From Acidimicrobiales bacterium (GTDB taxonomy: Bacteria; Actinomycetota; Acidimicrobiia; Acidimicrobiales; UBA8190), in assembly GCA_035531755.1 (NCBI GenBank), contig DATKSK010000007.1, positions 1 through 64,000 on the forward strand: a stretch of DNA of 64,000 bases, given 5' to 3'. The notes below the pieces were generated by a model, which was given only the letters and a program-made list of their open reading frames with translations, was not told where the DNA came from and searched no databases. Positions 1 to 64,000 of the stretch are shown in pieces. How positions within the stretch are numbered: the first letter of the stretch is position 1; every line of letters begins with the position of its first letter. Position numbers and translations under genes: made by a program.

Positions 1-165
1 TGCGCCACGGGGTCGACCGAGGTCATCCTGCACGGGAGGATCACGGGCAACACCCCGACCAGTCCCAGCACCGACGGGGGCGTGAAGGGCGGAGTCCACA
101 CCAAGCTGTGCTTCGACGCCGCCGGGAACCTGAGCCTGCTGCCTGGGCAGAGGTTCAAGCTCTGA
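1..165 (+). CDS. 3' end of a hypothetical protein (partial)
   Basis: The reading frame is open from the first base to TGA at 163-165, giving a 54-residue C-terminal fragment that begins CATGSTEV and ends PGQRFKL. It is rich in Gly, Thr and Ser and holds two cysteines about 40 residues apart, which fits a secreted beta-rich domain. The neighbouring genes encode surface proteins on the opposite strand. The start lies outside the window and no family is recognisable. Confidence 0.5.
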   Translation, partial: CATGSTEVILHGRITGNTPTSPSTDGGVKGGVHTKLCFDAAGNLSLLPGQRFKL

Positions 166-447
166 TCCACCACGGCTGAAGGTGGGCGCCCCATCGCCCG
201 CCTTCGGTGTCAACGAGACGTGGCGAGGAGGTCCCCCGCAAGAGGACCTCGAGGGGCGGGGCTTCGGCCCCGCCCCTGCTCGCTCGGTCGAACGACTGCG
301 TATGTCATGCACGGGGAAGGCGGGGGAACGACTGGGACCCCCGGCACGGTTGTCACCGTCCGGCTCTCAGCTCTGCCGTCTTCCCCGTGGGTGGCGTGAT
401 CACGCTCCACCAGGTCCGACTGCCCCTGGTCGGTTCCATATTCCGTC
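166..447. other. Intergenic stretch with one strong hairpin
   Basis: No convincing gene lies here; the open frames on both strands have compositions unlike neighbouring proteins. The only structure I see is the stem-loop at 252-277, between the end of the partial plus-strand gene and the end of the minus-strand small ORF, so it could serve both converging transcripts. Confidence 0.4.
252..277. terminator. UUCG-tetraloop hairpin, candidate terminator
   Basis: An 11-bp perfect stem (arm AGGGGCGGGGC and its complement) closes a TTCG tetraloop, giving the very stable C(UUCG)G fold. No U-tract follows on either strand, so it is not a canonical intrinsic terminator. Its place between converging transcripts still favours transcript-end formation or stabilisation. 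Confidence 0.45.
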
Positions 448-732
448 CTACGGAGTGGTGAGCGTGTCGGTGTCCCATGCCCACCGGATGGTTCGATCCT
501 GCGTGGGCACCCGGGTCAACCCCCAGCTGCGCGCCTTCTCGCCCGCATCCCGGAGGGACCCGTCGAGACCGGTGACGGTCCCGTCGGCGTAGTACACGAT
601 GATCCGCATGAGTCCGGCCTCCTCGTCCCCCGGGAGGGAGGTGATGACACGCTCCACCAGGGGACCGAGGCCAGGTTGCGCGAACGCCTGGCGTCTGCCG
701 CGCAGGGTCGACTGCATGCCTGCAGCACTCAC
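448..732 (-). CDS. Small hypothetical protein coupled to the DUF3494 gene
   Basis: A 94-residue frame starts with GTG at 732, overlapping the TGA of the upstream DUF3494 gene (GTGA), an arrangement typical of translational coupling. The second half (about residues 42-62) reads as a plausible folded segment with IIVYYADGTVTGLDGS, which resembles a short beta-hairpin. An internal ATG at residue 6 is an alternative start. No signal peptide, membrane segment or known family is visible. A chance ORF in GC-rich DNA remains possible, but the overlap and amino-acid composition favour a real gene. Confidence 0.45.
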   Translation of the reverse strand: MSAAGMQSTLRGRRQAFAQPGLGPLVERVITSLPGDEEAGLMRIIVYYADGTVTGLDGSLRDAGEKARSWGLTRVPTQDRTIRWAWDTDTLTTP

Positions 733-1703
733 GCGCGCACCCGCCGGCGATTCGCCACGCCCAGCAGCACGATGCCCGAGACGAGCAGGAGGCCGCCGAC
801 CAGCAGCGGCAGGCGAGGATCGAATCCAGTGACCGCAAGACCTGTCGGTGTGGGCGATCCCGACGCGCCCGGAACCGCCGTGCCGGAGCCGAGCCCGTTC
901 CCGGTGGGTGTGGGGGCCGTCACGCCCGTGTTCGTGTGCGGCGTGGCGGTCACCGCCGCGCACGTCTGGGCCGTGATGGTGTTGTGGTCCAGCGTGACCG
1001 CGCCGTTGCGGGCCAGCAGCCGACCGTCGATGGTCGCCCCTGTCGTGGCGGTGATGGACGTCAGGGCGAGGACGCTCCCGACGATGTGCGAGCCGGTCCC
1101 GAGCGTCGCGGAGCTCCCGACCTTCCAGTAGACGTTGCACGCCGTGCCGCCGTTGAGCACGATCACGGAACTGCTCGACGCCGTGATGAGGGTCGACGAC
1201 GCCTGGAAGATGAACACCGCAGCCGGGTCACCCAACGTGTTCAGCGTCAGGGTGCCGGTGAGCCCGAGGGTGGGACTGGTGTAGACGCCGGGGGTCAGGG
1301 TCCGACCGCCGAGCTCGGTGGCCACGGCCGTGGCGGGGCCGGCGCCGGCAGCAGTGTTGTAGCCGGTGGTGAGGTCCGTCTTGGCCTGCTGTGTCACCGC
1401 GTCGCCGACATGGTTGGTGCCGCCGAGTGTCACCGATCCGAACCCCGTCTCCGACGGGGTCGGGAACGTCCCGACGTCACCGGTGATCGTGGTCGGCCCC
1501 GTGTTCGTGATCCCCGCACCGGACAGGACGGCGAAGGACCCGGCGCTTCCCAGGCCGACCGGCGCTTGCGCGGCGTCGGCGGGGAGGCTGGGAAAGAGGA
1601 CGGCCGTACCCACCACCACGACGGCCAATGACGCCAACGGAGCCAGGTGGTGATGCCCGCGCGGGCCGGAACGGATAGAGCGGTGTGGGCGATCGAGCCG
1701 CAT
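729..1703 (-). CDS. DUF3494 ice-binding-like surface protein with LAXTG anchor
   Basis: The 324-residue protein has an N-terminal signal sequence (hydrophobic stretch about 24-45), then an ice-binding-like domain of the DUF3494 family (about 48-245). Family features include the opening LGSAGSFAVLSGAGITNTG, DVGTFP and the closing GRLLARNGAVTLDHNTI. A Thr/Pro/Gly-rich linker leads to LAVTG (about 289), a hydrophobic helix and the tail NRRRVRA, a sorting signal of the LAXTG type used by class E sortases. DUF3494 proteins bind ice or act as adhesins; here only surface display is firm. ATG at 1703 is preferred over GTG/ATG at 1718/1715 because GAGG lies six bases upstream. No sortase gene is in the window. 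Confidence 0.85.
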   Translation of the reverse strand: MRLDRPHRSIRSGPRGHHHLAPLASLAVVVVGTAVLFPSLPADAAQAPVGLGSAGSFAVLSGAGITNTGPTTITGDVGTFPTPSETGFGSVTLGGTNHVGDAVTQQAKTDLTTGYNTAAGAGPATAVATELGGRTLTPGVYTSPTLGLTGTLTLNTLGDPAAVFIFQASSTLITASSSSVIVLNGGTACNVYWKVGSSATLGTGSHIVGSVLALTSITATTGATIDGRLLARNGAVTLDHNTITAQTCAAVTATPHTNTGVTAPTPTGNGLGSGTAVPGASGSPTPTGLAVTGFDPRLPLLVGGLLLVSGIVLLGVANRRRVRA

Positions 1704-1946
1704 GACGTACCTCATCACTGTCGGGAGAGGTCACGTCGAGCCAGGTGGCGGGTTTCCGATCCTCCGGAATCCTGTCCGAAACCAGGCGCCCCTCTCGGGG
1801 GGTCTGCCTGCTGATATCGGCACAACAGCGTGCCTTCTTGAGCAGGAGAGTGGAGCCTTGTCACGCGACAGGGGTGCCACGACCCCACCGACCGAAGCTT
1901 GCGGCTCCTTACGTCTTCGACCGGTTCCGGGCCGACAGCGCCCCTC

Positions 1947-4900
1947 TCACCGCTGCTCTGGTGGTCGACCGTCGACCCACAGCTGTTCCCGTGCATGGGA
2001 GGGCCGCCGCCTGTCACCGAGCCGAAGGGCACCGAAAGCTCCGGACAGGGGTGCATCTTTCCGTCCGATCAGTACCCACCTGAGCCGGCGCGGCGCATCC
2101 GCCAGGAGCAGCATGGCGAGGCCGAGCACGATGAGAACCCCGCCTGCAGCGACGATCCAACCGGTGGCCGCCCCGGGGCCGGTGAACGCCAAGACGCTCG
2201 ACGAGGCCCGGACCACGGGCGACGCCGTCGACGACGGCCCCGCGGGGTCGCCCGTCGTCGAGGACGACGCCTTGGTGGCCGCCGCCGCGGTCGTGGTCGG
2301 GGACGTGCTCGTGGACGCCGTCGAAGTCGTGGCTCCGGGGCCGGCCGTGGTGGAGGTGCTCGCCGGGTCGGAGGTGGTGGTCGTGGCGCTCACCGGTGCT
2401 ACGGGTTCGGTCGTGGTGGGCCCCGCCCCGGGCACCGGCGGCGTGGTGGTCGGCACCGGTGGCTGCGAGCCCGGGAACAGGATCGGGGCCGTGGCGCTGT
2501 CACCGGCCGCGTCGCCGTACCGGAGGCTGCAGGTCGCGCCGGCGGCCTGCTGGGCCGGCGTGGGCGGGCAGGGGTAGTTGGCGGCGTCCGCCGCCGGGTC
2601 CTGTCCGGCGCTGTCGGTGCCCGGGCATGAGGTGATGATGTCGGCCGACGAGCCGCACGGCGGCCCGACCGTGCCGGTGGCGACGGTGTAGGTGGTCGAC
2701 AGGTCCCCGGTGGCGGAGGTGGTCACCAGGTTCAAGGTGGGCGCAGTGCACCCGACCGGCACGGCCGAATCGACCGGCGAGCCGAGCGACACCGTCGGCT
2801 GACCGGGGGTGTCGTTGCACTCCAGGACGTTGCCCGGGGAGCCGTCGGCGAATCCGCTGCCGGTCACCGAGACGCTCGTCCCGTCTTGCAGGTCGGTGAA
2901 GGGGCTCACGGTCAGCGTCGGCGCCCCCGTCACGCCCACGGTGGCGATCACCGGCGAGACGGGCGTGCCCACCGGGAACGTCGACACGATGCCCGTGGGC
3001 TCCGTGTTGTTGGGGTAGGCGGCGCACCGTAGCGTCAGGTTGCTCCCCGACACGACCAGGACCAGTTGGACGAACCCGTCCTGGGTGATGGTGATGGCAC
3101 CTCCCGACGCCGTGAACGGACCGATGGTGGCAGCGGGTGACGGCAGTGTGAGGGGGACGCCGGTCGGGGGCACCGGCGACGGGATCGGGGCGTTCAGGTT
3201 CATCGTCCCGGTGGAGATCTGTGCCGGGGTGGCACCGCTGGCGTCGACGGTGGCCGTCGCCGTCCCGGTGATGGCGCTGTTGCCCAGCGCGGCTGCGGCC
3301 GAGGCGATGCTGGCCGGGATGGTGAGCGTGGTCTGGTAGCCAGTGAGGTTGAACTGGTCCCCGGGAGCCGGACCGGCCGGCGTGATCGTGCCCGTGGTGA
3401 GGACGTTGTTCAGGGCGATGTTACCGACCGGCGTGCCCGGGCAGTACAGCTCGTAGGATCCCGGCGGTCCGGGCGGCGGCGGCGGGGGAGGGATGGAGGT
3501 GGCGCTGCCCGTGGCGATGAGGGGATTCGTGTACCCGGTGTTCGGCTGGCGCAGGGACAGGCCCGTGGGCACGGTGTCGTTCACCAGCGTGGTGCAGAAC
3601 AACCCGAAGCGATCGCCGAAGGCGGTCACGTCGAGGTTGGCGCCGGACGCCGACACGTCGATGGGACCACCGCCGGCGGTGAACGTCTCGGGTTGGGACC
3701 CCGGCGCCGGCGTGGCGGTGAACTGCACCCCCGAGGCCGGCACGGGCGACGGCAGGGTGACGTCGAACGACATGTCGTCGACGCCCGGGTAGGGGTACGG
3801 ATACGGGCCCGGGTAGGGGTACGGGCCCGGGTACGGCCCGGGGTACACGACGGTCGTCGTGCTGGGTACGGGCCCGGGCGAGGTGGTCGCCGTCAGCGCC
3901 GGGGTCGGCGCCACCGAGATCCCGGGGCCGGGATAGCCGGCGAACTGCGTCCCGGTCACGTTCAGGAACAGCGACAGGTCCCCGCTCAGCGTGGTGAGCC
4001 CGAGGTTCTCGGCCTGCTGGGCCACGCTCTGGGGGATGGTGAACTGTGTCTGCAGGTTGGTCACCTGGAATTGGTCGCCCTCGTTCAGCGACGCCGGCGT
4101 GATGGACGCCGTGGTGACGACGTCGTTGAGGCCGATGTTGCCCACCGGTGTGTTCGGGCAGTACAGCTCGTAGGGGGCGCCCGGCGTCTGGTTCCCCGTC
4201 CCGGGATTCCCCGGCACCGAGGTCGTGGTCGTCGTCGTGGTCGGCGTCCCCGAGGCGCTGGCGGTGGCGATGATGGGCCGGATGGGCGTGGCCGCCGGTG
4301 GCGTGCCGGTGGAGCCGGAGGTGGCGATGCTGTCGTTCGGGAAGGCGGTGCACGACATCTTGAAGGCCTTGCTCGACAATTTGGCCACCACCAGGATCGA
4401 CTGGTCCTGGGCGATCGTGATCGGCCCGCCGCTCGCCGTGAAGGGACCCACGCTGGTGGGCGACGACGGGATGTCGAGCGCCAGCCCCGTGGGGGGGACC
4501 GGGTTCGGTATGGGCAGGTCGAATCCCATCGAGCCCGTGGGCACCTGGGACTGTGTCGTCCCGTAGGCGTCCACCTCGCCGGCCGCCAGTCCGTCGAAGC
4601 TGCTGTTGCCGAGACCGGCGGCAGCGGCGACGTCACCCGACGGGACGGGGATGTCGGTCTGGTAGCCCGTCACCTGGAACTGGTCGCCCGCCGCCAGGGT
4701 CCCGGGCGAGACGGTGGCCGAGGTGGTCACGTCGTTGAAGACGAGGTCACCCACCGGCGTGTGCGGGCAGTACAGCTCGTAGGGCCCGGTGACCGCCCCC
4801 GCTGCCGATGTGGTCGTGGTCGACGGGCTCCCCGCGGCGGCGATGGCGGGCGACAGGGGGAGCCCCGGCGGGATCCCCTGGGCGAAGCCCGTCGGCAGGA

Positions 4901-5492
4901 CGTCGTTGGGGTACGCCGAGCACTCCAGGGGAGGGAGCCCACCGGGAATGGCGATGTCGTTGAACGTCAGCGTGATCGACGACCCCAGCGACAGCGCGAT
5001 GTTGCTGCTGGTGGCGGTGAAGGGGCCGATGGTCGCCGGCGTGGAGGGTACGGCGAGAGGCAACCCCGACGACGGGACGGGGGTCGGGATCGCCGTGGTG
5101 TAGGCGAGGGACCCGGTCGGCATCGACGTGGGCGTCGCACCATTGGCCACGATCGTGGCGGAGGCGGTCCCGGTGATCATCGTGTTCCCGACGGCGGTCG
5201 CCGCCTGGATGATGTCGGCCGGGACGACCAGGTTGGTCTGGAAATTCGTCAGGCTGACCTGCTGTCCGGGCGACGGCGACGCCGGCGAGAGGCTGCCGGA
5301 CATGACGACGTCGTTGAACACCAGGTCGCCGATGGGCGTGTTCGTGCAGAAGAGCTCGAATGCCGAGGTGTCTGCGAAGGCGGGCGCAGTGAGGGCCTGC
5401 ACGGTCACGCCGACAATCATCAACGAGCCGGCGAGGAGCGCGACGGCACCGGCCACACCGATGCGGGCGGCGACGACTGGAGAGCGTCCCAT
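1947..5492 (-). CDS. Large secreted four-repeat protein with neocarzinostatin-like domain and LAXTG anchor
   Basis: The product has 1181 residues. A signal peptide (about 1-40, ending APAFA) precedes four repeats of roughly 170-240 residues, each opening with (Y/F)EL(Y/F)C and then TP(V/I)G(D/N). A domain beginning TLTVSPFTDLQDGTSVSVTG and carrying two Cys pairs matches the neocarzinostatin-like family. A Thr/Ser/Pro-rich stalk, the motif LAFTG, a membrane helix and the basic segment RRLRW follow. The third repeat carries a PGPYP-rich insert. An unexpected tail of about 42 residues continues past the basic segment. ATG 5492 is chosen because GGGGG lies four bases upstream and a signal peptide follows directly. 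Likely role: wall-anchored structural or adhesive protein; the ligand is unknown. Confidence 0.75.
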   Translation of the reverse strand: MGRSPVVAARIGVAGAVALLAGSLMIVGVTVQALTAPAFADTSAFELFCTNTPIGDLVFNDVVMSGSLSPASPSPGQQVSLTNFQTNLVVPADIIQAATAVGNTMITGTASATIVANGATPTSMPTGSLAYTTAIPTPVPSSGLPLAVPSTPATIGPFTATSSNIALSLGSSITLTFNDIAIPGGLPPLECSAYPNDVLPTGFAQGIPPGLPLSPAIAAAGSPSTTTTSAAGAVTGPYELYCPHTPVGDLVFNDVTTSATVSPGTLAAGDQFQVTGYQTDIPVPSGDVAAAAGLGNSSFDGLAAGEVDAYGTTQSQVPTGSMGFDLPIPNPVPPTGLALDIPSSPTSVGPFTASGGPITIAQDQSILVVAKLSSKAFKMSCTAFPNDSIATSGSTGTPPAATPIRPIIATASASGTPTTTTTTTSVPGNPGTGNQTPGAPYELYCPNTPVGNIGLNDVVTTASITPASLNEGDQFQVTNLQTQFTIPQSVAQQAENLGLTTLSGDLSLFLNVTGTQFAGYPGPGISVAPTPALTATTSPGPVPSTTTVVYPGPYPGPYPYPGPYPYPYPGVDDMSFDVTLPSPVPASGVQFTATPAPGSQPETFTAGGGPIDVSASGANLDVTAFGDRFGLFCTTLVNDTVPTGLSLRQPNTGYTNPLIATGSATSIPPPPPPPGPPGSYELYCPGTPVGNIALNNVLTTGTITPAGPAPGDQFNLTGYQTTLTIPASIASAAAALGNSAITGTATATVDASGATPAQISTGTMNLNAPIPSPVPPTGVPLTLPSPAATIGPFTASGGAITITQDGFVQLVLVVSGSNLTLRCAAYPNNTEPTGIVSTFPVGTPVSPVIATVGVTGAPTLTVSPFTDLQDGTSVSVTGSGFADGSPGNVLECNDTPGQPTVSLGSPVDSAVPVGCTAPTLNLVTTSATGDLSTTYTVATGTVGPPCGSSADIITSCPGTDSAGQDPAADAANYPCPPTPAQQAAGATCSLRYGDAAGDSATAPILFPGSQPPVPTTTPPVPGAGPTTTEPVAPVSATTTTSDPASTSTTAGPGATTSTASTSTSPTTTAAAATKASSSTTGDPAGPSSTASPVVRASSSVLAFTGPGAATGWIVAAGGVLIVLGLAMLLLADAPRRLRWVLIGRKDAPLSGAFGALRLGDRRRPSHAREQLWVDGRPPEQR
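2945..5360 (-). repeat. Four degenerate domain repeats inside the large surface protein
   Basis: Minus-strand units begin at 5360, 4781, 4172 and 3455 (193, 203 and 239 codons apart), each starting with codons for (Y/F)EL(Y/F)C. Each unit then shows G(D/N)(L/I), a segment ending with (N/Y/L)QT, and a closing C..(Y/F).ND or (Y/V)NN element. The copies differ at many positions, so this is an old intragenic duplication and not a recent tandem array. The end of the fourth unit is approximate. Confidence 0.75.
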
Positions 5493-5853
5493 CGGACCCC
5501 CTGTTCGCTCGGACCGGACGCGCAAGACGCCGCGGGCCCCCCGTGTCATCGGATCAGAGTGCCCGCCCCGGAACATCCCCAATATTGAGGAAACGCTGGC
5601 AGGGTCCGACCGGTGTCGGTCCGTGGTGTGCCACTCCGAGCCTGCTCTCCCCATCGGGCCGGCCGCCGGCGACCGTGCCCAGGGATCGCGATCGACGGGA
5701 GGGGGCCGTGCCCTCGGGGTGCTTACGGGGCTCGGCCGTCGGTCCGGAGTCGATCAGCTCGACGGTGCACGTCGGCGCGTACCAGCGGCCGCCCCACGCG
5801 TACTACTTGCCCACGCGTACTACTTGCCCACGCGTACTACTTGCCCACGCGTA
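5493..5853. other. Intergenic stretch between two secreted-protein genes
   Basis: No gene is supported here. It contains a near-palindrome CCCCAATATTGAGG at 5577-5590, the most AT-rich spot of the stretch, about 85 bases upstream of the large surface-protein start and a possible operator or promoter element. At its left end is the 17-bp tandem array described separately. The promoter of the large gene is probably here but no clear -10/-35 pair can be chosen. Confidence 0.4.
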
Positions 5854-5860
5854 CTACTTG
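5793..5860. repeat. Perfect 17-bp tandem repeat, four copies, overlapping a stop codon
   Basis: Four identical units CCCACGCGTACTACTTG occupy 5793-5809, 5810-5826, 5827-5843 and 5844-5860 without spacers. Each carries the 6-bp palindrome ACGCGT. The last unit includes the stop codon (5854-5856) and final codon of the TIG-domain gene on the minus strand, so the array looks like serial duplication of that gene's 3' end. Confidence 0.95.
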
Positions 5861-6993
5861 TAGGTGAATTGGTCCTTCGGGACCGACGAGCTCGTGCCGA
5901 GGGGGGTGCTGACGGTGATGTCGACCGTCCCGATGATCCCTGCGGGTGCCTTCGCCAGAACGATCTTGCCGGAGATCACCCTGACATTGGTAGCCGGGTT
6001 GGGGCCGAAGTCCACCTCGGTCGTCCCCATGAGGTTATGACCGGTGATGGCCACGACCGTCCCACCGGCGGCGGGCCCGTGCCGGGGGGCCACGTGCGTG
6101 ACGACCGGGGCCACGTTGGTGTACGTGAACTGGTCGCCGGTGGTCGGCACGCTCGTGCCCGCGGTCGCCGTCACGATGACGTCGACCGTCCCGGCCACGC
6201 CCGGCGGTGAGGTCGCGGTGATCAGGTGGCTGGTGATCACCGTGACGTCAGTGGCCGCATTGGCACCGAAGGCGACAGTTGTGGCCCCGGTCAGGTTGTA
6301 CCCGCGGATCGTCACGGCGGTCCCGCCTGCGGTCGATCCCCGGTGGGGGGTGACGTGGGTGACGGCCGGCAAGGGCGACCTGTACGTGAACTGGTCCTTC
6401 GGCGTCACCAGGCTCGTGCCGAGCGGCGTCGTCACCGTGACGTCCACGGTCCCCGCACCGGCAGGCGCCTTCGCCGTGATGATGGTGTTGGAGAACACGG
6501 TGACATTGGTCGCCGGGGTGGTGCCGAAGTCGACCGCCGTGACACCGTTGAGATCCTTGCCGAGGATCGTGACCGTCGTGCCGCCCGCCGGACGGCCGTG
6601 GTTCGGGTCGACATGCGACACGACGGGCAGGAGCACCTGGTAGGTGAACCGGTCCTTGGTGCTCATCGCGCTGGTGCCCGACGGGGTGGTCACGGTGATG
6701 TCGACCGTGCCGGTCCCGGCGGGAACGGCGGGAGACTTGGCGATGATGATGTGATGCGACACGACCCTGAAGGTCCTAGCGGGCGTGCTGCCGAAATCCA
6801 CGCCGGTGGCGCCGTTCAGGGCGGTCCCGGTGATGGCGACCGCCGTACCACCGAGCGCCGACCCGTGGCGCGGGGCGACGTGCTTGACCACCGGCGCGGC
6901 GGCCGCGGCACTGGCGACTCCCGGCGCCGCCGCCAGGACGATGCCGACTGGCAACACGATGACGGCCGCGCCCAATGCGAGCTTGCGAAACAT
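5854..6993 (-). CDS. Secreted protein with four IPT/TIG domains
   Basis: The 379-residue product has a signal peptide (about 1-31, ending GVASA) and then four IPT/TIG immunoglobulin-like repeats of about 85 residues. Their openings are PVVKHVAPRHG, PVVSHVDPNHG, PAVTHVTPHRG and PVVTHVAPRHG, each followed by GGT.(V/A).I.G..L.G and ending (D/G)(Q/R)FTY. No sorting signal or transmembrane helix follows, so it should be released or loosely wall-bound. GGGAGG upstream of ATG 6993 is a good ribosome site. TIG domains bind carbohydrate or protein partners; the ligand here is unknown. The last codons lie inside a 17-bp tandem repeat. Confidence 0.85.
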   Translation of the reverse strand: MFRKLALGAAVIVLPVGIVLAAAPGVASAAAAAPVVKHVAPRHGSALGGTAVAITGTALNGATGVDFGSTPARTFRVVSHHIIIAKSPAVPAGTGTVDITVTTPSGTSAMSTKDRFTYQVLLPVVSHVDPNHGRPAGGTTVTILGKDLNGVTAVDFGTTPATNVTVFSNTIITAKAPAGAGTVDVTVTTPLGTSLVTPKDQFTYRSPLPAVTHVTPHRGSTAGGTAVTIRGYNLTGATTVAFGANAATDVTVITSHLITATSPPGVAGTVDVIVTATAGTSVPTTGDQFTYTNVAPVVTHVAPRHGPAAGGTVVAITGHNLMGTTEVDFGPNPATNVRVISGKIVLAKAPAGIIGTVDITVSTPLGTSSSVPKDQFTYK

Positions 6994-7172
6994 GGCCCAC
7001 CTCCCAAGAAACCCCGCTCATCATGGCCCGCCGGGGATGCAGTGTCCACGGCTCCGGACCACGAGGGGAACGTCATAACGCTTCCATAACAGTGGCTGGG
7101 AAGCTTCGGTGACGTGCCTGGGAATATCGAGACAATTGCCACGTCTCGTGCCGTGAGCACCACCATCGCGAG

Positions 7173-7775
7173 TCACGAGGGGCGCACGGCCCGGATCACG
7201 GCATCAATGGCTTCGGCCTCGCCGGCATCGGTCGCGACGGGTCGCCGCACCCGCTCGGCTCGCTCGACACGTAGGGACGGCACGAGGTCGTCGGCAACCT
7301 CCTCGGGCGTGAACAGCACGGACGCGTCCTGCGGGCCCCCGACACCTTCGGACAGGTTGGACGCGTCGTGACCGATGACAAGAAGGACACCGCCGGGTGC
7401 CAGTGCCGCCGCGACGTGTCCGAGCACCGTCCGGCGGCGGTCGGCGGCAAGGTGGAGATAGAGCACGATCACGAGATCGAAGGCGCTGGGCGGGGGTTCC
7501 CACGCCACGAGGTCCGCTTCGATCCACGTCACGTCGACCTGCCGGTCGGCCGCCAGCCGGCGCGCCTTGGCCAGGCCGGTCGAGGAGAAATCGACGCCGA
7601 CGACGTCCCAGCCCCGCGAGGCCAGCCACACCGAGTTGCGACCTTCGCCGCATGCCACGTCGAGTGCGCGCCCGGGAGCCATCGACCCGACTTCCTCGAC
7701 CAGGAACCGATTCGGCTCCGCCTTCCATATCAGTTCGTCGGTGCCGTACCGCTCGTTCCAGTCACTGCGGTCCAC
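7173..7775 (-). CDS. Class I SAM-dependent methyltransferase
   Basis: The 200-residue product carries motif I as ALDVACGEGRNSVWLA, motif II as VVGVDFS and a post-motif ALAPGGVLLVIGH, the Rossmann methyltransferase fold. The opening VDRSDWNERYGTDELIW resembles the tellurite-resistance/thiopurine-type small methyltransferases. GTG 7775 is chosen because GAGGAGG precedes it and homologues start near W.ERY; in-frame ATG 7811 would add 12 residues. Substrate unknown. It is divergent from the PIG-L deacetylase gene at 7894. Confidence 0.75.
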   Translation of the reverse strand: MDRSDWNERYGTDELIWKAEPNRFLVEEVGSMAPGRALDVACGEGRNSVWLASRGWDVVGVDFSSTGLAKARRLAADRQVDVTWIEADLVAWEPPPSAFDLVIVLYLHLAADRRRTVLGHVAAALAPGGVLLVIGHDASNLSEGVGGPQDASVLFTPEEVADDLVPSLRVERAERVRRPVATDAGEAEAIDAVIRAVRPS

Positions 7776-7893
7776 GATTCCTCCTCGTACGATATCGCTG
7801 TCCGTGCTCATCGCTCTCGGAATACCGGGTGGGAGATCCGGTTGACACTCGTGGCGGGATCTCCCGACGAGGGCTCGCATTCGAGGTGCCGCG

Positions 7894-8589
7894 TTGGCCC
7901 ACAACCCAGGTAGCGCGTCGACGGGGGAGCTTCCCCGGGCGGCCTCGGTCCTGGCGGTGTGCGCTCACCCCGACGACGAGAGTTTCGGGCTCGGTGCAGT
8001 CCTCGCCGCATTCGCGGAGGCTGGATCGCGCACCGCGGTGATCTGCTTCACGCACGGCGAGACGTCGACGCTCGGCGCCGACGCCTCGGAGCTCGGCCGG
8101 ATCCGCTCCGCAGAGCTGGCCGACGCCGCGGCCGAGCTCGGCGTGGGCCATGTGGAGCTCCTCGACTACCCCGACGGTGCACTGGCCCACCAACCCCTGG
8201 CCCCGCTCACCGAACACGTCTGCCGGGTGGCCACGCGGGTCGGGGCGGACCTCCTCCTCGTCTTCGACGAAGGCGGCATCACCGGGCACGCCGACCACGA
8301 TCGAGCCACCGAGGCCGCGCTGCGGAGCGCTGAACACACGCACCTGCCGGTCCTGGCCTGGGCCGTGCCCGAACGAGTGGCGACCGCCTTGAACGCCGAG
8401 CTCGGCACCGAGTTCGTGGGGCGCGCGACGGAGCATCTCGACGTCGTGATCGAGGTCGATCGCCGGCGTCAGCACCGGGCCATCGCCCGGCACGAGAGCC
8501 AGGCGACGGACAACCCCGTCCTCCGGCGTCGGCTCGAGCTCCAGGGTGACCATGAAGCGTTTCGCTGGCTCCGGCCGCCCCGCCGATGA
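7894..8589 (+). CDS. PIG-L family deacetylase
   Basis: The 231-residue protein has the family zinc motif AHPDDE near residue 24 and a later metal-binding segment ITGHADHDRATEAA. PIG-L/LmbE enzymes remove N-acetyl groups from GlcNAc-containing conjugates; in actinobacteria they include MshB and Mca of mycothiol metabolism and BshB-like enzymes. The sequence is shorter than Mca and substrate assignment is not possible. The start is TTG at 7894 with GAGG seven bases upstream; no earlier ATG or GTG is in frame. A second, different PIG-L gene is at 36382. Confidence 0.8.
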   Translation: MAHNPGSASTGELPRAASVLAVCAHPDDESFGLGAVLAAFAEAGSRTAVICFTHGETSTLGADASELGRIRSAELADAAAELGVGHVELLDYPDGALAHQPLAPLTEHVCRVATRVGADLLLVFDEGGITGHADHDRATEAALRSAEHTHLPVLAWAVPERVATALNAELGTEFVGRATEHLDVVIEVDRRRQHRAIARHESQATDNPVLRRRLELQGDHEAFRWLRPPRR

Positions 8590-8690
8590 CGGGCCACCTC
8601 CGCCCCGATCGGCCGGCGGAGCCGGCATCCCGCCCACACGCGGTCCCCCCTCGGGGGCGAGGCGCGTGCACACGGGCTCGCCCGCTGCGG

Positions 8691-9080
8691 TCAACCGACG
8701 GGGGTGGCGGTGAGCCTCGCCAACGCGGCGGTCAAGCGGGCGGCCGCATCGGCGGCCAGCTCGGAGAAGGCCGGACCGGCCATGAGCTCGCGTGGGTCGG
8801 CGATGGAGATCGAGGTCCTGCCGTCGTCCTCGCGTAGCACCACGTTGCACGGGAGCACCAGCGCCGCTGCGGGGTCGAGCTCCAGGGCCCGATGAGCGAG
8901 CGTCGGGTTGCACGCGCCGAGGATCTTCATCGGCGGGCCGTGCACGCCGAGTTTCGCCTCGAACGTGGCAGCCACGTCGATCTCGGTGAGGACACCGAAG
9001 CCCTCCGTCGCCAGGGCTCCGCGCACGGCTTCCTCGACGCGGTCGAGGGGCTCGTCGATCACGGCATCGATGGAGCGCAC
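8691..9080 (-). CDS. DUF302 domain protein
   Basis: The 129-residue cytoplasmic protein is one DUF302 domain: an opening with EAVRGALATEGFGVLTEIDV, the central GPPMKILGACNP and LPCNVVLREDDG. DUF302 proteins are often encoded next to sulfur or redox genes; their biochemical role is not settled. GTG 9080 follows the thioredoxin stop by ten bases with GAGG eight bases upstream, so it is the last gene of a persulfide dioxygenase - repressor - thioredoxin - DUF302 run. A longer in-frame start at 9242 would lie inside thioredoxin and is rejected. Confidence 0.8.
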   Translation of the reverse strand: MRSIDAVIDEPLDRVEEAVRGALATEGFGVLTEIDVAATFEAKLGVHGPPMKILGACNPTLAHRALELDPAAALVLPCNVVLREDDGRTSISIADPRELMAGPAFSELAADAAARLTAALARLTATPVG

Positions 9081-9090
9081 CGGTGCCGCC

Positions 9091-9420
9091 TCAGCTCGAC
9101 CCGAGGCCGAGGTCGACCTCGATCTGCCGCCGTGGCTTGGCACCGACGCTGGCGGCAACCGCCTCACCGTCGCGGAACAAGGCGACCGTCGGGATGCCTT
9201 GAATCCCGTAGCGCGCCGCCACCGAACCGTTGGCGTCGACATCGACCTTCACCACCTTGAGCGAGTCGCCGTGCGCCGCGGCCAGGGCCTCGAGCTCGGG
9301 CGCAACGGCGCGACACGGGCCGCACCAGGCGGCCCAGAAATCGACGACCACAGGCACCGTGGCCTGCAGGACCTCGACGTCGAAGGTGGCGGGATCGTCT
9401 GCGTGGGTGATCGTGGACAT
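9091..9420 (-). CDS. trxA: Thioredoxin
   Basis: A 109-residue thioredoxin with the active site WCGPC (Cys33 and Cys36), the preceding VVVDFWA strand and the cis-proline segment IQGIPTVALF. It reduces protein disulfides and, in this setting, could reduce persulfides formed by the neighbouring rhodanese and dioxygenase. AGGAG lies ten bases before ATG 9420. It sits 16 bases after the CstR-like repressor gene and 10 bases before the DUF302 gene, consistent with one transcript. Confidence 0.95.
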   Translation of the reverse strand: MSTITHADDPATFDVEVLQATVPVVVDFWAAWCGPCRAVAPELEALAAAHGDSLKVVKVDVDANGSVAARYGIQGIPTVALFRDGEAVAASVGAKPRRQIEVDLGLGSS

Positions 9421-9436
9421 GGTGGGAACGCTCCTC

Positions 9437-9706
9437 TCAGGCGAGCTTCATGAACATCTTCTGGACAGCGTCGATCGGATAGCCGTCTGCCTCGGCGTCC
9501 TCGGGGTGCTCGAGGCAGTAGGAGAGCCCGGCTGCCACCAGGCGGAATCCGGCCTGCTCCAGCGCCTTGGTGGCAGCCGACAGCTGCGCCACGACGTCGC
9601 GGCACTCACGACCTTCGCCCAGCATGCGGTCGACACCCTGGACCTGGCCGGCCACGCGGCGCAGCCGCTTGCGCACATCGTCGACGACATCCTCGGGCAG
9701 CTGCAT
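9437..9706 (-). CDS. CsoR/FrmR-family repressor, CstR-like persulfide sensor
   Basis: The 89-residue all-helical protein belongs to the DUF156 family (opening DDVRKRLRRVAGQVQGVDRML). Two cysteines, Cys35 and Cys64, keep the 29-residue spacing of the family. The histidine that completes the copper site in CsoR (four residues before the second Cys) is replaced by Gly60, as expected for a CstR-like thiol-persulfide sensor and not a copper sensor. ATG 9706 has AGGAG five bases upstream. Neighbours are persulfide dioxygenase, thioredoxin, rhodanese and TauE genes, and two matching operators lie at 10918-10966. Confidence 0.8.
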   Translation of the reverse strand: MQLPEDVVDDVRKRLRRVAGQVQGVDRMLGEGRECRDVVAQLSAATKALEQAGFRLVAAGLSYCLEHPEDAEADGYPIDAVQKMFMKLA

Positions 9707-9761
9707 CAAATCTCCTTCCGTCGCGCGTCCGGATTGCTCTCTGGCGGGGTCCGTGCGGGGC

Positions 9762-10853
9762 TCAGCCCGACACCGAGCAGCGGTTCGGGCCGACCTCGAG
9801 TGGTCGCAGGGCGGCCAGCGCCACATCGGCGCGACCCAAGTTCGCCTGCACGATCTCGACGTAGTTCGGCGGCCGGGGCGTGGAGCGGGCGGTCGCCCAC
9901 GTCACGAACTCCGCCTCGTCGTACGACAGGGGGGCGAGTGCGCTGCGCAGGTCGCCGATCGACGCACCGACAGGGCGGTCGGGCCGCACGACGACGTCGC
10001 TCCCGTAGTGCCCCGGCAGCACGAGGACGTCGTCGGACATCGAGAGCACGCGGTCGTGGAGCGACCGGTACAGGTCGTGGGCGAACTCCTCGGCCCGCTC
10101 CGCCAGGTCGGGGCGGCCCACGCTCTCGACGAACAAGGTGTCACCGGACAGCGCCACCTGGTCGGAGACGACGTATGTCGTCGACCCGCGGGTGTGGCCG
10201 GGCGTGTGGACGGCGACGACACCGACGAACGCGCCGCCGGGAAGCTCGAACCGGTCACCGTCGCCGAGCGCCTCATAGGCGAACTCGAAGGGGTCGGCCG
10301 GATTCAGGTGCAGGGTCGCGTTCGCCTCTGCGGAGAGCAGGCGGGCGCCACTCAGATGGTCGGCGTGCAGGTGGGTGTCGAACACCCGGGTGATGCGCCA
10401 TCCGTGCTCGTCGGCCAGGCGGATGTACACCGCCGTGTCGACCGACGGGTCGATGACGAATGCTTCGTCCCCAGCTCCCACGACATAGGACAGGCACCCC
10501 TTGCCGCGCCGGCGCACCTGGACGACACGCACGCCGTCGAGCTCGAGGGTCACCGAGTCGTAGACCAGGGCCCACGCCGCCATGCCGCCCGACAGGTTGG
10601 CTGCCCGGCGCCCGTCGTGGCTCAGCACCTCGGCCGCCGAGGACGACCGGTTTCCGGTCGCACAGACGGTGACGACCTCGCAGTCGGCCGGGACCTCGGC
10701 GATCCGGGCCGCCAGCTCATCGAGCGGGATGTTGACGGCGCCCGGGATCGACCAGGCGGCGAACTCACTCGGCTCGCGCACGTCCAGGACGAAGGGCTCG
10801 GCCGCGGTGCCCAGTCGGGCCGCCAGCTCCGCGGCTTCGGCGTCTCTGTACAT
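9762..10853 (-). CDS. Rhodanese-persulfide dioxygenase fusion (ETHE1-like)
   Basis: The 363-residue protein has an N-terminal rhodanese domain (about 1-100) with an intact active loop CATGNR, then a metallo-beta-lactamase domain (about 108-310) of the ETHE1/Blh type with THLHADH, HTPGHT and the SGDTLF aspartate. These enzymes oxidise glutathione or other low-molecular-weight persulfides to sulfite. Here rhodanese precedes the dioxygenase, the reverse of staphylococcal CstB. ATG 10853 has GAGGAG six bases upstream; extending to 10958 would run through the operators. Likely controlled by the adjacent CstR-like repressor. Confidence 0.85.
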   Translation of the reverse strand: MYRDAEAAELAARLGTAAEPFVLDVREPSEFAAWSIPGAVNIPLDELAARIAEVPADCEVVTVCATGNRSSSAAEVLSHDGRRAANLSGGMAAWALVYDSVTLELDGVRVVQVRRRGKGCLSYVVGAGDEAFVIDPSVDTAVYIRLADEHGWRITRVFDTHLHADHLSGARLLSAEANATLHLNPADPFEFAYEALGDGDRFELPGGAFVGVVAVHTPGHTRGSTTYVVSDQVALSGDTLFVESVGRPDLAERAEEFAHDLYRSLHDRVLSMSDDVLVLPGHYGSDVVVRPDRPVGASIGDLRSALAPLSYDEAEFVTWATARSTPRPPNYVEIVQANLGRADVALAALRPLEVGPNRCSVSG

Positions 10854-10917
10854 CACCCACTCCTCGGCGGTTCGGGCCCTCGCGGACCTCGGCGGCACGA
10901 TCACCGGTTGCAACCGG

Positions 10918-10931
10918 TACCCCAGGGGGTA
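10918..10931. promoter_or_regulatory. CsoR/CstR-type operator 1
   Basis: TACCCC and GGGGTA form 6-bp arms around a central AG. G-tract palindromes flanked by TA are the known operator type of CsoR and CstR repressors. It lies in the divergent space between the dioxygenase (start 10853) and rhodanese (start 10997) genes. Confidence 0.65.
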
Positions 10932-10948
10932 TATTCCGTGGGTACCAC

Positions 10949-10966
10949 GATACCCCACTGGGTATC
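10949..10966. promoter_or_regulatory. CsoR/CstR-type operator 2
   Basis: Perfect 7-bp arms GATACCC and GGGTATC surround CACT. It has the same core as operator 1 and lies 33 bp from it centre to centre. A third dyad, CGTGG-GTA-CCACG, sits between the two at 10937-10949. Both divergent transcripts could be repressed from here. Confidence 0.65.
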
Positions 10967-10996
10967 AGGTCGACGACAGGACCCGGGAGGCTTCAC

Positions 10997-11356
10997 GTGG
11001 GCTGGTTGCGGAAGATGGCAGGCGGCGGTGCAGGAATCGGTCCCGGGGACGCCGATGTCCTCCTCCGTTCGGGCGCCGTCCTCCTCGACGTCCGGGAGCC
11101 CGCCGAATGGCAGGCCGGGCATGCCCCGGGGGCCCGGCACATCCCCCTCGGCGCCCTCACGAGCCGACTCGACGAAGTCCCGCGCAGTCAGCGGGTGGTG
11201 GTCGTGTGCAGGTCCGGGAGCCGTTCGGCCCGGGCGACGGCGCTCCTCGCCCGATCGGGGTTCGACGCCGTCAACCTGGAGGGCGGCATGCTGGCCTGGG
11301 CATCGGCCGGCCTGGCGGTGCACGCCCGCGACGCCTCGCCGGGAACGGTCCTGTGA
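10997..11356 (+). CDS. Single-domain rhodanese sulfurtransferase
   Basis: The 119-residue protein is one rhodanese domain with LLDVREPAEWQAGHAPGA and a catalytic loop CRSGSRS whose cysteine carries the persulfide. It should transfer sulfane sulfur between thiols or cyanide-like acceptors. GTG 10997 is preceded by GGGAGG at six bases. Its last bases overlap the start of the TauE gene, so the two are co-translated, and the operators at 10918-10966 sit just upstream. Confidence 0.9.
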   Translation: MGWLRKMAGGGAGIGPGDADVLLRSGAVLLDVREPAEWQAGHAPGARHIPLGALTSRLDEVPRSQRVVVVCRSGSRSARATALLARSGFDAVNLEGGMLAWASAGLAVHARDASPGTVL

Positions 11357-12285
11357 GGCTCCTGCTCACCTTGCCCCTGGGCGTGCTCATCGGCCTCGCC
11401 CTCGGCGCCGTGGGCGGCGGAGGGTCGATCCTGGCGGTGCCGGCCCTCGTCTACGTGGTGGGGCTCGGCCCCAAGCAGGCCGTGACGACATCGCTGGTCG
11501 TCGTGGGAGTGGCCGCCCTCGGCGGCATGATCGGGCATTGGCGCGGCGGGCGGGTCGCCGTCGGGGCCGGGCTGTGGTTCGGCCTGGCCGGCGTCGCCGG
11601 CTCGTTGCTCGGGACGCGCCTGAACCGCGCCGTCGACCCCAACGTGCTCCTCGCCGCCTTCGCCGGTCTGATGGCGATCGCCGCGTGGCGGATGTGGGCG
11701 ACGGCGCGTGGGCGTGACCGCCGCGCCTCCGGCCCCGCCACCCAACCTCCGGCCCACGCTGCCGCCTCGCCCGCCTCGCCCTTCTCACCCACGGAGTCGA
11801 TGGTCGCCGGCGGCGGCCCGGAAGCGCTGCCGACGGCGTCGGGCGACCGTGCCCTCGCCATGGGCCGGACGTCCACCGGGGCGGTCCCGGCCGCACCCGC
11901 AACCCGTGTCCGCATGTCGACCGTGGCCAAAGTGGTCGTGGCCGGCTCGCTGGTCGGGTTCATGACCGGGTTCTTCGGCGTCGGTGGGGGCTTCATCATC
12001 GTGCCCGCGCTCGTGCTGGCCCTGCGCTTCGACATGCCGACGGCCATCGGGACCTCGCTCCTCGTCATCGCCGTCAACTGCGGGGTCGCGCTCACGTCCC
12101 GACTGGCGACGACCGGCGTGGTCTGGCACGTGGCCATCCCGTTCACCGTCGCCGGCCTGGTGGGCGCGGTCACGGGCAACCACATCGCCAATCGGATGCG
12201 CGCTCCGACCCTGGTGCGCTGGTTCGTCGTCCTTCTCGTCACCGTCGCCGCCTACACGCTGGCCCGCTCGGCCGCATCGCTCTGA
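11353..12285 (+). CDS. TauE/SafE-family sulfite/sulfur exporter
   Basis: The 310-residue integral membrane protein has two homologous halves, each with the glycine-rich family signature (LGAVGGGGSILAVPAL and FFGVGGGFIIVPALVLAL). They are joined by a Pro/Ala/Ser-rich loop of about 60 residues (about 120-185). TauE/SafE proteins export sulfite or organosulfur anions; after the persulfide dioxygenase this is a coherent final step. GTG 11353 overlaps the rhodanese stop (GTGA). The stop codon lies in the first unit of a 16-bp tandem repeat. Confidence 0.85.
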   Translation: MRLLLTLPLGVLIGLALGAVGGGGSILAVPALVYVVGLGPKQAVTTSLVVVGVAALGGMIGHWRGGRVAVGAGLWFGLAGVAGSLLGTRLNRAVDPNVLLAAFAGLMAIAAWRMWATARGRDRRASGPATQPPAHAAASPASPFSPTESMVAGGGPEALPTASGDRALAMGRTSTGAVPAAPATRVRMSTVAKVVVAGSLVGFMTGFFGVGGGFIIVPALVLALRFDMPTAIGTSLLVIAVNCGVALTSRLATTGVVWHVAIPFTVAGLVGAVTGNHIANRMRAPTLVRWFVVLLVTVAAYTLARSAASL

Positions 12286-12319
12286 CACCGCATCGCTCTG
12301 ACACCGCATCGCTCTGACA
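12272..12319. repeat. Perfect 16-bp tandem repeat, three copies, overlapping a stop codon
   Basis: Units CCGCATCGCTCTGACA occupy 12272-12287, 12288-12303 and 12304-12319. The first contains the final codons and TGA (12283-12285) of the TauE gene. This matches the duplication style seen at 5793-5860 and 57002-57073. Confidence 0.95.
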
Positions 12320-12389
12320 CCGCGCCCCACCGTTTCCAACGACCCGACCCCTTCCGACGACCCGACCCCGGAGATTGAGGAGCCCCACC

Positions 12390-14591
12390 GTGGCACCGAA
12401 CCAAGACACCCTGGCGATCGAACCCGCACCTCCGGCCGGCCCGACGGCCGCTCCGAGGCCGAAGAGGGGCCCGATGGCCCGCCTGGGGGCGTGGTCGGCC
12501 ACGCACCTGCGCGCCGTGCTGCTGGTGTGGCTCGCGGTGCTCGCCGCCTTCGGCGTCTTCGCCCCCCAGGTCGAGCATGCCCTGGCCGGTGCCGGCTGGC
12601 AGGACTCGACGAGCCAGTCGGTCAGGGCCCGGGCCGTCATCGAGCGGGACTTCGCCGGCCTGGGCGCCACCGCTCTGCAGGTGGTGGTGGTCGACAGTCA
12701 CCACCCGATCGCCACCGACCCTGCTGCCCGGGTGGTGCTGGCCAAGGTGACGGCGCTCCTCCACGCCGACCGCCGGGTCTCGGCCGTGGTGGCGCCTCGT
12801 CCCGGCAGCTCCCTGTCCGCCGACGGCAGGACCGGCATCGTGACAGCCGGTGCCGCCGCCGATGCCAATGCCATGGTGCGCGCCGCCGACGCGCTCGCCG
12901 GCCCGCTGCACCGGCTGTCCGAGCCGGGGCTCTCGGTCACCCTGACCGGTGACAGCGCGCTGTGGGCGAACTTCAACTCCGCCAACCGCAGCGCCATGCT
13001 CCGCTCGGAGATGCTCTCCTGGCCGGTCACGATGGTCATCCTGGCCATCGCCTTCGGCAGCCTCGTCGCGGCAGGGCTCCCCCTCATGCTCACGATGGTG
13101 GGATTGCTCGTCGCGGCAGGCGCTCTCGTCCTCGCCACGCACGTGGCGCCGGTGTCCATCTGGGCGCTCAATTTCGCCCTGATGTTCGCGCTCGCGCTCG
13201 GGATCGACTATGCGCTCTTCCTCGTGGTGCGGTTCCGGGCGGCCCTGGAGCGCCGGGGAGTGGGGCCCGACGACCGGGTCGGCGTCGTCGCCGCCGTGGC
13301 CGAGACCGTGGACACCGCGGGCAAGGCCGTCGCCTTCAGCGCCCTGACCGTGCTGGCCTCGTTGGCCGCCATCCTGCTCGTGCCGAGCCCCGCCTTCCGG
13401 TCCATGGCACTCGGCATCATGCTGTCGGTGGTGGCGGTCCTGGCCGCCACCCTGACGCTCCTGCCCGCGGTCCTCGGGCGCCTCGGAACCCGGATCAACG
13501 CCGGCCGCATACGGCTGCGGCGTCGTTCCCGGCCCCGGGGCCGGGGCCTCGACGCCCGTCTTCACGCCTGGGGCCGCCTCCTGTGGCGCCACCCCGTCCC
13601 GGCGGCGCTCGGCGCCCTCGCGGTGCTGCTGTTGGCGGCCGCGCCGGTTCTGGGGCTCCGGACGAACATGCCCTCGATCACCATCGTGCCGGCATCCGCC
13701 AACGCCCGGATCGGGTTCGACCAGGTCACCCGGGCCTTCGGCGCAGGCGCCCCGGGGACACTGCAGGTCCTCGTCCCGACCGGCCGCCGGCAGACCGCGC
13801 TGGCCACCCTCACCCACACCGCCGGCGTCGCCGGGGTCGTGCCCGGCCCGAGCCACGCCGGCTGGACACTCGACCAGGTCGTGCCGGCCACCGGGCCCTC
13901 GACAACCGCAACCGGGTCCACCATCGACCGGATCCGGAGGGAATTGCCGGCCGGCACCCTCGTCGGTGGGGCCGCGGCCGAGAACCACGACCTTCAGCAG
14001 TCGCTGACCGCCCACACTCCGCTGGTATTCGGGGTCCTCGCCGGGATCGGCTTCATCCTGCTTCTCATCGCCCTCGGCGCTCCACTGGTCGCCGCCGCCG
14101 GTGTCGTCATCACGGCCCTGTCGGTGGCGGGAGCATTCGGGGTGGCGCGCCTCATCTTCCAGGACGGGCACCTCTCCGGCCTGCTGAACTTCACGCCCCA
14201 GGGATTCGTGGACGCCTGGGCCCCGCTGTTCTTCGGGGCGATGGTCTTCGGTGTCGCCATGGACTACACGCTGTTCCTTCTTTCCGCGGCGAAGGAGAGC
14301 TACGAGACGCACGCCGATCCCGAGCACGCCATGGTGGGATCGGTCCGCACCTCGGGACGAGTGGTCCTGTCCGCCGCCGCCGTCATGATCGCGGTCTTCC
14401 TGACGTTCGCGCTGTCCGGGCCGCTGGCACCGAAGGAGATGGGCGTCATCCTCGCCGTGGCGGTCGCCCTCGACGCCATCGTCGTCCGCCTCGTCCTGCT
14501 ACCCGTGCTGCTGCGCTTCGGGCACCACCGGAGCTGGCACCTGCCACGGTGGCTGGCGCGGATCCTGCCCCGTATCCGCTTCTCCCACTGA
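12390..14591 (+). CDS. MMPL-family transporter
   Basis: The 733-residue membrane protein has two RND-type halves, each with a membrane helix, a large exterior loop and a cluster of about five helices. The charged intramembrane motifs appear as ALGIDYALFLVVRFR in the first half and FGVAMDYTLFLLSAAKE in the second. MMPL proteins export lipids or drugs using the proton gradient; mycobacterial MmpLs move cell-envelope lipids. GTG 12390 is chosen over TTG 12375 because GGAG lies seven bases upstream. It follows the sulfur operon by about 100 bp; the cargo is unknown. Confidence 0.9.
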   Translation: MAPNQDTLAIEPAPPAGPTAAPRPKRGPMARLGAWSATHLRAVLLVWLAVLAAFGVFAPQVEHALAGAGWQDSTSQSVRARAVIERDFAGLGATALQVVVVDSHHPIATDPAARVVLAKVTALLHADRRVSAVVAPRPGSSLSADGRTGIVTAGAAADANAMVRAADALAGPLHRLSEPGLSVTLTGDSALWANFNSANRSAMLRSEMLSWPVTMVILAIAFGSLVAAGLPLMLTMVGLLVAAGALVLATHVAPVSIWALNFALMFALALGIDYALFLVVRFRAALERRGVGPDDRVGVVAAVAETVDTAGKAVAFSALTVLASLAAILLVPSPAFRSMALGIMLSVVAVLAATLTLLPAVLGRLGTRINAGRIRLRRRSRPRGRGLDARLHAWGRLLWRHPVPAALGALAVLLLAAAPVLGLRTNMPSITIVPASANARIGFDQVTRAFGAGAPGTLQVLVPTGRRQTALATLTHTAGVAGVVPGPSHAGWTLDQVVPATGPSTTATGSTIDRIRRELPAGTLVGGAAAENHDLQQSLTAHTPLVFGVLAGIGFILLLIALGAPLVAAAGVVITALSVAGAFGVARLIFQDGHLSGLLNFTPQGFVDAWAPLFFGAMVFGVAMDYTLFLLSAAKESYETHADPEHAMVGSVRTSGRVVLSAAAVMIAVFLTFALSGPLAPKEMGVILAVAVALDAIVVRLVLLPVLLRFGHHRSWHLPRWLARILPRIRFSH

Positions 14592-14661
14592 CGCCCGTGG
14601 ACCACGACGGCGCGTCCGGGAGCCGGCTGCTGATGCGGCGCCGCGTGCTTCGGTTGCCGGT

Positions 14662-14667
14662 TAGCCT
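14662..14667 (+). promoter_or_regulatory. -10 element, leaderless start
   Basis: TAGCCT ends six bases before GTG 14674, and no Shine-Dalgarno sequence is present. The expected transcription start coincides with the start codon. Confidence 0.5.
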
Positions 14668-14673
14668 TCCGAC

Positions 14674-15288
14674 GTGAGCTTCTACCGGGAGCAGGTCCTT
14701 CCTCGCCTCGTCGACCGCGCGTGCGGAACGAGCGGCCTGCGGCGCTGGCGTGCCGGGGTCACCGAAGGGCTGACAGGTCGCGTCGTCGAGATCGGGTTCG
14801 GATCGGGCCTCAACGTCGAGTACTACCCGTCCACCGTCGACCGGGTCCTCGCCGTGGAGCCCGCCGCTGTCGCCCGTCGTCTTTCGAGCAAGCGCGTGTC
14901 CCGGTCGGCTGTGCCCGTCGACCATATCGGCCTGGACGGGCAGGCGATCCCCCTCGACGACGACAGCTGCGACAGTGCGCTCTCGACCTTCACGCTGTGC
15001 ACGATTCCCGACGTGCACCAGGCGCTGGCCGAGCTGATGCGTGTGATGCGTCCCGGTGCCCGGCTCCACTTCCTCGAGCACGGGCTGGCGCCCGATCCCG
15101 GCGTGGCCGCCTGGCAGCGTCGGCTCGAACCGCTGCAGCGCCGCCTCGCCGACGGATGCCACCTCACCCGGGAGCCGGCTCGCCTGGTGACCGAAGCGGG
15201 GTTCACGATCGAGCACGTCGAGGAGCGGTACGGCAAGGGCCCGAAGCCGTGGAGCTGGTTCACGTCCGGGTTGGCACTGAAGCCCTGA
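14674..15288 (+). CDS. Class I SAM-dependent methyltransferase
   Basis: The 204-residue protein shows motif I as VVEIGFGSGLNVEYYP, an acidic VLAVEP strand, the motif IV region DSALSTFTLCTIPD and MRPGARLHFLEHG. The arrangement, including the C-terminal W.W...GCHLTREPA segment, resembles METTL7/phospholipid-type methyltransferases. Small-molecule or lipid methylation is the reasonable expectation. The gene starts at GTG 14674 directly after a TAGCCT element, suggesting a leaderless mRNA. It converges on the ferredoxin gene at 15337. Confidence 0.75.
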   Translation: MSFYREQVLPRLVDRACGTSGLRRWRAGVTEGLTGRVVEIGFGSGLNVEYYPSTVDRVLAVEPAAVARRLSSKRVSRSAVPVDHIGLDGQAIPLDDDSCDSALSTFTLCTIPDVHQALAELMRVMRPGARLHFLEHGLAPDPGVAAWQRRLEPLQRRLADGCHLTREPARLVTEAGFTIEHVEERYGKGPKPWSWFTSGLALKP

Positions 15289-15336
15289 TACCCCCCTGTG
15301 ACCGGGGCCGGACGGTCAGCGGGGGCAGCCGTCGGC

Positions 15337-15567
15337 TCAGCGCGCCCGGGGCGCCACCCGCTCGAGGAACAGGGCCCGGCGGGGGCAGTCCCGCACGGCG
15401 CGTTCGGCCAGGTCCGCCAGACGCGGCGGCACCGGGCCGGCGCCGATCACCGGAAAGCCCCACTCGTCGAGAGACACGACCTCGGGCAGCAATTCCGCGC
15501 AGTACCCGAAGGCGTCGCAGGTGACGGGATTGACGCGCAGGTGGACCTCGACGGCGGTGATGGGCAC
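15337..15567 (-). CDS. Small ferredoxin (three-cysteine, 3Fe-4S-like)
   Basis: The 76-residue protein has Cys17 and Cys23 (CDAFGYC) and Cys61 in DCPRRAL. This is the CX5C...CP pattern of single-cluster actinobacterial ferredoxins that bind [3Fe-4S] or a three-Cys [4Fe-4S] cluster. GTG 15567 follows the stop of the NuoF-like gene by seven bases and has GGGAGGT upstream inside that gene's end. The two are therefore probably translated together, the ferredoxin being the electron acceptor or donor of the flavoprotein. Confidence 0.85.
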   Translation of the reverse strand: MPITAVEVHLRVNPVTCDAFGYCAELLPEVVSLDEWGFPVIGAGPVPPRLADLAERAVRDCPRRALFLERVAPRAR

Positions 15568-15574
15568 GGCGGCG

Positions 15575-16909
15575 TCACCTCCCCCGTGGTCGCCCGTGGC
15601 GCACGGCGTCGACGGCCGATGGCGGCACGGGGAGGACCGGCGCCGCGCTCCAGGCCCGGCACGGGCGGCGCCGGCCGTGCTCGGCGAAGTCCGTGGCGAA
15701 CACATCGAGGGCACTGCGCACCATACGGACGACGCCGTCGGGGTGACGGCAGGCGCCCCGGCCCTCCACCTCGCCCAACCGGTGGCGGAGGCGGGCGAGG
15801 GTGTGGCGATCGCCGTCGGCGCGCGCCAGGTCGACCAGGTCCCCGGCCACGGCGTGCAGGCCGAAGATGCACGGCCCGCACTGCCCGGCGCTCTCGTCGG
15901 CCATGTACGTGGCCACACGTGCCGTCTCGGCCACACCGCACGACGAGGCCGGTAGGGCGACCAGCACACCGGCGCCCACGGAGGCCCCGACGGCGGCCAG
16001 GGGCCCCGGCGCGTACGGCGTGCCCAGGCGCTCGGGCGCCAGCCACGAACCACCGTACCCCCCGACCAGGACGCCGCCGACCGGCTGGTGGCCGACGCGG
16101 CGCAGGATGGCGTCGATCGTCGTCCCCAGCTCCACCTCGTAGACGCCGGGACGGTCCACCGCACCCGAGGCCGAGACGAGGCACGTGCCGGGCGCGTCGG
16201 GCGTGCCCACGGCGCGGAACCATTCCGGTCCGTGCCGGGCCACGAGGGCGACGTGGGCGAGGGTCTCGGCGTTGTGGACCAGGATCGACCGGCGCCCGAC
16301 CGACAGGGGCACGCCCTTGGCCGCACGGAACTGGGGATGGGCGAAGCCCCCGGCGAGCCAGGCCGCCAGTGCCGACTCCTCGCCCGTGATGTAGCGCCCG
16401 GGCGGCCGCACCACACTGCCGGGTGTGCGCATCAGCCCGGCCGCCACGCGCTCGGCCAGCGCAGCGCGCACGCGCTGGGCGCTGTCGTCGCGGTCGTCGG
16501 CCACGCACACCGTGATCTCGCGCGCCGACACGGCCATGGCCACGAGCTCGGCGCCGTCGAGCACGAGGTGCGGGGCCACGTCGAGCAGCGCCCGGTCCTT
16601 GCGGCTGGCCGGCTCGCCTTCCATGGCGTTGACGATCACGGTCGGCCGTCCCCGGCGACCCTGGACCACGTCCCATTTCCGGGCCGTGGGAAAGCCGCCA
16701 CCGCCCCGGCCGGTGAGCCCCGACGAGCGCACCGCGTCCACCAGGGCCGCCGACCAGCTGGCGTCGTGGCGGTGCGGGAGCGGCACCGGGCCGTGGGCGG
16801 CGACATGGCCGGCCAGGTCACGGCCCGCCTGGTGGGCGGGAAACACCCGAGCCGTCCACTGGCCGTCACGGGCGGGCGCCACCGCGCCGGCCGACCTACT
16901 GGCCGGCAC
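15575..16909 (-). CDS. NuoF-like FMN/iron-sulfur flavoprotein
   Basis: The 444-residue protein matches the NuoF/SLBB family. It has the FMN loop GRGGGGFPTARKW (about 70), the NuoF-type EGEPASRKDRALL (about 98), a soluble ligand-binding-like region and the C-terminal iron-sulfur domain ESAGQCGPC with a later GACRHPDG cysteine. Respiratory NuoF has ESCGQC.PC, so the first cluster ligand is Ala here and only three canonical cysteines remain. GTG 16909 overlaps the upstream haem-protein gene by 14 bases. Complex I genes are absent nearby, so it is likely a stand-alone electron-transfer enzyme. Confidence 0.8.
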   Translation of the reverse strand: MPASRSAGAVAPARDGQWTARVFPAHQAGRDLAGHVAAHGPVPLPHRHDASWSAALVDAVRSSGLTGRGGGGFPTARKWDVVQGRRGRPTVIVNAMEGEPASRKDRALLDVAPHLVLDGAELVAMAVSAREITVCVADDRDDSAQRVRAALAERVAAGLMRTPGSVVRPPGRYITGEESALAAWLAGGFAHPQFRAAKGVPLSVGRRSILVHNAETLAHVALVARHGPEWFRAVGTPDAPGTCLVSASGAVDRPGVYEVELGTTIDAILRRVGHQPVGGVLVGGYGGSWLAPERLGTPYAPGPLAAVGASVGAGVLVALPASSCGVAETARVATYMADESAGQCGPCIFGLHAVAGDLVDLARADGDRHTLARLRHRLGEVEGRGACRHPDGVVRMVRSALDVFATDFAEHGRRRPCRAWSAAPVLPVPPSAVDAVRHGRPRGR

Positions 16910-18062
16910 CGAGACCCCCGTCGTCGCCGGTCCCCGTGGCGGAGACGAACGTGCCCGACACCTGCGAGCCGTTGATGGTCACGTCGACGACCAGGTCGAG
17001 GCTCGATGCCGCCCCGTCCCGCAGTCCCAGGACGATGCGCGCGCCGTCGAGCTGGACGATCTGGCCCCGGTACTGCGTCGGCGCGCCCGGCGAGCCGAAG
17101 GTCGCCCGGCTCTGGTCGAGCACGACGCCGCCCGACCCGTCGGGGGCGCCGTTCATCACGATGTCGAGGACGGCGGAGAGCGTGCCCGCGGTGCGGGCCC
17201 TGATCTCGATGCGGACGGACCCCCCTGCCTGGCTCTGCTGGGCCAGGGTTCCGGTGAACGAGGCCCGGTAGGGGGGCGCCGGCAGCGCCCCGGCGGCCGG
17301 GGACGCCGCGGCCGGGGACGACGTGGTCGGCGACGACGTGGCGGGGGAGCTCCCCGCCCGGACCACGGCCGCCGCCGGCTGGGCGTGGCCGAGCAGCGAC
17401 CGCGGGGTGCCGGCCCGCGCCGCCCACCCCGGCCGCAACGGACCGGTGGCCGTCCACGCCGCCAACGTCAGCACCGCCACCACGCTCACCGCGCCGGCCG
17501 CCACCCGGGCGCCGACCTGGGCCCGGCGCGTCACGGCCAGGCGCCAGCCGATCGACGCCAGCACCGACCCCACGCACACCACGACCAGCGCGATCACCCA
17601 CCGCAGGCGGGGGTCCGTGCCCGTGCCGAGGCCGTGCACCACGGCGAGCGGCCAGCTGGCGTAGGAGAGCCAGTGCAGGGCCCGCCACGTCCGGGGATTG
17701 ATCCGCTGTCGCAGCAGGCTCGAGATGGTGACCGCCGCCAGCAGGTCGACGGCGACGGTCCCGAGCCCCAGCCACAGGCGCCGGTACGAAGACGTGAACG
17801 GCACGACCACCGACAACCACCCGATCGGCGCGTAGGAGTCCGACACCGTGGTGACCACGTGGAGGGCGAGGAAGACGACGGCGAGCAGCGAGATCCGCCG
17901 GTGCAGGTCCCCGACGGCGAAGCGCGGCCAGCTCACCGTCGCGAACCGCATCGACGTGAGCACACCCAGGACCACGGTGCCGGTGAGCAGCACGAGCGCC
18001 ACGATGCCCGTGGCCCTCGTCGTGTACCACAGCAGCTGCGAGGACGTGACGGCCGTCACCAC
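16896..18062 (-). CDS. Ferric-reductase-like transmembrane haem protein with exterior domain
   Basis: The 388-residue protein has about six transmembrane helices in residues 1-205, with histidine pairs in LHRRISLL..FLALHV and LHWLSY..VVHGLG that match bis-haem binding in ferric-reductase-like domains. A Pro/Ser/Thr/Ala linker (about 235-275) then leads to a beta-rich domain of unknown family ending GTFVSATGTGD. The membrane core should pass electrons across the membrane and the tail probably lies outside. Start GTG 18062 (or 18059) follows the upstream stop by seven bases. It forms a four-gene unit with the NuoF-like and ferredoxin genes. Confidence 0.75.
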   Translation of the reverse strand: MVTAVTSSQLLWYTTRATGIVALVLLTGTVVLGVLTSMRFATVSWPRFAVGDLHRRISLLAVVFLALHVVTTVSDSYAPIGWLSVVVPFTSSYRRLWLGLGTVAVDLLAAVTISSLLRQRINPRTWRALHWLSYASWPLAVVHGLGTGTDPRLRWVIALVVVCVGSVLASIGWRLAVTRRAQVGARVAAGAVSVVAVLTLAAWTATGPLRPGWAARAGTPRSLLGHAQPAAAVVRAGSSPATSSPTTSSPAAASPAAGALPAPPYRASFTGTLAQQSQAGGSVRIEIRARTAGTLSAVLDIVMNGAPDGSGGVVLDQSRATFGSPGAPTQYRGQIVQLDGARIVLGLRDGAASSLDLVVDVTINGSQVSGTFVSATGTGDDGGLGAGQ

Positions 18063-18069
18063 GTGCCGG

Positions 18070-18420
18070 TCACCACCCGGTGCCGCCCGACGCCACCACG
18101 GGGGCGCTCCTCGTAGGGGCGGGCGCCGGCGCCGATCCGGTGCCGGTCACGCCCGCGCCGGTGTTGCCCGTCGTACCGGTGGCGCCCGTCGCGCCGGTGG
18201 CGCCCGTCGAAGCGACGGCGGGCCCCGTGGCACCGGCCCCACCCGTGGCGGCCGATCCCGACGAGCCGGAGCGACCCGGGATCTGGTGCGCCACCACGCC
18301 GATGATGACGGCCACCGCCGCGGCGGCACCCGCGGCGGTCACGCGAGACGTCCGGCGGACGCGTTCGAACACCTCGCTGCGCTGATCGTGCCGCCCCATC
18401 CCGTAGTGGGACGTGGTCAT
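18070..18420 (-). CDS. Small single-pass membrane protein with GATG repeats
   Basis: The 116-residue protein has a basic cytoplasmic N-terminus (about 1-28), one membrane helix (about 29-45) and an exterior low-complexity tail built of Gly-Ala-Thr-Gly-like triplets (GATGATGATGTTGNTG). The ATG at 18420 is preceded by GAGGTGATGCCCG. Its stop lies seven bases before the ferric-reductase-like gene, so it heads that unit. No known family; perhaps an assembly or anchoring subunit of the haem protein, which is inference from position only. Confidence 0.6.
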   Translation of the reverse strand: MTTSHYGMGRHDQRSEVFERVRRTSRVTAAGAAAAVAVIIGVVAHQIPGRSGSSGSAATGGAGATGPAVASTGATGATGATGTTGNTGAGVTGTGSAPAPAPTRSAPVVASGGTGW

Positions 18421-18729
18421 CGGGCATCACCTCGCCCCCATCGTGCACGGCGCACCATGACCGCATCATGAAGATCCCCTGAGAGGTCACTGAGAGCCCG
18501 CCCGGTTCGTGGTCGGCCCGGCGCAACGCGGGCCGAGCGAGAGATCACCCATGTCGCGCCGGCGCCCTACGCGAAATGGGAGGGCCGAAGCCCTCCGATC
18601 TCGCAGGGGGAGTGCGTCACATGCTCCCGGACACGACCGTAGGCGCAGGGGCGCCCCGAGGGCCACTGACCGTGGGGTCAGCGCGCCGCTTGCCGATGTC
18701 CGCCCGGACGGGCACCCACCGACCGCCCC
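18421..18729. other. Intergenic stretch between divergently placed units
   Basis: No gene is supported. A 7-bp perfect hairpin, GGAGGGC and GCCCTCC around a CGAA loop, lies at 18579-18596, about 135 bases past the alcohol dehydrogenase stop; there is no U-tract. The upstream region of the 18420 gene is here but no convincing -35/-10 pair is visible. Confidence 0.35.
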
Positions 18730-19743
18730 TCAGGGCCGGACGATGACCTTCCCGGCGTCGGGGTCGCGCTCGAGCCGGGCGAAGCGCTCGGGGAGCTGCT
18801 CGAGGCTCACGGTCTCGGTCACCATCGGCAGGGCGTCGATGCGATGGCTGTCGAGGGCGTCGAGGGTGCTCGTGAAGTCCTCGCGGCCGTAGTAGATCGA
18901 GAAGCGCAGGTCGAGCTCCTTCCCGATGGCCCAGAACGGGAAGATCTCGTCGGTCTGGGGGCAGATGCCGACGACCACCACGCGCCCGTCGACCGCCGCC
19001 ATCTCGATGGCCTGCTCGATCAGGCCCGGGCGGCCGCTGCACTCCACGACGACGCTCGGGCCGCCCCCGGTGGCCTCGGCCACCGCTCCCGCCACCGGGC
19101 CGTCACCGGGGTCGACCACGGCCGTCGCCCCCAGGCGCAGCGCCAGCCGGCGTCGCAGGGCCGACGGCTCGCTCACGGCCACGGACGCCACCCCCGTCGC
19201 CCGTGCCCAGGCCACCGCGGCCAGGCCGATGGGGCCGGCACCGAGCACGGCCACCCGGTCCTGCGCCGTCACCTGGCCGCGCCGGAAGGCGCGCCGCACC
19301 ACGGCGAGCGGCTCCACCAGCGGCTGTTCGTCGGCGCTCACGGCCGCGGGGAGCGCGAAGAGCTCGTCGCTGCGCACCGTCACGAATTCGGCGAACCCCC
19401 CGGGCCGTTCCAGCCCGATGAGCTGGAACTGGGCACAGTGGTCGGCCCGGCCCCCGATGCAGTACGGGCACCGCCCGCAGCCCGAGAACGGCCGCGCCAC
19501 CACCGCCGTGCCGGTGGGCCACCTCGACGCATCGACGCCGTCGCCCACGGCGGCCACCTCGGCGGCGATCTCGTGGCCCAGCACCGCGCCGGGCTCGGCC
19601 AGCTGGCTGGCGAGGTGGAGGTCGCTGCCGCAGATGCCACAGCCGGTGACCCGCAAGAGGGCCTCGCCCGGCCCCGGCGAGGGGGTGGGCACCTCCGCCA
19701 TCTCCAGGCGGGGCCGTTCGGCGCTGAGGACGGCGGCGCGCAC
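18730..19743 (-). CDS. Zinc-dependent medium-chain alcohol dehydrogenase
   Basis: The 337-residue protein has the catalytic zinc motif GCGICGSDLH and GHEIAAEV, the structural zinc lobe CGRCPYCIGGRADHC and the NAD(P) Rossmann motif GAGPIGLAAVAWA. This is the sorbitol/threonine-dehydrogenase branch of the MDR superfamily; the alcohol substrate cannot be read from sequence. GTG 19743 begins three bases after the stop of the upstream cupin gene, implying translational coupling and a shared substrate pathway. Confidence 0.85.
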   Translation of the reverse strand: MRAAVLSAERPRLEMAEVPTPSPGPGEALLRVTGCGICGSDLHLASQLAEPGAVLGHEIAAEVAAVGDGVDASRWPTGTAVVARPFSGCGRCPYCIGGRADHCAQFQLIGLERPGGFAEFVTVRSDELFALPAAVSADEQPLVEPLAVVRRAFRRGQVTAQDRVAVLGAGPIGLAAVAWARATGVASVAVSEPSALRRRLALRLGATAVVDPGDGPVAGAVAEATGGGPSVVVECSGRPGLIEQAIEMAAVDGRVVVVGICPQTDEIFPFWAIGKELDLRFSIYYGREDFTSTLDALDSHRIDALPMVTETVSLEQLPERFARLERDPDAGKVIVRP

Positions 19744-19746
19744 CGG

Positions 19747-20226
19747 TCAGGCGCCGATGACCACGACGGGGGGATCGGAGACGCCGTGCTGCTCGGCGCA
19801 GGCCGCCAGGTAGAAGGGCAGGATCCCGTGGGCGTCGATCACGAGCTCGACGTTGCCCTCGGCGTCGAGGTTGAGGTTCGCCCCGTGGATGGCGAACCAC
19901 ACGTCGGTGTCCCCGTCGTTGGAGGCCGGGACGTGCAGGGTGTGCACCGAGCCCGCCGGCTCGTAGAGATAGGAGCCGGCCCGGTTCACCACGTCGGGGT
20001 ACTCCTGGTAGAACCACGAGCCCGTCTGGGTGAAGGCGAGCACGTGCCCGGTGTGCTTGTGGGTCTGGATCGTCGTGTCGGGCGGGAAGTGGTTCCGCAC
20101 GATCCACACGCCGTTGGCCAGGTCGACCTGCAGGAGCTGCAACGTGGCCCCGTCGCCGATGTCGACGAAGGGCAGCTCGTCCTGGCCCCGGTGGATGGCG
20201 GTGGGCGGCATGTCGGTCACGGTCAT
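19747..20226 (-). CDS. Cupin of the 2,4'-dihydroxyacetophenone dioxygenase family
   Basis: The 159-residue protein is a single cupin with the metal motif IQTHKHTGHVLAFTQTGSW and the second motif YLYEPAGSVHTL, which closely follow the dihydroxyacetophenone dioxygenase family. True family members cleave a C-C bond of aryl ketols, but many relatives are uncharacterised. AGGAGG lies seven bases before ATG 20226, the strongest ribosome site in this region. It is coupled to the downstream dehydrogenase, so a small catabolic pair is likely. Confidence 0.75.
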   Translation of the reverse strand: MTVTDMPPTAIHRGQDELPFVDIGDGATLQLLQVDLANGVWIVRNHFPPDTTIQTHKHTGHVLAFTQTGSWFYQEYPDVVNRAGSYLYEPAGSVHTLHVPASNDGDTDVWFAIHGANLNLDAEGNVELVIDAHGILPFYLAACAEQHGVSDPPVVVIGA

Positions 20227-20335
20227 CGGACTACCTCCTGATGGTCACAGGTGCTGGTGCTCACGGGACTGGTTCCTCACGGGTGCGGGCCGTCAGCGAC
20301 GCGCCCGACGATAGCGAAGGCGCGAACGCGCCGGT

Positions 20336-21772
20336 TCAGTGGAAGGCGACCACCCGGTCCGCCGACGCCGCCAGCAGCAGGCCCGCCCCCACGGAGGGGG
20401 TGGGGAAGTGGTTCGCCGGGGCCCCCACGGTCAGCTGCACGGCCACCCGCCCGTTCTTCTCGCGCAGCCCGTAGAGCACGCCGTCGCGGTGCAGCGTCCA
20501 CACGAGGCCGCCGGCCACGATCGCCGGCCCCGTCGACCCGGTGCGCGTCCTCCACATCACGTGCACCGCGTCGTGGGGGGTGATCCGCACCGCCTGGAGG
20601 CCCTTCAGGCACGGGATGTACAGCGCCGTCGAGGTGACGGCCACGCCGCCGTCGACGGTGCTCCCGCAGAACGACCGTTTCAGGGAGACCTGGTGCCCGA
20701 CGCCCCCGAGGTTGAAGGCGTTCAGGACGTAGGCCGTGCGCGACTTGCCGGCCTGGAACACGAGCCCGTTCCCCAGGATCGCCGGGGCCGAGGAGCCCAG
20801 GTCGGCGTCGACGGCGTTGTCGTTCTGCCACGTCGACGGCGTGAAGGACTGCAGGACGTGCAGCGCGGGCGAGAGCTCGATGACCGAGTCGCTGCCGTCG
20901 GGCGACGCCCCCGAGGTGTTGGAGCCGTTCCCGGTCGTGACCCAGATGTTGCCGCCCGGGTCCACGACGGGGCTGGCGCCGCCCATCCAGATGGCGCCCT
21001 CGTGGTTGCCGAGGGAGGCGTCCACCTCGAAGTCGGTGGGCGAGGCGCCCGTCTCGGGTGCCGAGACCAGCCAGCCGTGGTACGTCGAGCAGTCGCCGGC
21101 GTTGCCCCCGAAGGCGACGAGCACCGCACCCTGGTCGAGCGCCAGGGCCGGCCGCTGCAGCTGCGCCGCCGTGGTCGTGCCGGGTGGGTCGACGACCTCG
21201 TCCAGCAGCACGTTGCCGGCGGCCGTGCCCAGCCCGACCAGGTGATGCGTGATGGTGGCGCCGCTGAGCTCGTCGGCCACCACGAACACCTCGGAGCGCG
21301 CCGCGTCGATCACCGGCGTGGAGGTGATGCCGACCGTGGGCGAGATGTCGCCGCACGGCAGCGAGGTCGCCGGTACCGCGGTGCCCACCGACGTCGACCA
21401 GGCGACGGTGCCGTCGGAGGCGTTGAGCGCGTAGACGGTGTCGTTCTCGGTGGCGACGAGGACGAGACTGCCGAGAACCAGGGGCTCGCCGAAGAGCTGG
21501 CCGTCGAGGACCGGCGAGGTCCACGCCCGAGTGGGGTTGGTGAAGGTGGCGGTCGAGGGCGACACGCCCGTGCTGAGGGGATCGCCGTGGTACGTCGTCC
21601 AGTTCGTGAGGGACCCCGCCGCGGCCGGGCCCGCCGGGGCGGCCACCATGGCCGGCACGACGACGGTCGTGGCCAGCACGACGCCCCAGACCGGCGCCAG
21701 CCGGCGACGCACGTGTGGCCGGCGTGGGCCGGCGCCGTGCACCCGGCCCGAGAACGGCGGACGTCGCAGCAT
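20336..21772 (-). CDS. Secreted PQQ-like beta-propeller protein
   Basis: The 478-residue protein has an arginine-rich N-terminus, a signal hydrophobic segment (about 28-50) ending AAAGS, and then repeated propeller blades with motifs such as TVYALNASDGTVAW, WVTTGNGSNTSG and GVLYGLREKNGRV. The blades match PQQ-like repeat proteins, but the tryptophan-docking motifs are degenerate and no PQQ-ligand set is evident, so it may be a structural or binding propeller. ATG 21772 with a G-rich run eight bases upstream is chosen over ATG codons further out. Confidence 0.75.
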   Translation of the reverse strand: MLRRPPFSGRVHGAGPRRPHVRRRLAPVWGVVLATTVVVPAMVAAPAGPAAAGSLTNWTTYHGDPLSTGVSPSTATFTNPTRAWTSPVLDGQLFGEPLVLGSLVLVATENDTVYALNASDGTVAWSTSVGTAVPATSLPCGDISPTVGITSTPVIDAARSEVFVVADELSGATITHHLVGLGTAAGNVLLDEVVDPPGTTTAAQLQRPALALDQGAVLVAFGGNAGDCSTYHGWLVSAPETGASPTDFEVDASLGNHEGAIWMGGASPVVDPGGNIWVTTGNGSNTSGASPDGSDSVIELSPALHVLQSFTPSTWQNDNAVDADLGSSAPAILGNGLVFQAGKSRTAYVLNAFNLGGVGHQVSLKRSFCGSTVDGGVAVTSTALYIPCLKGLQAVRITPHDAVHVMWRTRTGSTGPAIVAGGLVWTLHRDGVLYGLREKNGRVAVQLTVGAPANHFPTPSVGAGLLLAASADRVVAFH

Positions 21773-21906
21773 GACCCGCACCCCCCCCTCATGCGACCAC
21801 CCGTGCCGGTGGCGGCGGGCGTTCATGCTAGGCCACGACACCGGTGGCGGCCCGGGCCCGAGGACCCGGTCAGGGAGCCGGCCCGCCCGAGGGGCTCGGG
21901 ATGCCG

Positions 21907-22128
21907 TCAGGCCGCGTCGGGCACCTGGAACCCACGGGAGCGGGCGTCGTGCTCGGCGCAGTGGCGACAGTGGCTCACGGCGAAGACCGACCGGCACGAC
22001 GCCACCGTGCGGTGCCGTGAACGGAGCAGATCACCGAGGCACCTGCGGCCCCGGGCCCGCTCTGTGCAGAACATGACGTCTCCGTCCTCGTGGACCAGGA
22101 GCACACCGCGGCAGGGGGTTTCGACCAT
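21907..22128 (-). CDS. Small cysteine-rich protein
   Basis: A 73-residue frame holds six cysteines (6, 21, 30, 45, 54, 57), the last two in a CRHC knuckle with adjacent histidines, a composition unlikely by chance and suggestive of zinc or redox cysteines. No family is recognised. The ATG at 22128 overlaps GAGG, so initiation would need another site or a longer form; in-frame codons reach back to 22290 but encode a low-complexity PDTGHRT stretch from a tandem repeat. Treat as probable but unproven. Confidence 0.4.
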   Translation of the reverse strand: MVETPCRGVLLVHEDGDVMFCTERARGRRCLGDLLRSRHRTVASCRSVFAVSHCRHCAEHDARSRGFQVPDAA

Positions 22129-22204
22129 CCTCGGAGTTGTCGGCGCGGCGGCGCCGCACGCGGAGAGGCGAGCGACCCGATCGTGAGGGCCCACGGACCC
22201 TTGA

Positions 22205-22246
22205 CCGGTGTCCGGTGTCCGGTGTCCGGTGTCCGGTGTCCGGTGT
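22205..22246. repeat. 7-bp tandem repeat, six copies
   Basis: CCGGTGT is repeated six times without interruption and then decays (CCGGGTC). The period is not a multiple of three, and the array lies outside supported genes. It is a slippage-prone minisatellite-like tract. Confidence 0.95.
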
Positions 22247-22607
22247 CCGGGTCGGTGCCCGGGGACGCTCGGGGCTCTCAGCGAGCCCACAGCGGGCCGT
22301 CATGGCCCCGTAAGGAACGGGGCCCACACTGGAGAAGCACCGGCACCCCGCGAAGCCGACCGTGGCCGCGGACCCGCCTCCCGGTCACGGTCGCGCTTCG
22401 CCCCCGCCCCCCGACGGGGTTGTGCGTCGCGTGGTTGTCCTGCCCGGCCCCGTCCGTAGAGTGAGAAGGGTTCGCCCGTCGCCAGCGAGCACCCCGGACA
22501 CCCCCGCTCCCGTCGGTGCCGTCGACCCCCGGCGTCGGGACGCACGGAGCGGCGCCCCGCGCACCATCGTCGGGGCGCTGTTCCAATTCGGGTCCAATTC
22601 GGGGCGG

Positions 22608-22613
22608 TAGCGT
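22608..22613 (+). promoter_or_regulatory. -10 element, near-leaderless start
   Basis: TAGCGT ends eight bases before ATG 22622 and no Shine-Dalgarno sequence intervenes. The tandem TCCAATTCGGG pair lies just upstream and could bind a regulator. Confidence 0.4.
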
Positions 22614-22621
22614 CGGCGTCC

Positions 22622-23140
22622 ATGGCCGTCTACGCACTGGGGGACGTGGCGCCCCGGATCGACCCGCACGCCTTCGTCCACCCCGACGCCGCCGTGATCG
22701 GCGACGTCACCCTCGGGCCCGACACCACGGTGTGGCCCGCGGCCGTCCTGCGCGGCGACTACGGCACGATCGTGGTCGGCGCCCGCACGTCGATCCAGGA
22801 CGGCACCGTCGTCCACGCCGGGCCGGGGTTCCCCACCCTCGTGGGGTCGGGGTGCGTGGTGGGCCATCTCGCCCATCTGGAAGGGTGCACCCTCGAGGAC
22901 GAGTGCCTGGTGGGGTCGGGGGCCGTCGTCCTCCACCACGCCCTCGTGGGCACCGGCGCCACGGTGGGCGCCGGTGCCGTCGTCCCGCGCCAGATGCATG
23001 TCGCGCCGCACGGGCTCGCGCTCGGGGTCCCCGCCGTGGTGCGGCCGGACGCGTCGCGCATCGAGATGATCAAGTTGGCCGCCGCCGAGTACGTCAGCAA
23101 CGGCCGACGCTACCGAGCCGAGATGCGTCGTATCGACTGA
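22622..23140 (+). CDS. Gamma-carbonic-anhydrase-like hexapeptide-repeat protein
   Basis: The 172-residue protein is a left-handed beta-helix of hexapeptide repeats (VIGDVTLGPDTTVWPAAVLRGD, then VVHA and VVGHLAHLEGC) with the spaced histidines that bind zinc in gamma carbonic anhydrases. RGD and ASIQD-like positions (here TSIQDGTVVH) match the family. Members include carbonic anhydrases, ferripyochelin-binding-like and acyl-CoA-linked proteins, so CO2 hydration is likely but not certain. ATG 22622 follows a TAGCGT element. Confidence 0.85.
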   Translation: MAVYALGDVAPRIDPHAFVHPDAAVIGDVTLGPDTTVWPAAVLRGDYGTIVVGARTSIQDGTVVHAGPGFPTLVGSGCVVGHLAHLEGCTLEDECLVGSGAVVLHHALVGTGATVGAGAVVPRQMHVAPHGLALGVPAVVRPDASRIEMIKLAAAEYVSNGRRYRAEMRRID

Positions 23141-23154
23141 ATCCCGCCGACCGG

Positions 23155-23196
23155 GACCCCGGACGGTCGACCCCGGACGGTCGACCCCGGACGGTC
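23155..23196. repeat. 14-bp tandem repeat, three copies, at a convergent junction
   Basis: GACCCCGGACGGTC occurs at 23155-23168, 23169-23182 and 23183-23196, between the carbonic-anhydrase-like stop (23140) and the DUF2889 stop (23208). Each unit ends in GGTC and starts with GACC, so the joints form GGTCGACC palindromes that could fold. Confidence 0.9.
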
Positions 23197-23207
23197 GACT
23201 CGGAACG

Positions 23208-23882
23208 TCAGCCGGGATGATCGTCCCTGTCCGGGCGTCCGCGCAGCACCACCGCCACCGGTGGGGCCGGGTACCCGCCCACACCGGGACGCCATCCGGC
23301 GGCCAGCTTCTGCTCGGCCGGGCCGCCGTCGGCCCACACGTGGCACGTGTTGCGCGAGAACAGCCCGGGCCGCTCGGTGACGGGGGCGTCGAGCGCCGCC
23401 CAGTCCCGTGCCTTGGCGCGGCACGAGGTGACGGCCTGTACCACCACCGGCCCGAGGGCGCGCGCCAGCTGGTCGAGGTGCGTGCACCCCGCTACGCCGC
23501 CGAAGCGCTCCTGCACGGCGCGCGTGTAGCCCCGGCCCACGCGCAGACCCACGAGGGTCGCGAAGTGGGGGGTGATCGACGGGCACTCGGCGTGCGGGAA
23601 CCTGTCCATCGCCGCTTCGGCCGCGACGATGGTCTGGTCGTCCTTGCGCACCGCCACCCGCAGGGACAGGTCGTGGACGTGTTCGACCCCGCCGGCGCCC
23701 GCCGCCCACGGACGCTCGTCGCGCAGCCGGGCGAGAACGGACACCTCGTCTCCGTCTTCATAGGCCTCGAAGTCGATGGTGCGCCGGTGGATCGGGATGC
23801 GCTCGCCGCCACCCGGCCCCTCGTCGTCGTCGGACCCGCCGGTTCGGGCGGTACCCCGTGCGTCGTCGCCTGCTGCGGTCAT
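23208..23882 (-). CDS. DUF2889 domain protein
   Basis: The 224-residue product contains the DUF2889 signature RIPIHRRTIDFEAYEDGDEV..ARLRDERPW, a central AECPSITPHFATLVGLRVG and GGVAGCTHL. The conserved cysteines and histidines suggest a metal or redox site, but the biochemical function of the family is not known to me. ATG 23882 is the most likely start; upstream in-frame codons cross repeat-rich noncoding sequence. The C-terminal CHVWADGGPAEQKLAAGW looks conserved. It converges on the carbonic-anhydrase-like gene. Confidence 0.75.
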   Translation of the reverse strand: MTAAGDDARGTARTGGSDDDEGPGGGERIPIHRRTIDFEAYEDGDEVSVLARLRDERPWAAGAGGVEHVHDLSLRVAVRKDDQTIVAAEAAMDRFPHAECPSITPHFATLVGLRVGRGYTRAVQERFGGVAGCTHLDQLARALGPVVVQAVTSCRAKARDWAALDAPVTERPGLFSRNTCHVWADGGPAEQKLAAGWRPGVGGYPAPPVAVVLRGRPDRDDHPG

Positions 23883-24270
23883 GGGCGGATCTTGGCCGCA
23901 CCCACCGCCGAGGCTCAAGGTGAGGTGGATCACCCTCTCGTAGAGGTTGAGACTTCGGAGGAGCCGCTGGTCAACGTGGGCGCCGTCTGCGGGCCGTCGA
24001 AACGGCGGCGGGCCCCGGTCCGTCGGGTCCCCGCCGTGCGACATCCGGGCCGACGGGGGGCGCGCCGACGGGAGCAGTTTCTCCTTGCGGCCCACGTGTC
24101 TTCCGGGATCGCACGCCTTCTTCCCGGGGACCGCGGCACACCTTCTTCCCGGGGACCGCGAACGGACGGGGCCACGGCCGCGATCCGCCCACGGTGACAG
24201 GCCCGTAACTACCCTGATGTCACATCTCGGGCTACGATGAACCTGCACCTGAGGTGGAGGAGGATCCCCG
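23883..24270. other. Intergenic stretch with 20-bp direct repeats
   Basis: No gene is supported. CCTTCTTCCCGGGGACCGCG occurs at 24116-24135 and again at 24141-24160, five bases apart, with a decayed relative near 24098-24113. The MerR gene's promoter must lie near the right end (24190-24250); a TACGAT hexamer at 24233-24238 is a weak candidate -10. Confidence 0.4.
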
Positions 24271-24804
24271 ATGGCTCACCGCGCGTCGCAGGCCGCCCAA
24301 CTGCCGGGCATGTCCGAGCCGATGCACGACGTGGACGGATTCCGCGGGCCGCAGGTGTGCGCGCTCGTCGGCATCTCCTATCGTCAGCTCGACTACTGGG
24401 CACGTACCGGTCTGCTGCGCCCGTCGATCGCCGACGCGCGGGGGAGCGGCACGCAGCGCCGCTACGCCTACACCGACGTCGTCGAGCTGAAGGTGATCAA
24501 GCAGTTGCTCGACGCCGGCATCTCGCTCCAGCGGGCTCGGCGCGCCGTGGAGTGCCTGCGCGGCGGGCTGGGTGCCGACCTGGCGTCTGCCAACCTCGTC
24601 CTCGTCGGCACGGACTCGGTACTGGCGCACAGCGACGGTGAGGTCGTCGACCTGCTGAAAGGCGGGCAGGGCGTCCTCAACATCGTCCCGCTCTCCGGTG
24701 TGCTCGAGGAGCTCGACGCCGCCATCCTGCGGATCGACCGACCCGACGCCGGGGCGCCACCCGCGGCCCGCTCGGTGGCGGCCGTCCGGGAGGCACGAGG
24801 CTGA
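24271..24804 (+). CDS. MerR-family transcriptional regulator
   Basis: The 177-residue protein has a MerR winged helix (about 27-95: GPQVCALVGISYRQLDYWARTGLLRPS, then RYAYTDVVELKVIKQLLDAGISLQ) and a short C-terminal region with SDGEVVDLLKGGQGV. This closely resembles an actinobacterial MerR subgroup encoded near glycine cleavage genes in mycobacteria. No effector-binding cysteines are present. ATG 24271 has GGAGGAGG seven bases upstream, the clearest ribosome site here. It begins the run MerR - nuclease-like - gcvT - gcvPA - gcvPB. Confidence 0.85.
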   Translation: MAHRASQAAQLPGMSEPMHDVDGFRGPQVCALVGISYRQLDYWARTGLLRPSIADARGSGTQRRYAYTDVVELKVIKQLLDAGISLQRARRAVECLRGGLGADLASANLVLVGTDSVLAHSDGEVVDLLKGGQGVLNIVPLSGVLEELDAAILRIDRPDAGAPPAARSVAAVREARG

Positions 24805-24806
24805 CC

Positions 24807-25175
24807 GTGGACGCTCCCCGGACGGACCGGAGGTCGGTGGGGGTGGTCTTCGCCCACGACTCGGAACGGCACTTCGCGGAGCTGCTCGCCTTCTACGGGG
24901 TGCGGTGGGAGTACGAGCCGGTGGAGTTCGTCCTGGAGTGGCACGCCGACGGCTCGCCCCGGGTGGCGTTCCGACCCGACTTCTACCTGCCCGACCACCG
25001 CTGCTTCATCGAGCTCACGACCCTCAGCCAGAAGCTCGTGACCAGAAAGAACGCCAAGGTCCGCCGCCTGCGGGAGCTGCACCCGGGTATCGAGGTGAAG
25101 CTGCTGTACCAGCGCGACTACCAGGCGCTGCTGGCCAAGTACGGCTTTACCAGGCCCTCCTCGCCCGCCGCCTAG
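24807..25175 (+). CDS. Uncharacterised PD-(D/E)XK-like protein
   Basis: The 122-residue protein has FRPDFYLPDHRCFIELTTLSQ, which looks like the core of PD-(D/E)XK nucleases (D at PD, then hydrophobic-E), but the expected lysine after E-X is Thr, so the site is degenerate or the likeness superficial. The segment YGVRWEYEPVEFVL resembles the start of Vsr/HsdR-type folds. GTG 24807 starts two bases after the MerR stop, implying coupling. No stronger family call is possible. Confidence 0.6.
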   Translation: MDAPRTDRRSVGVVFAHDSERHFAELLAFYGVRWEYEPVEFVLEWHADGSPRVAFRPDFYLPDHRCFIELTTLSQKLVTRKNAKVRRLRELHPGIEVKLLYQRDYQALLAKYGFTRPSSPAA

Positions 25176-25178
25176 TCT
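25173..25178 (+). promoter_or_regulatory. -10 element before gcvT
   Basis: TAGTCT, which overlaps the stop codon of the preceding gene, ends six bases before GTG 25185. This spacing suits a leaderless gcvT transcript internal to the operon. Confidence 0.45.
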
Positions 25179-25184
25179 GACGGC

Positions 25185-26339
25185 GTGGCGCCTGCAGAAC
25201 CGGCTTCGACCTCGGCCGACGCGCCCTCGCCGGCCGGCGGTGCGGCCGGGCAACCGCTGCACCGGTCGCCGCTGCACGACGCCCACGTGGCACTGGGGGC
25301 GAAGCTCGTGCCCTTCGGGGGATGGCTGATGCCGCTCGTCTACGCCGGCGGAACCATCGCCGAGCACACGGCGTGCCGACGCGACGCCGTGGCCTTCGAC
25401 GTCAGCCATCTGGGCACGGTGCACGTCGCAGGGTCGGCGGCCTTCGAGCTCTTGCAGCACGAGCTCAGCAACGACCTTCGCAAGGTGGCACCGGGCCGCG
25501 CCCAGTACACCCACCTCCTCGACGACGCCGACGGCTCGGTGCTCGACGACATCATCGTGTGGTGGGTGGCCGACGGCGCCTTCGACGTGATGCCCAACGC
25601 CTCGAACACGGACCGGGTGCGCGCTGCCGTCGGGGGCGAGGACACCACCGCCGGTCGCGCCGTCGTCGCCGTGCAGGGGCCGTCGGCCCGCCGGCGGCTC
25701 GGGTCGGTGGCACCCGACGCCGCCGCCGTGCCCAGGTTCGGCGTGACGCACTTTTCGTGGGGCGGTGTCGAGTGCGTCGCCGCCGGTACCGGCTACACGG
25801 GCGAAGACGGCGTGGAGTGCGCCGTGCCCGCCGCAGCGGCGCCGCGCTTCTGGCACGAGGTCCTCGGCGCCGGCATCCTCCCCGCCGGCCTCGGGGCGCG
25901 CGACACGTTGCGGCTCGAAGCCGGCCTGCCCCTGCACGGCCACGAACTCGGGCCCGGCATCACGCCCCTGCAGGCCGGCCTGGGCTGGGTGGTCGGGTGG
26001 GACAAGGGCGACTTCCGCGGCCGGCGCGCCCTCGAGGCCGAGCGCGCCACCGGGCCCCGCCGGCTGCTGCGGGGCCTCGTCACCGACGGGCGCCGGCCGC
26101 CGCGCCAAGGGGCCGCCGTGCTGCAGGGGACCGCACCGGTCGGTGCGGTCACGAGCGGGAACTTCTCGCCGGTGCTCGGCCGCGGCATCGCCCTGGCTCT
26201 CCTCGACACCGCCGGCGCCGTCACCGAGGGGGACGACGTCGACCTCGACGTACGCGGCCGCCGGATCCCCGCCCGGGTCACCGCCCTGCCCTTCGTCCGG
26301 GCCGGCGAGGTGGCGGCCGGCGCCGAGGCCGCGTCATGA
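25185..26339 (+). CDS. gcvT: Aminomethyltransferase (glycine cleavage T protein)
   Basis: The 384-residue protein matches GcvT: PLHDAHVALGAKLVPFGGWLMPL at the start, FDVSHLGTVHVAG, GYTGEDGVECAVP and the C-terminal GRGIALALL barrel. It transfers the methylene group from aminomethyl-lipoyl GcvH to tetrahydrofolate, releasing ammonia. A Pro/Ala-rich N-terminal extension of about 25 residues precedes the fold. GTG 25185 follows a TAGTCT element; its stop overlaps the start of gcvPA (ATGA). Confidence 0.93.
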   Translation: MAPAEPASTSADAPSPAGGAAGQPLHRSPLHDAHVALGAKLVPFGGWLMPLVYAGGTIAEHTACRRDAVAFDVSHLGTVHVAGSAAFELLQHELSNDLRKVAPGRAQYTHLLDDADGSVLDDIIVWWVADGAFDVMPNASNTDRVRAAVGGEDTTAGRAVVAVQGPSARRRLGSVAPDAAAVPRFGVTHFSWGGVECVAAGTGYTGEDGVECAVPAAAAPRFWHEVLGAGILPAGLGARDTLRLEAGLPLHGHELGPGITPLQAGLGWVVGWDKGDFRGRRALEAERATGPRRLLRGLVTDGRRPPRQGAAVLQGTAPVGAVTSGNFSPVLGRGIALALLDTAGAVTEGDDVDLDVRGRRIPARVTALPFVRAGEVAAGAEAAS

Positions 26340-27706
26340 GCGGCTACACCCCGCACACCTCGGCGGAGATCACCGCCATGCTCGGCTTCCTCGGGCTGAC
26401 GTCTGTCGACGAGCTGTTCGCCGTGGTCCCCGACGCCCTGCGCCTGGCCGGGGGACTGGACCTCGCCCCCGGGCTGCCCGAGCCCGACGTCGCCGACCGC
26501 ATGCAGGACCTGGCAGCCGCCAACCGGCCCTGCGGACGCGACCTGGTGTGCTTCGCCGGCGCCGGCGCCTACGACCACGAGGTCCCGCCGGTCACCCGGG
26601 CGCTGGCGTCGCGCTCGGAGTTCGTCACCTCCTACACGCCCTACCAGCCCGAGGTGGCCCAGGGCGTGCTCCAGGCGGTGTTCGAGTTCCAGACCCTCGT
26701 GAGCCGCCTGTCGGGCATGGCGATCTCGAACGCGTCGCTCTACGACGGCGCGGCCGCCCTCGTGGAGGCGGTGAACCTGGCCGTGGGCGCCACCGGGCGC
26801 CAGGACGTGTGGGTGTCGCACGGTGTCAACCCCACCTGGCGGGAGGTCCTCGTCACCTTCGCCACCGGCACCGGGCACCGCATCCGCGACATCCCCTTGC
26901 GCGGCGGTGCGACCGACTGGGCCGCCACCGTGTTCGACGACGCCGACGACCACCATGACGCCGACGGCCCCGGCGCCGTGGTGGTCGCCTACCCGAACTT
27001 CCTCGGGTGCCTGGAGGACCTCGCCGCGGCCCGCGCCCTGTGCGACCGCACCGGCGCCCTGCTGGTCGTGGCGTTCGACCCGGTGTGCGCCGGCATCCTG
27101 CGCGCCCCGGGGGACTGGGGCGCCGACGTCGTGGTGGGGGAGGGACAGGCCCTGGGCATGCCTCTGAGCTTCGGCGGCCCCTATCTGGGGCTGTTCGCCT
27201 GCACGGCCGACCACGTGCGCCGCCTGCCGGGCCGCCTCGTCGGCGAGACCGTCGACGCCGAGGGGCGGCGCGCCTACGTCACGACCCTGCGCGCCCGCGA
27301 GCAGGACATCCGGCGCGAGAAGGCGACGTCGAACGTCTGCACCAACCAGACGCTCATGGCCGTGACCGCCGCCATCCAGCTCGGCTGGCTCGGCACGTCG
27401 GGGATCGCCGAGATCGCCCTCCGCTCGGCGCGCGGCGCCCGCTACTGCCGACAGGGACTGCTCGCCGTGGCGGGCGTGGAGCCGCTCACCACGGCCCCGG
27501 TGGTGCGCGAGTTCGCCGTGCGCCTCCCGACCGGGGCCGAGCTCCTGGTGGAGCGCATGGTGGACGAGGGCTTCCTCGCCGGCGTGGCGCTCGACGACAG
27601 CTACAGCGACGGGCGCGCCGACGCCCTGCTCGTGGCCGTCACCGAGCGCCGCACGCGCGCCGAGATCGACGCCTTCGTCTCCGCGTTCGAGAAGGCCGTC
27701 CGCTGA
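26336..27706 (+). CDS. gcvPA: Glycine dehydrogenase (decarboxylating) subunit 1
   Basis: The 456-residue protein is the N-terminal half of a split P protein, with YTPHTSAEITAMLGFLG, FAGAGAYDHEVPPVTRAL, TSYTPYQPEVAQGVLQAVFEFQT and the closing KATSNVCTNQTLMA. It forms the complex with GcvPB that decarboxylates glycine and loads aminomethyl onto lipoyl-GcvH. ATG 26336 overlaps the gcvT stop and its own stop overlaps the gcvPB start, so the three are tightly coupled. Confidence 0.93.
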   Translation: MSGYTPHTSAEITAMLGFLGLTSVDELFAVVPDALRLAGGLDLAPGLPEPDVADRMQDLAAANRPCGRDLVCFAGAGAYDHEVPPVTRALASRSEFVTSYTPYQPEVAQGVLQAVFEFQTLVSRLSGMAISNASLYDGAAALVEAVNLAVGATGRQDVWVSHGVNPTWREVLVTFATGTGHRIRDIPLRGGATDWAATVFDDADDHHDADGPGAVVVAYPNFLGCLEDLAAARALCDRTGALLVVAFDPVCAGILRAPGDWGADVVVGEGQALGMPLSFGGPYLGLFACTADHVRRLPGRLVGETVDAEGRRAYVTTLRAREQDIRREKATSNVCTNQTLMAVTAAIQLGWLGTSGIAEIALRSARGARYCRQGLLAVAGVEPLTTAPVVREFAVRLPTGAELLVERMVDEGFLAGVALDDSYSDGRADALLVAVTERRTRAEIDAFVSAFEKAVR

Positions 27707-29253
27707 TGGTCGACGACCTCGTCCCCGGCCCGGCCGCCGGCGGCCGGGCCGCCAGCGCGCCGCTGCTCGGCCGCGACACCGAGCCCACGTTGTTCGAGCT
27801 CTCCGAGACCGGTCGCCGGGCGTGGCAGCTGCGCACCACCGACGTGCCCGAGGTGGCGCTCTGGGACCTCGTCCCCGAGGAGCACCGGCGCACGGGGCCC
27901 GTGCAGCTGGCCGAGGTCTCCGAGCGCGACCTGGTCGGCCACTTCACGCGACTGAGCCATCGCCAGTTCTCCGTCGACCTCGGGGCCTACCCGCTGGGCT
28001 CGTGCACCATGAAGTACAACCCGAAGGTGTGCGACGCCGTGGCCGCCCTGCCCGGCCTGGCCGACGTGCACCCGGCCGCTCCCGCCTCGTGCATCCAGGG
28101 CTGGCTCGAGCTCCTCGTCGAGCTGGAGGAGGCGCTGTGCGAGATCACCGGCATGGCGGCCGCCACCCTGCAGCCCGCCGCCGGCGCCGCCGGCGAGCTG
28201 ACCGGCCTGCTGCTCATGCGGGCCTGGCACGAGGCCAACGGCGAGCGACGGCACAAGGTCGTGATCCCGGACTCGGCCCACGGCACCAACCCGGCGTCGG
28301 TCACCCTGGGGGGGTTCGAGGTCGTGACCGTCCCGAGCGACGCCCGGGGCTGCGTCGACGTGGACGCGCTGCGGGCCGTGCTCGACGAGGACGTCGCCGG
28401 CATCATGCTGACCAACCCGAACACCCTGGGACTGTTCGAAGAGGACATCGTGGCCGTGGCCGACGCCGTGCACCACGTGGGGGGGCTCCTCTACTACGAC
28501 GGCGCCAACCTCAACGCCATCCTCGGCGTGGTGCGGCCCGGCGACATGGGCTTCGACATCGTGCACCTGAACCTGCACAAGACCTTCGCCACCCCGCACG
28601 GCGGCGGGGGGCCGGGCGCCGGGCCGGTGGCGGTGTCGCCGCGCCTGGCGCCGTTCCTCCCGGGCCCCCGGCCGACGCGCCTCGGCGACGCGTCGTCACC
28701 GCACTACGGCTGGTCGACGCCTCCCGATTCCATCGGCCGGATCCACTCCTGGCACGGCAATGCCCTCGTTCTCGCCCGCGCCCTCACCTACGTGCTCGTC
28801 CACGGCAGCGACGGCCTGCGCGAGGTGGCGCAGCTGGCGGTGCTCAACGCCAACTGGTTGCGGACGCGGCTGTCGGCCACGTTCGACGCCCCGTACGACC
28901 GCCCGTGCATGCACGAGTGCGTCCTGTCCGCCACGTCACTCAAGCGGGACACCGGCGTGCGGGCGCTCGACGTGGCCAAGCGCCTCCTCGAGGAGGGCTT
29001 CCACGCCCCGACCGTCTACTTCCCGCTCATCGTGGACGAGGCCCTCATGATCGAGCCCACCGAGACCGAGAGCCTCCAGACCCTGGAAGCGCTGGCCGCC
29101 GCCCTGGAGCGGATCGTGGCGGGCGCCGCCACCCCCGCGGGAGCGCTCGAGGCCACCGAGGCGCCGCACCTCACGCCGGTCCGCCGGGTCGACGAGGCGC
29201 GCGCCGCCCGCCACCTCGTCCCGACCTTCGACGCCCGCCCGCCCGCCACCTGA
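27706..29253 (+). CDS. gcvPB: Glycine dehydrogenase (decarboxylating) subunit 2
   Basis: The 515-residue C-terminal half of the P protein has the PLP-binding lysine in HLNLHKTFATPHGGGGPG and the conserved YPLGSCTMKYNPK and HGTNPAS. ATG 27706 shares one base with the gcvPA stop (TGATG). The gcvH gene for the lipoyl carrier is not in this window, so it must be elsewhere. Split gcvP is common in Firmicutes, Thermotogae and archaea, while most actinobacteria carry the fused form. Confidence 0.93.
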   Translation: MVDDLVPGPAAGGRAASAPLLGRDTEPTLFELSETGRRAWQLRTTDVPEVALWDLVPEEHRRTGPVQLAEVSERDLVGHFTRLSHRQFSVDLGAYPLGSCTMKYNPKVCDAVAALPGLADVHPAAPASCIQGWLELLVELEEALCEITGMAAATLQPAAGAAGELTGLLLMRAWHEANGERRHKVVIPDSAHGTNPASVTLGGFEVVTVPSDARGCVDVDALRAVLDEDVAGIMLTNPNTLGLFEEDIVAVADAVHHVGGLLYYDGANLNAILGVVRPGDMGFDIVHLNLHKTFATPHGGGGPGAGPVAVSPRLAPFLPGPRPTRLGDASSPHYGWSTPPDSIGRIHSWHGNALVLARALTYVLVHGSDGLREVAQLAVLNANWLRTRLSATFDAPYDRPCMHECVLSATSLKRDTGVRALDVAKRLLEEGFHAPTVYFPLIVDEALMIEPTETESLQTLEALAAALERIVAGAATPAGALEATEAPHLTPVRRVDEARAARHLVPTFDARPPAT

Positions 29254-29270
29254 CGGCGCCGGGCCGCGGC

Positions 29271-30461
29271 TCAGGACTCGGGGGAGGAGGCCGGCTCGCG
29301 CTGCGCGGCGCGCTCGGCCTGGTGGTCCGAGATGGCCTGCATGATGGCCCCCCCCACCGCGCCGATGAACTCGGGGCGGTTCTCCGCCGCCCAGTCCCGG
29401 GACCCCCGCAGCGACGCCAGGGTGCCCTTGAAGTGGGGCACGACCTCCCGGGCGAAGAGCTCGTAGGAGTGCAGAGTGGCCTCACGGTCGGCCCACTCGT
29501 GCGCCATGAGGAGGAAGGTGCCGAAGCCACCCGACTGCTCGACCAGGCGCTCGATCTGCGCAACGGCCATGGCCGGCGTCCCGATGATGGCGAAGCCCGT
29601 CTCCATGAGGGCATCGACCATCTTGTCGGGGTCGAGAGTCCCCGGTGCCAGGGGCAGGGCCGCCACCCGCTCGAAGTAGTCCACCCACTTCGCCAGGCCG
29701 AAGCGGACATCGGCGCGCGCCTGCTCCTCGGTCTCGGCGACGTGCATCGGCCCCACCAGTCGCCAGCGGCTCCGGTCGACGGTCGTGCCGAACTCGGCGG
29801 CACGCTCCTCCATCACCTGCCAGTGCGAGCCCAGCACGTCGAACCCGCCCGCGGAGGTGGCGCCGATCGACAGGAGCGACAACCCGAACCGGCCCGCGGC
29901 GCGCGGCCCCGCCGGCGAGATCTGCGCCGCCACAGCCACCTCGAACCGGGGATGGGTGTAGGGCCGCAGCTGCAGGCGGGCGTCGCGCAGCGTGAACCAC
30001 GACGCCTGGCGCGTCACGGGCTCCCCGCCGTCGAGCAGGGCCAGGATCGCCTCGAGCGACTCCTCCATCATGTCGCGCTGGTTCATGGGGTCGATGCCCA
30101 TCATGAAGGCGTCCGACGGCAGCGCGCCGGGGCCCACCCCGAACATGACCCGGCCACGCGTCAGGTGGTCGAGGAGCACCATGCGGTCCGCCAGGATGAG
30201 CGGATGGTGGTAGGGGAGGGAGCTCACCCCCGTGCCGAGGCGGATGTGCTCGGTCCGCTGCGACGCCACCGCGATGAACACCTCGGGCGAGGCGATGATC
30301 TCGTAGCCCGCCGAGTGGTGCTCGCCGAACCAGGCCTCGTCGAAGCCGAGCTGGTCGAGGCGGACCACCAGCTCCAGATCGCGCTCGAGCGCCAGGGTCG
30401 GGCTCTGTCCCACGGGGTGGAACGGGGCGAGGAAGATGCCGAAGTCGAGGGGCCGGTCCAT
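29271..30461 (-). CDS. LLM-class flavin-dependent monooxygenase
   Basis: The 396-residue protein has the luciferase-like TIM-barrel with FGIFLAPFHPVGQSPTLALERDLE, FDEAWFGEHHSAGYE, HHPLILADRMVLLDHLTRGR and GVGPGALPSDAFMMG. This pattern is typical of limonene-monooxygenase-like and related alkanal monooxygenases that use reduced FMN from a partner reductase. The substrate is unknown. TAGACT ends six bases before ATG 30461, suggesting a leaderless mRNA. It converges on gcvPB. Confidence 0.85.
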   Translation of the reverse strand: MDRPLDFGIFLAPFHPVGQSPTLALERDLELVVRLDQLGFDEAWFGEHHSAGYEIIASPEVFIAVASQRTEHIRLGTGVSSLPYHHPLILADRMVLLDHLTRGRVMFGVGPGALPSDAFMMGIDPMNQRDMMEESLEAILALLDGGEPVTRQASWFTLRDARLQLRPYTHPRFEVAVAAQISPAGPRAAGRFGLSLLSIGATSAGGFDVLGSHWQVMEERAAEFGTTVDRSRWRLVGPMHVAETEEQARADVRFGLAKWVDYFERVAALPLAPGTLDPDKMVDALMETGFAIIGTPAMAVAQIERLVEQSGGFGTFLLMAHEWADREATLHSYELFAREVVPHFKGTLASLRGSRDWAAENRPEFIGAVGGAIMQAISDHQAERAAQREPASSPES

Positions 30462-30495
30462 CCGCGAAGTCTACGACGGCCCGGCTGCACGCAGC

Positions 30496-30525
30496 CGGGC
30501 CGGATGGGATCGGGCCGGATGGGAT
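30496..30525. repeat. 15-bp direct tandem pair
   Basis: CGGGCCGGATGGGAT is present twice in succession (30496-30510 and 30511-30525), between the divergent starts of the LLM oxidoreductase and the small membrane ORF. Confidence 0.9.
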
Positions 30526-30528
30526 GAT

Positions 30529-30771
30529 GTGTGCGTGGTGCCGCCCGTCGTGGGTGAGGGCACGACGCGCCTCCCGACGTTCGTGCTGGGCGTGCTGGCG
30601 ATGCTGCTGGGCTTCGCCGTGATGGTCCGGTGCGCGGTCGTGCTGTTGGTGGACCTGGTGGCGAGCCCGGTCCGGATGGGCGCCGCGGCGGGCGCCCACT
30701 GGCTGTCGGCACCCGGCCGGCGGGGCCGCGTCGGCGACGGAGAGGCACGCCCCCGACAGCGTCCCCCATGA
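30529..30771 (+). CDS. Small hydrophobic membrane protein
   Basis: An 80-residue frame (GTG 30529; GTG 30535 and 30538 are alternatives) has one or two hydrophobic segments in LPTFVLGVLAMLLGFAVMV and the following AVVLLVDLVASPV, then a basic Arg-rich tail. The hydrophobic core with flanking charge looks like a genuine single-pass membrane protein. There is no clear Shine-Dalgarno sequence and no family match. It lies just after a 15-bp tandem pair and before the HTH gene at 30874. Confidence 0.4.
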   Translation: MCVVPPVVGEGTTRLPTFVLGVLAMLLGFAVMVRCAVVLLVDLVASPVRMGAAAGAHWLSAPGRRGRVGDGEARPRQRPP

Positions 30772-30860
30772 GCATCAGGGCCAGCGGGCCCGGGGCCGGG
30801 GGCCGATGATCCACATCGGGTCTCCTCCCGCCGGAGCCGTCCCGGGGCGGACAGATCGAC

Positions 30861-30866
30861 TATGAT
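30861..30866 (+). promoter_or_regulatory. -10 element for the HTH gene, leaderless
   Basis: TATGAT, the best -10 match in the region, ends seven bases before ATG 30874. An imperfect dyad centred on CCATGG (about 30865-30884) overlaps both -10 and start codon and could be an autoregulatory operator. Confidence 0.5.
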
Positions 30867-30873
30867 ATATACC

Positions 30874-31206
30874 ATGGCAGATATAGCCGGGAGTCGGCCG
30901 GCATCCGCGATCCGGGGAGTGCGGGGGCACGGCAGCCCGCCCCGGCGCCCGGCGCCCGGCCGCGGCGCTGATGCCCTCGCCCGCTACGAGCGCACCCGGA
31001 CCTCGATCATGGTCGGCAGCGCGGTGCGCGCCGCCCGCCTGCGTGCCGGGGTCAGCCAGACCGAGCTGGCGGCACGGGCGGGGACCAGCCAGCCGGCCAT
31101 CGCCCGCCTCGAGAAGGGGATGGTGTCGCCGACGGTGATCTCCCTGGACCGCATCGCCCGGGCCCTCGGCGCCGACCTCGTGATCGACTTCGAGCCCCAG
31201 CGCTGA
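30874..31206 (+). CDS. XRE-family HTH regulator
   Basis: The 110-residue protein has a disordered Arg/Pro/Gly-rich N-terminus (about 1-42) and a lambda-repressor-type HTH (about 49-100: AARLRAGVSQTELAARAGTSQPAIARLEKG, then SLDRIARALGADLVIDFEP). The fold and length resemble HigA-like antitoxins, but no toxin gene is adjacent. ATG 30874 is preferred to ATG 30862 because a TATGAT element lies seven bases upstream. A related HTH gene is at 34199. Confidence 0.75.
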   Translation: MADIAGSRPASAIRGVRGHGSPPRRPAPGRGADALARYERTRTSIMVGSAVRAARLRAGVSQTELAARAGTSQPAIARLEKGMVSPTVISLDRIARALGADLVIDFEPQR

Positions 31207-31320
31207 GAAGCCCGGCGCGTGCTTCCCCTCGGTTCGTCCGCGGGGGCGCACCCGGCCATCGGCCGACGAGGGCGAGGGAGCCCGCGGGGGTCCCCCGACA
31301 GCGCGTGCGGACCGGGGCGG

Positions 31321-32481
31321 CTACGACAGTGCGCCCAGCCCCAGCAGCCACGCCAGGTTGCCGGCGTAGAGCTGGTCGCCGGCGCGACCGTCCATCGGGC
31401 CGGCCACGCGTTCGTAGTCGGCCACAGGACGGGCGATACCCTCGGCGTGCGGATAGTCGCTCGAGAACATGAACATGTCCTCGCCGACCTCGTCCACCAG
31501 CCGGCGAGGATTCTCGTAGCAGAACGCCGCCACCCGGACGTGGCGCCGGATGAAGTCGCTCGGCCGCTGCTCGAGCCGTGCGAGGGGCCGGCCGTTGAAG
31601 CGGGCATGGAAGTCGAACCCTCCGTCCAGCATCACGAGGAACCACCCGACCCACACCGACGAGAGCTCCATCACCCCGATCTTCAGGTCCGGGTGCCGGG
31701 CGAACACGCCGTTGATCGTCAGGTCCGTGAGAGCGACCGCCGGCGCGCTCCAGATGAACACCGACGAGAGCACCGGGGCCACGGGGTCGGGGTCCGCCTC
31801 GTACCAGGCGTCGTGGAACGGCTGGGGAAAGGCGGCCACGTGGAACACCGGCACGATGCCGTGGTCCACGAACGCCGCCCAGGCGCGGTCGAGGTCGGGA
31901 TGCGACAACGGTCGTCCGTCGACGAGCGACGGCGCCATCATGGCCAGCCGCACGCCCGCGGCCGCCAGCGTGGCCAGCTCGTCCTCCAGCCAGTCGAGGG
32001 CGCGCAGCGTCACGTGCGCGACCGGGTACAGCCGACCGGCCGCGCCCCCGGCGACCTCGGCCGCCCACCGGTTCCACGCCCGCATGTTGGCCAAGGTCTC
32101 GGGCAGCCGGTCCTCGAGTGGCCGCTCCCACAGCAGCCCGTAGTTGGGGAACACCACGGACGCGTCCAGGCCGAAGTCGTCGAGCTGGCGGACACGGGCC
32201 TCGGGGTCCCAGAAACAGCGGGGGAGTGCCTCGTCGAAGGGGACGTCGGGTGGCTCGCCGCGTCGCACCCGTTCCCGGTAGGCGCCCATGGCGGTGACAT
32301 CTCCTGGATGGTGGATCTCGGCCAGGTGGACGCGCCTGCCTCCCTGGACCAGCCACGGGTGCCCGAGGTCGTCGTCGACGATCCCGATGGCGTGGTGGCG
32401 GTCGGTCGGGTCCATGTAGCGCACCCACAGGTCACGGGTCTCGTAGAGGTGCGTGTCGGCGTCGATCCTCGTCCGTCGCAC
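31321..32481 (-). CDS. Amidohydrolase-2 family metal-dependent hydrolase/decarboxylase
   Basis: The 386-residue protein belongs to the ACMSD-like amidohydrolase family. It opens with IDADTHLYE in place of the usual DXHXH, and has the typical middle HPDLDRAWAAFVDHGIVPVFHV and the C-terminal MFSSDYPHAEG with the catalytic aspartate. Such enzymes decarboxylate or hydrolyse aromatic acids. GTG 32481 is chosen because GGAGG lies eight bases upstream and the family starts near IDADTH; a GTG/ATG at 32733 would add unrelated residues. Confidence 0.75.
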   Translation of the reverse strand: MRRTRIDADTHLYETRDLWVRYMDPTDRHHAIGIVDDDLGHPWLVQGGRRVHLAEIHHPGDVTAMGAYRERVRRGEPPDVPFDEALPRCFWDPEARVRQLDDFGLDASVVFPNYGLLWERPLEDRLPETLANMRAWNRWAAEVAGGAAGRLYPVAHVTLRALDWLEDELATLAAAGVRLAMMAPSLVDGRPLSHPDLDRAWAAFVDHGIVPVFHVAAFPQPFHDAWYEADPDPVAPVLSSVFIWSAPAVALTDLTINGVFARHPDLKIGVMELSSVWVGWFLVMLDGGFDFHARFNGRPLARLEQRPSDFIRRHVRVAAFCYENPRRLVDEVGEDMFMFSSDYPHAEGIARPVADYERVAGPMDGRAGDQLYAGNLAWLLGLGALS

Positions 32482-32606
32482 CAGGTGTCCCTCCGTGTCC
32501 GGGGCGGTGCACCCGGGGGTCGGCACCCACGACCGCCACCGCCGACCGCGATCCTCGCGCCCGGCGGTGACTGCTGCACGCAGACGGGGCCGCCGCGGGG
32601 ATGCAC

Positions 32607-32612
32607 TACCGT
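32607..32612 (+). promoter_or_regulatory. -10 element before the lipoprotein gene
   Basis: TACCGT ends eight bases before ATG 32621, with no Shine-Dalgarno sequence, so transcription should begin at or next to the start codon. Confidence 0.45.
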
Positions 32613-32620
32613 GGACCCGG

Positions 32621-33370
32621 ATGCGCAAGACCGTCGTCGGGGTGGCCGTCACCCTCGTGGGGCTCACGGTCGGCGCCTGCGGGTCGTCGAGCACTGCGAC
32701 GCCCACTGCGCACGTCGGTGACCTGGCGGGCAAGACGCCGGCGCAGGTCCTGTCGGCGGCGGTCGCCGCGGCCCGGGCCCAGCGAACCGCCCATTACGTC
32801 ATGACCGCGCACAACGGCGGGCAGACCCAGACCATCAGTGGGGACGCCGGCCCCAGCGAGGGCCAGCAGACGGTCAAGCAGGGCACGCAGCAGATCAAGG
32901 TGGTCTACGTGGCGAGCGTCGCCTACGTCCAGGGCAACGCCGGCGGCCTGAGCTCGGTCATGGGCCTGAAGGCCGCCACCGCGAACACCTTCGCGGGGAA
33001 GTGGATCGCCATCCACAAGACCGACGGCGGTCTCTACAGCTCGATCGCCCAGAGCGTGACGCTGGTCAGCACCCTGACGCAGCTCGAGCCCAGCGGCAAC
33101 CTGACCCTGACCGGGCTCGCCACCGTCGCGGGGCGGCAGGTGATCGGCGTGCGCGGCGGGCTGCCCGGCCAGGCCCAGTCGGGGGTGACGGGGTCGGCCA
33201 CCTACTTCATCGCCACCACCCACCCCACGCTGCCGTTGCGCTTCAGTGGGCAGGTGAAGAGCGGCACGCAGTCGGCGCTCGACGACGGGTCGTTCAGCAA
33301 GTGGGGCGTTCCCCTGCACCTGAGCGCGCCGACGACGACGGTGCCGTTCTCGTCGATCCCCACGAGCTGA
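32621..33370 (+). CDS. Lipoprotein of unknown function
   Basis: The 249-residue protein has a short lipoprotein signal ending at the lipobox LTVGAC (Cys20), so it should be anchored outside the membrane. The rest is beta-rich with alternating polar residues (HYVMTAHNGGQTQTISGDAG, later TLTGLATVAGRQVIGVRG), similar in style to the LolA/LprG-like lipoproteins, but I cannot assign it to that family with confidence. Repeat copies lie between its stop and the clpP stop. Confidence 0.65.
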   Translation: MRKTVVGVAVTLVGLTVGACGSSSTATPTAHVGDLAGKTPAQVLSAAVAAARAQRTAHYVMTAHNGGQTQTISGDAGPSEGQQTVKQGTQQIKVVYVASVAYVQGNAGGLSSVMGLKAATANTFAGKWIAIHKTDGGLYSSIAQSVTLVSTLTQLEPSGNLTLTGLATVAGRQVIGVRGGLPGQAQSGVTGSATYFIATTHPTLPLRFSGQVKSGTQSALDDGSFSKWGVPLHLSAPTTTVPFSSIPTS

Positions 33371-33411
33371 CGGCCGCGGCCGTCGACGCCCGCCACGCTC
33401 CGGGTGCTGGT

Positions 33412-33466
33412 GACCGGTGCCGTCAGACCCGTGCAACAGACCGGTGCGGTCAGACCGGTGCGTTCA
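33412..33466. repeat. Three near-identical 14-bp repeats ending in the clpP stop
   Basis: GACCGGTGCCGTCA (33412-33425), GACCGGTGCGGTCA (33439-33452) and GACCGGTGCGTTCA (33453-33466) differ by one or two bases. The last contains the clpP stop codon (33464-33466, minus strand). Confidence 0.85.
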
Positions 33467-34096
33467 GACGGCGGCGGCCGCCGGCAGGGGAGCGGCGAGC
33501 CCGCGGCGGGGGAGGATGATGTCGTCGATGAGGCCGTAGTCCATCGCCTCGTGCGCCGTCATGAAGTAGTCGCGGTCGAGGTCCTGCTCGACCTGCTCGA
33601 GCGGGCGCCCGGAGTGATGGGCGATGACCTCGGCCATGCGGCGCGTCATCGACAACACCTCGCGCAGTTGGATCTCCATGTCGCGCGGCGCGCCGCGGGT
33701 CCCCGCGGAGCCCTGGTGGATCATGATCTTGGCGCTCGGGAGCGCCAGGCGCTTCCCGGGAGCGCCGCCGCACAGCACCATGGCGGCCGCCGACATGCCC
33801 ATGCCGACGCACACCGTCGACACGTCGGGGCGGATGTGCTGCATCACGTCGTAGATCGCCATGCCCGCGTACGCCAGGCCGCCGGGGGAGTTGACGTACA
33901 GCGAGATGTCCTTCTCCGGGTCCTCGGCCTCCAGGTACAGCAGCTCGGCGATGATGAGGTTGGCGATCTGGTCGTCGACCTCCTGGCCGAGGAACACGAT
34001 CCGCTCGCGCAGGAGCAACGAGTAGATGTCGAAGGCGCGCTCGCCGCGGGCCGACGACTCGAGCACGGTGGGGATGACCGACTGGAACGGGGCCAC
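33464..34096 (-). CDS. clpP: ATP-dependent Clp protease proteolytic subunit (active)
   Basis: The 210-residue protein is a full ClpP with the catalytic triad intact: Ser102 in [11 protein letters not shown], His127 in KIMIHQG and Asp176 in [19 protein letters not shown] supplies the oxyanion loop. It degrades proteins fed by ClpX or ClpC as part of a 14-mer. GTG 34096 has AGGAGG six bases upstream. It is divergent from an HTH regulator followed by a catalytically dead ClpP paralogue, an arrangement like the clpP3-clpP4/PopR system of Streptomyces. Confidence 0.93.
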
Positions 34097-34130
34097 GGGA
34101 TTCCTCCTCCTCGTCGCGGGTGGGCCCCAC

Positions 34131-34152
34131 GATATCTCATTTGCGAGATATC
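34131..34152. promoter_or_regulatory. Perfect palindromic operator at the clpP/HTH divergent promoter
   Basis: Arms GATATCTC and GAGATATC are exact inverted copies around the 6-base spacer ATTTGC. The right arm overlaps the -35 element of the plus-strand promoter. Such a perfect AT-containing dyad in GC-rich DNA, next to an XRE gene, is very likely that regulator's binding site. Confidence 0.75.
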
Positions 34153-34168
34153 ACATTCGAGCTATGCT
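34141..34168 (+). promoter_or_regulatory. Promoter of the HTH-ClpP-like operon
   Basis: TTGCGA (34141-34146) and TATGCT (34163-34168) are separated by 16 bp and lie 31 bases before GTG 34199. The operator overlaps the -35, fitting repression by occlusion. Confidence 0.55.
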
Positions 34169-34198
34169 GGCCTCGGGCGTGGGGCACGAGGAGGTCCC

Positions 34199-34462
34199 GT
34201 GACGGCGCGTCGACATGAACCGGTGTTCCCCGGGTTCCGGGAGATGGCGCAGCGGCGCAAGGACCTCAGCGCCGAGCTGGTGACCAGGCGCCGGGCCATC
34301 GGTCTGTCGCAGACCCAGGTGGCGGCTCGCATGGGCACGTCCCAGTCCGCCGTGGCCCGGCTCGAAGCGGGGGAGGCCGACGTCCGGCTCTCCACCCTGG
34401 AGCGCTACGCCGAGGCCGTCGGCCTCGAGCTCGATTGGCAGCTGGGGGCGCCCCGACCATGA
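34199..34462 (+). CDS. XRE-family HTH regulator of the ClpP locus
   Basis: The 87-residue protein is essentially one HTH domain (SAELVTRRRAIGLSQTQVAARMGTS, then ARLEAGEADVRLSTLERYAEAVGLELDW). GTG 34199 follows GAGGAGG; ATG 34243 is a shorter option. Its ATGA overlap with the following ClpP-like gene and the palindrome at 34131-34152 suggest it controls both divergent clpP transcripts. PopR, which controls clpP3-clpP4 in Streptomyces, is a functional parallel; orthology is not established. Confidence 0.8.
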   Translation: MTARRHEPVFPGFREMAQRRKDLSAELVTRRRAIGLSQTQVAARMGTSQSAVARLEAGEADVRLSTLERYAEAVGLELDWQLGAPRP

Positions 34463-35076
34463 CCGTGCCACCGGGCCCGGACGGCCGCGACGCCCCGTGG
34501 CGCCGGACGGCCCGTGACCAGCTCTTCGACCAGCGCGTCGTCTTCCTGTGGGGCCCGCTCGACGACGCCCACGCGGGGCAGCTGGCGGCCGAGCTCATGA
34601 CCCTCGACGCCACCGGCGACGACCCGGTGCACCTCCACGTCGACAGCCCGGGCGGCTCCCTGGAGGCCGCCTTCTGCGTCATGGACGTCATCGACCTGCT
34701 GGGGGTGGAGGTCACGGCCACGTGTGTCGGCCAGGCGGCCGGGACCGCCATCGGCCCTCTGGCCGTGGCCCATCACCGCCGGGCCACCCCGCACGCCCGC
34801 TTCCGGCTGTCGGAGCCCGTCCTGGCCCACACGGGCACCTCGACGGACCTGGCGTCGTGGGCGGCCAGCCAGCACGACCAGTTCCGGCGGTTCTGCGAGC
34901 GGGTGGCGGCGGCGGTCGGGGGGGCACCGGAGGAGCTGGCGCGGGACCTGTCGAGCGGCCGTTCCCTCGACGCCGACGAGGCCCGCCGGTACGGCCTCGT
35001 GGACGAGATCTGCGGCCCGGTGGCACGCGTGTACCCGATGCCCGGCCGCCCGCTCGGCTTTCGCTCCCGGTCCTGA
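34459..35076 (+). CDS. ClpP-like protein lacking the catalytic triad
   Basis: The 205-residue protein has the ClpP fold (FDQRVVFLWGPLDDAHAGQL, VDSPGGSLEAAF, ARRYGLVDEI), but all three catalytic positions are replaced. GQAAGTAIG has Gly95 for the serine, RFRLSEP has Ser118 for the histidine, and LSSGRSLDADEA has Gly167 for the aspartate. It cannot act as a serine protease and is probably a structural or regulatory partner, as ClpR subunits are in cyanobacteria and plastids. Its start overlaps the HTH stop (ATGA), so both are made together. Confidence 0.88.
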   Translation: MTVPPGPDGRDAPWRRTARDQLFDQRVVFLWGPLDDAHAGQLAAELMTLDATGDDPVHLHVDSPGGSLEAAFCVMDVIDLLGVEVTATCVGQAAGTAIGPLAVAHHRRATPHARFRLSEPVLAHTGTSTDLASWAASQHDQFRRFCERVAAAVGGAPEELARDLSSGRSLDADEARRYGLVDEICGPVARVYPMPGRPLGFRSRS

Positions 35077-35176
35077 CCGCCGCGGTGCGGGGGGGCGGGC
35101 CGAGGGCCCGGGCAACCCCTCTCGGCTCGACGACGCGACGACGACCCGTCATTTCGTGCCGGATTCGTGCCTAGTA

Positions 35177-35204
35177 ACTTTACATAAGATACATTATCGG
35201 CGGT
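35177..35204 (-). other. dif: Chromosomal dif-like site (XerC/XerD recombination)
   Basis: Read on the minus strand this is ACCGCCGATAA, then TGTATC, then TTATGTAAAGT: the 11-6-11 layout of bacterial dif sites. The inner arms (CGATAA and TTATGT) and the central TGTAT match E. coli dif (GCATAA, TGTATA, TTATGT), and CCGATAA with TTATG..AAGT matches the actinobacterial form I recall. It sits in a 236-bp intergenic gap as an AT-rich island. XerC/XerD would resolve chromosome dimers here during division, so this marks the replication terminus region. Confidence 0.85.
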
Positions 35205-35312
35205 TCTGTGGGAGCAGCCGGCGTGAATCATCGGTGCGCCGATGTGCTGTTCCCACCGGCCTCCGGGGGCCGCCCCCGGGCCCCCGGGCCCTCGGCCCCG
35301 TGCAGCCGCGTG

Positions 35313-36026
35313 TCAGCTCGTGGCGAGATGCGCCCCGAACCACGCCAGGGTGCGCTGCCAGGCATCGGTGGCGGCGTCTTGCTTGTAGTCCGGACGGGCG
35401 TCGCAATGGAACCCGTGGCCGGCCTCCGGGTAGCGCACGATGTCGGTGTCCACGGGTGCGGCGGCCACGGCGGCACGCAGCTTCTCGACGTCCTCGACGG
35501 GGATCCCCTTGTCCTCGTCCCCGTACAGGCCGAGCCACGGGGCCTGCAGGTCGGCGGCCAGGTCGAGCTGGGACGCCATGCCGAAACGCCCCTCGGCGAT
35601 GCCCCCGCCGTAGAAGGTCACGGCGGCCCCCACCCCGCGGCGCACCGCCACCAGGAAGGCCACCGTCCCGCCCATGCAGAAGCCGACCACCCCGGTCCGG
35701 GAGGGACCGAACCCGGCCTCGTGCAGATAGCCGAGGGCGGCGTCGACGTCGTTGAGGAGCCCCTCCTCGGACAGCCCCTGGAAGTGCGGCATCAGCTTGT
35801 CGAAGTCCCCGTAGCCCAGCACGGGGTCGCCGGTGCGGTGGAAGAGGTGCGGGGCCACGGCCCGGTAGCCGGCCGCCGCGAAGCGCCGGGTGACGGCCTC
35901 GATGTGATGGTTCACCCCGAAGGCCTCCTGCACCACGACGACCGCGCCGCGTGCCTCGCCGTCGGGCTCGACGTCGTACAGCCCCATGTCGCCGTCCGCA
36001 GTCGCCAATGTCACCGTCGTCGCCAT
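35313..36026 (-). CDS. Dienelactone hydrolase family protein
   Basis: The 237-residue alpha/beta hydrolase has the dienelactone hydrolase nucleophile motif GFCMGG with cysteine, the acid in GLYGDEDKGIP and the histidine in GHGFHCDARPDY. FGVNHHIEAVTRRFAAAGYRAVAPHLF is typical of the family. It should hydrolyse lactone or ester substrates in aromatic-compound breakdown; the substrate is not determinable. ATG 36026 has GAGGAGG four bases upstream; the in-frame start at 36056 adds ten residues without a better site. Confidence 0.85.
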   Translation of the reverse strand: MATTVTLATADGDMGLYDVEPDGEARGAVVVVQEAFGVNHHIEAVTRRFAAAGYRAVAPHLFHRTGDPVLGYGDFDKLMPHFQGLSEEGLLNDVDAALGYLHEAGFGPSRTGVVGFCMGGTVAFLVAVRRGVGAAVTFYGGGIAEGRFGMASQLDLAADLQAPWLGLYGDEDKGIPVEDVEKLRAAVAAAPVDTDIVRYPEAGHGFHCDARPDYKQDAATDAWQRTLAWFGAHLATS

Positions 36027-36381
36027 CGACCCTCCTCGCCGTTGTGCCCGCGCCAAGGCTTCCCACGTGCACGCGCCGACCGACCCACGATCACGTACCC
36101 CTACGAAGGCTCGGCCAGCTCCTGGTCCATGGAGTCGAGCACCGACCCGACGAGGAGCCGACGACGAACCGGGTCCAGCGTCGGTTCGACAGCGTCCTCG
36201 CCCACACGCACACGGTACTCAGTGCCGGGGGACCCACATCGACCCACCACGCGTGTCCGGACGGACATATCATAATTGGTATTCCCTGCTGTCCGCTCCC
36301 CGGGGGCGCCCTCGGCACCGCGCCACGCCCCTCCCCCAGGGCCGGCGCCACCGCGCTCCTCGGTGGCTTAATCTGCCCGCG
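36027..36381. other. Intergenic stretch with an AT-rich patch
   Basis: No gene is supported. An isolated AT-rich patch at 36266-36287 contains TATGAT on the minus strand and CATAAT on the plus strand, either of which could be a -10. No -35 at the right distance is convincing. The TAATCT element for the next gene is at 36369-36374. Confidence 0.4.
36369..36374 (+). promoter_or_regulatory. -10 element, leaderless start
   Basis: TAATCT ends seven bases before ATG 36382, and no Shine-Dalgarno sequence is present. Confidence 0.5.
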
Positions 36382-37188
36382 ATGGCCACCGCCGTCTTCC
36401 TCCACGCCCACCCCGACGACGAGGCGATCCAGACGGGCGGCACCATGGCCCGCATGGCAGCCGACGGCCACCGGGTCGTCCTCATCACGGCCACCCGGGG
36501 GGAGCTCGGCGAGGTCCCCGACGGGCTGCTGGCGTCCGGTGAGACCCTGGCCGAGCGCCGGGCCCGGGAGCTGGCGGCGTCCTGCGACGTGCTGGGGGTG
36601 GCCCGCCACGAGTACCTCGGCTACGGCGACTCGGGGATGGTCGGTGAGCCCACCAACGAAGACCCGGCGTGCTTCTGGCGGGCCGACATCGACGAGGCCG
36701 CGGCTCGCCTGGCCGCCATCCTCGACGACGAGCGCGCCGACGTGCTCGCCACCTACGACGAGAACGGCGGGTACGGCCACCCCGATCACATCCAGGCGCA
36801 CCGCGTCGGGCTGCGGGCTGCGGAGATGGCGGGGACCTCGCGCGTGTTCATGGCCACGATCAACCGCGACTACCTGCTCGAGCTGGCCGGGCGCGCCGAC
36901 GAGATCGGCCTGCCGATGCCCGACGAGCAGCGCGACTTCCTGCACACCCTGGGCGTGCGCGGCCACCGGATCACCACCGAGGTGGACGTGAGCGGCTTCC
37001 TCGACCGCAAGCGCCGGGCCATGGAGGTCCATGCCAGCCAGATCGGTGACACCTCGTTCTTCCTGAGCATGCCGCCCGAGGCCTTCGCCGCGGTGTGGGG
37101 CACCGAGTGGTACGTCAGGGTCGGCGCCGTGGCGCCCCGGGGCGCCGCGCACCTCGAGGACTCGCTCCTCGGCCCGGCCCAGGGCTGA
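36382..37188 (+). CDS. PIG-L deacetylase, Mca-like (mycothiol S-conjugate amidase type)
   Basis: The 268-residue protein has the zinc motif HAHPDDE near residue 9, the signature TATRGELGEVPDGL and YDENGGYGHPDHIQAHRVG. These features, and the length, match the Mca/MshB branch that cleaves GlcNAc-inositol amides in mycothiol metabolism. Mca-type detoxification amidase or MshB deacetylase cannot be separated from sequence alone. Its stop overlaps the start of a DUF664/DinB gene, a family that uses mycothiol as a cofactor, which strengthens the assignment. Confidence 0.8.
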   Translation: MATAVFLHAHPDDEAIQTGGTMARMAADGHRVVLITATRGELGEVPDGLLASGETLAERRARELAASCDVLGVARHEYLGYGDSGMVGEPTNEDPACFWRADIDEAAARLAAILDDERADVLATYDENGGYGHPDHIQAHRVGLRAAEMAGTSRVFMATINRDYLLELAGRADEIGLPMPDEQRDFLHTLGVRGHRITTEVDVSGFLDRKRRAMEVHASQIGDTSFFLSMPPEAFAAVWGTEWYVRVGAVAPRGAAHLEDSLLGPAQG

Positions 37189-37682
37189 TGGCGCCCGGCG
37201 GCGACGGCGACGGCGCCAACGCGCCGGGCATCGTCGCCGGGGAGCGCGACACCCAGCTGGCCTTCCTGCGCTATCTGCGCGCCGGCGTCGACCGCAAGCT
37301 CGAGGGACTGTCCGACGACGACGCCCGGCGCGCCCTCGTGCCCTCGGGCACCACCCTGCTGGGGCTGGCCAAGCACCTGGCTTTCGTCGAGGTGTACTGG
37401 GCGCAGCGGCGCTTCCTGGGGGCGCAGATCACCACCGACGGCGACGGGTTCGCGCTCGCCGACGACGACACCGTGGCCTCGGTGCGCCGCGCCTACGCAG
37501 AGGCCGCCCGACGCACCGACGACATCGTGGAGGCCTGCGACGACCTGGACCGGCCACTCGCCCGCGGCAGCCACGGCCTCACCCTGCGCTGGATGCTCGC
37601 CCATCTGGTGGAGGAGACGGGGCGCCACGCCGGGCACGCCGACATCCTGCGCGAGCTGCTCGACGGGGCCACGGGCCGCTGA
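37188..37682 (+). CDS. DUF664/DinB-fold protein, possible mycothiol-dependent transferase
   Basis: The 164-residue four-helix protein has the DinB metal histidines in LGLAKHLAFVEVYW and WMLAHLVEETGRHAGHADILREL. DUF664 members of this fold are mycothiol-dependent enzymes in actinobacteria. ATG 37188 shares one base with the upstream stop (TGATG), so the pair is co-translated. Two 16-bp direct repeats (37690-37705 and 37711-37726) lie just past the stop. Confidence 0.8.
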   Translation: MAPGGDGDGANAPGIVAGERDTQLAFLRYLRAGVDRKLEGLSDDDARRALVPSGTTLLGLAKHLAFVEVYWAQRRFLGAQITTDGDGFALADDDTVASVRRAYAEAARRTDDIVEACDDLDRPLARGSHGLTLRWMLAHLVEETGRHAGHADILRELLDGATGR

Positions 37683-37764
37683 CGGCCGCTCCCCCGCCGG
37701 CCGCCTCCGTTCCCCCGCCGGCCGCCCCGGTCCCCCCCGACGCGACGGCACCGCCGCCGTGGCG

Positions 37765-39351
37765 TCAGCTGGCGGGGGCCAGCGCCAACGTCGCCGTCAC
37801 GGTGAACTTCTGCTGGCCGCGGTAGATGGTGACCTTCACCTGGCGCCCCGACGCCGAGGCCTGCACGTCGTTGGTGAGCTCCTGGGCCGACCCCACCGCC
37901 TTGCCGTTGAACGCCACGACGACGTCGCCGGTCTTGATGCCGGCCGAGTCCGCCGGCGAGCCGGTCACCACCGACACCACCAGCGCGCCCGACGCCGGCA
38001 CGAGCCCGTAGGCCTGCTGCTGCTGGGGCGTCTCGTCGGTCACCTCGACGCCGAGGTAGGGCTTCGACACGCCGGCGGTGCCCCCGCTGCGCAGGGTGCC
38101 GAGCAGGCCCTGGATGGTCGACGAGGGGATGGCGAAACCGATGTTCTGCGCCGGCGCGTTGCCCGTGCTCGACGAGGCGACCGCCGTGTTCATGCCCACC
38201 ACCTGTCCCGCCGAGTCGACCAGGGGCCCACCGGAATTGCCCGAGTTGATGGCGGCGTCGGTCTGGATCATGTTGTGCAGCGTCTCGCCCGAGGTGCCCG
38301 TGTCGCCGGCCTGCACCGTGCGCCCGAGAGCCGAGACGATCCCCGACGTGACCGTGGGCGTGCCCGCCGACAGGCCGAGGGCGTTGCCGATGGCGATGAC
38401 GGCGTCGCCGACCTGGAGCTTGGTGGAGTCCCCGAACGTCACCGCCTGGAGGTCGGCCGGCGGCGAGTCGATCTTGAGCAGGGCCACGTCGCTCGAGGGG
38501 TCGGCGCCCACGAGCGTGGCCGGCAGCGCGGTGGTCTGGCCGTAGAGGTTGACCGTGATGGTGGTGGCGCCCGAGATCACGTGGTTGTTGGTGACCACCT
38601 CGCCGGTGGTGGTGATGATCATCCCCGTCCCCTGGTCCTCGACCGGGCCGGCGCCGAAGAGCGCACCCCCGGAGGTTCCCGGGCCCTTGGCGTCGATGGA
38701 GACCACCTCGGGCAGGACGCTCTTCACGATCGTGGGGATCTGGGCGCCCCCGGCGAGCGCCGGCCCCGGCGACACCTGGCCGACCTTGACGGTGGGGGCG
38801 GGGCCGGAATTGCCGTTCCCCGTCCCGACGGCCTCGGCGATGCCCGCCCCGGCGGCCCCGCCGACGAGCGCGGCCACCACGGCGACCACCACCCATGACG
38901 GGGTGCGGCGCGCCGCCGGTGCCGGCGGCGCCGCCGGCGGCGCCCCCCAGGGCGTTCCCGGCATCGGGGGCGCGCCCGGCGTGACGGGAGGGACGCCCGG
39001 CGGCGGCCACCCCGGCGCCGGGGGCGCGTCGGCGGCCCGCCACACCGGGACGGTCGGGGTCTCGGCGGTGGGCGAGGCCCACGGTGTCGCGGGTGGGGCC
39101 GCGGGCGGCGTCCACGGTCCGCCCGGCACGGCCACGGGGGCGACGGCGGCGCCCGGTGCGCCCCCGGGCGTGGGCGGGGTCGGGGCGGGCGGCGACGCGG
39201 CGGGGGTGCCCTGCGCCGGCGCCCACTGCCCGGCCTGGCCGGGGATGGTCACGGGGGCGTCGAGGTGGCCTGTGGTGTCACCGAGCGCAGGGGGTGGGAC
39301 GGGCGTCGACTCGGTGCCGTGGGCCGCATCGTCCTCGCGCCTGTCGTCCAC
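37765..39351 (-). CDS. HtrA-like membrane-anchored serine protease with PDZ domain
   Basis: The 528-residue protein has a Pro/Ala/Gly-rich cytoplasmic N-terminus (about 1-145), one membrane helix (about 150-170), a trypsin-like domain and a PDZ domain (about 440-525). The catalytic residues are His in VVTNNHVI, Asp in SSDVALLK and Ser in GNSGGPLV. It degrades or senses misfolded exported proteins. GTG 39351 has AGGAG upstream (GACAGGAGCGCGATC). A TAGTCT at 39409-39414 (minus) is a candidate -10. Confidence 0.9.
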   Translation of the reverse strand: MDDRREDDAAHGTESTPVPPPALGDTTGHLDAPVTIPGQAGQWAPAQGTPAASPPAPTPPTPGGAPGAAVAPVAVPGGPWTPPAAPPATPWASPTAETPTVPVWRAADAPPAPGWPPPGVPPVTPGAPPMPGTPWGAPPAAPPAPAARRTPSWVVVAVVAALVGGAAGAGIAEAVGTGNGNSGPAPTVKVGQVSPGPALAGGAQIPTIVKSVLPEVVSIDAKGPGTSGGALFGAGPVEDQGTGMIITTTGEVVTNNHVISGATTITVNLYGQTTALPATLVGADPSSDVALLKIDSPPADLQAVTFGDSTKLQVGDAVIAIGNALGLSAGTPTVTSGIVSALGRTVQAGDTGTSGETLHNMIQTDAAINSGNSGGPLVDSAGQVVGMNTAVASSSTGNAPAQNIGFAIPSSTIQGLLGTLRSGGTAGVSKPYLGVEVTDETPQQQQAYGLVPASGALVVSVVTGSPADSAGIKTGDVVVAFNGKAVGSAQELTNDVQASASGRQVKVTIYRGQQKFTVTATLALAPAS

Positions 39352-39550
39352 GATCGCGCTCCTGTCCTCGGGCCGGGAATCGCCCGACCGGGCCCCTCGC
39401 CACCCGTCAGACTAGGGAACCGCTGCGGTCGATCGGGCGGGATTGGCCATATTCTCAGAACCTCCACAGCATCCGGACGACCTCGCGCCGGCGCTCTCAC
39501 CCAGCAGGGTTCTCACGGTGTCGGCGCCGACGGTAGCGTGGGCGACCGGC

Positions 39551-40927
39551 ATGTCTCGCAGAATCGACATCGAGCTCACCAGCAGCCGTGACGACGGCAC
39601 GTGGACCTGGCGCGCCCCGGGGGCTCGCCAGCCGCGCGGAGCGCTCGACGGAGCCCTCCTCCCCGACGGCGCCAAGGTCGGCGACGTCCTGCGGGCCGAC
39701 GCCGACTTCGACCTCGAGGGCATCGTCGTGACGTCCGTGCTGGCGCCCAAGGCCGAGGCGCGCCCCGAGCGCGTGGCGCGCATCGAGATCATCGGCTCCG
39801 GGCGCGACGCCGCGCCGGGCGGTGTCTCGGTGGTGCTGGCCCCCGGCGGGCGGCGGCGCGACGAGGGCGAGCGCGGGGCCCGCCCCCGGCGCGGCGGCCC
39901 GTCGCGCGGCCGCGAGGGACGCGGGGACGGCCACGACGGCGCCGGTCGCGACGACCAGCGCGGCCGCGGGCGCGACCTACCGGGCGCCCGCCCCGCACGC
40001 GAGGGCGGCGCGCCCCGTGGGGAGCGTGCCCCACGACCCGACGGGGCGGCGCGCGGCGACCGGCCCGAGCGCGGCGCCCGGCCCGAGCGCGGCGACCGGC
40101 CCGAGCGAGCCGGAGCCGGCGGTCGACCCGCTCGACCCGGGCGCGACGACCGGACGCGCCGGCTCCAGGTGGTGTCGACCAACCGCAACGCCGCGCTGGC
40201 CGAGCTGCGCCCCGAGCAGCTGCCGGTGGCGGAGCAGCTCCTGCGCGGCGGCATCCCCGCCGTCCGCCATGCCATCGAGGAGCAGAACGCCCGCGCCCGC
40301 TCCGAGGGGCGCGCCGAAGTGTCGCCCGAGCCCCTCCTCACCATGGCCGAGGAGCTCCTGCCTCGGATGAACCTGGCCGCGTGGAAGGACCGGGCCGTCG
40401 CCGCGCGCAATGCCGGCAAGGACGCCCCGCTGCGCGAGGTCCGCTCCGTGGTGGCGTCGGCGTCCACCGTCAGCCTCGACGACGAGGGCCGCGAGATGGT
40501 CGGCGCGCTGCGCGAGGCGCTCCAGGCCCGCGTCACGGCGCTGCGCGACGGATGGCTGGCGCGCATCGTCGCCGCCCTCGACGACGGGCGGGTGGCGGAC
40601 GCGCTGCGCGTGTCGTCGCGCCCGCCCGAGCCCGCCGCCCGCGTGCCGGCGGAACTGGCCGTGCGCCTGGCCGAGGCCGCCGGCGGCGCCATGGCGCCCG
40701 GGCTCTCGGAGGCGGACTGGCTGGCACTGCTCGACGCCGTCGTCGACTCCCCCGTGCGGCGCACCGTGAAACCGGCGGGGCTCCCCGAGGGCGCCGGCGA
40801 GGAACTCCGTGTCGCGGCGCGACGCGCCGCCGGCATCGTGCCCGAGGTGGCCCGCCTGCTCGGGCTCCCGATCCCCCCGCCGCCCGGACCCCGACGGCCG
40901 ACGGCGTCCGGCGTCCGCGGGTCGTGA
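39551..40927 (+). CDS. Uncharacterised protein with a long Arg/Gly-rich linker
   Basis: The 458-residue protein has three parts: a small beta-rich N-terminus (about 1-85, with MSRRIDIELTSSRDDGTWTW and VGDVLRADADFDLEG), a disordered RG/RPERG-rich linker (about 95-205, with tandem PERGDR units), and an alpha-helical C-terminus (about 210-450). The N-terminus looks like an OB-type domain and the linker like RNA-binding RG tracts, so a nucleic-acid role is a reasonable guess, not a finding. TAGCGT lies 11 bases before ATG 39551. I do not recognise the family. Confidence 0.65.
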   Translation: MSRRIDIELTSSRDDGTWTWRAPGARQPRGALDGALLPDGAKVGDVLRADADFDLEGIVVTSVLAPKAEARPERVARIEIIGSGRDAAPGGVSVVLAPGGRRRDEGERGARPRRGGPSRGREGRGDGHDGAGRDDQRGRGRDLPGARPAREGGAPRGERAPRPDGAARGDRPERGARPERGDRPERAGAGGRPARPGRDDRTRRLQVVSTNRNAALAELRPEQLPVAEQLLRGGIPAVRHAIEEQNARARSEGRAEVSPEPLLTMAEELLPRMNLAAWKDRAVAARNAGKDAPLREVRSVVASASTVSLDDEGREMVGALREALQARVTALRDGWLARIVAALDDGRVADALRVSSRPPEPAARVPAELAVRLAEAAGGAMAPGLSEADWLALLDAVVDSPVRRTVKPAGLPEGAGEELRVAARRAAGIVPEVARLLGLPIPPPPGPRRPTASGVRGS

Positions 40928-40957
40928 CCCGGCAGGCCTGACGGCCCGACGCGGGGG

Positions 40958-41380
40958 TCAGTCCAGGACGCCGTGCGCCCGGAGGAACTCCTCGAGCCCG
41001 TCCACGAGCGCCACCGCGGGCACCTCCGCCAGCGCTACCCACGCCACCGCGGCGGCGTCGTCCCCGGCGACCGGCGCGGGCGCGTCGCTCGGCACGTCGA
41101 CCACGAAGTCGAGGATGACGAAGTGGTGGTCGGGCCCGATGCGCTCGACCCACCCGAGCATGGGCCCGCAGCGCACCACCACGCCCGTCTCCTCACGGAC
41201 CTCGCGCTCGACGGCGGCGGCGAGCGCCTCACCGGGCTCCACCCGTCCGCCCGGCACCGTCCAGCGGCCGGCCTGGGGGGGGTTCGCCCGCTGCACCAGC
41301 AGGAGCCGGCGCTCGACGACCGCTACTCCCCCGACGGCCACCACCGGCCCCGCCCCCGACCCGGCCGGGGCGACGGGCAT
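40958..41380 (-). CDS. Nudix hydrolase
   Basis: The 140-residue protein carries a complete Nudix box, GGRVEPGEALAAAVEREVREETG, with the metal-binding REVREE core. Such enzymes hydrolyse nucleoside diphosphates linked to another moiety; the ADP-ribose/NUDT15-like branch is plausible but not certain. ATG 41380 begins two bases after the GNAT stop, implying coupling. Confidence 0.9.
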   Translation of the reverse strand: MPVAPAGSGAGPVVAVGGVAVVERRLLLVQRANPPQAGRWTVPGGRVEPGEALAAAVEREVREETGVVVRCGPMLGWVERIGPDHHFVILDFVVDVPSDAPAPVAGDDAAAVAWVALAEVPAVALVDGLEEFLRAHGVLD

Positions 41381-41382
41381 CG

Positions 41383-41859
41383 TCACCCCAAGAGCCGGTG
41401 CATCGTGATGAGGCGCGCCTTGAACCCGGCCGCCTCGAAGAAGCCCTTGGTCGACCGGTCGCCGGGCAGCGCGCTGGCGTCGACCCCCCGGCAGCCCGAC
41501 GCCGTGAACCACGCCACGAGGGCGTCGAGCAGCGCCCGGCCCACGCCCACGCCGCGGGCACCCGCCGCCACGAAGCATCCGTCGACGATCCCGATGGAGG
41601 CCTCCCCCACGGGGTCCACCCGCCCGGTCGCCAGCCCCACCACGACATCGTCGATGGTCCCCACGAGCACCTGGCGACGGGGGTCGGCGAGCAGCCGGTC
41701 GAGCCCCCCCGGCCGCAGCAGCGCCTTGGCCAACAGGCCGCTCTCACGCCGCACGAAGAGCGCACCCCCGCGGGCCTCCTGGAGCTCGTGGAGCGCCTCG
41801 CGGCACAGCTCCGCGCAGCGGTCCCCGTCGTGGCGCGCCGCCGGGCGAGTCGCCTCCAC
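41383..41859 (-). CDS. GNAT-family N-acetyltransferase
   Basis: The 158-residue protein has the acetyl-CoA motif A as GARGVGVGRALLDALVAW and motif B as GFFEAAGFKARL. It should transfer an acetyl group to a small molecule or protein amine. GTG 41859 starts 21 bases after the upstream gene's stop, and its own stop is two bases before the Nudix start, so the three genes read as one unit. Confidence 0.85.
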   Translation of the reverse strand: MEATRPAARHDGDRCAELCREALHELQEARGGALFVRRESGLLAKALLRPGGLDRLLADPRRQVLVGTIDDVVVGLATGRVDPVGEASIGIVDGCFVAAGARGVGVGRALLDALVAWFTASGCRGVDASALPGDRSTKGFFEAAGFKARLITMHRLLG

Positions 41860-41880
41860 GGACCCCCGCCTCGCGCCGGC

Positions 41881-42432
41881 CTAGGGCTGCGCGCCGTCCG
41901 CCCCGGTGAGCAGCTGCTCGACGCGGTGCAGGATGGTGCGCCGGTGGCGGTGGGTGGCCTCGTACGCACGCACGTCCTCGAGCTCACCGGGCGACAACCC
42001 TTCGAGGCGCTGCACCACCTGCGAGGCCGACAGGCTGTCGTAGCCGGGGATGGCGAGCGAGGGCGGCGGGCCGCTGCCGTTGACGGGCACGTGCCCCGGC
42101 GCGTGGTCCGGCGCACCGGGCCCGGGGGGAGGCACCGGTGCCTCGGCGGAGCGCGCCGGCGGCTCGGGCTCAGGTCGCGACACGGCGCCCGTGTCGCTCC
42201 CCGCCGCGCCGCGCCGCTCTCCGAGCTTCCCGAGTGTCTGCTCCACCTGGCGCCGGCCCATCTGGAACGCGACCTGCCCGACGAGGCGGGCGGTGTGCAC
42301 CTGGCCCTCCAGGCGATGCCGGCCCTTCTCGACGAGCCCGGGGAATTCCTCGACGACGGTGACGGCCAGCCCGGCGGGGCCGAAGACCACCAGCTCGAGC
42401 AGGCGCTCCTTCGGGGACCGCTGCCCGGTCAC
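41881..42432 (-). CDS. Uncharacterised actinobacterial protein
   Basis: The 183-residue protein has an N-terminal helical segment (KERLLELVVFGPAGLAVTVVEEFPGLVEKGRHRLEGQV), a Pro/Ala-rich linker (about 85-125) and a C-terminal helical module PGYDSLSASQVVQRLEGLSPGEL..YEATHRHRRTILHRVEQLL. The C-terminal module recurs in actinobacterial proteins of unknown function. No membrane helix or catalytic motif is present. GTG 42432 has a G-rich stretch just upstream. Function unknown. Confidence 0.6.
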   Translation of the reverse strand: MTGQRSPKERLLELVVFGPAGLAVTVVEEFPGLVEKGRHRLEGQVHTARLVGQVAFQMGRRQVEQTLGKLGERRGAAGSDTGAVSRPEPEPPARSAEAPVPPPGPGAPDHAPGHVPVNGSGPPPSLAIPGYDSLSASQVVQRLEGLSPGELEDVRAYEATHRHRRTILHRVEQLLTGADGAQP

Positions 42433-42472
42433 CGTCCGCCCCCCTGCGGCCGGGCCGGGTCCGGGGCCACCG

Positions 42473-42952
42473 TCAGACGCAGTCGCGGCACATCCCCTTC
42501 TCCGGATCGGCCAGCTGGCTGGAGTGTTTGACCAGGAAGCAGGAGCTGCACACGAACTCGTCGGGCTGCTTGGGGAGGACCCGCTCGGAGATCTCGGAGC
42601 GGTCGTCGGGCTCGGCGACCTCCTCGTCCTCGGCCTCCTCCTCCTCGACGACCAGGCGTTCCTTGAGGATCTCGTCGAGGCTGGCCTCGACGTCCTCGTC
42701 GTCGACCTCCTCTTCCTCCTCCTCGCCCTCCTCGGGGACGACGGCGACCGGGACGGCGGTGGGCTCGACGGCATCGGCGTCCTCGGTGTCGACGTCCGCG
42801 CCGATGGCGTCGTCGTCGTCCTCGTCGACGAGGGCCTCGTCGAGGTCGTCCTCGTCGAGCTCCTCGTCGATCAGCTCCTCGTCGGCGAGGTCGTCGAGCT
42901 CCACGGCTTCGAGCTCGTCGGGCTCCGCCACGTCATCCAAATCGTCGGCCAT
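42473..42952 (-). CDS. DUF4193 acidic zinc-ribbon protein
   Basis: The 159-residue protein has a very long Asp/Glu-rich stretch (about 1-120) and a C-terminal zinc ribbon with CSSC near residue 134 and CRDC at the end, flanked by FVCSSCFLVKHSSQLA. This matches DUF4193, an actinobacterial family of unknown role. The acidic part is much longer than usual for the family. It lies 40 bases upstream of the 42432 gene on the same strand. Confidence 0.85.
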   Translation of the reverse strand: MADDLDDVAEPDELEAVELDDLADEELIDEELDEDDLDEALVDEDDDDAIGADVDTEDADAVEPTAVPVAVVPEEGEEEEEEVDDEDVEASLDEILKERLVVEEEEAEDEEVAEPDDRSEISERVLPKQPDEFVCSSCFLVKHSSQLADPEKGMCRDCV

Positions 42953-43457
42953 TGCTGTGCGTTATTCCCTCTGGGTCGTCAGACGCCGCGGGAGCATACC
43001 GGTTCCCATCCGTCGCGCCGACACATCCCGGACGGCGCCCGGGGCGCCGGTCCGGGCCGGTGTGCCGGTGTCGCCCGGGGTGCGTGTTCCGGGGCGGCAG
43101 GGCCCGGGGACCTTTGGTGCCATCTCCACCTGCCGGCCACCGCCGGGGTGATGGTGGGACGTTCTCTACTCGGTCCCTCGGGCCACCCTCCGCCTCTCAC
43201 AGCATCCCCCCCTCGCCACCCGCTCAGCCGGGAGACCGGCCGAGCAGCCGCAGGGGCGTCTGGGACTGGGCGCACAATACGCGCAGCGCTCGCGAGGTCT
43301 CAAGCGGCTCTTGCCCGCCGTCACCTGCTGGTTCCCCTATCGCCCCTGGTCACGGGGTGGAGGCCTTCGGCTCGTGAAAAAGTTCCCGCTCGGGCGGGGA
43401 CGTGGCGGGGACGTGGCGGGGCGCGGCCCCCCGGCGCGGCGTCGGCGCGGCGGTGCG
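42953..43457. other. Intergenic stretch with terminator, no gene seen
   Basis: About 500 bp without a supported gene. The right part carries an intrinsic-type terminator for thyX (43377-43398) and an 11-bp tandem pair GGGGACGTGGC at 43396-43417. I looked for tRNA arms, tmRNA and riboswitch cores and saw none; a small RNA in 43140-43370 cannot be excluded. Confidence 0.4.
43377..43398 (-). terminator. Intrinsic terminator downstream of thyX
   Basis: On the minus strand CCCGC and GCGGG close a CCGA loop, followed by AAC and five Ts. The stem is short but the T-tract is rare in this GC-rich DNA. It lies about 60 bases past the thyX stop. Confidence 0.55.
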
Positions 43458-45080
43458 TCAGGTGGGCACGGCCGCCGACCGCCGCGCCTCGGCCCGCCGC
43501 TCCGCCCCGAGACGCTCGAGGTCGTGTGCGCCGTGGTCGACGTACGACATGGCCTCGGCGACGAGGCGGTGCCCGGCGTGCTCGGCGACCAGGCGGTGCA
43601 TGTCCTGCGCGACGGCGCGGTACGCGGGGTGCCCCTGCTCCCCCGACCGCAGCTCCAGGACGTGCATGGCCTCGCGTGCGTTCATCTGCATGACGTAGCG
43701 GATCCGGAAGGCGAGCGCCACGGCGTAGGGCGCCTGCACCGGGAACGGCTGGGCCAGGGCGTCGTGGAGCTCCGCCGAGCGTTCCATGGAGCGCTCGTAG
43801 GGCTGGGCCAGGCCGGCCTCGGCGACCACGTCGGGCATCTCGAACCCGAGCCCGGGCCCCAGGCCCTGCCACTCGATGGTGAGCATGCGATGGCGCTGCA
43901 GGTCGCGAAACGCCCCGTAGTCCGACACCACGTCGAACCGGTACTCGGTGCGCTCGAAGGCCCGGCCCGGGCGGTGGCGGCGGTTGGACCGGTCCCCCAC
44001 GTAGGCCCGCACGATCGACCGGCGCTCCTCGGCCCCGAGCGCCCGCACGCGGCGCAGGACCTCCTCGTCGGGCAGCGTGGTGAACGGGTAGCACATGGCC
44101 GCCACCACCTTGTCCTCGCCCTCGGGGTCCCAGTCGACGAGCCGCACGCCCGACACCTGCGAGCGCGGCGTGCCCTGGGCGTCGGGCCACAGTCGCCGGA
44201 CCACGTCGTCGGTGCGCTCCCGGGTGTCGGCGAGGTACTCGGACCACACTCCCCCGCGCTCGGGCATGTCGACGCGCTGGAGGAACGACGGGATCACCTT
44301 GCGCAGCTCCTCGAGCATGAGGTCCGCGTACCGGCGAGCCTCGGGGAGCGGGTGGGCGCGCATGCGCAACAGCAGCATCTCGTAGGACTGGCCGGTCCCG
44401 TAGATGCCGACGTTGGAGAGCGACGCCGCGGGCAACAGCCCCCGCAGCGCGTCGAGCGCCTTGGCGCGGATCGACTGGCGGTAGACGAAGTCGGAGTCGC
44501 CGGCCTCCTGCGGGAAGCGCTTGCCGAGCCACGCCTGCAGCTCGGGCAGCGACGACCGGTAGGTGTCGAACATCCGGTCCATGTCGCCCACATAGCGCGC
44601 CCCGAGCGCCGACTCGAGCACGTCGGGGTCGCGGTGGTAGCGGTAGTGGCCCGTGGTCAGGCGGCTGTCGTAGGGGACGTAGCGCGTCGACTGCTCGAGG
44701 TACGCCATGAGCCGGCCCCACTCGAGCACCTTGGTCAGCACGTTCGACGCCTGCTCGCAGGCCAGGTGCACGCCGCCCAGCTGGGCCACCGAGTCGTCGC
44801 CGTACTCGAGGAACACCCGGTCGTAGAGCTCTTCGGCCCGCCGCAGCCCGACGGTGGCGTCCACCCCGGCGTCCCCGCTCACGTCCAGCTCACCGACGAA
44901 CTCGTCGAGGAAGAGCCGGCGCAGGCTCTTGGCCGAGCGCGAGTAACGGGCGAACAGGGCGCCTTTGACGACCTCGGGCAGGTTGACCAGGGCGAACACC
45001 GGTCCGTCGACGTTCGTGACGTACCGGCGGAGGACCTCTACCTCGTCGTCGGTGAAGCGCTCCTCGGCGTAGGGGAACAT
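43458..45080 (-). CDS. thyX: Double-length ThyX-like thymidylate synthase
   Basis: The 540-residue protein is about twice the usual ThyX length and contains two ThyX-like halves. The first has LALVNLPEVVKGALFARYSRS and YLEQSTRYVPYD, the second FRDLQRHRMLTIEWQ and AFRIRYVMQMNAREAMHVLELRS. Flavin-dependent ThyX makes dTMP from dUMP using methylene-folate and FADH2. The hallmark RHRX7S is altered: the second half has RHR but no following serine at the usual place, so activity is uncertain. ATG 45080 follows TAGTGT by ten bases. Confidence 0.8.
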   Translation of the reverse strand: MFPYAEERFTDDEVEVLRRYVTNVDGPVFALVNLPEVVKGALFARYSRSAKSLRRLFLDEFVGELDVSGDAGVDATVGLRRAEELYDRVFLEYGDDSVAQLGGVHLACEQASNVLTKVLEWGRLMAYLEQSTRYVPYDSRLTTGHYRYHRDPDVLESALGARYVGDMDRMFDTYRSSLPELQAWLGKRFPQEAGDSDFVYRQSIRAKALDALRGLLPAASLSNVGIYGTGQSYEMLLLRMRAHPLPEARRYADLMLEELRKVIPSFLQRVDMPERGGVWSEYLADTRERTDDVVRRLWPDAQGTPRSQVSGVRLVDWDPEGEDKVVAAMCYPFTTLPDEEVLRRVRALGAEERRSIVRAYVGDRSNRRHRPGRAFERTEYRFDVVSDYGAFRDLQRHRMLTIEWQGLGPGLGFEMPDVVAEAGLAQPYERSMERSAELHDALAQPFPVQAPYAVALAFRIRYVMQMNAREAMHVLELRSGEQGHPAYRAVAQDMHRLVAEHAGHRLVAEAMSYVDHGAHDLERLGAERRAEARRSAAVPT

Positions 45081-45093
45081 GGCCCCGGCAACA

Positions 45094-47262
45094 CTACGAC
45101 CGGCCGCCGGGCGAGGTGGCGGACCCCGGTCGGCCTGCCCCGTCGCCACCTCCGGGGCCCGCACCCGCACCCTCGGGGCCCTCGCCGGGGGGCGGTGCGG
45201 CGTCGTCGGCGGCGATCAGCTCGGAGGCGACGGAGACCGCCACCACCCCCCGTTGGAGGGACTCGGCCGCCGCCCGGGCGGTCGCCGCGGTCTCGGGGCG
45301 GGGGCTCACCACGGCCAGCTGCCGCAGGAGGTCGACGAGCTGCTTGACGTTGCGCACGAAGTCGCCGGGGGCGAGCTCGGCCCGCTCGAGGACGTGCTCC
45401 AGGCGCTGCCCGCGGGCCCAGCGCCACGCCACATCGGCCAGCCCCTCGTCGGGCGCACGTGTGCGCGGCAGGTGGGCGGCCTCCTCCTCGGCGCGCAGGC
45501 GCTCGCCCAGGGCGGCCAGCGAGGCCAGGCGCGGCCGCAGCGCCCGCGGGGGGTTGGGCACGGCGGCCGCGCGACCCGGCCGGGTCTCGAACGTGCAGGC
45601 CGACACCACCGCCGCCAGGCCGGGCGCGTCCAGGCCGTCGAAGATCCCCGCCGTCAGGGCCTCGGCCACCAGGAGGTCGGACTCGTGGTAGATCGACGCC
45701 AGCAGCGCGCCGCGCGCCGTCAGCCGCCACGCCGCCAGCTCCACGTACCCGAAGCGGTCGAGCAGCCGCAGGGCCCGGTCCAGGCGCTCGGACAGGGCGT
45801 GGTGGTGGCGCTGGTCGAGGAACTGGGCGAAGGAGCGGTCCAGCACGAAATGGGCCTGGTCCACCGGGTAGCGGCGCACGAGGTTGACGGCGAGGTTGTA
45901 CGTGGGCCGGAACGACGACCGCAGGTCGGGCGTGGGCGACGTGGCCAACGAGGCCGCCGCGGCCACCGACACGCCTGGGGACCACACGACCACGGCGTGG
46001 CCGACGGCGTCGAGGCCCCGGCGCCCGGCGCGCCCCGTCATCTGCGCGTACTCCCCCGACGTGAGCCCGCTGCGCCCGTGCGCACGGATCTTCGTGAGGC
46101 GCTCGATGACGACGGTGCGCGCCGGCATGTTGATGCCGAGCGACAGGGTCTCGGTGGCGAACACCACGCGGAGCAGCCCCGCGGAGAAGCAGTCCTCCAC
46201 CGCTTCGCGCAGTGCGGGGATCATCCCGGCGTGGTGCGACGCCAGGCCGGCCTCGAGCCCGGCGGCCCACGGCCCGTACCCGAGCACGCGCAGCTCGTCG
46301 TCGGGGAGGCCCTCGGTGTGCTCTTCGCACCGGCGTCGGATCTCGGCGCGCTCCTCGGCGGTGGTGAGGCGGATCCCGTCGGACAGGCACTGGGCCACGG
46401 CGTCGTCGCAGGCCGCCCGCGAGAAGATGAAGACGATGACCGGCAGCATCGACAGGTCGTCGAGGGCCTCGACGAGCTCGCCACGACGAGGGCCCGCCAG
46501 GCGGGCGTGGCGCAGGCCCCCGGGGCGGCGCGCCATGCGGGTGACGCGCTGGTCGAGAGCGACGGCCTGCGGCGTCACCTTGCCCCCGGCGACCAGGGGG
46601 ACCAGGTCGACGCGGCGGGTGCCCTTCTCGGCGATGGCCAGGTGCTGGCGCAGCTCCACGGGCCGGCGCTCCTCGACGATCACGTCCGTCGGCCCGCGCA
46701 CGCTCGCCAGCCACGCCCCGAACTGCGCGGCGTTGGACACCGTGGCCGACAGGCACACGAACACGACCTCGGGCGGGGTCAGGATGAGCACCTCCTCCCA
46801 CACCGAGCCGCGGTAGGGGTCCTGGAGGTAGTGCACCTCGTCGAGCACCACCAGGCCGAGGCGGGCGAGCTGCGGCGAGCGGGCGAAGAGCATGTTGCGC
46901 AGCACCTCGGTCGTCATGACGACGACGGCGGCGTCGGGCTGGTGCGACAGGTCGCCGGTCAGCAGGCCGACCCGCCCCGGCCCGTACACGGCGGCCAGGT
47001 CGCCGAACTTCTGGTTCGAGAGCGCCTTGAGCGGGGTCGTGTAGAAGGCCCGGCGCCGCTCGGCGAGCGCCCGGTCCACGGCGTAGTCGGCGACGACCGT
47101 CTTCCCCGAGCCGGTCGGGGCCGACACGAGGATCGACCGGCCGGCCTCGAGGACGTCGAAGGCGGCCTCCTGGAAGGCGTCGGGCCGGAACCCGAGCCGG
47201 GCCACGAAGGCGGCGCGCCGGCCGTCGTCCGCGGGGCTCGTCGTCACGGGGCTCGTCGTCAC
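45094..47262 (-). CDS. helY: HelY-like DExH RNA helicase (Ski2 family)
   Basis: The 722-residue protein has Walker A APTGSGKT (about 48-55), DEVH in LVVLDEVHYLQD, SAT in VCLSATVSN, HHAGMIP and the motif VI QMTGRAGRRGLD, all typical of Ski2/Mtr4-like helicases, and then an arch/winged-helix region. It should unwind RNA in decay or processing. Its position next to tatC matches the mycobacterial order helY-tatC-tatA. GTG 47262 lies in a 15-bp tandem duplication that repeats MTTSP, so GTG 47247 is also a possible start. Confidence 0.9.
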   Translation of the reverse strand: MTTSPVTTSPADDGRRAAFVARLGFRPDAFQEAAFDVLEAGRSILVSAPTGSGKTVVADYAVDRALAERRRAFYTTPLKALSNQKFGDLAAVYGPGRVGLLTGDLSHQPDAAVVVMTTEVLRNMLFARSPQLARLGLVVLDEVHYLQDPYRGSVWEEVLILTPPEVVFVCLSATVSNAAQFGAWLASVRGPTDVIVEERRPVELRQHLAIAEKGTRRVDLVPLVAGGKVTPQAVALDQRVTRMARRPGGLRHARLAGPRRGELVEALDDLSMLPVIVFIFSRAACDDAVAQCLSDGIRLTTAEERAEIRRRCEEHTEGLPDDELRVLGYGPWAAGLEAGLASHHAGMIPALREAVEDCFSAGLLRVVFATETLSLGINMPARTVVIERLTKIRAHGRSGLTSGEYAQMTGRAGRRGLDAVGHAVVVWSPGVSVAAAASLATSPTPDLRSSFRPTYNLAVNLVRRYPVDQAHFVLDRSFAQFLDQRHHHALSERLDRALRLLDRFGYVELAAWRLTARGALLASIYHESDLLVAEALTAGIFDGLDAPGLAAVVSACTFETRPGRAAAVPNPPRALRPRLASLAALGERLRAEEEAAHLPRTRAPDEGLADVAWRWARGQRLEHVLERAELAPGDFVRNVKQLVDLLRQLAVVSPRPETAATARAAAESLQRGVVAVSVASELIAADDAAPPPGEGPEGAGAGPGGGDGAGRPGSATSPGGRS
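47233..47262. repeat. 15-bp tandem pair duplicating the helY start region
   Basis: GGGGCTCGTCGTCAC is repeated at 47233-47247 and 47248-47262 (a partial third begins at 47263). Each unit holds one GTG start codon and encodes MTTSP/VTTSP at the helY N-terminus. Confidence 0.9.
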
Positions 47263-47275
47263 GGGGCTCGGCGCC

Positions 47276-48037
47276 TCAACGGCGCAGGAGCTTCCCGATG
47301 ACGATCGACACCTCGTAGAAGACGTAGAGCGGCGCGGCCAGGGCCAGCATGGAGAACGGGTCGCCGCTCGGGGTGATGAACGCCGCGAACACGACGATGA
47401 GCACGATGGCCCACCGCCGCCACGACGCCAGGCGCTCGGGCCGCAGGACCCCGGCGAGCTCGAGCGACACCAGCACCACCGGGAACTCGAAGGTGAGGCC
47501 GAAGACCGTCATGAGCGCCACGATCAGGCCGAGGTACTTGTTGGGGTCGTAGATCTGCTGGAGCGACGGCCCCCCGACGTTCTGCAGGAATTTCAGCGCG
47601 TGCGGGAACGAGATATAGGCGAGGACCGCTCCCCCGCTGAAGAGGAGGATCGACGAGAAGATGAAGGGCAGGGCGTAGCGCTTCTCGTTGCGGTGCAGGC
47701 CCGGCGTGATGAAGCGCCACAGCTCCCACAGCACGATCGGCGACGCCAGGAAGAGGCCGCCGTAGGTCGACAGCTTGATGCGCAACGACAAGCCACCGAG
47801 CGGGTCGGTGACGTACAGCTTGCAGTGCCGTGGCCCCGCCACCCGGCAGTACGGCGACTGCAGGAAGTGCAGGATGTCCGGGTACACGATGAAGGCCACC
47901 GTGGCGGCCACGGCGAACGCGAAGACCGACACGAGGAGCCGTCGGCGCAGCTCGGCCAGGTGCTCGCCGAGCGTCATGGCATCGGGTGTCGGCCGCAGTG
48001 AGCGGCCGCGGAACGGGATCCGGAGTCGGGCGACCAT
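47276..48037 (-). CDS. tatC: Twin-arginine translocase subunit TatC
   Basis: The 253-residue protein has six membrane helices and the TatC signatures LGEHLAELRRRLL at the start, FSSILLFSGGAVLAY, FGLTFEFPVVLV and FITPSGDPFSM. It recognises twin-arginine signals and, with TatA/B, exports folded proteins. It lies 21 bases after the tatA/B gene and 13 bases before helY, so all three are probably one transcript. Confidence 0.95.
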   Translation of the reverse strand: MVARLRIPFRGRSLRPTPDAMTLGEHLAELRRRLLVSVFAFAVAATVAFIVYPDILHFLQSPYCRVAGPRHCKLYVTDPLGGLSLRIKLSTYGGLFLASPIVLWELWRFITPGLHRNEKRYALPFIFSSILLFSGGAVLAYISFPHALKFLQNVGGPSLQQIYDPNKYLGLIVALMTVFGLTFEFPVVLVSLELAGVLRPERLASWRRWAIVLIVVFAAFITPSGDPFSMLALAAPLYVFYEVSIVIGKLLRR

Positions 48038-48058
48038 GGGCGGGGCCGATGGCGCCGG

Positions 48059-48607
48059 TCAGTTCATGCTGGGGTCGTCGGGCACGGCCGGGAACGCGCC
48101 GGGCCCCGCCGCTCCCGCGGCCCCCGATGCCGCCGCCGGGCCGGTGGCCGTGCCCGCCGCGCCGGTGGCGGCCGACCCGTTGGCAACCGACCCGCTCGCA
48201 ACCGACCCGTTCTCGGCTGCGGATCCGTTCGTCGACCGGTTCTCGGCCGCGGCGCCGCTCGCCGCAGGGGCGCCGTCGGCGCCCGGCGCGCCGTCGGGCG
48301 GCCCCGTGGCACCCGCCGCCACCGGGTCGGTCGCCCCGTCGGCCCCGTCGGCCGCGGCCCGCTCGTGCTCGTCGGCCAGGCGGTCGAGGAAGGCGAACGG
48401 CGACCGCACGGCCTGGGCCACTTCGTGCGTCGGGGGGAGGTTCGGGAACGTCCCGCGCACCTCGCTCTCGATCTTGCTGCGCCAGCCGCGCAGGTCGTGC
48501 CACGCCGCGCCCAGCTGGCGCGCCACCTGGGGGAGCTTCTCGGGCCCCAGGACGATCAGCGCGATGACGAGGATGACCAGCAGTTTCGCCGGGCTCAGGG
48601 ACAACAT
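48059..48607 (-). CDS. TatA/TatB-family Sec-independent translocase protein
   Basis: The 182-residue protein has one N-terminal membrane helix, the FxxLxxxxxxALIVLGPEKLPQVARQLG hinge and an amphipathic helix, as in TatA/TatB; the Glu-rich EKLP site is TatB-like. The C-terminal third is a low-complexity tail of NGS/AENGSVASGSVANGSA repeats not needed by the family. TACACT ends nine bases before ATG 48607. It is followed by tatC. Confidence 0.85.
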   Translation of the reverse strand: MLSLSPAKLLVILVIALIVLGPEKLPQVARQLGAAWHDLRGWRSKIESEVRGTFPNLPPTHEVAQAVRSPFAFLDRLADEHERAAADGADGATDPVAAGATGPPDGAPGADGAPAASGAAAENRSTNGSAAENGSVASGSVANGSAATGAAGTATGPAAASGAAGAAGPGAFPAVPDDPSMN

Positions 48608-48723
48608 GTCGGGCCAAGTGTAGGACCCTGGGCCTCCCTGAACCCGGCGGTCGCACCGGCGCCGGCGCGGCGCGCCCCCGGGCCGGCGTCAGCGCGCCGG
48701 GCGCCCGACGGGGGCGGGTGGCA

Positions 48724-49503
48724 TCAGAAGAAGTGCAGCTTCGACAGCGGCCAGATCCGCACCACCACCCGGCCCACGATGAGCGACCGGGGGATGGGGC
48801 CGAAGTAGCGGCTGTCCTGCGAGTCCGAACGGTTGTCCCCCATCACGAAGTACTCGTTGGCGGGGACCGTCTGGGGCGTGATGCTGGTCGTGATGGTGCC
48901 GTGGACGAGCCACGGCTCCTTGAGCGGTTTCCCGTTGATGACCACCTGGCCCCCCGAGGACGAGATCCGCTCCCCCGGCAGGCCGATGACCCGCTTGACG
49001 AGGTCCTTCACCTCGGGGCCGGCGTTCTCGCCCGGGGGTTTGCCGAAGACCACCATGTCGCCGCGGTGCACCGAGTGGAGGTGGTAGCTCAGCTTGTCCA
49101 CCAGGATCCGGTCGCCGATCATGAGCGTGGGCTCCATCGACGCCGACGGGATGTAGAAGGTCTGGACGACGAAGGTCCGGATGCCCACCGCCACCGCCAC
49201 CGCCACCACCAGGACCAGGGCCCACTCCACGACCCAGCGGCCCCGGCGCGGGGGGCGCCGGTGCGGGGGCGGTGACGGGGTGCCGGGAGCCCCCGGGGCG
49301 CCCGGCGGCGGGGGGGGCGGCGAGACGAAGGGCCCGGCCAGGGTGGACTCGGCCGACCACGGGTGCGACGGCGGCGCCGGGGCCGGCGCCGGGGGCTCGG
49401 GGGCCGCCACCTGGGCCACCGTGCCGTTCTGCCCGAAGTCGCGGACCCACAGGGCGTCGAGGGAGCTCGACGACTGCGACGACTCGGGCGGGTCGGAGGC
49501 CAC
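48724..49503 (-). CDS. lepB: Signal peptidase I
   Basis: The 259-residue protein has a Pro/Ala-rich cytoplasmic N-terminus (about 35-85), one membrane helix (about 92-110) and the catalytic serine Ser122 in IPSASMEPTL with lysine Lys170 in DLVKRVIGLPGE; GDNRSDSQDSR closes the domain. It removes signal peptides from exported proteins. TAGCCT ends nine bases before GTG 49503. It lies between tatA/B and pafA, all on the minus strand. Confidence 0.93.
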   Translation of the reverse strand: MASDPPESSQSSSSLDALWVRDFGQNGTVAQVAAPEPPAPAPAPPSHPWSAESTLAGPFVSPPPPPPGAPGAPGTPSPPPHRRPPRRGRWVVEWALVLVVAVAVAVGIRTFVVQTFYIPSASMEPTLMIGDRILVDKLSYHLHSVHRGDMVVFGKPPGENAGPEVKDLVKRVIGLPGERISSSGGQVVINGKPLKEPWLVHGTITTSITPQTVPANEYFVMGDNRSDSQDSRYFGPIPRSLIVGRVVVRIWPLSKLHFF

Positions 49504-49553
49504 GAATTGTCGAGGCTAGTGGACGGCCACCCGCTATTTGCCCCCGCCCGGCC

Positions 49554-50912
49554 TCACAGGCTGGCGATCAGCTTCTCGACGCGCTCGTCGTGGGAGCGGA
49601 AGGGGTCCTTCAGCAGGACCGTCCGCTGGGCCTGGTCGTTGAGCTTGAGGTGCACCCAGTCGACCGTGAAGTCTCGGCGGCGCTCCTTGGCGCGCCGGAT
49701 GAACTCCCCCCGGAGCCGGGCCCGCGTGGTCTGGGGTGGGCGGTTCATGGCCTCGCTGATGGCCGCGTCGTCGGTCATGCGCTCCATGCGGTCCCGGGCC
49801 TCCATGCGGTAGTAGAGGCCGCGGCTGCGGTTCACGTCGTGGTACTGCAGGTCGACCAGGGCGATCTTGGGGTGCCCGAGCGGCAGGCCGTGCCGGGCGC
49901 GGTACGCCTCGATCAGCTGGTGCTTGGCCACCCAGTCGCACTCACGCGCCAGGGTCATGGGGTCGGACTCGAGGCCCTTCAGGCAGTGCTCCCACATGTC
50001 GAGGGCGCGGTCCTCCTGGGGCGACAGGCCGTGCGAGTCACGGAAGCGCAGGGCCCGGGTGAGGTACTCGGCCTGGATGTCGAGGGCGCTCACCTCGCGC
50101 CCGTTGGCGAGGCGGACCTTGCGCCGGCACGTGAGGTCGTGACTGATCTCGCGGATGGCCCGGATCGGGTTCTCGAGGGTCAGGTCCCGCAGCACCGTGC
50201 CGGGGTCCTCCAGCATGCGCAGCAGGATGCTCGTCGACCCCACCTTGAGGTAGGTGGCGTACTCGCTCATGTTGGAGTCGCCCACGATGACGTGCAGCCG
50301 CCGGAACCGTTCGGCGTCGGCGTGGGGCTCGTCGCGCGTGTTGATGATCGGGCGGCTGCGCGTGGTGGCCGACGACACGCCCTCCCAGATGTGCTCGGCC
50401 CGCTGCGACAGGCAGTACACCGCCCCGCGGGCGGTCTGCAGGACCTTGCCCGCGCCCGAGAAGATCTGCCTGCTCACCAGGAACGGGATCAGCACCTCGG
50501 TGTAGTGGGCGAAGTCGTCGCGCCGGCTCGTCAGGTAGTTCTCGTGACACCCGTAGGAGTTGCCGGCCGAGTCGGTGTTGTTCTTGAACAGGTAGATGAC
50601 GCCGCGGATCCCCTCTTCGCGCAACCGGGCCTCGGCCCCGGTGACGAGGTGGTCGAGGATGCGCTCCCCCGCCTTGTCGTGGGCCACGAGGTCGGTGATG
50701 GAGTCGCACTCGGGCGTGGCGTACTCGGGGTGGCTCCCCACGTCGAGGTAGAGCCGGGCGCCGTTCTCGAGGAAGACGTTCGAGGAGCGCCCCCAGCTGA
50801 CGACACGCCGGAACAGGTAGCGCGCCACCTCGTCGGGCGACAGGCGGCGCTGGCCGCGCAGCGTACAGGTGACGCCGTACTCGTTCTCGAGGCCGAAGAT
50901 CCGCCTGTCCAT
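49554..50912 (-). CDS. pafA: Proteasome accessory factor A (Pup ligase)
   Basis: The 452-residue protein matches Paf[19 protein letters not shown] with the ATP-binding glutamates, [49 protein letters not shown] and the C-terminal Pup-binding region. It forms an isopeptide bond between the Pup C-terminal glutamate and lysines of target proteins. TACCGT ends seven bases before ATG 50912, pointing to a leaderless mRNA. PafB and PafC genes, which follow pafA in mycobacteria, are absent. Confidence 0.95.
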
Positions 50913-50919
50913 CGCACCC

Positions 50920-50925
50920 ACGGTA
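50920..50925 (-). promoter_or_regulatory. -10 element of pafA
   Basis: TACCGT (minus strand) ends seven bases before ATG 50912 and there is no Shine-Dalgarno sequence. Confidence 0.5.
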
Positions 50926-50978
50926 GTGCCGGGCCCGTGCGCCGCAGCGTCTCCCGGGGCGCGACGGCGCAGGACGGG

Positions 50979-50984
50979 TAGCCT
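50979..50984 (+). promoter_or_regulatory. -10 element of the DUF2007 gene
   Basis: TAGCCT ends six bases before GTG 50991, giving a leaderless transcript divergent from pafA. The two start codons are only about 80 bases apart. Confidence 0.5.
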
Positions 50985-50990
50985 CTCGCG

Positions 50991-51245
50991 GTGGCCACAC
51001 CGCTGATGGTCCACCTGACCACCGTGGGATCGACGTTCGAAGCCCGGGTGGTCATGGCGCGCCTGGGGGCCGAGGGCATCCTCACGCAGGTGCTCGGCGC
51101 CCGCGAGGGCCCCTATCCCCTGCCCGGGCCCGTCGAGGTGCTCGTCGTCGCCGACCAGGCCGACGAGGCCCGCGAGCTGCTGCTCGCCGACCAGGTGGAG
51201 GCGCTCTTCGACGAGGCGCAGGAGGACTCGCCCGGCGACCGCTGA
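50991..51245 (+). CDS. DUF2007-like small protein (putative signal-transducing protein)
   Basis: The 84-residue protein has the DUF2007 pattern [26 protein letters not shown] and ends with [17 protein letters not shown]. The family is an alpha/beta ferredoxin-like fold of unknown role. It is the only plus-strand gene in the proteasome region and sits between pafA and prcA, divergent from pafA. Confidence 0.75.
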
Positions 51246-51297
51246 CGCCCCCCCCGGGGCGCCGCGCCGGCCCGGGCGGGCCGTGAGGCGGGAGGGC

Positions 51298-52068
51298 CTA
51301 GGCGGAAGGGGTCGGGGCGCCGTCCCCGCCGGGGGCCGCGCCGGCGGCGGCGCCGGCACCACGCCCACCGCGCGAGCCGCTCTTGCGGCCCCCGGCCAGG
51401 CGCTCGGCCAGCTCGCCGTGGCCGAGCCGGCGGAAGGCGCGGCGGCCCTGGGCACGCGACAGCACAGCCACCTCGAGGTCGTCGGGGGCGAGGGTGCGGT
51501 CCGGCCCGGCCAGCGCGGCGACGGCGGCGCGCAGGGCGGCGTCGAGCGCCCACCCGTCGGCGTAGGACCCGGCGAAGCGGTCCGTGATCGTCTCGGTCTC
51601 ACCGCCCAGCACGGCGAAGCGGTCCTCGTCGGTGATCGTGCCCTCGTAGGCGATGTGGTACAGCTGGTCCGACTTGCCGTCGGCGCCGAGCTCGGCCACC
51701 AGGATCTCGACCTCGAGGGGCTTCATCTCGTGGGTGAAGACCTGCCCGAGGAACTGGGCGTAGAGGTTGGCGAGGGACCGGGCGTCGACGTCCTCGCGGC
51801 TGAAGGCGAAGCCCTTGGTGTCGGCGTGGCGCACGCCGGCCACCCGCAGCTGGTCGAACTCGTTGTACTTGCCGACGCCGGCGAAGGCGATGCGGTCGTA
51901 GATCTCGCTCACCTTGTGCAGCGAGCGCGACGGGTTCTCCGCCACCATGAGGATTCCGTCGTCGAACACGCACGCCACCAGGGACCGGCCCCGGGCGATG
52001 CCCTTCTGGGCGTACTCGGCGCGGTCCTTCATGACCTGCTCGGGCGCCACGTAGAACGGCATGGTCAC
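51298..52068 (-). CDS. prcA: Proteasome alpha subunit
   Basis: The 256-residue protein has the alpha-type N-terminus ([27 protein letters not shown]) that forms the gate, [19 protein letters not shown] and [17 protein letters not shown]. It forms the outer rings of the 20S particle. Unlike PrcB it has no N-terminal catalytic threonine. GTG 52068 overlaps the prcB stop (GTGA) and has GGAGG upstream; ATG 52062 is a second option that aligns with mycobacterial PrcA. The C-terminus ends in an unusual Gly/Ala-rich tail. Confidence 0.95.
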
Positions 52069-52883
52069 GGCCCGCCACCTCCGATGCCCCGGCCCACGCC
52101 GCGCCGCTGCACGAGCGATGCGAAGCGGTCGGCCACCTCGGTGTCGCTCACACGGTCGTAGCCGCCGGCGGTCACCGTGGCCACCACGGGGAAGATGCCC
52201 CGCACCAGGTCGGGCCCGCCGGTGGCGGAGTCCTCGTCGGCGGCCTCGTACAGGGCCCGCACGGCCAGCTCGATCGACTCGTCTCGGGGCAGATCGGGGC
52301 GCCAGCCCAGCTTGATCGTGGTACGGGCGTCACGCCCGCCCGACCCCGTGGCCGCGTGGTCGGCCTCCTCGAAGTGGCCGCCGGTCACGTCGTAGGTGAA
52401 GATCCGCCCCAACCCGAGCCGCAGGTCGAAGCCGCAGTACAGCGGCACCACCACGAGGCCCTGCATGGCCATGGGCAGGTGCTCGCGCACCATCTGGCCC
52501 AGCTGGTTGGCCTTGCCCTCGAGGCTGAGGGCCACGCCCTCCACCTTCTCGTAGTGCTCGAGCTGGGTCTGGAAGAGCTTGACCATCTCGATGGCGGGCC
52601 CGGCGGCCCCGGCGATGGCCACCGCCGAGTGCCGGTCGGCGGGGAAGACCTTCTCCATGGCGCGGTGGGCGATGATGTTGCCCTCGGTGGCGCGGCGGTC
52701 GCCTGCCATCACCACGCCGTCGGCGTAGCGCAGCGCCACCACGGTCGTCCCGTGGGCCACGCCGGCCGTCACGGCGGCGACGTCCGGGCCGCGCAGCAGT
52801 GCCCCGGTGGGATCGGTACGACGGACGAGGGCGGCGAAGCTCGGACCCGGGTCGTCCCCGGGCGGGAACAAGGGAAGGCCCAC
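52065..52883 (-). CDS. prcB: Proteasome beta subunit
   Basis: The 272-residue precursor has a propeptide of about 45 residues ending HG, after which Thr46 of [21 protein letters not shown] is the catalytic N-terminal threonine. DRRA and [11 protein letters not shown] are typical of the beta subunits. The propeptide is removed autocatalytically during 20S assembly. GTG 52883 lies four bases after the pup stop and overlaps prcA at its end, so pup-prcB-prcA are co-translated. Confidence 0.95.
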
Positions 52884-52887
52884 CCGG

Positions 52888-53091
52888 CTACTCCCCCCCC
52901 TTCTGGACGTAGTTCCGGACGAACTCCTCGGCGTTCTCCTCGAGGACCTCGTCGATCTCGTCGAGCAGGTCGTCGAGCTCGGCCTTCAACTTCTCGCCCT
53001 GGGGGGACGGCGCCGGCGCCTCGGTCTCCTCGGTCGTCGTCTCCTCGCGCGTCGTCGGCGCCTGCTTGCGCTTCTGCTCCCGTTCGGCCAT
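52888..53091 (-). CDS. pup: Prokaryotic ubiquitin-like protein Pup
   Basis: The 67-residue protein is acidic and largely disordered, with a central helix [34 protein letters not shown] and the GGE C-terminus. Pup is conjugated by PafA to lysines and read by ARC/Mpa. Many actinobacterial Pups end in GGQ and need Dop to deamidate the glutamine; here the encoded residue is already glutamate, so Dop is needed only for depupylation. GGGAG lies seven bases before ATG 53091. Confidence 0.95.
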
Positions 53092-53102
53092 CAGTCCACT
53101 CC

Positions 53103-54590
53103 CTAGGCGCTCAACCGTGCCAACAGCTCCGACGGGGTGGCGCTGCCCTCGAGAAGCTCCTCCACGTGCTCGGCTGTACCACGTAGCGGATCCATCATAG
53201 GGACGCGCCGGAGGGGGTCGGTACCGAGGTCGAACACCAACGAGTCCCAGTTGGCGCTGGCGACAGACGACGCCCAGCGGCGCAGGCACTGCCCCCGGAA
53301 ATAGGCCCGGGTCCGGCGGGGCGGCTCGGTGACGGCGTCGAGCACCTCCTGCTCCCCCACCAGGCGCTTGGTGTCGAGCCGCGCGAACAGCGACCGCTCG
53401 GGGCGCAGGTCGTGGTATTGCAGGTCGACCGCGGCGAGCCGGTGGTCGTCCCAGTCGAGCCCGTGGCGCTCGCGGTAGGCCTCGAGCAGCTGGAGCTTGG
53501 CGGCCCAGTCCACCCGGTCGGCCACGACACCGGGGTCGGTCTCCAGGCCGTGGAGCACGTCCTCCCACTGCTGGAGCAGCTCCTGGCCCACCGCCTCGTC
53601 ACCCAGGCATGCCAGGCCGCGGTCCTCGGCGTACTTGCGGGCCAGGCCGAACAGCTCCCACTGCAGCGCCAAAGCGGTGGCGCTGCGGCCGTCGGCGAGG
53701 TCGAGCGCCACCGACAGCGTGGGGTCGTACGACACCTGCCGGATGGCCTTCACCGGGTTGGCGAGGGTCAGCTCGCGCCCTCCGAAGGCGTCGTCCTCGA
53801 TGAGCGCCAGAACGAGCGCGGTGGTCCCCACCTTCAGGAAGGTGGCCGTCTCCGACAGGTTGGCGTCGCCCACGATGACGTGGAGGCGCCGGTAGCGCTG
53901 GGGGTCGGCGTGGGGCTCGTCGCGCGTGTTCACGATGGGGCGCTTCAGGGTGGTCTCGAGGCCGATCTCCTCCTCGAAGAACTCGGAGCGCTGCGACAGC
54001 TGGAAGGGGATGTCACGGCCGACGTTGGCCGGGGTCTCGGTCCCCACCTTCCCCGCGCCGGTGAAGACCTGGCGCGTGACGAAGTGCGGGGTGATGAGGT
54101 GGGCGATGCGGGCGAAGGGCACGGCCCGGTCCATGAGGTAGTTCTCGTGGGTCCCGTAGGAGTTGCCCTTGCCGTCGGAGTTGTTCTTGTACACGACGAT
54201 CGACTGGCCCTCGGGGAGCACGCGCCGCACGGCCGCCATGGAGCGGCGCAGCACCTCCTCCCCCGCCTTGTCGTACTTCACGACCTCGAGGGGGTCCGCG
54301 CACTCGGGCGTCGAGAATTCCGGGTGCGCGTGGTCGACGTAGTACCGGGCCCCGTTGGTGAGCACGGCGTTCACGAGGTGCGTCTCCACCTCGGGGGGCA
54401 TGGCGCCCTCGCGCGCGAATCCCCGGGCGTCGTTACCCGGCGACTCGTCCTCGAAGTCCCACCCCGCCCGGGCCAGATCGGACACGTATGCGTTGACCAG
54501 CAGCGACGAGGACGCCACGGGGTTGCCGTCGCCGCCGACGTGGTGGATGCCGTACTCCGTCTCGATCCCGCACACCTTCGCGACGGCCAC
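53103..54590 (-). CDS. dop: Deamidase/depupylase Dop
   Basis: The 495-residue protein is paralogous to PafA, with [66 protein letters not shown] and the C-terminal domain. It removes Pup from substrates and, in GGQ-Pup species, deamidates Pup. GTG 54590 is chosen because TAGGGT ends seven bases upstream and homologues begin VAKVCGIETEYG; the in-frame codon at 54644 is rejected. pup starts 12 bases after its stop. Confidence 0.93.
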   Translation of the reverse strand: MAVAKVCGIETEYGIHHVGGDGNPVASSSLLVNAYVSDLARAGWDFEDESPGNDARGFAREGAMPPEVETHLVNAVLTNGARYYVDHAHPEFSTPECADPLEVVKYDKAGEEVLRRSMAAVRRVLPEGQSIVVYKNNSDGKGNSYGTHENYLMDRAVPFARIAHLITPHFVTRQVFTGAGKVGTETPANVGRDIPFQLSQRSEFFEEEIGLETTLKRPIVNTRDEPHADPQRYRRLHVIVGDANLSETATFLKVGTTALVLALIEDDAFGGRELTLANPVKAIRQVSYDPTLSVALDLADGRSATALALQWELFGLARKYAEDRGLACLGDEAVGQELLQQWEDVLHGLETDPGVVADRVDWAAKLQLLEAYRERHGLDWDDHRLAAVDLQYHDLRPERSLFARLDTKRLVGEQEVLDAVTEPPRRTRAYFRGQCLRRWASSVASANWDSLVFDLGTDPLRRVPMMDPLRGTAEHVEELLEGSATPSELLARLSA

Positions 54591-54597
54591 GAAACCG

Positions 54598-54603
54598 ACC
54601 CTA
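54598..54603 (-). promoter_or_regulatory. -10 element of the dop-pup-prcBA transcript
   Basis: TAGGGT (minus strand) ends seven bases before GTG 54590. No Shine-Dalgarno sequence precedes dop, so a leaderless start is likely. Confidence 0.5.
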
Positions 54604-54734
54604 GTGCGTGGCGGCTGCGACGGCGCGACGCTCCCCGGCGGCACCGCTGCGCCACCGGGCGTGCGGGGCGCCGGGGCCGGCGGGGTGGGTGGACGGTGCC
54701 GGGTGGACGGCGCGGGACGCCTGTTTCCGGCGGG

Positions 54735-56543
54735 TCAGAGGTACTGGCCGGTGCCGACCCGCTCGATGGAACGACCGCCGCGGGTCTCCTCGGTGTCGGC
54801 CAGGAGGGTGCGCACGTACACGATGCGCTCGCCCTTCTTCCCCGAGATCCGGGCCCAGTCGTCGGGGTTGGTGGTGTTGGGGAGGTCCTCGTTCTCCTTG
54901 TACTCCCGGCGGATCGACTCCAGGAGGTCGGAGGTGCGCACGCCCTTCCCCTCCCCCGCGATGGCCCGCTTGATGGCGAGCTTCTTCGCCCGGCGGACGA
55001 TGTTCTCGATCATCGCCCCCGACGCGAAGTCGCGGAAGTAGAGGATCTCCTTGTCGCCGTTCTGGTAGGTCACCTCGAGGAATTTGTTCTCGTCGTCGGC
55101 GCGGAACATCTCCAACACGGTCTCCTCGATCATCGCCTGCACGGCCTTGGCCGGGTCCCCCCCGCCCAGGCGGTCGACCTCGGCGCCGTCGAGCGGCAGG
55201 TCGGGCGTCAGGTAGCGGGCGAAGATCTGGGTGGCGGCCTCCTCGTCGGGGCGCTCGATCTTGATCTTCACGTCGAGCCGGCCCGGGCGCAGGATGGCCG
55301 GGTCGATGAGGTCCTCGCGGTTGGACGCGCCGATGACGATGACGTCGCGCAGGGTCTCCACCCCGTCGATCTCGGCCAGCAGCTGCGGGACGATGGTGGA
55401 CTCGATGTCGGAGCTGATCCCCGTCCCCCTGGTGCGGAACAGCGAGTCCATCTCGTCGAAGAAGACGATGACCGGGACGCCCTCCTCGGCCTTCTCCCGG
55501 GCGCGCTGGAACACGAGCCGGATCTGGCGCTCGGTCTCGCCCACGTACTTGTTGAGCAGCTCGGGGCCCTTGATGTTGAGGAAGTAGCTGCGGATGTTGG
55601 CGTTGCCGGTGACCTCGGCCACCTTCTTGGCGAGCGAGTTGGCGACCGCCTTGGCGATGAGGGTCTTGCCACAGCCCGGGGGGCCGTAGAGCAGGATGCC
55701 CTTGGGCGCCGGCAGCTTGTACTCGTTGAACAGCGCCCGGTGCAGGTAGGGCAGCTCGACGGCGTCGGTGATGGCCTCGATCTGGGTGTCGAGGCCGCCG
55801 ACGTCCCCGTAGGTGACGTCGGGGACCTCCTCGAGCACGAGCTCTTCGACCTCGGGGCGCGGCAGCTTCTCCACCAGCAGCTGCGAGCGCGTCTCCATGA
55901 GCACGGCGTCGCCGGCGCGCAGGTGCACGCTCAGCAGGTCGTGGGAGAGCTCGACCACCCGCTCCTCGTCGGCCCGGGCGTACACGATGGCGCGCCGGCC
56001 GTCCTCGAGGACCTCCTTCAGGGTGACGACCTCGCCCGAGTCCTCGCCCTCGCGCGCCAGGATCACGTTGAGGGACTCGTTGAGCACGACCTCCTGCCCG
56101 CGGCGCAGGTCGTGGGGGTCGATCTCCGGGTGGACGGCCACCCGCATCTTGCGGCCCGACGAGAACACGTCCACGGTGGCGTCCTCGTTGGCGTGGAGGA
56201 ACGTCCCGTACGCGCTCGGGGGCTGGGTGAGCTTGTCGACCTCCTCCCGCAGGGCGGCGATGTGCTCCTTCGCCTGCTGCAGGGTGTAGGTCAGCTTCTC
56301 GTTCTGGGAGACGGCCTGAGCCAGCTGCCCCTTGGTCTCGAGGAGGCGCTCCTCGAGGGACTGCACCCGGCCCGGCCCCTCCGACAGGCGACGGCGCAGG
56401 ATGCCGACCTCTTCCTCGGCCTGACGCGAGCGCTCGCGCAGGAGATCGAGCTCCTCGCGCAGCGCCAGCTGTCGTTCCTCCTCGGACTCGGCCGTTGGAA
56501 CCACCTCCCGGGCGTGTTTCGGGGCCCTCGAGGGACCATACAC
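54735..56543 (-). CDS. mpa: Proteasomal ATPase ARC/Mpa
   Basis: The 602-residue AAA ATPase has an N-terminal coiled coil (about 20-105) that reads Pup, two OB folds (about 110-230), Walker A GPPGCGKT (287-294), Walker [11 protein letters not shown] and the arginine finger region RPGRLDVKI. It ends QYL, the motif that docks the 20S particle. It unfolds pupylated proteins into the proteasome. GTG 56543 gives the most natural N-terminus; GTG 56504 would remove 13 residues. No Shine-Dalgarno sequence is visible. Confidence 0.93.
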
Positions 56544-56705
56544 CGGCCCCGGCGCCCGACGGCGCGCTCAGGGGCCCGGATGGCGCCTCGTGGACAGGGT
56601 ACGCCCGCACCCGCCGGTACACTGGTTTTCCCGGGTGGAGCGGGTCGTGTCCCCGCCGCCGGTGGGTGTCCGTCCCGCCCGGAATCCGAGTGGGGACGCG
56701 GCCAG

Positions 56706-56735
56706 TTGACATCCCGAACAGGGCGTCGTTACGGT
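56706..56735 (+). promoter_or_regulatory. Promoter of the ferredoxin gene
   Basis: TTGACA (56706-56711), a perfect -35, is separated by 18 bp from TACGGT (56730-56735). The transcript would have a leader of about 40 bases with GAGGAGAGGG before ATG 56783, the reverse of the leaderless pattern elsewhere. Confidence 0.65.
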
Positions 56736-56782
56736 CCGGAGCCGGCGCTCCACATGATCGAGGAGAGGGCGAGAGCGAGCCG

Positions 56783-57019
56783 ATGAAGGTCTGGATCGAC
56801 CAGGATCTGTGCACCGGCGACGGGCTGTGCGAGGAGATCGCGCCGGCCGTGTTCACACTGCTCGACGACGGGCTCGCCTACGTCAAGGAGGCCGACCAGG
56901 TCCGCAACGACCCGGGCGGGTCGGCCGGGATGGCCCTCGTGCCCGAGGACCTCGAGGACGCCGTCACCGAGGCCGCCGAGGAGTGCCCCGGGGAGTGCAT
57001 CTTCATCGAGCCGGGCTGA
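56783..57019 (+). CDS. Ferredoxin
   Basis: The 78-residue protein has Cys10 and Cys16 (CTGDGLC), Cys68 and Cys72, the CX5C...CPXXC pattern of actinobacterial single-cluster ferredoxins, usually partners of cytochromes P450. It is expressed from a strong promoter and has a ribosome site. Its last codons form the first unit of an 18-bp in-frame tandem repeat; read-through of the first stop would add FIEPGR, FIEPGS and FIEPG before a second stop. It faces trmI on the other strand. Confidence 0.88.
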   Translation: MKVWIDQDLCTGDGLCEEIAPAVFTLLDDGLAYVKEADQVRNDPGGSAGMALVPEDLEDAVTEAAEECPGECIFIEPG

Positions 57020-57073
57020 TTCATCGAGCCGGGCCGATTCATCGAGCCGGGCTCATTCATCGAGCCGGGCTGA
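57002..57073. repeat. In-frame 18-bp tandem repeat, four copies, spanning two convergent stops
   Basis: Units TTCATCGAGCCGGGCTGA (57002-57019), then CCGA-, CTCA- and CTGA-ending variants to 57073, are each 18 bp. Unit 1 ends with the ferredoxin stop; unit 4 contains the trmI stop on the other strand (57057-57059). Only two positions vary, so the array is recent. Confidence 0.95.
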
Positions 57074-57890
57074 GCCGGGCACCGGCGGCTCGGGCCTCGT
57101 CGGGGGGCACCAGCAGCCTCGCCGTCGTGAGGAACCCGGTGTGCGCCACCATCCGGTGGTCGGGCCGCACCGAGCGCTGCTCCACGTGCCAGGTCCGGCG
57201 CAGCACCTCCGACGTCTCGGCCATCCCGAACGCGCTCGACGCCATGGCCTCGCGCAGGGTGGCCACCTGCGTGATCGACGGCAGGTAGGCGAGCAGGATC
57301 CCACCGGGGCGAAGCGCCCCGGTGGCGGGGCCCAGCACGCGCCACGGCTCGGGCAGGTCGAGCACGACCCGGTCGAGGTCGCGCTCCTCGATCCCCTCGT
57401 AGACGTCGCGCTCCTCCACGCGGTAGCGGGCGTCCGCGCCGCACCAGGACGCCACGTTGGCGCGCGCCCCGGCGGCGAAATCGGCACGGACCTCGTACCC
57501 GGTCACCTCGGCGCCGGCGCGCAGCAACGTCATCGACAACGCGCCCGACCCCACGCCCGCCTCCAGGACCCGCATGCCGGGCCCGATGTCCGCGGCGAGG
57601 AGGATGGCGCCGAGGTCCTTCGGGTAGATGACCTGCGCGCCGCGGGGCATCTTCAGCACCACGTCGGCCAGCGTCGGCCGCACCACCACGAACTGGCGCC
57701 CCGTCGTCGCCCCCACCGTCGAGCCCTCGGCGCGCCCGATCACGTCGTCGTGGGCGACGATCCCCGAATGGGTGTGGAACATGGCGCCGGGCGTGAGCGT
57801 CGTGAGGTACCGGCGCTCCTTGGGGTCGACGAGCAGGACGCGCTCGCCGGCCGACAAGGGGCCCCGGGCGGCGTCCGCGGCGGGCGTCAC
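57057..57890 (-). CDS. trmI: tRNA (adenine-58-N1)-methyltransferase
   Basis: The 277-residue protein has the TrmI core: LVDPKERRYLTTL, GAMFHTHSGIVAHDDVIG, VLEAGVGSGALSMTLLRAG (motif I), YEVRADF and the catalytic VVLDLPEPW. It methylates A58 in the tRNA T-loop as a homotetramer. GTG 57890 overlaps the upstream gene's stop (GTGA). It lies next to arc, as in mycobacteria. Its stop falls in the 18-bp tandem array. Confidence 0.93.
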   Translation of the reverse strand: MTPAADAARGPLSAGERVLLVDPKERRYLTTLTPGAMFHTHSGIVAHDDVIGRAEGSTVGATTGRQFVVVRPTLADVVLKMPRGAQVIYPKDLGAILLAADIGPGMRVLEAGVGSGALSMTLLRAGAEVTGYEVRADFAAGARANVASWCGADARYRVEERDVYEGIEERDLDRVVLDLPEPWRVLGPATGALRPGGILLAYLPSITQVATLREAMASSAFGMAETSEVLRRTWHVEQRSVRPDHRMVAHTGFLTTARLLVPPDEARAAGARLSPAR

Positions 57891-58105
57891 CCCCCGCCGG
57901 CGGCGGCGGACCCCGAGCCCCGCTCCGTCACCGCCACCACGAGGCGCTGGCCCGGCTCGACGCGCCCGCTCCAGACCACCTCGTCGCGCCGGCTGCGCGC
58001 CCGGCGCACCAACCACGCCGCCGCGGCCACCGCCAGCCACACGGGCTCGCCCCCCATGCCGCGCCGCGCCGCGCGCGACGTGAGCAAGCGCAGCACGCGG
58101 TCCAC
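57887..58105 (-). CDS. Small hypothetical protein
   Basis: The 72-residue protein has one hydrophobic segment (EPVWLAVAAAAWLV) flanked by Arg-rich segments, then a beta-like stretch VEPGQRLVVAVTERG. GTG 58105 follows the upstream stop by nine bases and its own stop overlaps the trmI start, so it is part of that operon. No family known; the length, charge and position suggest a real small membrane-associated protein. Confidence 0.55.
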   Translation of the reverse strand: MDRVLRLLTSRAARRGMGGEPVWLAVAAAAWLVRRARSRRDEVVWSGRVEPGQRLVVAVTERGSGSAAAGGG

Positions 58106-58114
58106 GGCGCGGGC

Positions 58115-58324
58115 TCAGACCCTGCGGATCTCGACGACGGCCGAGCGCGAGCGCCCCCGGCGTCGGCCGAGCAGGTACGCCACCAGCAACGCCAGCACCA
58201 CCCCGGCCACGGCGCCGCCGACCAGCTTGGGCCGGGCCGCCTCGACCTTCTCGTCGATGCCGCCGGACATGTCGCGCAGCTTCGCCTCGAGGTCGTCGCG
58301 GGTGATCCTCGCCGTGGTCGCCAT
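58115..58324 (-). CDS. Small membrane protein
   Basis: The 69-residue protein begins MATTARITRDDLEAKLRDMSGGIDEKVEAARPKL, a helical cytoplasmic part, then one membrane helix (AGVVLALLVAYLLG) and a basic RRRGRSRS tail. This layout is common in actinobacterial operons with holin-like proteins and suggests an adaptor of the next gene's product. ATG 58324 follows that gene's stop by two bases. Confidence 0.65.
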   Translation of the reverse strand: MATTARITRDDLEAKLRDMSGGIDEKVEAARPKLVGGAVAGVVLALLVAYLLGRRRGRSRSAVVEIRRV

Positions 58325-58326
58325 GG

Positions 58327-58698
58327 TCAGCGCCTCCCGTCGGTACGGTCGCTCCCGGCGGACTTCGCCCCCGGGCCCTTGGTGATCCTCCACGCCGCCA
58401 GACCCAGCACGGCCGTGGCCAGCGCGCCGGTGATCACGTACGGCAGCCAGCTGAGGTTGCCGGTGAAGGTCGACCCCGTCTCGGTCTGCAGGGCGCGCAG
58501 CGCCGCCAGCACCAGCAGGACCGACCCGGCCGCCAGGGCGATCGACCCGGCCATCCCGAAGGCGAGGAAGCGGCCCAGGCCCTTCAGGGGGCCGAGGGTC
58601 TCCTGCTTGGCGTAGTCGATGACGAGCTGGACGAAGTCCCCGCCCGTGGCCGTCAGCCCGCCGCCGCGCCCCGACCGCCCATCTTGACGTCCCGGCAC
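58327..58698 (-). CDS. Holin-X-like (PF07332-type) membrane protein
   Basis: The 123-residue protein has a short cytoplasmic helix with DYAKQETLGPLKGLGRFLAFG, two membrane helices (about 50-75 and 87-105) and a charged tail. It resembles the actinobacterial holin superfamily III / Holin-X. Despite the name these are chromosomal membrane proteins, and no phage gene is near. GTG 58698 has AGGAGG four bases upstream. It heads the unit holin - small membrane protein - small protein - trmI. Confidence 0.7.
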   Translation of the reverse strand: MPGRQDGRSGRGGGLTATGGDFVQLVIDYAKQETLGPLKGLGRFLAFGMAGSIALAAGSVLLVLAALRALQTETGSTFTGNLSWLPYVITGALATAVLGLAAWRITKGPGAKSAGSDRTDGRR

Positions 58699-58825
58699 CG
58701 ACCCTCCTTCGCGAGCGTCCATCCTCCCCTGCCCGGACAAGTGTGGCAAGCACGCCCGTCCGGGGCGCGTGGCGCCGCCGCCCGGTCGCGTCCCGTCGCC
58801 GCGCTCGTGGCGGCTTCGTCGCAGC

Positions 58826-59230
58826 TCAGTCGCGGGGGGTGAGGAGGTAGGTGGAGCTGGCCTTGGCGACCAACCGCCCCTCGTCGTCGGCCAGCTCGGC
58901 CTCCACGAAGGCCACGCGCCGTCCTGCCGAGATCACCCGCGACGTGCACGTCAGCGTGCCCCCGGGGCGCACGGGGGCGAGGAAGCTCACTTTGAGCTCG
59001 GCGTTGGCGGAGTAGACCTTGCGCCCCTTCGCCCAGGTGACGGTGGCGGCGCCCATGGCCGAGTCACAGCACGCCGCCAGGAATCCCCCCTGGAGCACGC
59101 CGGCGGGGTTGGCGAACCGCTCGTCGGCGGGCATCGTCCACACCGTCGTCCCCGGCTCGGACTTGTCGACGCACACCATGCCGAGCGTCAGGTCGCAATT
59201 GGGCGGTACCTGCACCCGGGGATCGGCCAC
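58826..59230 (-). CDS. PaaI/hotdog-fold thioesterase
   Basis: The 134-residue protein has the hotdog helix motif NPAGVLQGGFLAACCDSAMGAA and the strands AELKVSFLAPVRPGGTLTCTSRV. Such enzymes hydrolyse acyl-CoA thioesters, often aromatic. GTG 59230 is chosen because TACCGT ends six bases upstream; GTG 59263 would add 11 residues. It is divergent from nagA and shares the palindromic -10 element with it. Confidence 0.8.
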   Translation of the reverse strand: MADPRVQVPPNCDLTLGMVCVDKSEPGTTVWTMPADERFANPAGVLQGGFLAACCDSAMGAATVTWAKGRKVYSANAELKVSFLAPVRPGGTLTCTSRVISAGRRVAFVEAELADDEGRLVAKASSTYLLTPRD

Positions 59231-59236
59231 GGCGAG

Positions 59237-59246
59237 ACGGTACCGT
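59237..59246. promoter_or_regulatory. Palindromic divergent -10 element
   Basis: ACGGTACCGT is its own complement, so TACCGT reads on both strands. It is six bases before GTG 59230 (minus, thioesterase) and nine bases before GTG 59256 (plus, nagA). One sequence appears to supply the -10 of both genes. Confidence 0.6.
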
Positions 59247-59255
59247 ACGGGTCCC

Positions 59256-60422
59256 GTGGGCACGCCTCGCACCGACCGCTCCCCCGGCGCCCGCACCACC
59301 GTCGTCGGAGCGGCGGGCGTGGTGGCGGCCGACGGGCTGCTCGCCCGGGCCGAGGTGGTGGTGGAGGGCGGCGTCATCACCGACGTCCGTCCCGCCCGGG
59401 GCGCCGTGCCCGACGTCGTGCTCGCCCCGGGCTTCGTCGACCTCCAGGTGAACGGGATCGGCCCCGTCGACGTGGCCACGGCGTCGGGCCCCGACTGGGC
59501 CGCCCTCGACGCCGCCCTGCTGGCCCAGGGGGTCACCACCTGGTGCCCCACCCTCACCTCGGCGCCGCGCGCCGCCCTCGAGGACTCGCTGGCCCGGGTG
59601 GCCGCGGCGCGGCGGCGCCCCGCGGCGCGACGGCCCGACATCGCCGGGGCGCACCTGGAGGGACCCTTCCTGGCGCTCCCCGGCGCCCACCGCCCCGACT
59701 GCGTGCAGCGCGACGTGGACCTGCCGTGGCTCGAGCACCTCGGAGGCCTGGTGCGCGTCCTCACCCTGGCGCCCGAGCTCCCCGGCGCCGCCGCCGCCAT
59801 CGCCCGGCTCAGCGCGCGGGGGGTGCTGGTGGCCCTGGGCCACTCGGCCTGCGACGCCGAGGTGGCGCTCGAGGCCGCCGCCGCCGGGGCACGCCTGGTG
59901 ACGCACCTCGGCAACGCCATGGGCCCGTCCACCCCGCGCGCCCCGGGCCTCGTCGGCGCCGCGCTCGCCGACGAGCGGCTGACCGTGTCGCTCATCGCCG
60001 ATCTGGTGCACTCGCACCCCGTGTTCGTGCGGGCCGCGTTCGCCGCCAAGGGGGCCGGCGGCGTCGCCCTCGTCACCGATGCGGTGGCCGCCACCGCGGG
60101 GACGGGACAGCCGCCCCGCCTCCCCGACGGGAGGCTGGCGGGATCGGTCCTCACCGTGCCGCGGGCGGTGTCGAACGTCGTGCACCACGGCGCCGCCACC
60201 CTGGCCGACGCGGTGGCCTCGGCCAGCACCACGCCGGCCCGGCTGCTCGGGCTGGGCGACCGCGGCGTCATCGCCCCCGGCCGCCGAGCCGACCTGGTGG
60301 CGCTGGCGCCGGGCCCCCCGGGGCGCGCCGGAGGTGGAGGACACGGCGGGGGTGGGGACGTCGGGCCCTGGACGGTGTCGTCGGTGTGGGTGGCCGGGGT
60401 CCGGGCCTGGCCGCCGCGGTAG
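59256..60422 (+). CDS. nagA: N-acetylglucosamine-6-phosphate deacetylase
   Basis: The 388-residue protein has the NagA layout: VLAPGFVDLQVNG, the metal glutamate in GAHLEGPFL, histidines in LGHSACD and VTHLGNAM, and the catalytic aspartate in LVTDAVAA. It removes the acetyl group from GlcNAc-6-phosphate in amino-sugar recycling. An in-frame GTG upstream is rejected because GTG 59256 follows the palindromic -10. A Gly-rich insert (GRAGGGGHGGGG) lies near the C-terminus. nagB is not in the window. Confidence 0.88.
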   Translation: MGTPRTDRSPGARTTVVGAAGVVAADGLLARAEVVVEGGVITDVRPARGAVPDVVLAPGFVDLQVNGIGPVDVATASGPDWAALDAALLAQGVTTWCPTLTSAPRAALEDSLARVAAARRRPAARRPDIAGAHLEGPFLALPGAHRPDCVQRDVDLPWLEHLGGLVRVLTLAPELPGAAAAIARLSARGVLVALGHSACDAEVALEAAAAGARLVTHLGNAMGPSTPRAPGLVGAALADERLTVSLIADLVHSHPVFVRAAFAAKGAGGVALVTDAVAATAGTGQPPRLPDGRLAGSVLTVPRAVSNVVHHGAATLADAVASASTTPARLLGLGDRGVIAPGRRADLVALAPGPPGRAGGGGHGGGGDVGPWTVSSVWVAGVRAWPPR

Positions 60423-60438
60423 CGGCCGGAACCGACGA

Positions 60439-60444
60439 TAGGGT
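60439..60444 (+). promoter_or_regulatory. -10 element of the FIST gene
   Basis: TAGGGT ends eight bases before ATG 60453, without a Shine-Dalgarno sequence; a leaderless or near-leaderless start is likely. Confidence 0.45.
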
Positions 60445-60452
60445 CGGCACCG

Positions 60453-61637
60453 ATGCCCTTCGCGGCCGCCATGAGCGAGCACCCGCTCACGGCCCACGCC
60501 GTCGGGGAGGTCGCCGGCGAGGTGCTCGAGCGCATCGGCGAGCGCCCCGACCTCGCCGTGCTCTTCGTCACGCCACCGCACGCCGGCGCTCTCGAGGACG
60601 CCATGCGCACCGTCGAGGAGGTCCTGCATCCCCTGGTGGCGCTGGGCGGCGCGGCCCAGTCCGTGCTGGGGCCGCATCGCGAGGTGGAGCAGGGGGCCGC
60701 CGTGACCCTGTTCGCCGGGCACACCGGGCCCCTGGTGCCGGTGGTGCTCGACGCCGTGCCGGACGGCCCCGACGACGGCCTGGTGCTGCGCGGCTGGCCG
60801 GGCGAGACCCCGTTCGCGCCGCAGGCGCTCGTGCTGGTGGCCGACCCCTACAGCTTCCCGGCGGAGGCCTTCCTGCGGTGGGCCGACACCCACCATCCCG
60901 GGCTGCCCGTGGTGGGCGGCATGGCCTCGGCGGCACGCGGCCCCGGCGGCAACCGCATCGCCGTGGGCGGCCGCGTCCGCACCGCCGGCGCGGTGGGGGC
61001 GTTGATCGGCCCCGGGGCGACGGTGCAGACGGTGGTATCGCAGGGGTGCCGGCCCTTCGGCCACCCGCTCGTCGTGACGGCCGCCGAGCGCAACGTCATC
61101 GCCGAGCTCGCCGGGCGGCCCGCCATGGAGCGGCTGGTGGCCCAGGCCCACGACACGCTGTCCAAAGAGGAGGTGGCCCTCCTCGAGATGGGCGGGCTGC
61201 ACCTCGGTCGGGTCATCGACGAGCACAAGGCGCAGTTCGGTCCGGGAGACTTCCTCGTGCGCACCGTCGTCGGCGCCGACCGGTCGACGGGGGCCATCGC
61301 CGTCACCGACGTCGTGCCGGTGGGCACCACCGTGCAATTCCATCTGCGCGACGCCGCCAGCGCCGACGAGGACCTCCATGCGCTCATGGCCGACCGGCGC
61401 GCCGACGCCGCCCTGGTGTTCACCTGCAACGGCAGGGGGACCCGGTTGTTCGGCGAGCCACATCACGACGTGCGCGTGCTGGCCGAGCATCTCGGGGCCG
61501 TCCCCATGGCCGGCTTCTTCGCCGCCGGCGAGCTCGGGCCCGTCGGAGGCCGGAACTTCCTCCACGGGTTCACGGCATCGGTGGCGCTGCTGCGCGACGC
61601 AGGTGGCGCCCCCGCGCCCCCCGGGGCGCCCGTGTAG
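60453..61637 (+). CDS. FIST domain protein (putative ligand sensor)
   Basis: The 394-residue protein has a FIST_N domain (about 10-200: LFVTPPHAGALEDAMRTVEEVL, VVGGMASAARGPGGNRI) and a FIST_C domain (about 205-385: QGCRPFGHPLVVTAAERNVI, VFTCNGRGTRLFG, PMAGFFAAGELGPVGGRNFLHGFTAS). FIST domains are thought to sense small ligands, perhaps amino acids, and are often fused to signalling domains; here none is fused. It follows nagA closely and precedes tkt on the same strand. Confidence 0.82.
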   Translation: MPFAAAMSEHPLTAHAVGEVAGEVLERIGERPDLAVLFVTPPHAGALEDAMRTVEEVLHPLVALGGAAQSVLGPHREVEQGAAVTLFAGHTGPLVPVVLDAVPDGPDDGLVLRGWPGETPFAPQALVLVADPYSFPAEAFLRWADTHHPGLPVVGGMASAARGPGGNRIAVGGRVRTAGAVGALIGPGATVQTVVSQGCRPFGHPLVVTAAERNVIAELAGRPAMERLVAQAHDTLSKEEVALLEMGGLHLGRVIDEHKAQFGPGDFLVRTVVGADRSTGAIAVTDVVPVGTTVQFHLRDAASADEDLHALMADRRADAALVFTCNGRGTRLFGEPHHDVRVLAEHLGAVPMAGFFAAGELGPVGGRNFLHGFTASVALLRDAGGAPAPPGAPV

Positions 61638-61757
61638 GGCCCGCCCGCCACCCGCCGACCCCCTCCCCTGCCGATCCCGACGGATTCCGACCGGGGGCCC
61701 GCCGGCGGCACCCCCCGCCGGCGCGGCGATGACCGTCGGCATCACCGGAGGAGCGGG

Positions 61758-61763
61758 TAGGTT
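61758..61763 (+). promoter_or_regulatory. -10 element of tkt
   Basis: TAGGTT ends six bases before GTG 61770 with no Shine-Dalgarno sequence. Confidence 0.5.
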
Positions 61764-61769
61764 CTCACC

Positions 61770-63773
61770 GTGACCGACGCGACGCTCGAGCAGCTCGGGA
61801 TCAACGTCATCCGTGGTCTCGCCATGGATGCTCCCCAGAAGGCCGACTCCGGCCACCCGGGCACGGCCATGGCGCTGGCGCCACTGGCCCACGTGCTGTT
61901 CACACGCGTCATGCGCCACGACCCCGCCGAACCGCTGTGGCCCGACCGCGACCGCTTCATCCTGTCCAACGGCCACGCCTCGATCCTGCTCTACTCCATG
62001 CTGTACCTCACCGGGTACGGGCTCACCCTCGACGACATCCGACAGTTCCGCCAGTGTGGCAGCAAGACGCCGGGACACCCCGAGGTACACCTGACCTCGG
62101 GCGTCGAGGTCACCACCGGACCGCTCGGGCAGGGCGTGGGCAACGGCGTCGGCATGGGCATCGCCGAGCGGTGGCTGCGCGCCCGCTTCGGTCCCGAGGT
62201 CGTCGACCACCACACCTTCGTCATCTGCTCCGACGGCGATCTCATGGAGGGCATCAGCCACGAGGCGGCGTCACTGGCGGGGCACCTCGGCCTGGGCCGG
62301 CTCGTCTACGTCTACGACGACAATCACATCACCATCGACGGCCCCACCGAGCTCGCCTACGACGACGACGTCGTCGAGCGCTTCGAGGCCTACGGGTGGC
62401 ACGCCGAGAACGTGGGCGAGATCGCCAACGACACCGAGGCGCTCGAGGCCGCGCTGCGGCGGGCCATGGCCGTCGACGACAAGCCCTCCATCATCACGCT
62501 GCGCAGCCACATCGGATGGCCCTCGCCGCACAAGACCGACACCGCCGACGCCCATGGCAGCCCGCTCGGCGAGGAAGAGATCCGGGAGACCAAGGCGATC
62601 CTCGGCCTCCCCCCCGACGAGCAGTTCTGGGTCCCCGACGAGGTCGTCGGGCTCTACCGCCGCTGCCTGGCGCGCGGCGAGGACCTCCGCCGGGCGTGGC
62701 AGGCACGCTTCGACGCCTGGGACGGCGACAAGGCGGCCTGGGACGCCTGCCAGCGCGGCCGAGGGCTCGACGGGTGGGCCCACAAGCTCCCCGTCTTCGA
62801 GGCGGGGACGAGCATGGCCACGCGCGTCGCGGTGAACCGGTGCATCACGGCCACCGCCGACGTGGTGCCGGGGCTCGTGGCGGGCTCCGCCGACCTCACC
62901 GGCAACACCGGCATGAAGCTGAAGGACGGGGTCGAGCAGTCGGCCGGGAACCCGGGTGGGGCGCAGGTGCACTACGGCATCCGCGAGCACGCCATGGGCG
63001 CGGCGCTGACGGGCATGGCCCGCCACGGCGGGGTCCTGCCCGTGGGCGGGACCTTCTTCGTCTTCAGTGACTACATGCGGCCCTCGGTGCGGCTGGCGGC
63101 CCTGTCGGAGGCCCACGTCATCTACTCCTGGACCCATGACTCGGTCGGTCTCGGCGAGGACGGGCCCACCCACCAGCCCGTCGAACACCTCGCCGCGCTG
63201 CGGGCCATGCCCGGCCTGCGCGTGATCCGCCCCGCCGACGCCAACGAGTGCGCCCACGCCTGGCGCGTGGCGGTGGACGGCGAGGGCCCCACGGCCCTGG
63301 TGCTGTCGCGCCAGGCCGTCCCCGTGCTCGAGGGGACCGCCGAGGCCGTCGACGGCGTGGCGCGGGGTGGCTACGTCCTCGTCGACACGCCCGGTGACGC
63401 CGACATCGTGCTGATCGGCACCGGCTCAGAGGTCGCCGTGTGCGTCGGCGCGGCGCTCCTGCTCGCCGGCAAGGGTGCCGAGGGCGATGGCGGGCCGCCC
63501 GTGCGGGTCCGGGTGGTGTCGCTTCCCTCGTGGGACCTGTTCGCCGCGCAGGACGCCGACTACCGCGACGGGGTGCTGCCGCGCGGGCTCCCCCGTCTCG
63601 CCGTCGAGGCGGCGGTGTCGTTCGGTTGGGAGCGCTACGCCGACGACGTCGTCGCCATCGACCACTTCGGCGCGTCGGCCCCCGGCGCCGAGGTCCTGGC
63701 CAACTTCGGCTACACGCCGCAGAACGTGGCCGCCCGGGCGCGTGCCCTGCTCGCCCGTAGCCACGGTGCATGA
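61770..63773 (+). CDS. tkt: Transketolase
   Basis: The 667-residue protein has the thiamine-diphosphate signature GDLMEGISHEAASLAGHLGLGRLVYVYDDN, the substrate histidines in ADSGHPG and HLTSGVEVTTGPLGQGVGNGVGM, and the pyrimidine domain with THDSVGLGEDGPTHQPVEHL. It moves two-carbon units in the pentose phosphate pathway. GTG 61770 follows TAGGTT, suggesting a leaderless mRNA. A transaldolase gene starts 63 bases after its stop, the usual partner. Confidence 0.95.
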   Translation: MTDATLEQLGINVIRGLAMDAPQKADSGHPGTAMALAPLAHVLFTRVMRHDPAEPLWPDRDRFILSNGHASILLYSMLYLTGYGLTLDDIRQFRQCGSKTPGHPEVHLTSGVEVTTGPLGQGVGNGVGMGIAERWLRARFGPEVVDHHTFVICSDGDLMEGISHEAASLAGHLGLGRLVYVYDDNHITIDGPTELAYDDDVVERFEAYGWHAENVGEIANDTEALEAALRRAMAVDDKPSIITLRSHIGWPSPHKTDTADAHGSPLGEEEIRETKAILGLPPDEQFWVPDEVVGLYRRCLARGEDLRRAWQARFDAWDGDKAAWDACQRGRGLDGWAHKLPVFEAGTSMATRVAVNRCITATADVVPGLVAGSADLTGNTGMKLKDGVEQSAGNPGGAQVHYGIREHAMGAALTGMARHGGVLPVGGTFFVFSDYMRPSVRLAALSEAHVIYSWTHDSVGLGEDGPTHQPVEHLAALRAMPGLRVIRPADANECAHAWRVAVDGEGPTALVLSRQAVPVLEGTAEAVDGVARGGYVLVDTPGDADIVLIGTGSEVAVCVGAALLLAGKGAEGDGGPPVRVRVVSLPSWDLFAAQDADYRDGVLPRGLPRLAVEAAVSFGWERYADDVVAIDHFGASAPGAEVLANFGYTPQNVAARARALLARSHGA

Positions 63774-63836
63774 ACCGCTGACACCGACCGACGACCGGGC
63801 GCTCCGGCGCGACGCGCCCGGTGGGAAGGGAGCACC

Positions 63837-64000
63837 ATGACCAGGCTGCACGACCTCTACGAGCAGCAGGGCCAGAGCCCATGGCTCGACAACCTGCGAC
63901 GCGACTACCTGCGCGGCGGGCGGCTGGCCGAATTGGTGGGTGAGGGCATCCGGGGCGTGACGTCGAACCCCACGATCTTCGCCAAGGCCATCGAGGCCGG
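63837..64000 (+). CDS. tal: Transaldolase (partial)
   Basis: The 54 visible codons start [28 protein letters not shown] and reach [18 protein letters not shown], the start of the TalB/TalA fold (the SNPTIF segment is the family hallmark). It transfers dihydroxyacetone units in the pentose phosphate pathway, and its position directly after tkt fits. GGGAGC lies before ATG 63837. The window ends inside the gene. Confidence 0.9.

Follow-up and report, generated by a model that had tools for sequence, protein, structure and literature searches.

The dif site suggested for Frankia alni, CACGCCGATAATGCACATTATGTCAAGT (PMC3025954), and the 28-mer described here agree at 22 of 28 positions. Both sequences have an 11-6-11 layout and share CGCCGATAA and TTATGT-AAGT arms, whereas they differ in the spacer (TGTATC here, TGCACA in Frankia), in the outer two bases (AC here, CA in Frankia) and in the XerD arm, which has an A here and a C in Frankia. 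With the dif site of Escherichia coli, on which XerC, XerD and FtsK act, our 28-mer has in common the layout, the ATAA-TGTAT-TTATGT core and its occurrence as a single copy at the terminus, but the outer arm bases are not the same. In Corynebacterium aurimucosum, dif was located by means of the octamers G(A/T/C)GGGGGA and (T/C)GGGGGAG (PMC2830990). The same octamers, with a strand bias towards dif like that of the architecture-imparting sequences of Corynebacterium (PMC2830990), emerged here without prior input, although in another order or class of Actinomycetota and with a weaker bias.

The window analyzed here is a 64 kb stretch of DNA that begins at the first position of contig C7 in the draft genome of an uncultured Acidimicrobiales-like actinobacterium. 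We conclude that the 28-mer in this window is almost certainly the chromosomal dif, where both replichores join.

Results

The 28-mer reads ACTTTACATAA GATACA TTATCGGCGGT on the plus strand and ACCGCCGATAA TGTATC TTATGTAAAGT on the minus strand. It conforms to the dif consensus of 28 bp with two 11-bp arms flanking a 6-bp spacer, and both the layout and the letters are exactly those given in a sequence-only reading of this DNA. The 236-bp intergenic gap named in that reading was confirmed as positions 35077-35312; it is bordered by the ClpP-like ORF, which ends at 35076, and by the minus-strand ORF of a dienelactone hydrolase-family (DLH) protein, whose stop codon reaches 35313. Coordinates are collected in Table 1.

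Table 1. Features at and around the 28-mer, in window coordinates
Feature	Position	Strand	Basis or remark
dif site (assignment almost certain), 28 bp	35177..35204	-	Single genome copy, kept in relatives, polarity switch
Presumed XerC-binding arm, ACCGCCGATAA	35194..35204	-	Analogy with E. coli dif and conserved place in core
Central spacer TGTATC, 6 bp	35188..35193	-	Layout
Presumed XerD-binding arm, TTATGTAAAGT	35177..35187	-	Analogy with E. coli dif and conservation
Replichore left of dif	1..35176	+	GGGGGAG 12 forward, 2 reverse, aimed at dif
Replichore right of dif	35205..64000, on to contig end 122748	-	GGGGGAG 7 forward, 41 reverse (rest of contig), aimed at dif
clpP	33464-34096	-	Active-looking, head to head with ClpP-like gene
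Small XRE-type helix-turn-helix protein	34151-34462	+	Between both ClpP-family genes
ClpP-like gene	34435-35076	+	Pfam PF00574, 99 bits
DLH gene	35313-36056	-	

The sequence-only reading had proposed a search of the genome for further copies. With as many as 3 mismatches allowed, one match to the 28-mer and none to a reversed-pattern control were found in the entire draft genome (3,276,893 bp in 77 contigs, 96% complete), as expected of an element present once per chromosome. Within the window the same threshold again gave one match, compared to none in 100 dinucleotide shuffles.

To follow the site in 60 relatives, we searched for its 21-bp inner core, leaving the spacer free and allowing up to 2 mismatches. 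Exactly one match was found in 15 of the 16 genomes of the same family; the remaining one, G006, which is 89% complete, had no match at this threshold. In other families of the order, most matching genomes carried a single match. A few genomes showed many matches to both the core pattern and its reversed control, and we therefore regard most of those as chance. Alignment of the loci revealed that the conserved block is the 28-mer itself, roughly ACTT(T/G)ACATAA - N6 - TT(A/C)T(C/G)GGCGN, with the TGTATC spacer region as the most variable part of the core. The flanks outside the 28-mer are unrelated, even among genomes of the same family, and the core is kept within differing gene contexts. Conservation that stops at the edges of the 28-mer is characteristic of a short element recognized by a protein and not of a gene.

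Three complete or near-complete relatives show where the equivalent site lies relative to dnaA, at about 49-51% of the chromosome and thus opposite oriC. In G018 (one contig, 4,576,919 bp) the site, at 2,320,402, is 50.7% away from dnaA at 225; in G022 (one contig, 4,775,416 bp) the site is at 2,225,811 and dnaA at 4,679,819, a distance of 51.4%; and in G027 (~2.4 Mb, two contigs) dnaA and the site are on one contig, ~1.19 Mb apart. In our own draft genome dnaA is on contig C15 and the 28-mer on C7, so that the placement opposite dnaA is taken from these relatives.

Cumulative GC skew was the check put forward in the sequence-only reading for the whole chromosome. In our own contig it has no turning point at the 28-mer, the skew being too weak here. 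It is near zero and erratic, with no usable signal, both in this contig and in the stretches sampled from G018 and G022, 20 from each. Because the skew in this lineage amounts to noise and the assembly consists of 77 contigs, we used oligomer polarity instead. We ranked k-mers de novo by how strongly they favor the leading strand in G018 and G022; the division of these chromosomes between ori and dif was the only information used. The most biased 7-mer was GGGGGAG (141/31 and 78/4, respectively) and the top octamers were CGGGGGAG and TGGGGGAG. Unlike in E. coli, the FtsK-orienting sequence here looks like GGGGGAG. The E. coli-type KOPS GGGNAGGG showed no clear bias in G018 and G022 (116/103 and 34/22), nor did the B. 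subtilis-type GAGAAGGG.

We then examined the motif in our own contig, i.e., the window and the remaining 58.7 kb, which had played no part in choosing it. GGGGGAG points predominantly towards the 28-mer from either side (counts in Table 1; Fisher p 1.6e-6), which makes the site a convergence point of strand-biased octamers of the FtsK-orienting type and bears out the earlier proposal that the window spans the terminus. The best change-point interval is 36.5-37.7 kb (log-likelihood -25.53; null -38.2), and a near-equal second interval, 34.4-36.3 kb (-25.68), contains dif at 35.19 kb. In eight relatives we counted the motif over up to 20 kb to either side of the equivalent site; 117 GGGGGAG copies face towards it and 7 away. 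These eight include the two genomes from which the motif was chosen; without G018 and G022, the six others have 75 copies towards the site and 5 away. Gene-strand bias was considered as a source of this skew. By a rough gene call, gene strands are near-balanced around dif (16/13 on the left, 23/28 on the right), and on the right side the motif is as biased in plus-strand as in minus-strand genes (15 and 15). The octamer bias therefore does not come from the direction of transcription, and this explanation was ruled out. As a replichore marker, GGGGGAG performed far better than GC skew in G018, G022 and C7, and it could serve to orient draft actinobacterial contigs.

Xer-exploiting integrative elements are generally known to bear dif-like half sites, and the 28-mer might accordingly be the attachment site of such an element (an IMEX or a plasmid-type Xer site) and not chromosomal dif. 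We consider this very improbable. There is one site in the genome, and hence no flanking duplicate, and contig C7 has no match to the XerD recombinase family; on these two grounds we rejected an integrative-element origin. In addition, the neighbors are clpP, the ClpP-like gene, DLH and PIG-L, relatives keep the core in other gene contexts, and GGGGGAG polarity switches at the 28-mer. That an AT-rich stretch beside gene ends in an intergenic gap has come to resemble dif by chance, or is the operator dyad of a regulator, as the partial palindromy of the dif arms might suggest, is less credible still and is refuted by once-per-genome conservation despite differing flanks and by the coincidence with the replichore boundary, in addition to the empty shuffles, in line with the earlier judgment that a chance origin is very unlikely.

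The preferred reading, chromosomal dif, calls for matching host machinery, and the genome encodes all three components: XerC, XerD and a gamma-domain FtsK. XerD scores 330.2 bits, above the cut-off. The XerC-like recombinase has XerC as its best family with 274 bits, under the equivalog cut-off of 335 bits. By reading, both proteins have the motifs H.LRH and GH...Y, as active tyrosine recombinases should. A single FtsK gamma domain is encoded (91 bits). Close to a contig end (G000:C41:60673-61557) lies a third Xer-like tyrosine recombinase, which scores 207 bits to XerD and is probably a mobile-element recombinase.

The genes next to the 28-mer have features of their own. In the ClpP paralogue, the catalytic Ser is replaced by Gly and the His by Ser, and both residues are missing in all 11 of 11 aligned homologues. 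The paralogue adjoins an active-looking clpP in most of the Acidimicrobiales-like loci examined, and judged by its sequence it is apparently a conserved, inactive, ClpR-like subunit. The lineage is Acidimicrobiales-like, judged by the named relatives closest to the neighboring ClpP, most of which are records of Acidimicrobiales, Acidimicrobiaceae and Acidiferrimicrobium. An ORF similar to the helix-turn-helix gene, noticed by reading, lies at 30862-31206.

Discussion

The sequence-only reading had called the 28-mer a probable chromosomal dif marking the terminus. Its single copy, the core in 15/16 family genomes, the position opposite dnaA in three relatives, the polarity switch and the Xer and FtsK genes all support that proposal.

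Binding, recombination and FtsK dependence at this dif are predicted by homology, as is the role of GGGGGAG as the putative FtsK-orienting sequence. In the mechanism suggested by homology and anatomy, an odd number of crossovers would leave sister chromosomes fused. FtsK at the septum would then be guided to dif by polar octamers of the GGGGGAG type and would activate XerD through its gamma domain, upon which XerC and XerD would recombine two dif copies over the 6-bp spacer and restore monomers.

Since the site is Frankia-like and the octamers are of the Corynebacterium type, site and guide sequences are both of a known kind. The 28-mer is a well-supported, ordinary instance of a well-known element and adds no new Xer biology. 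We lean slightly towards the view that a dif of the ACTT(T/G)ACATAA type together with a GGGGGAG octamer guide is common to Acidimicrobiales and Corynebacterium, in which case the terminus-guiding system would be ancestral to much of Actinomycetota.

For this organism, dif fixes the replication terminus of the genome precisely, and contig C7 is thereby oriented within the chromosome. For draft genomes of high-GC actinobacteria in which GC skew fails, the GGGGGAG-polarity test is a means of locating the terminus.
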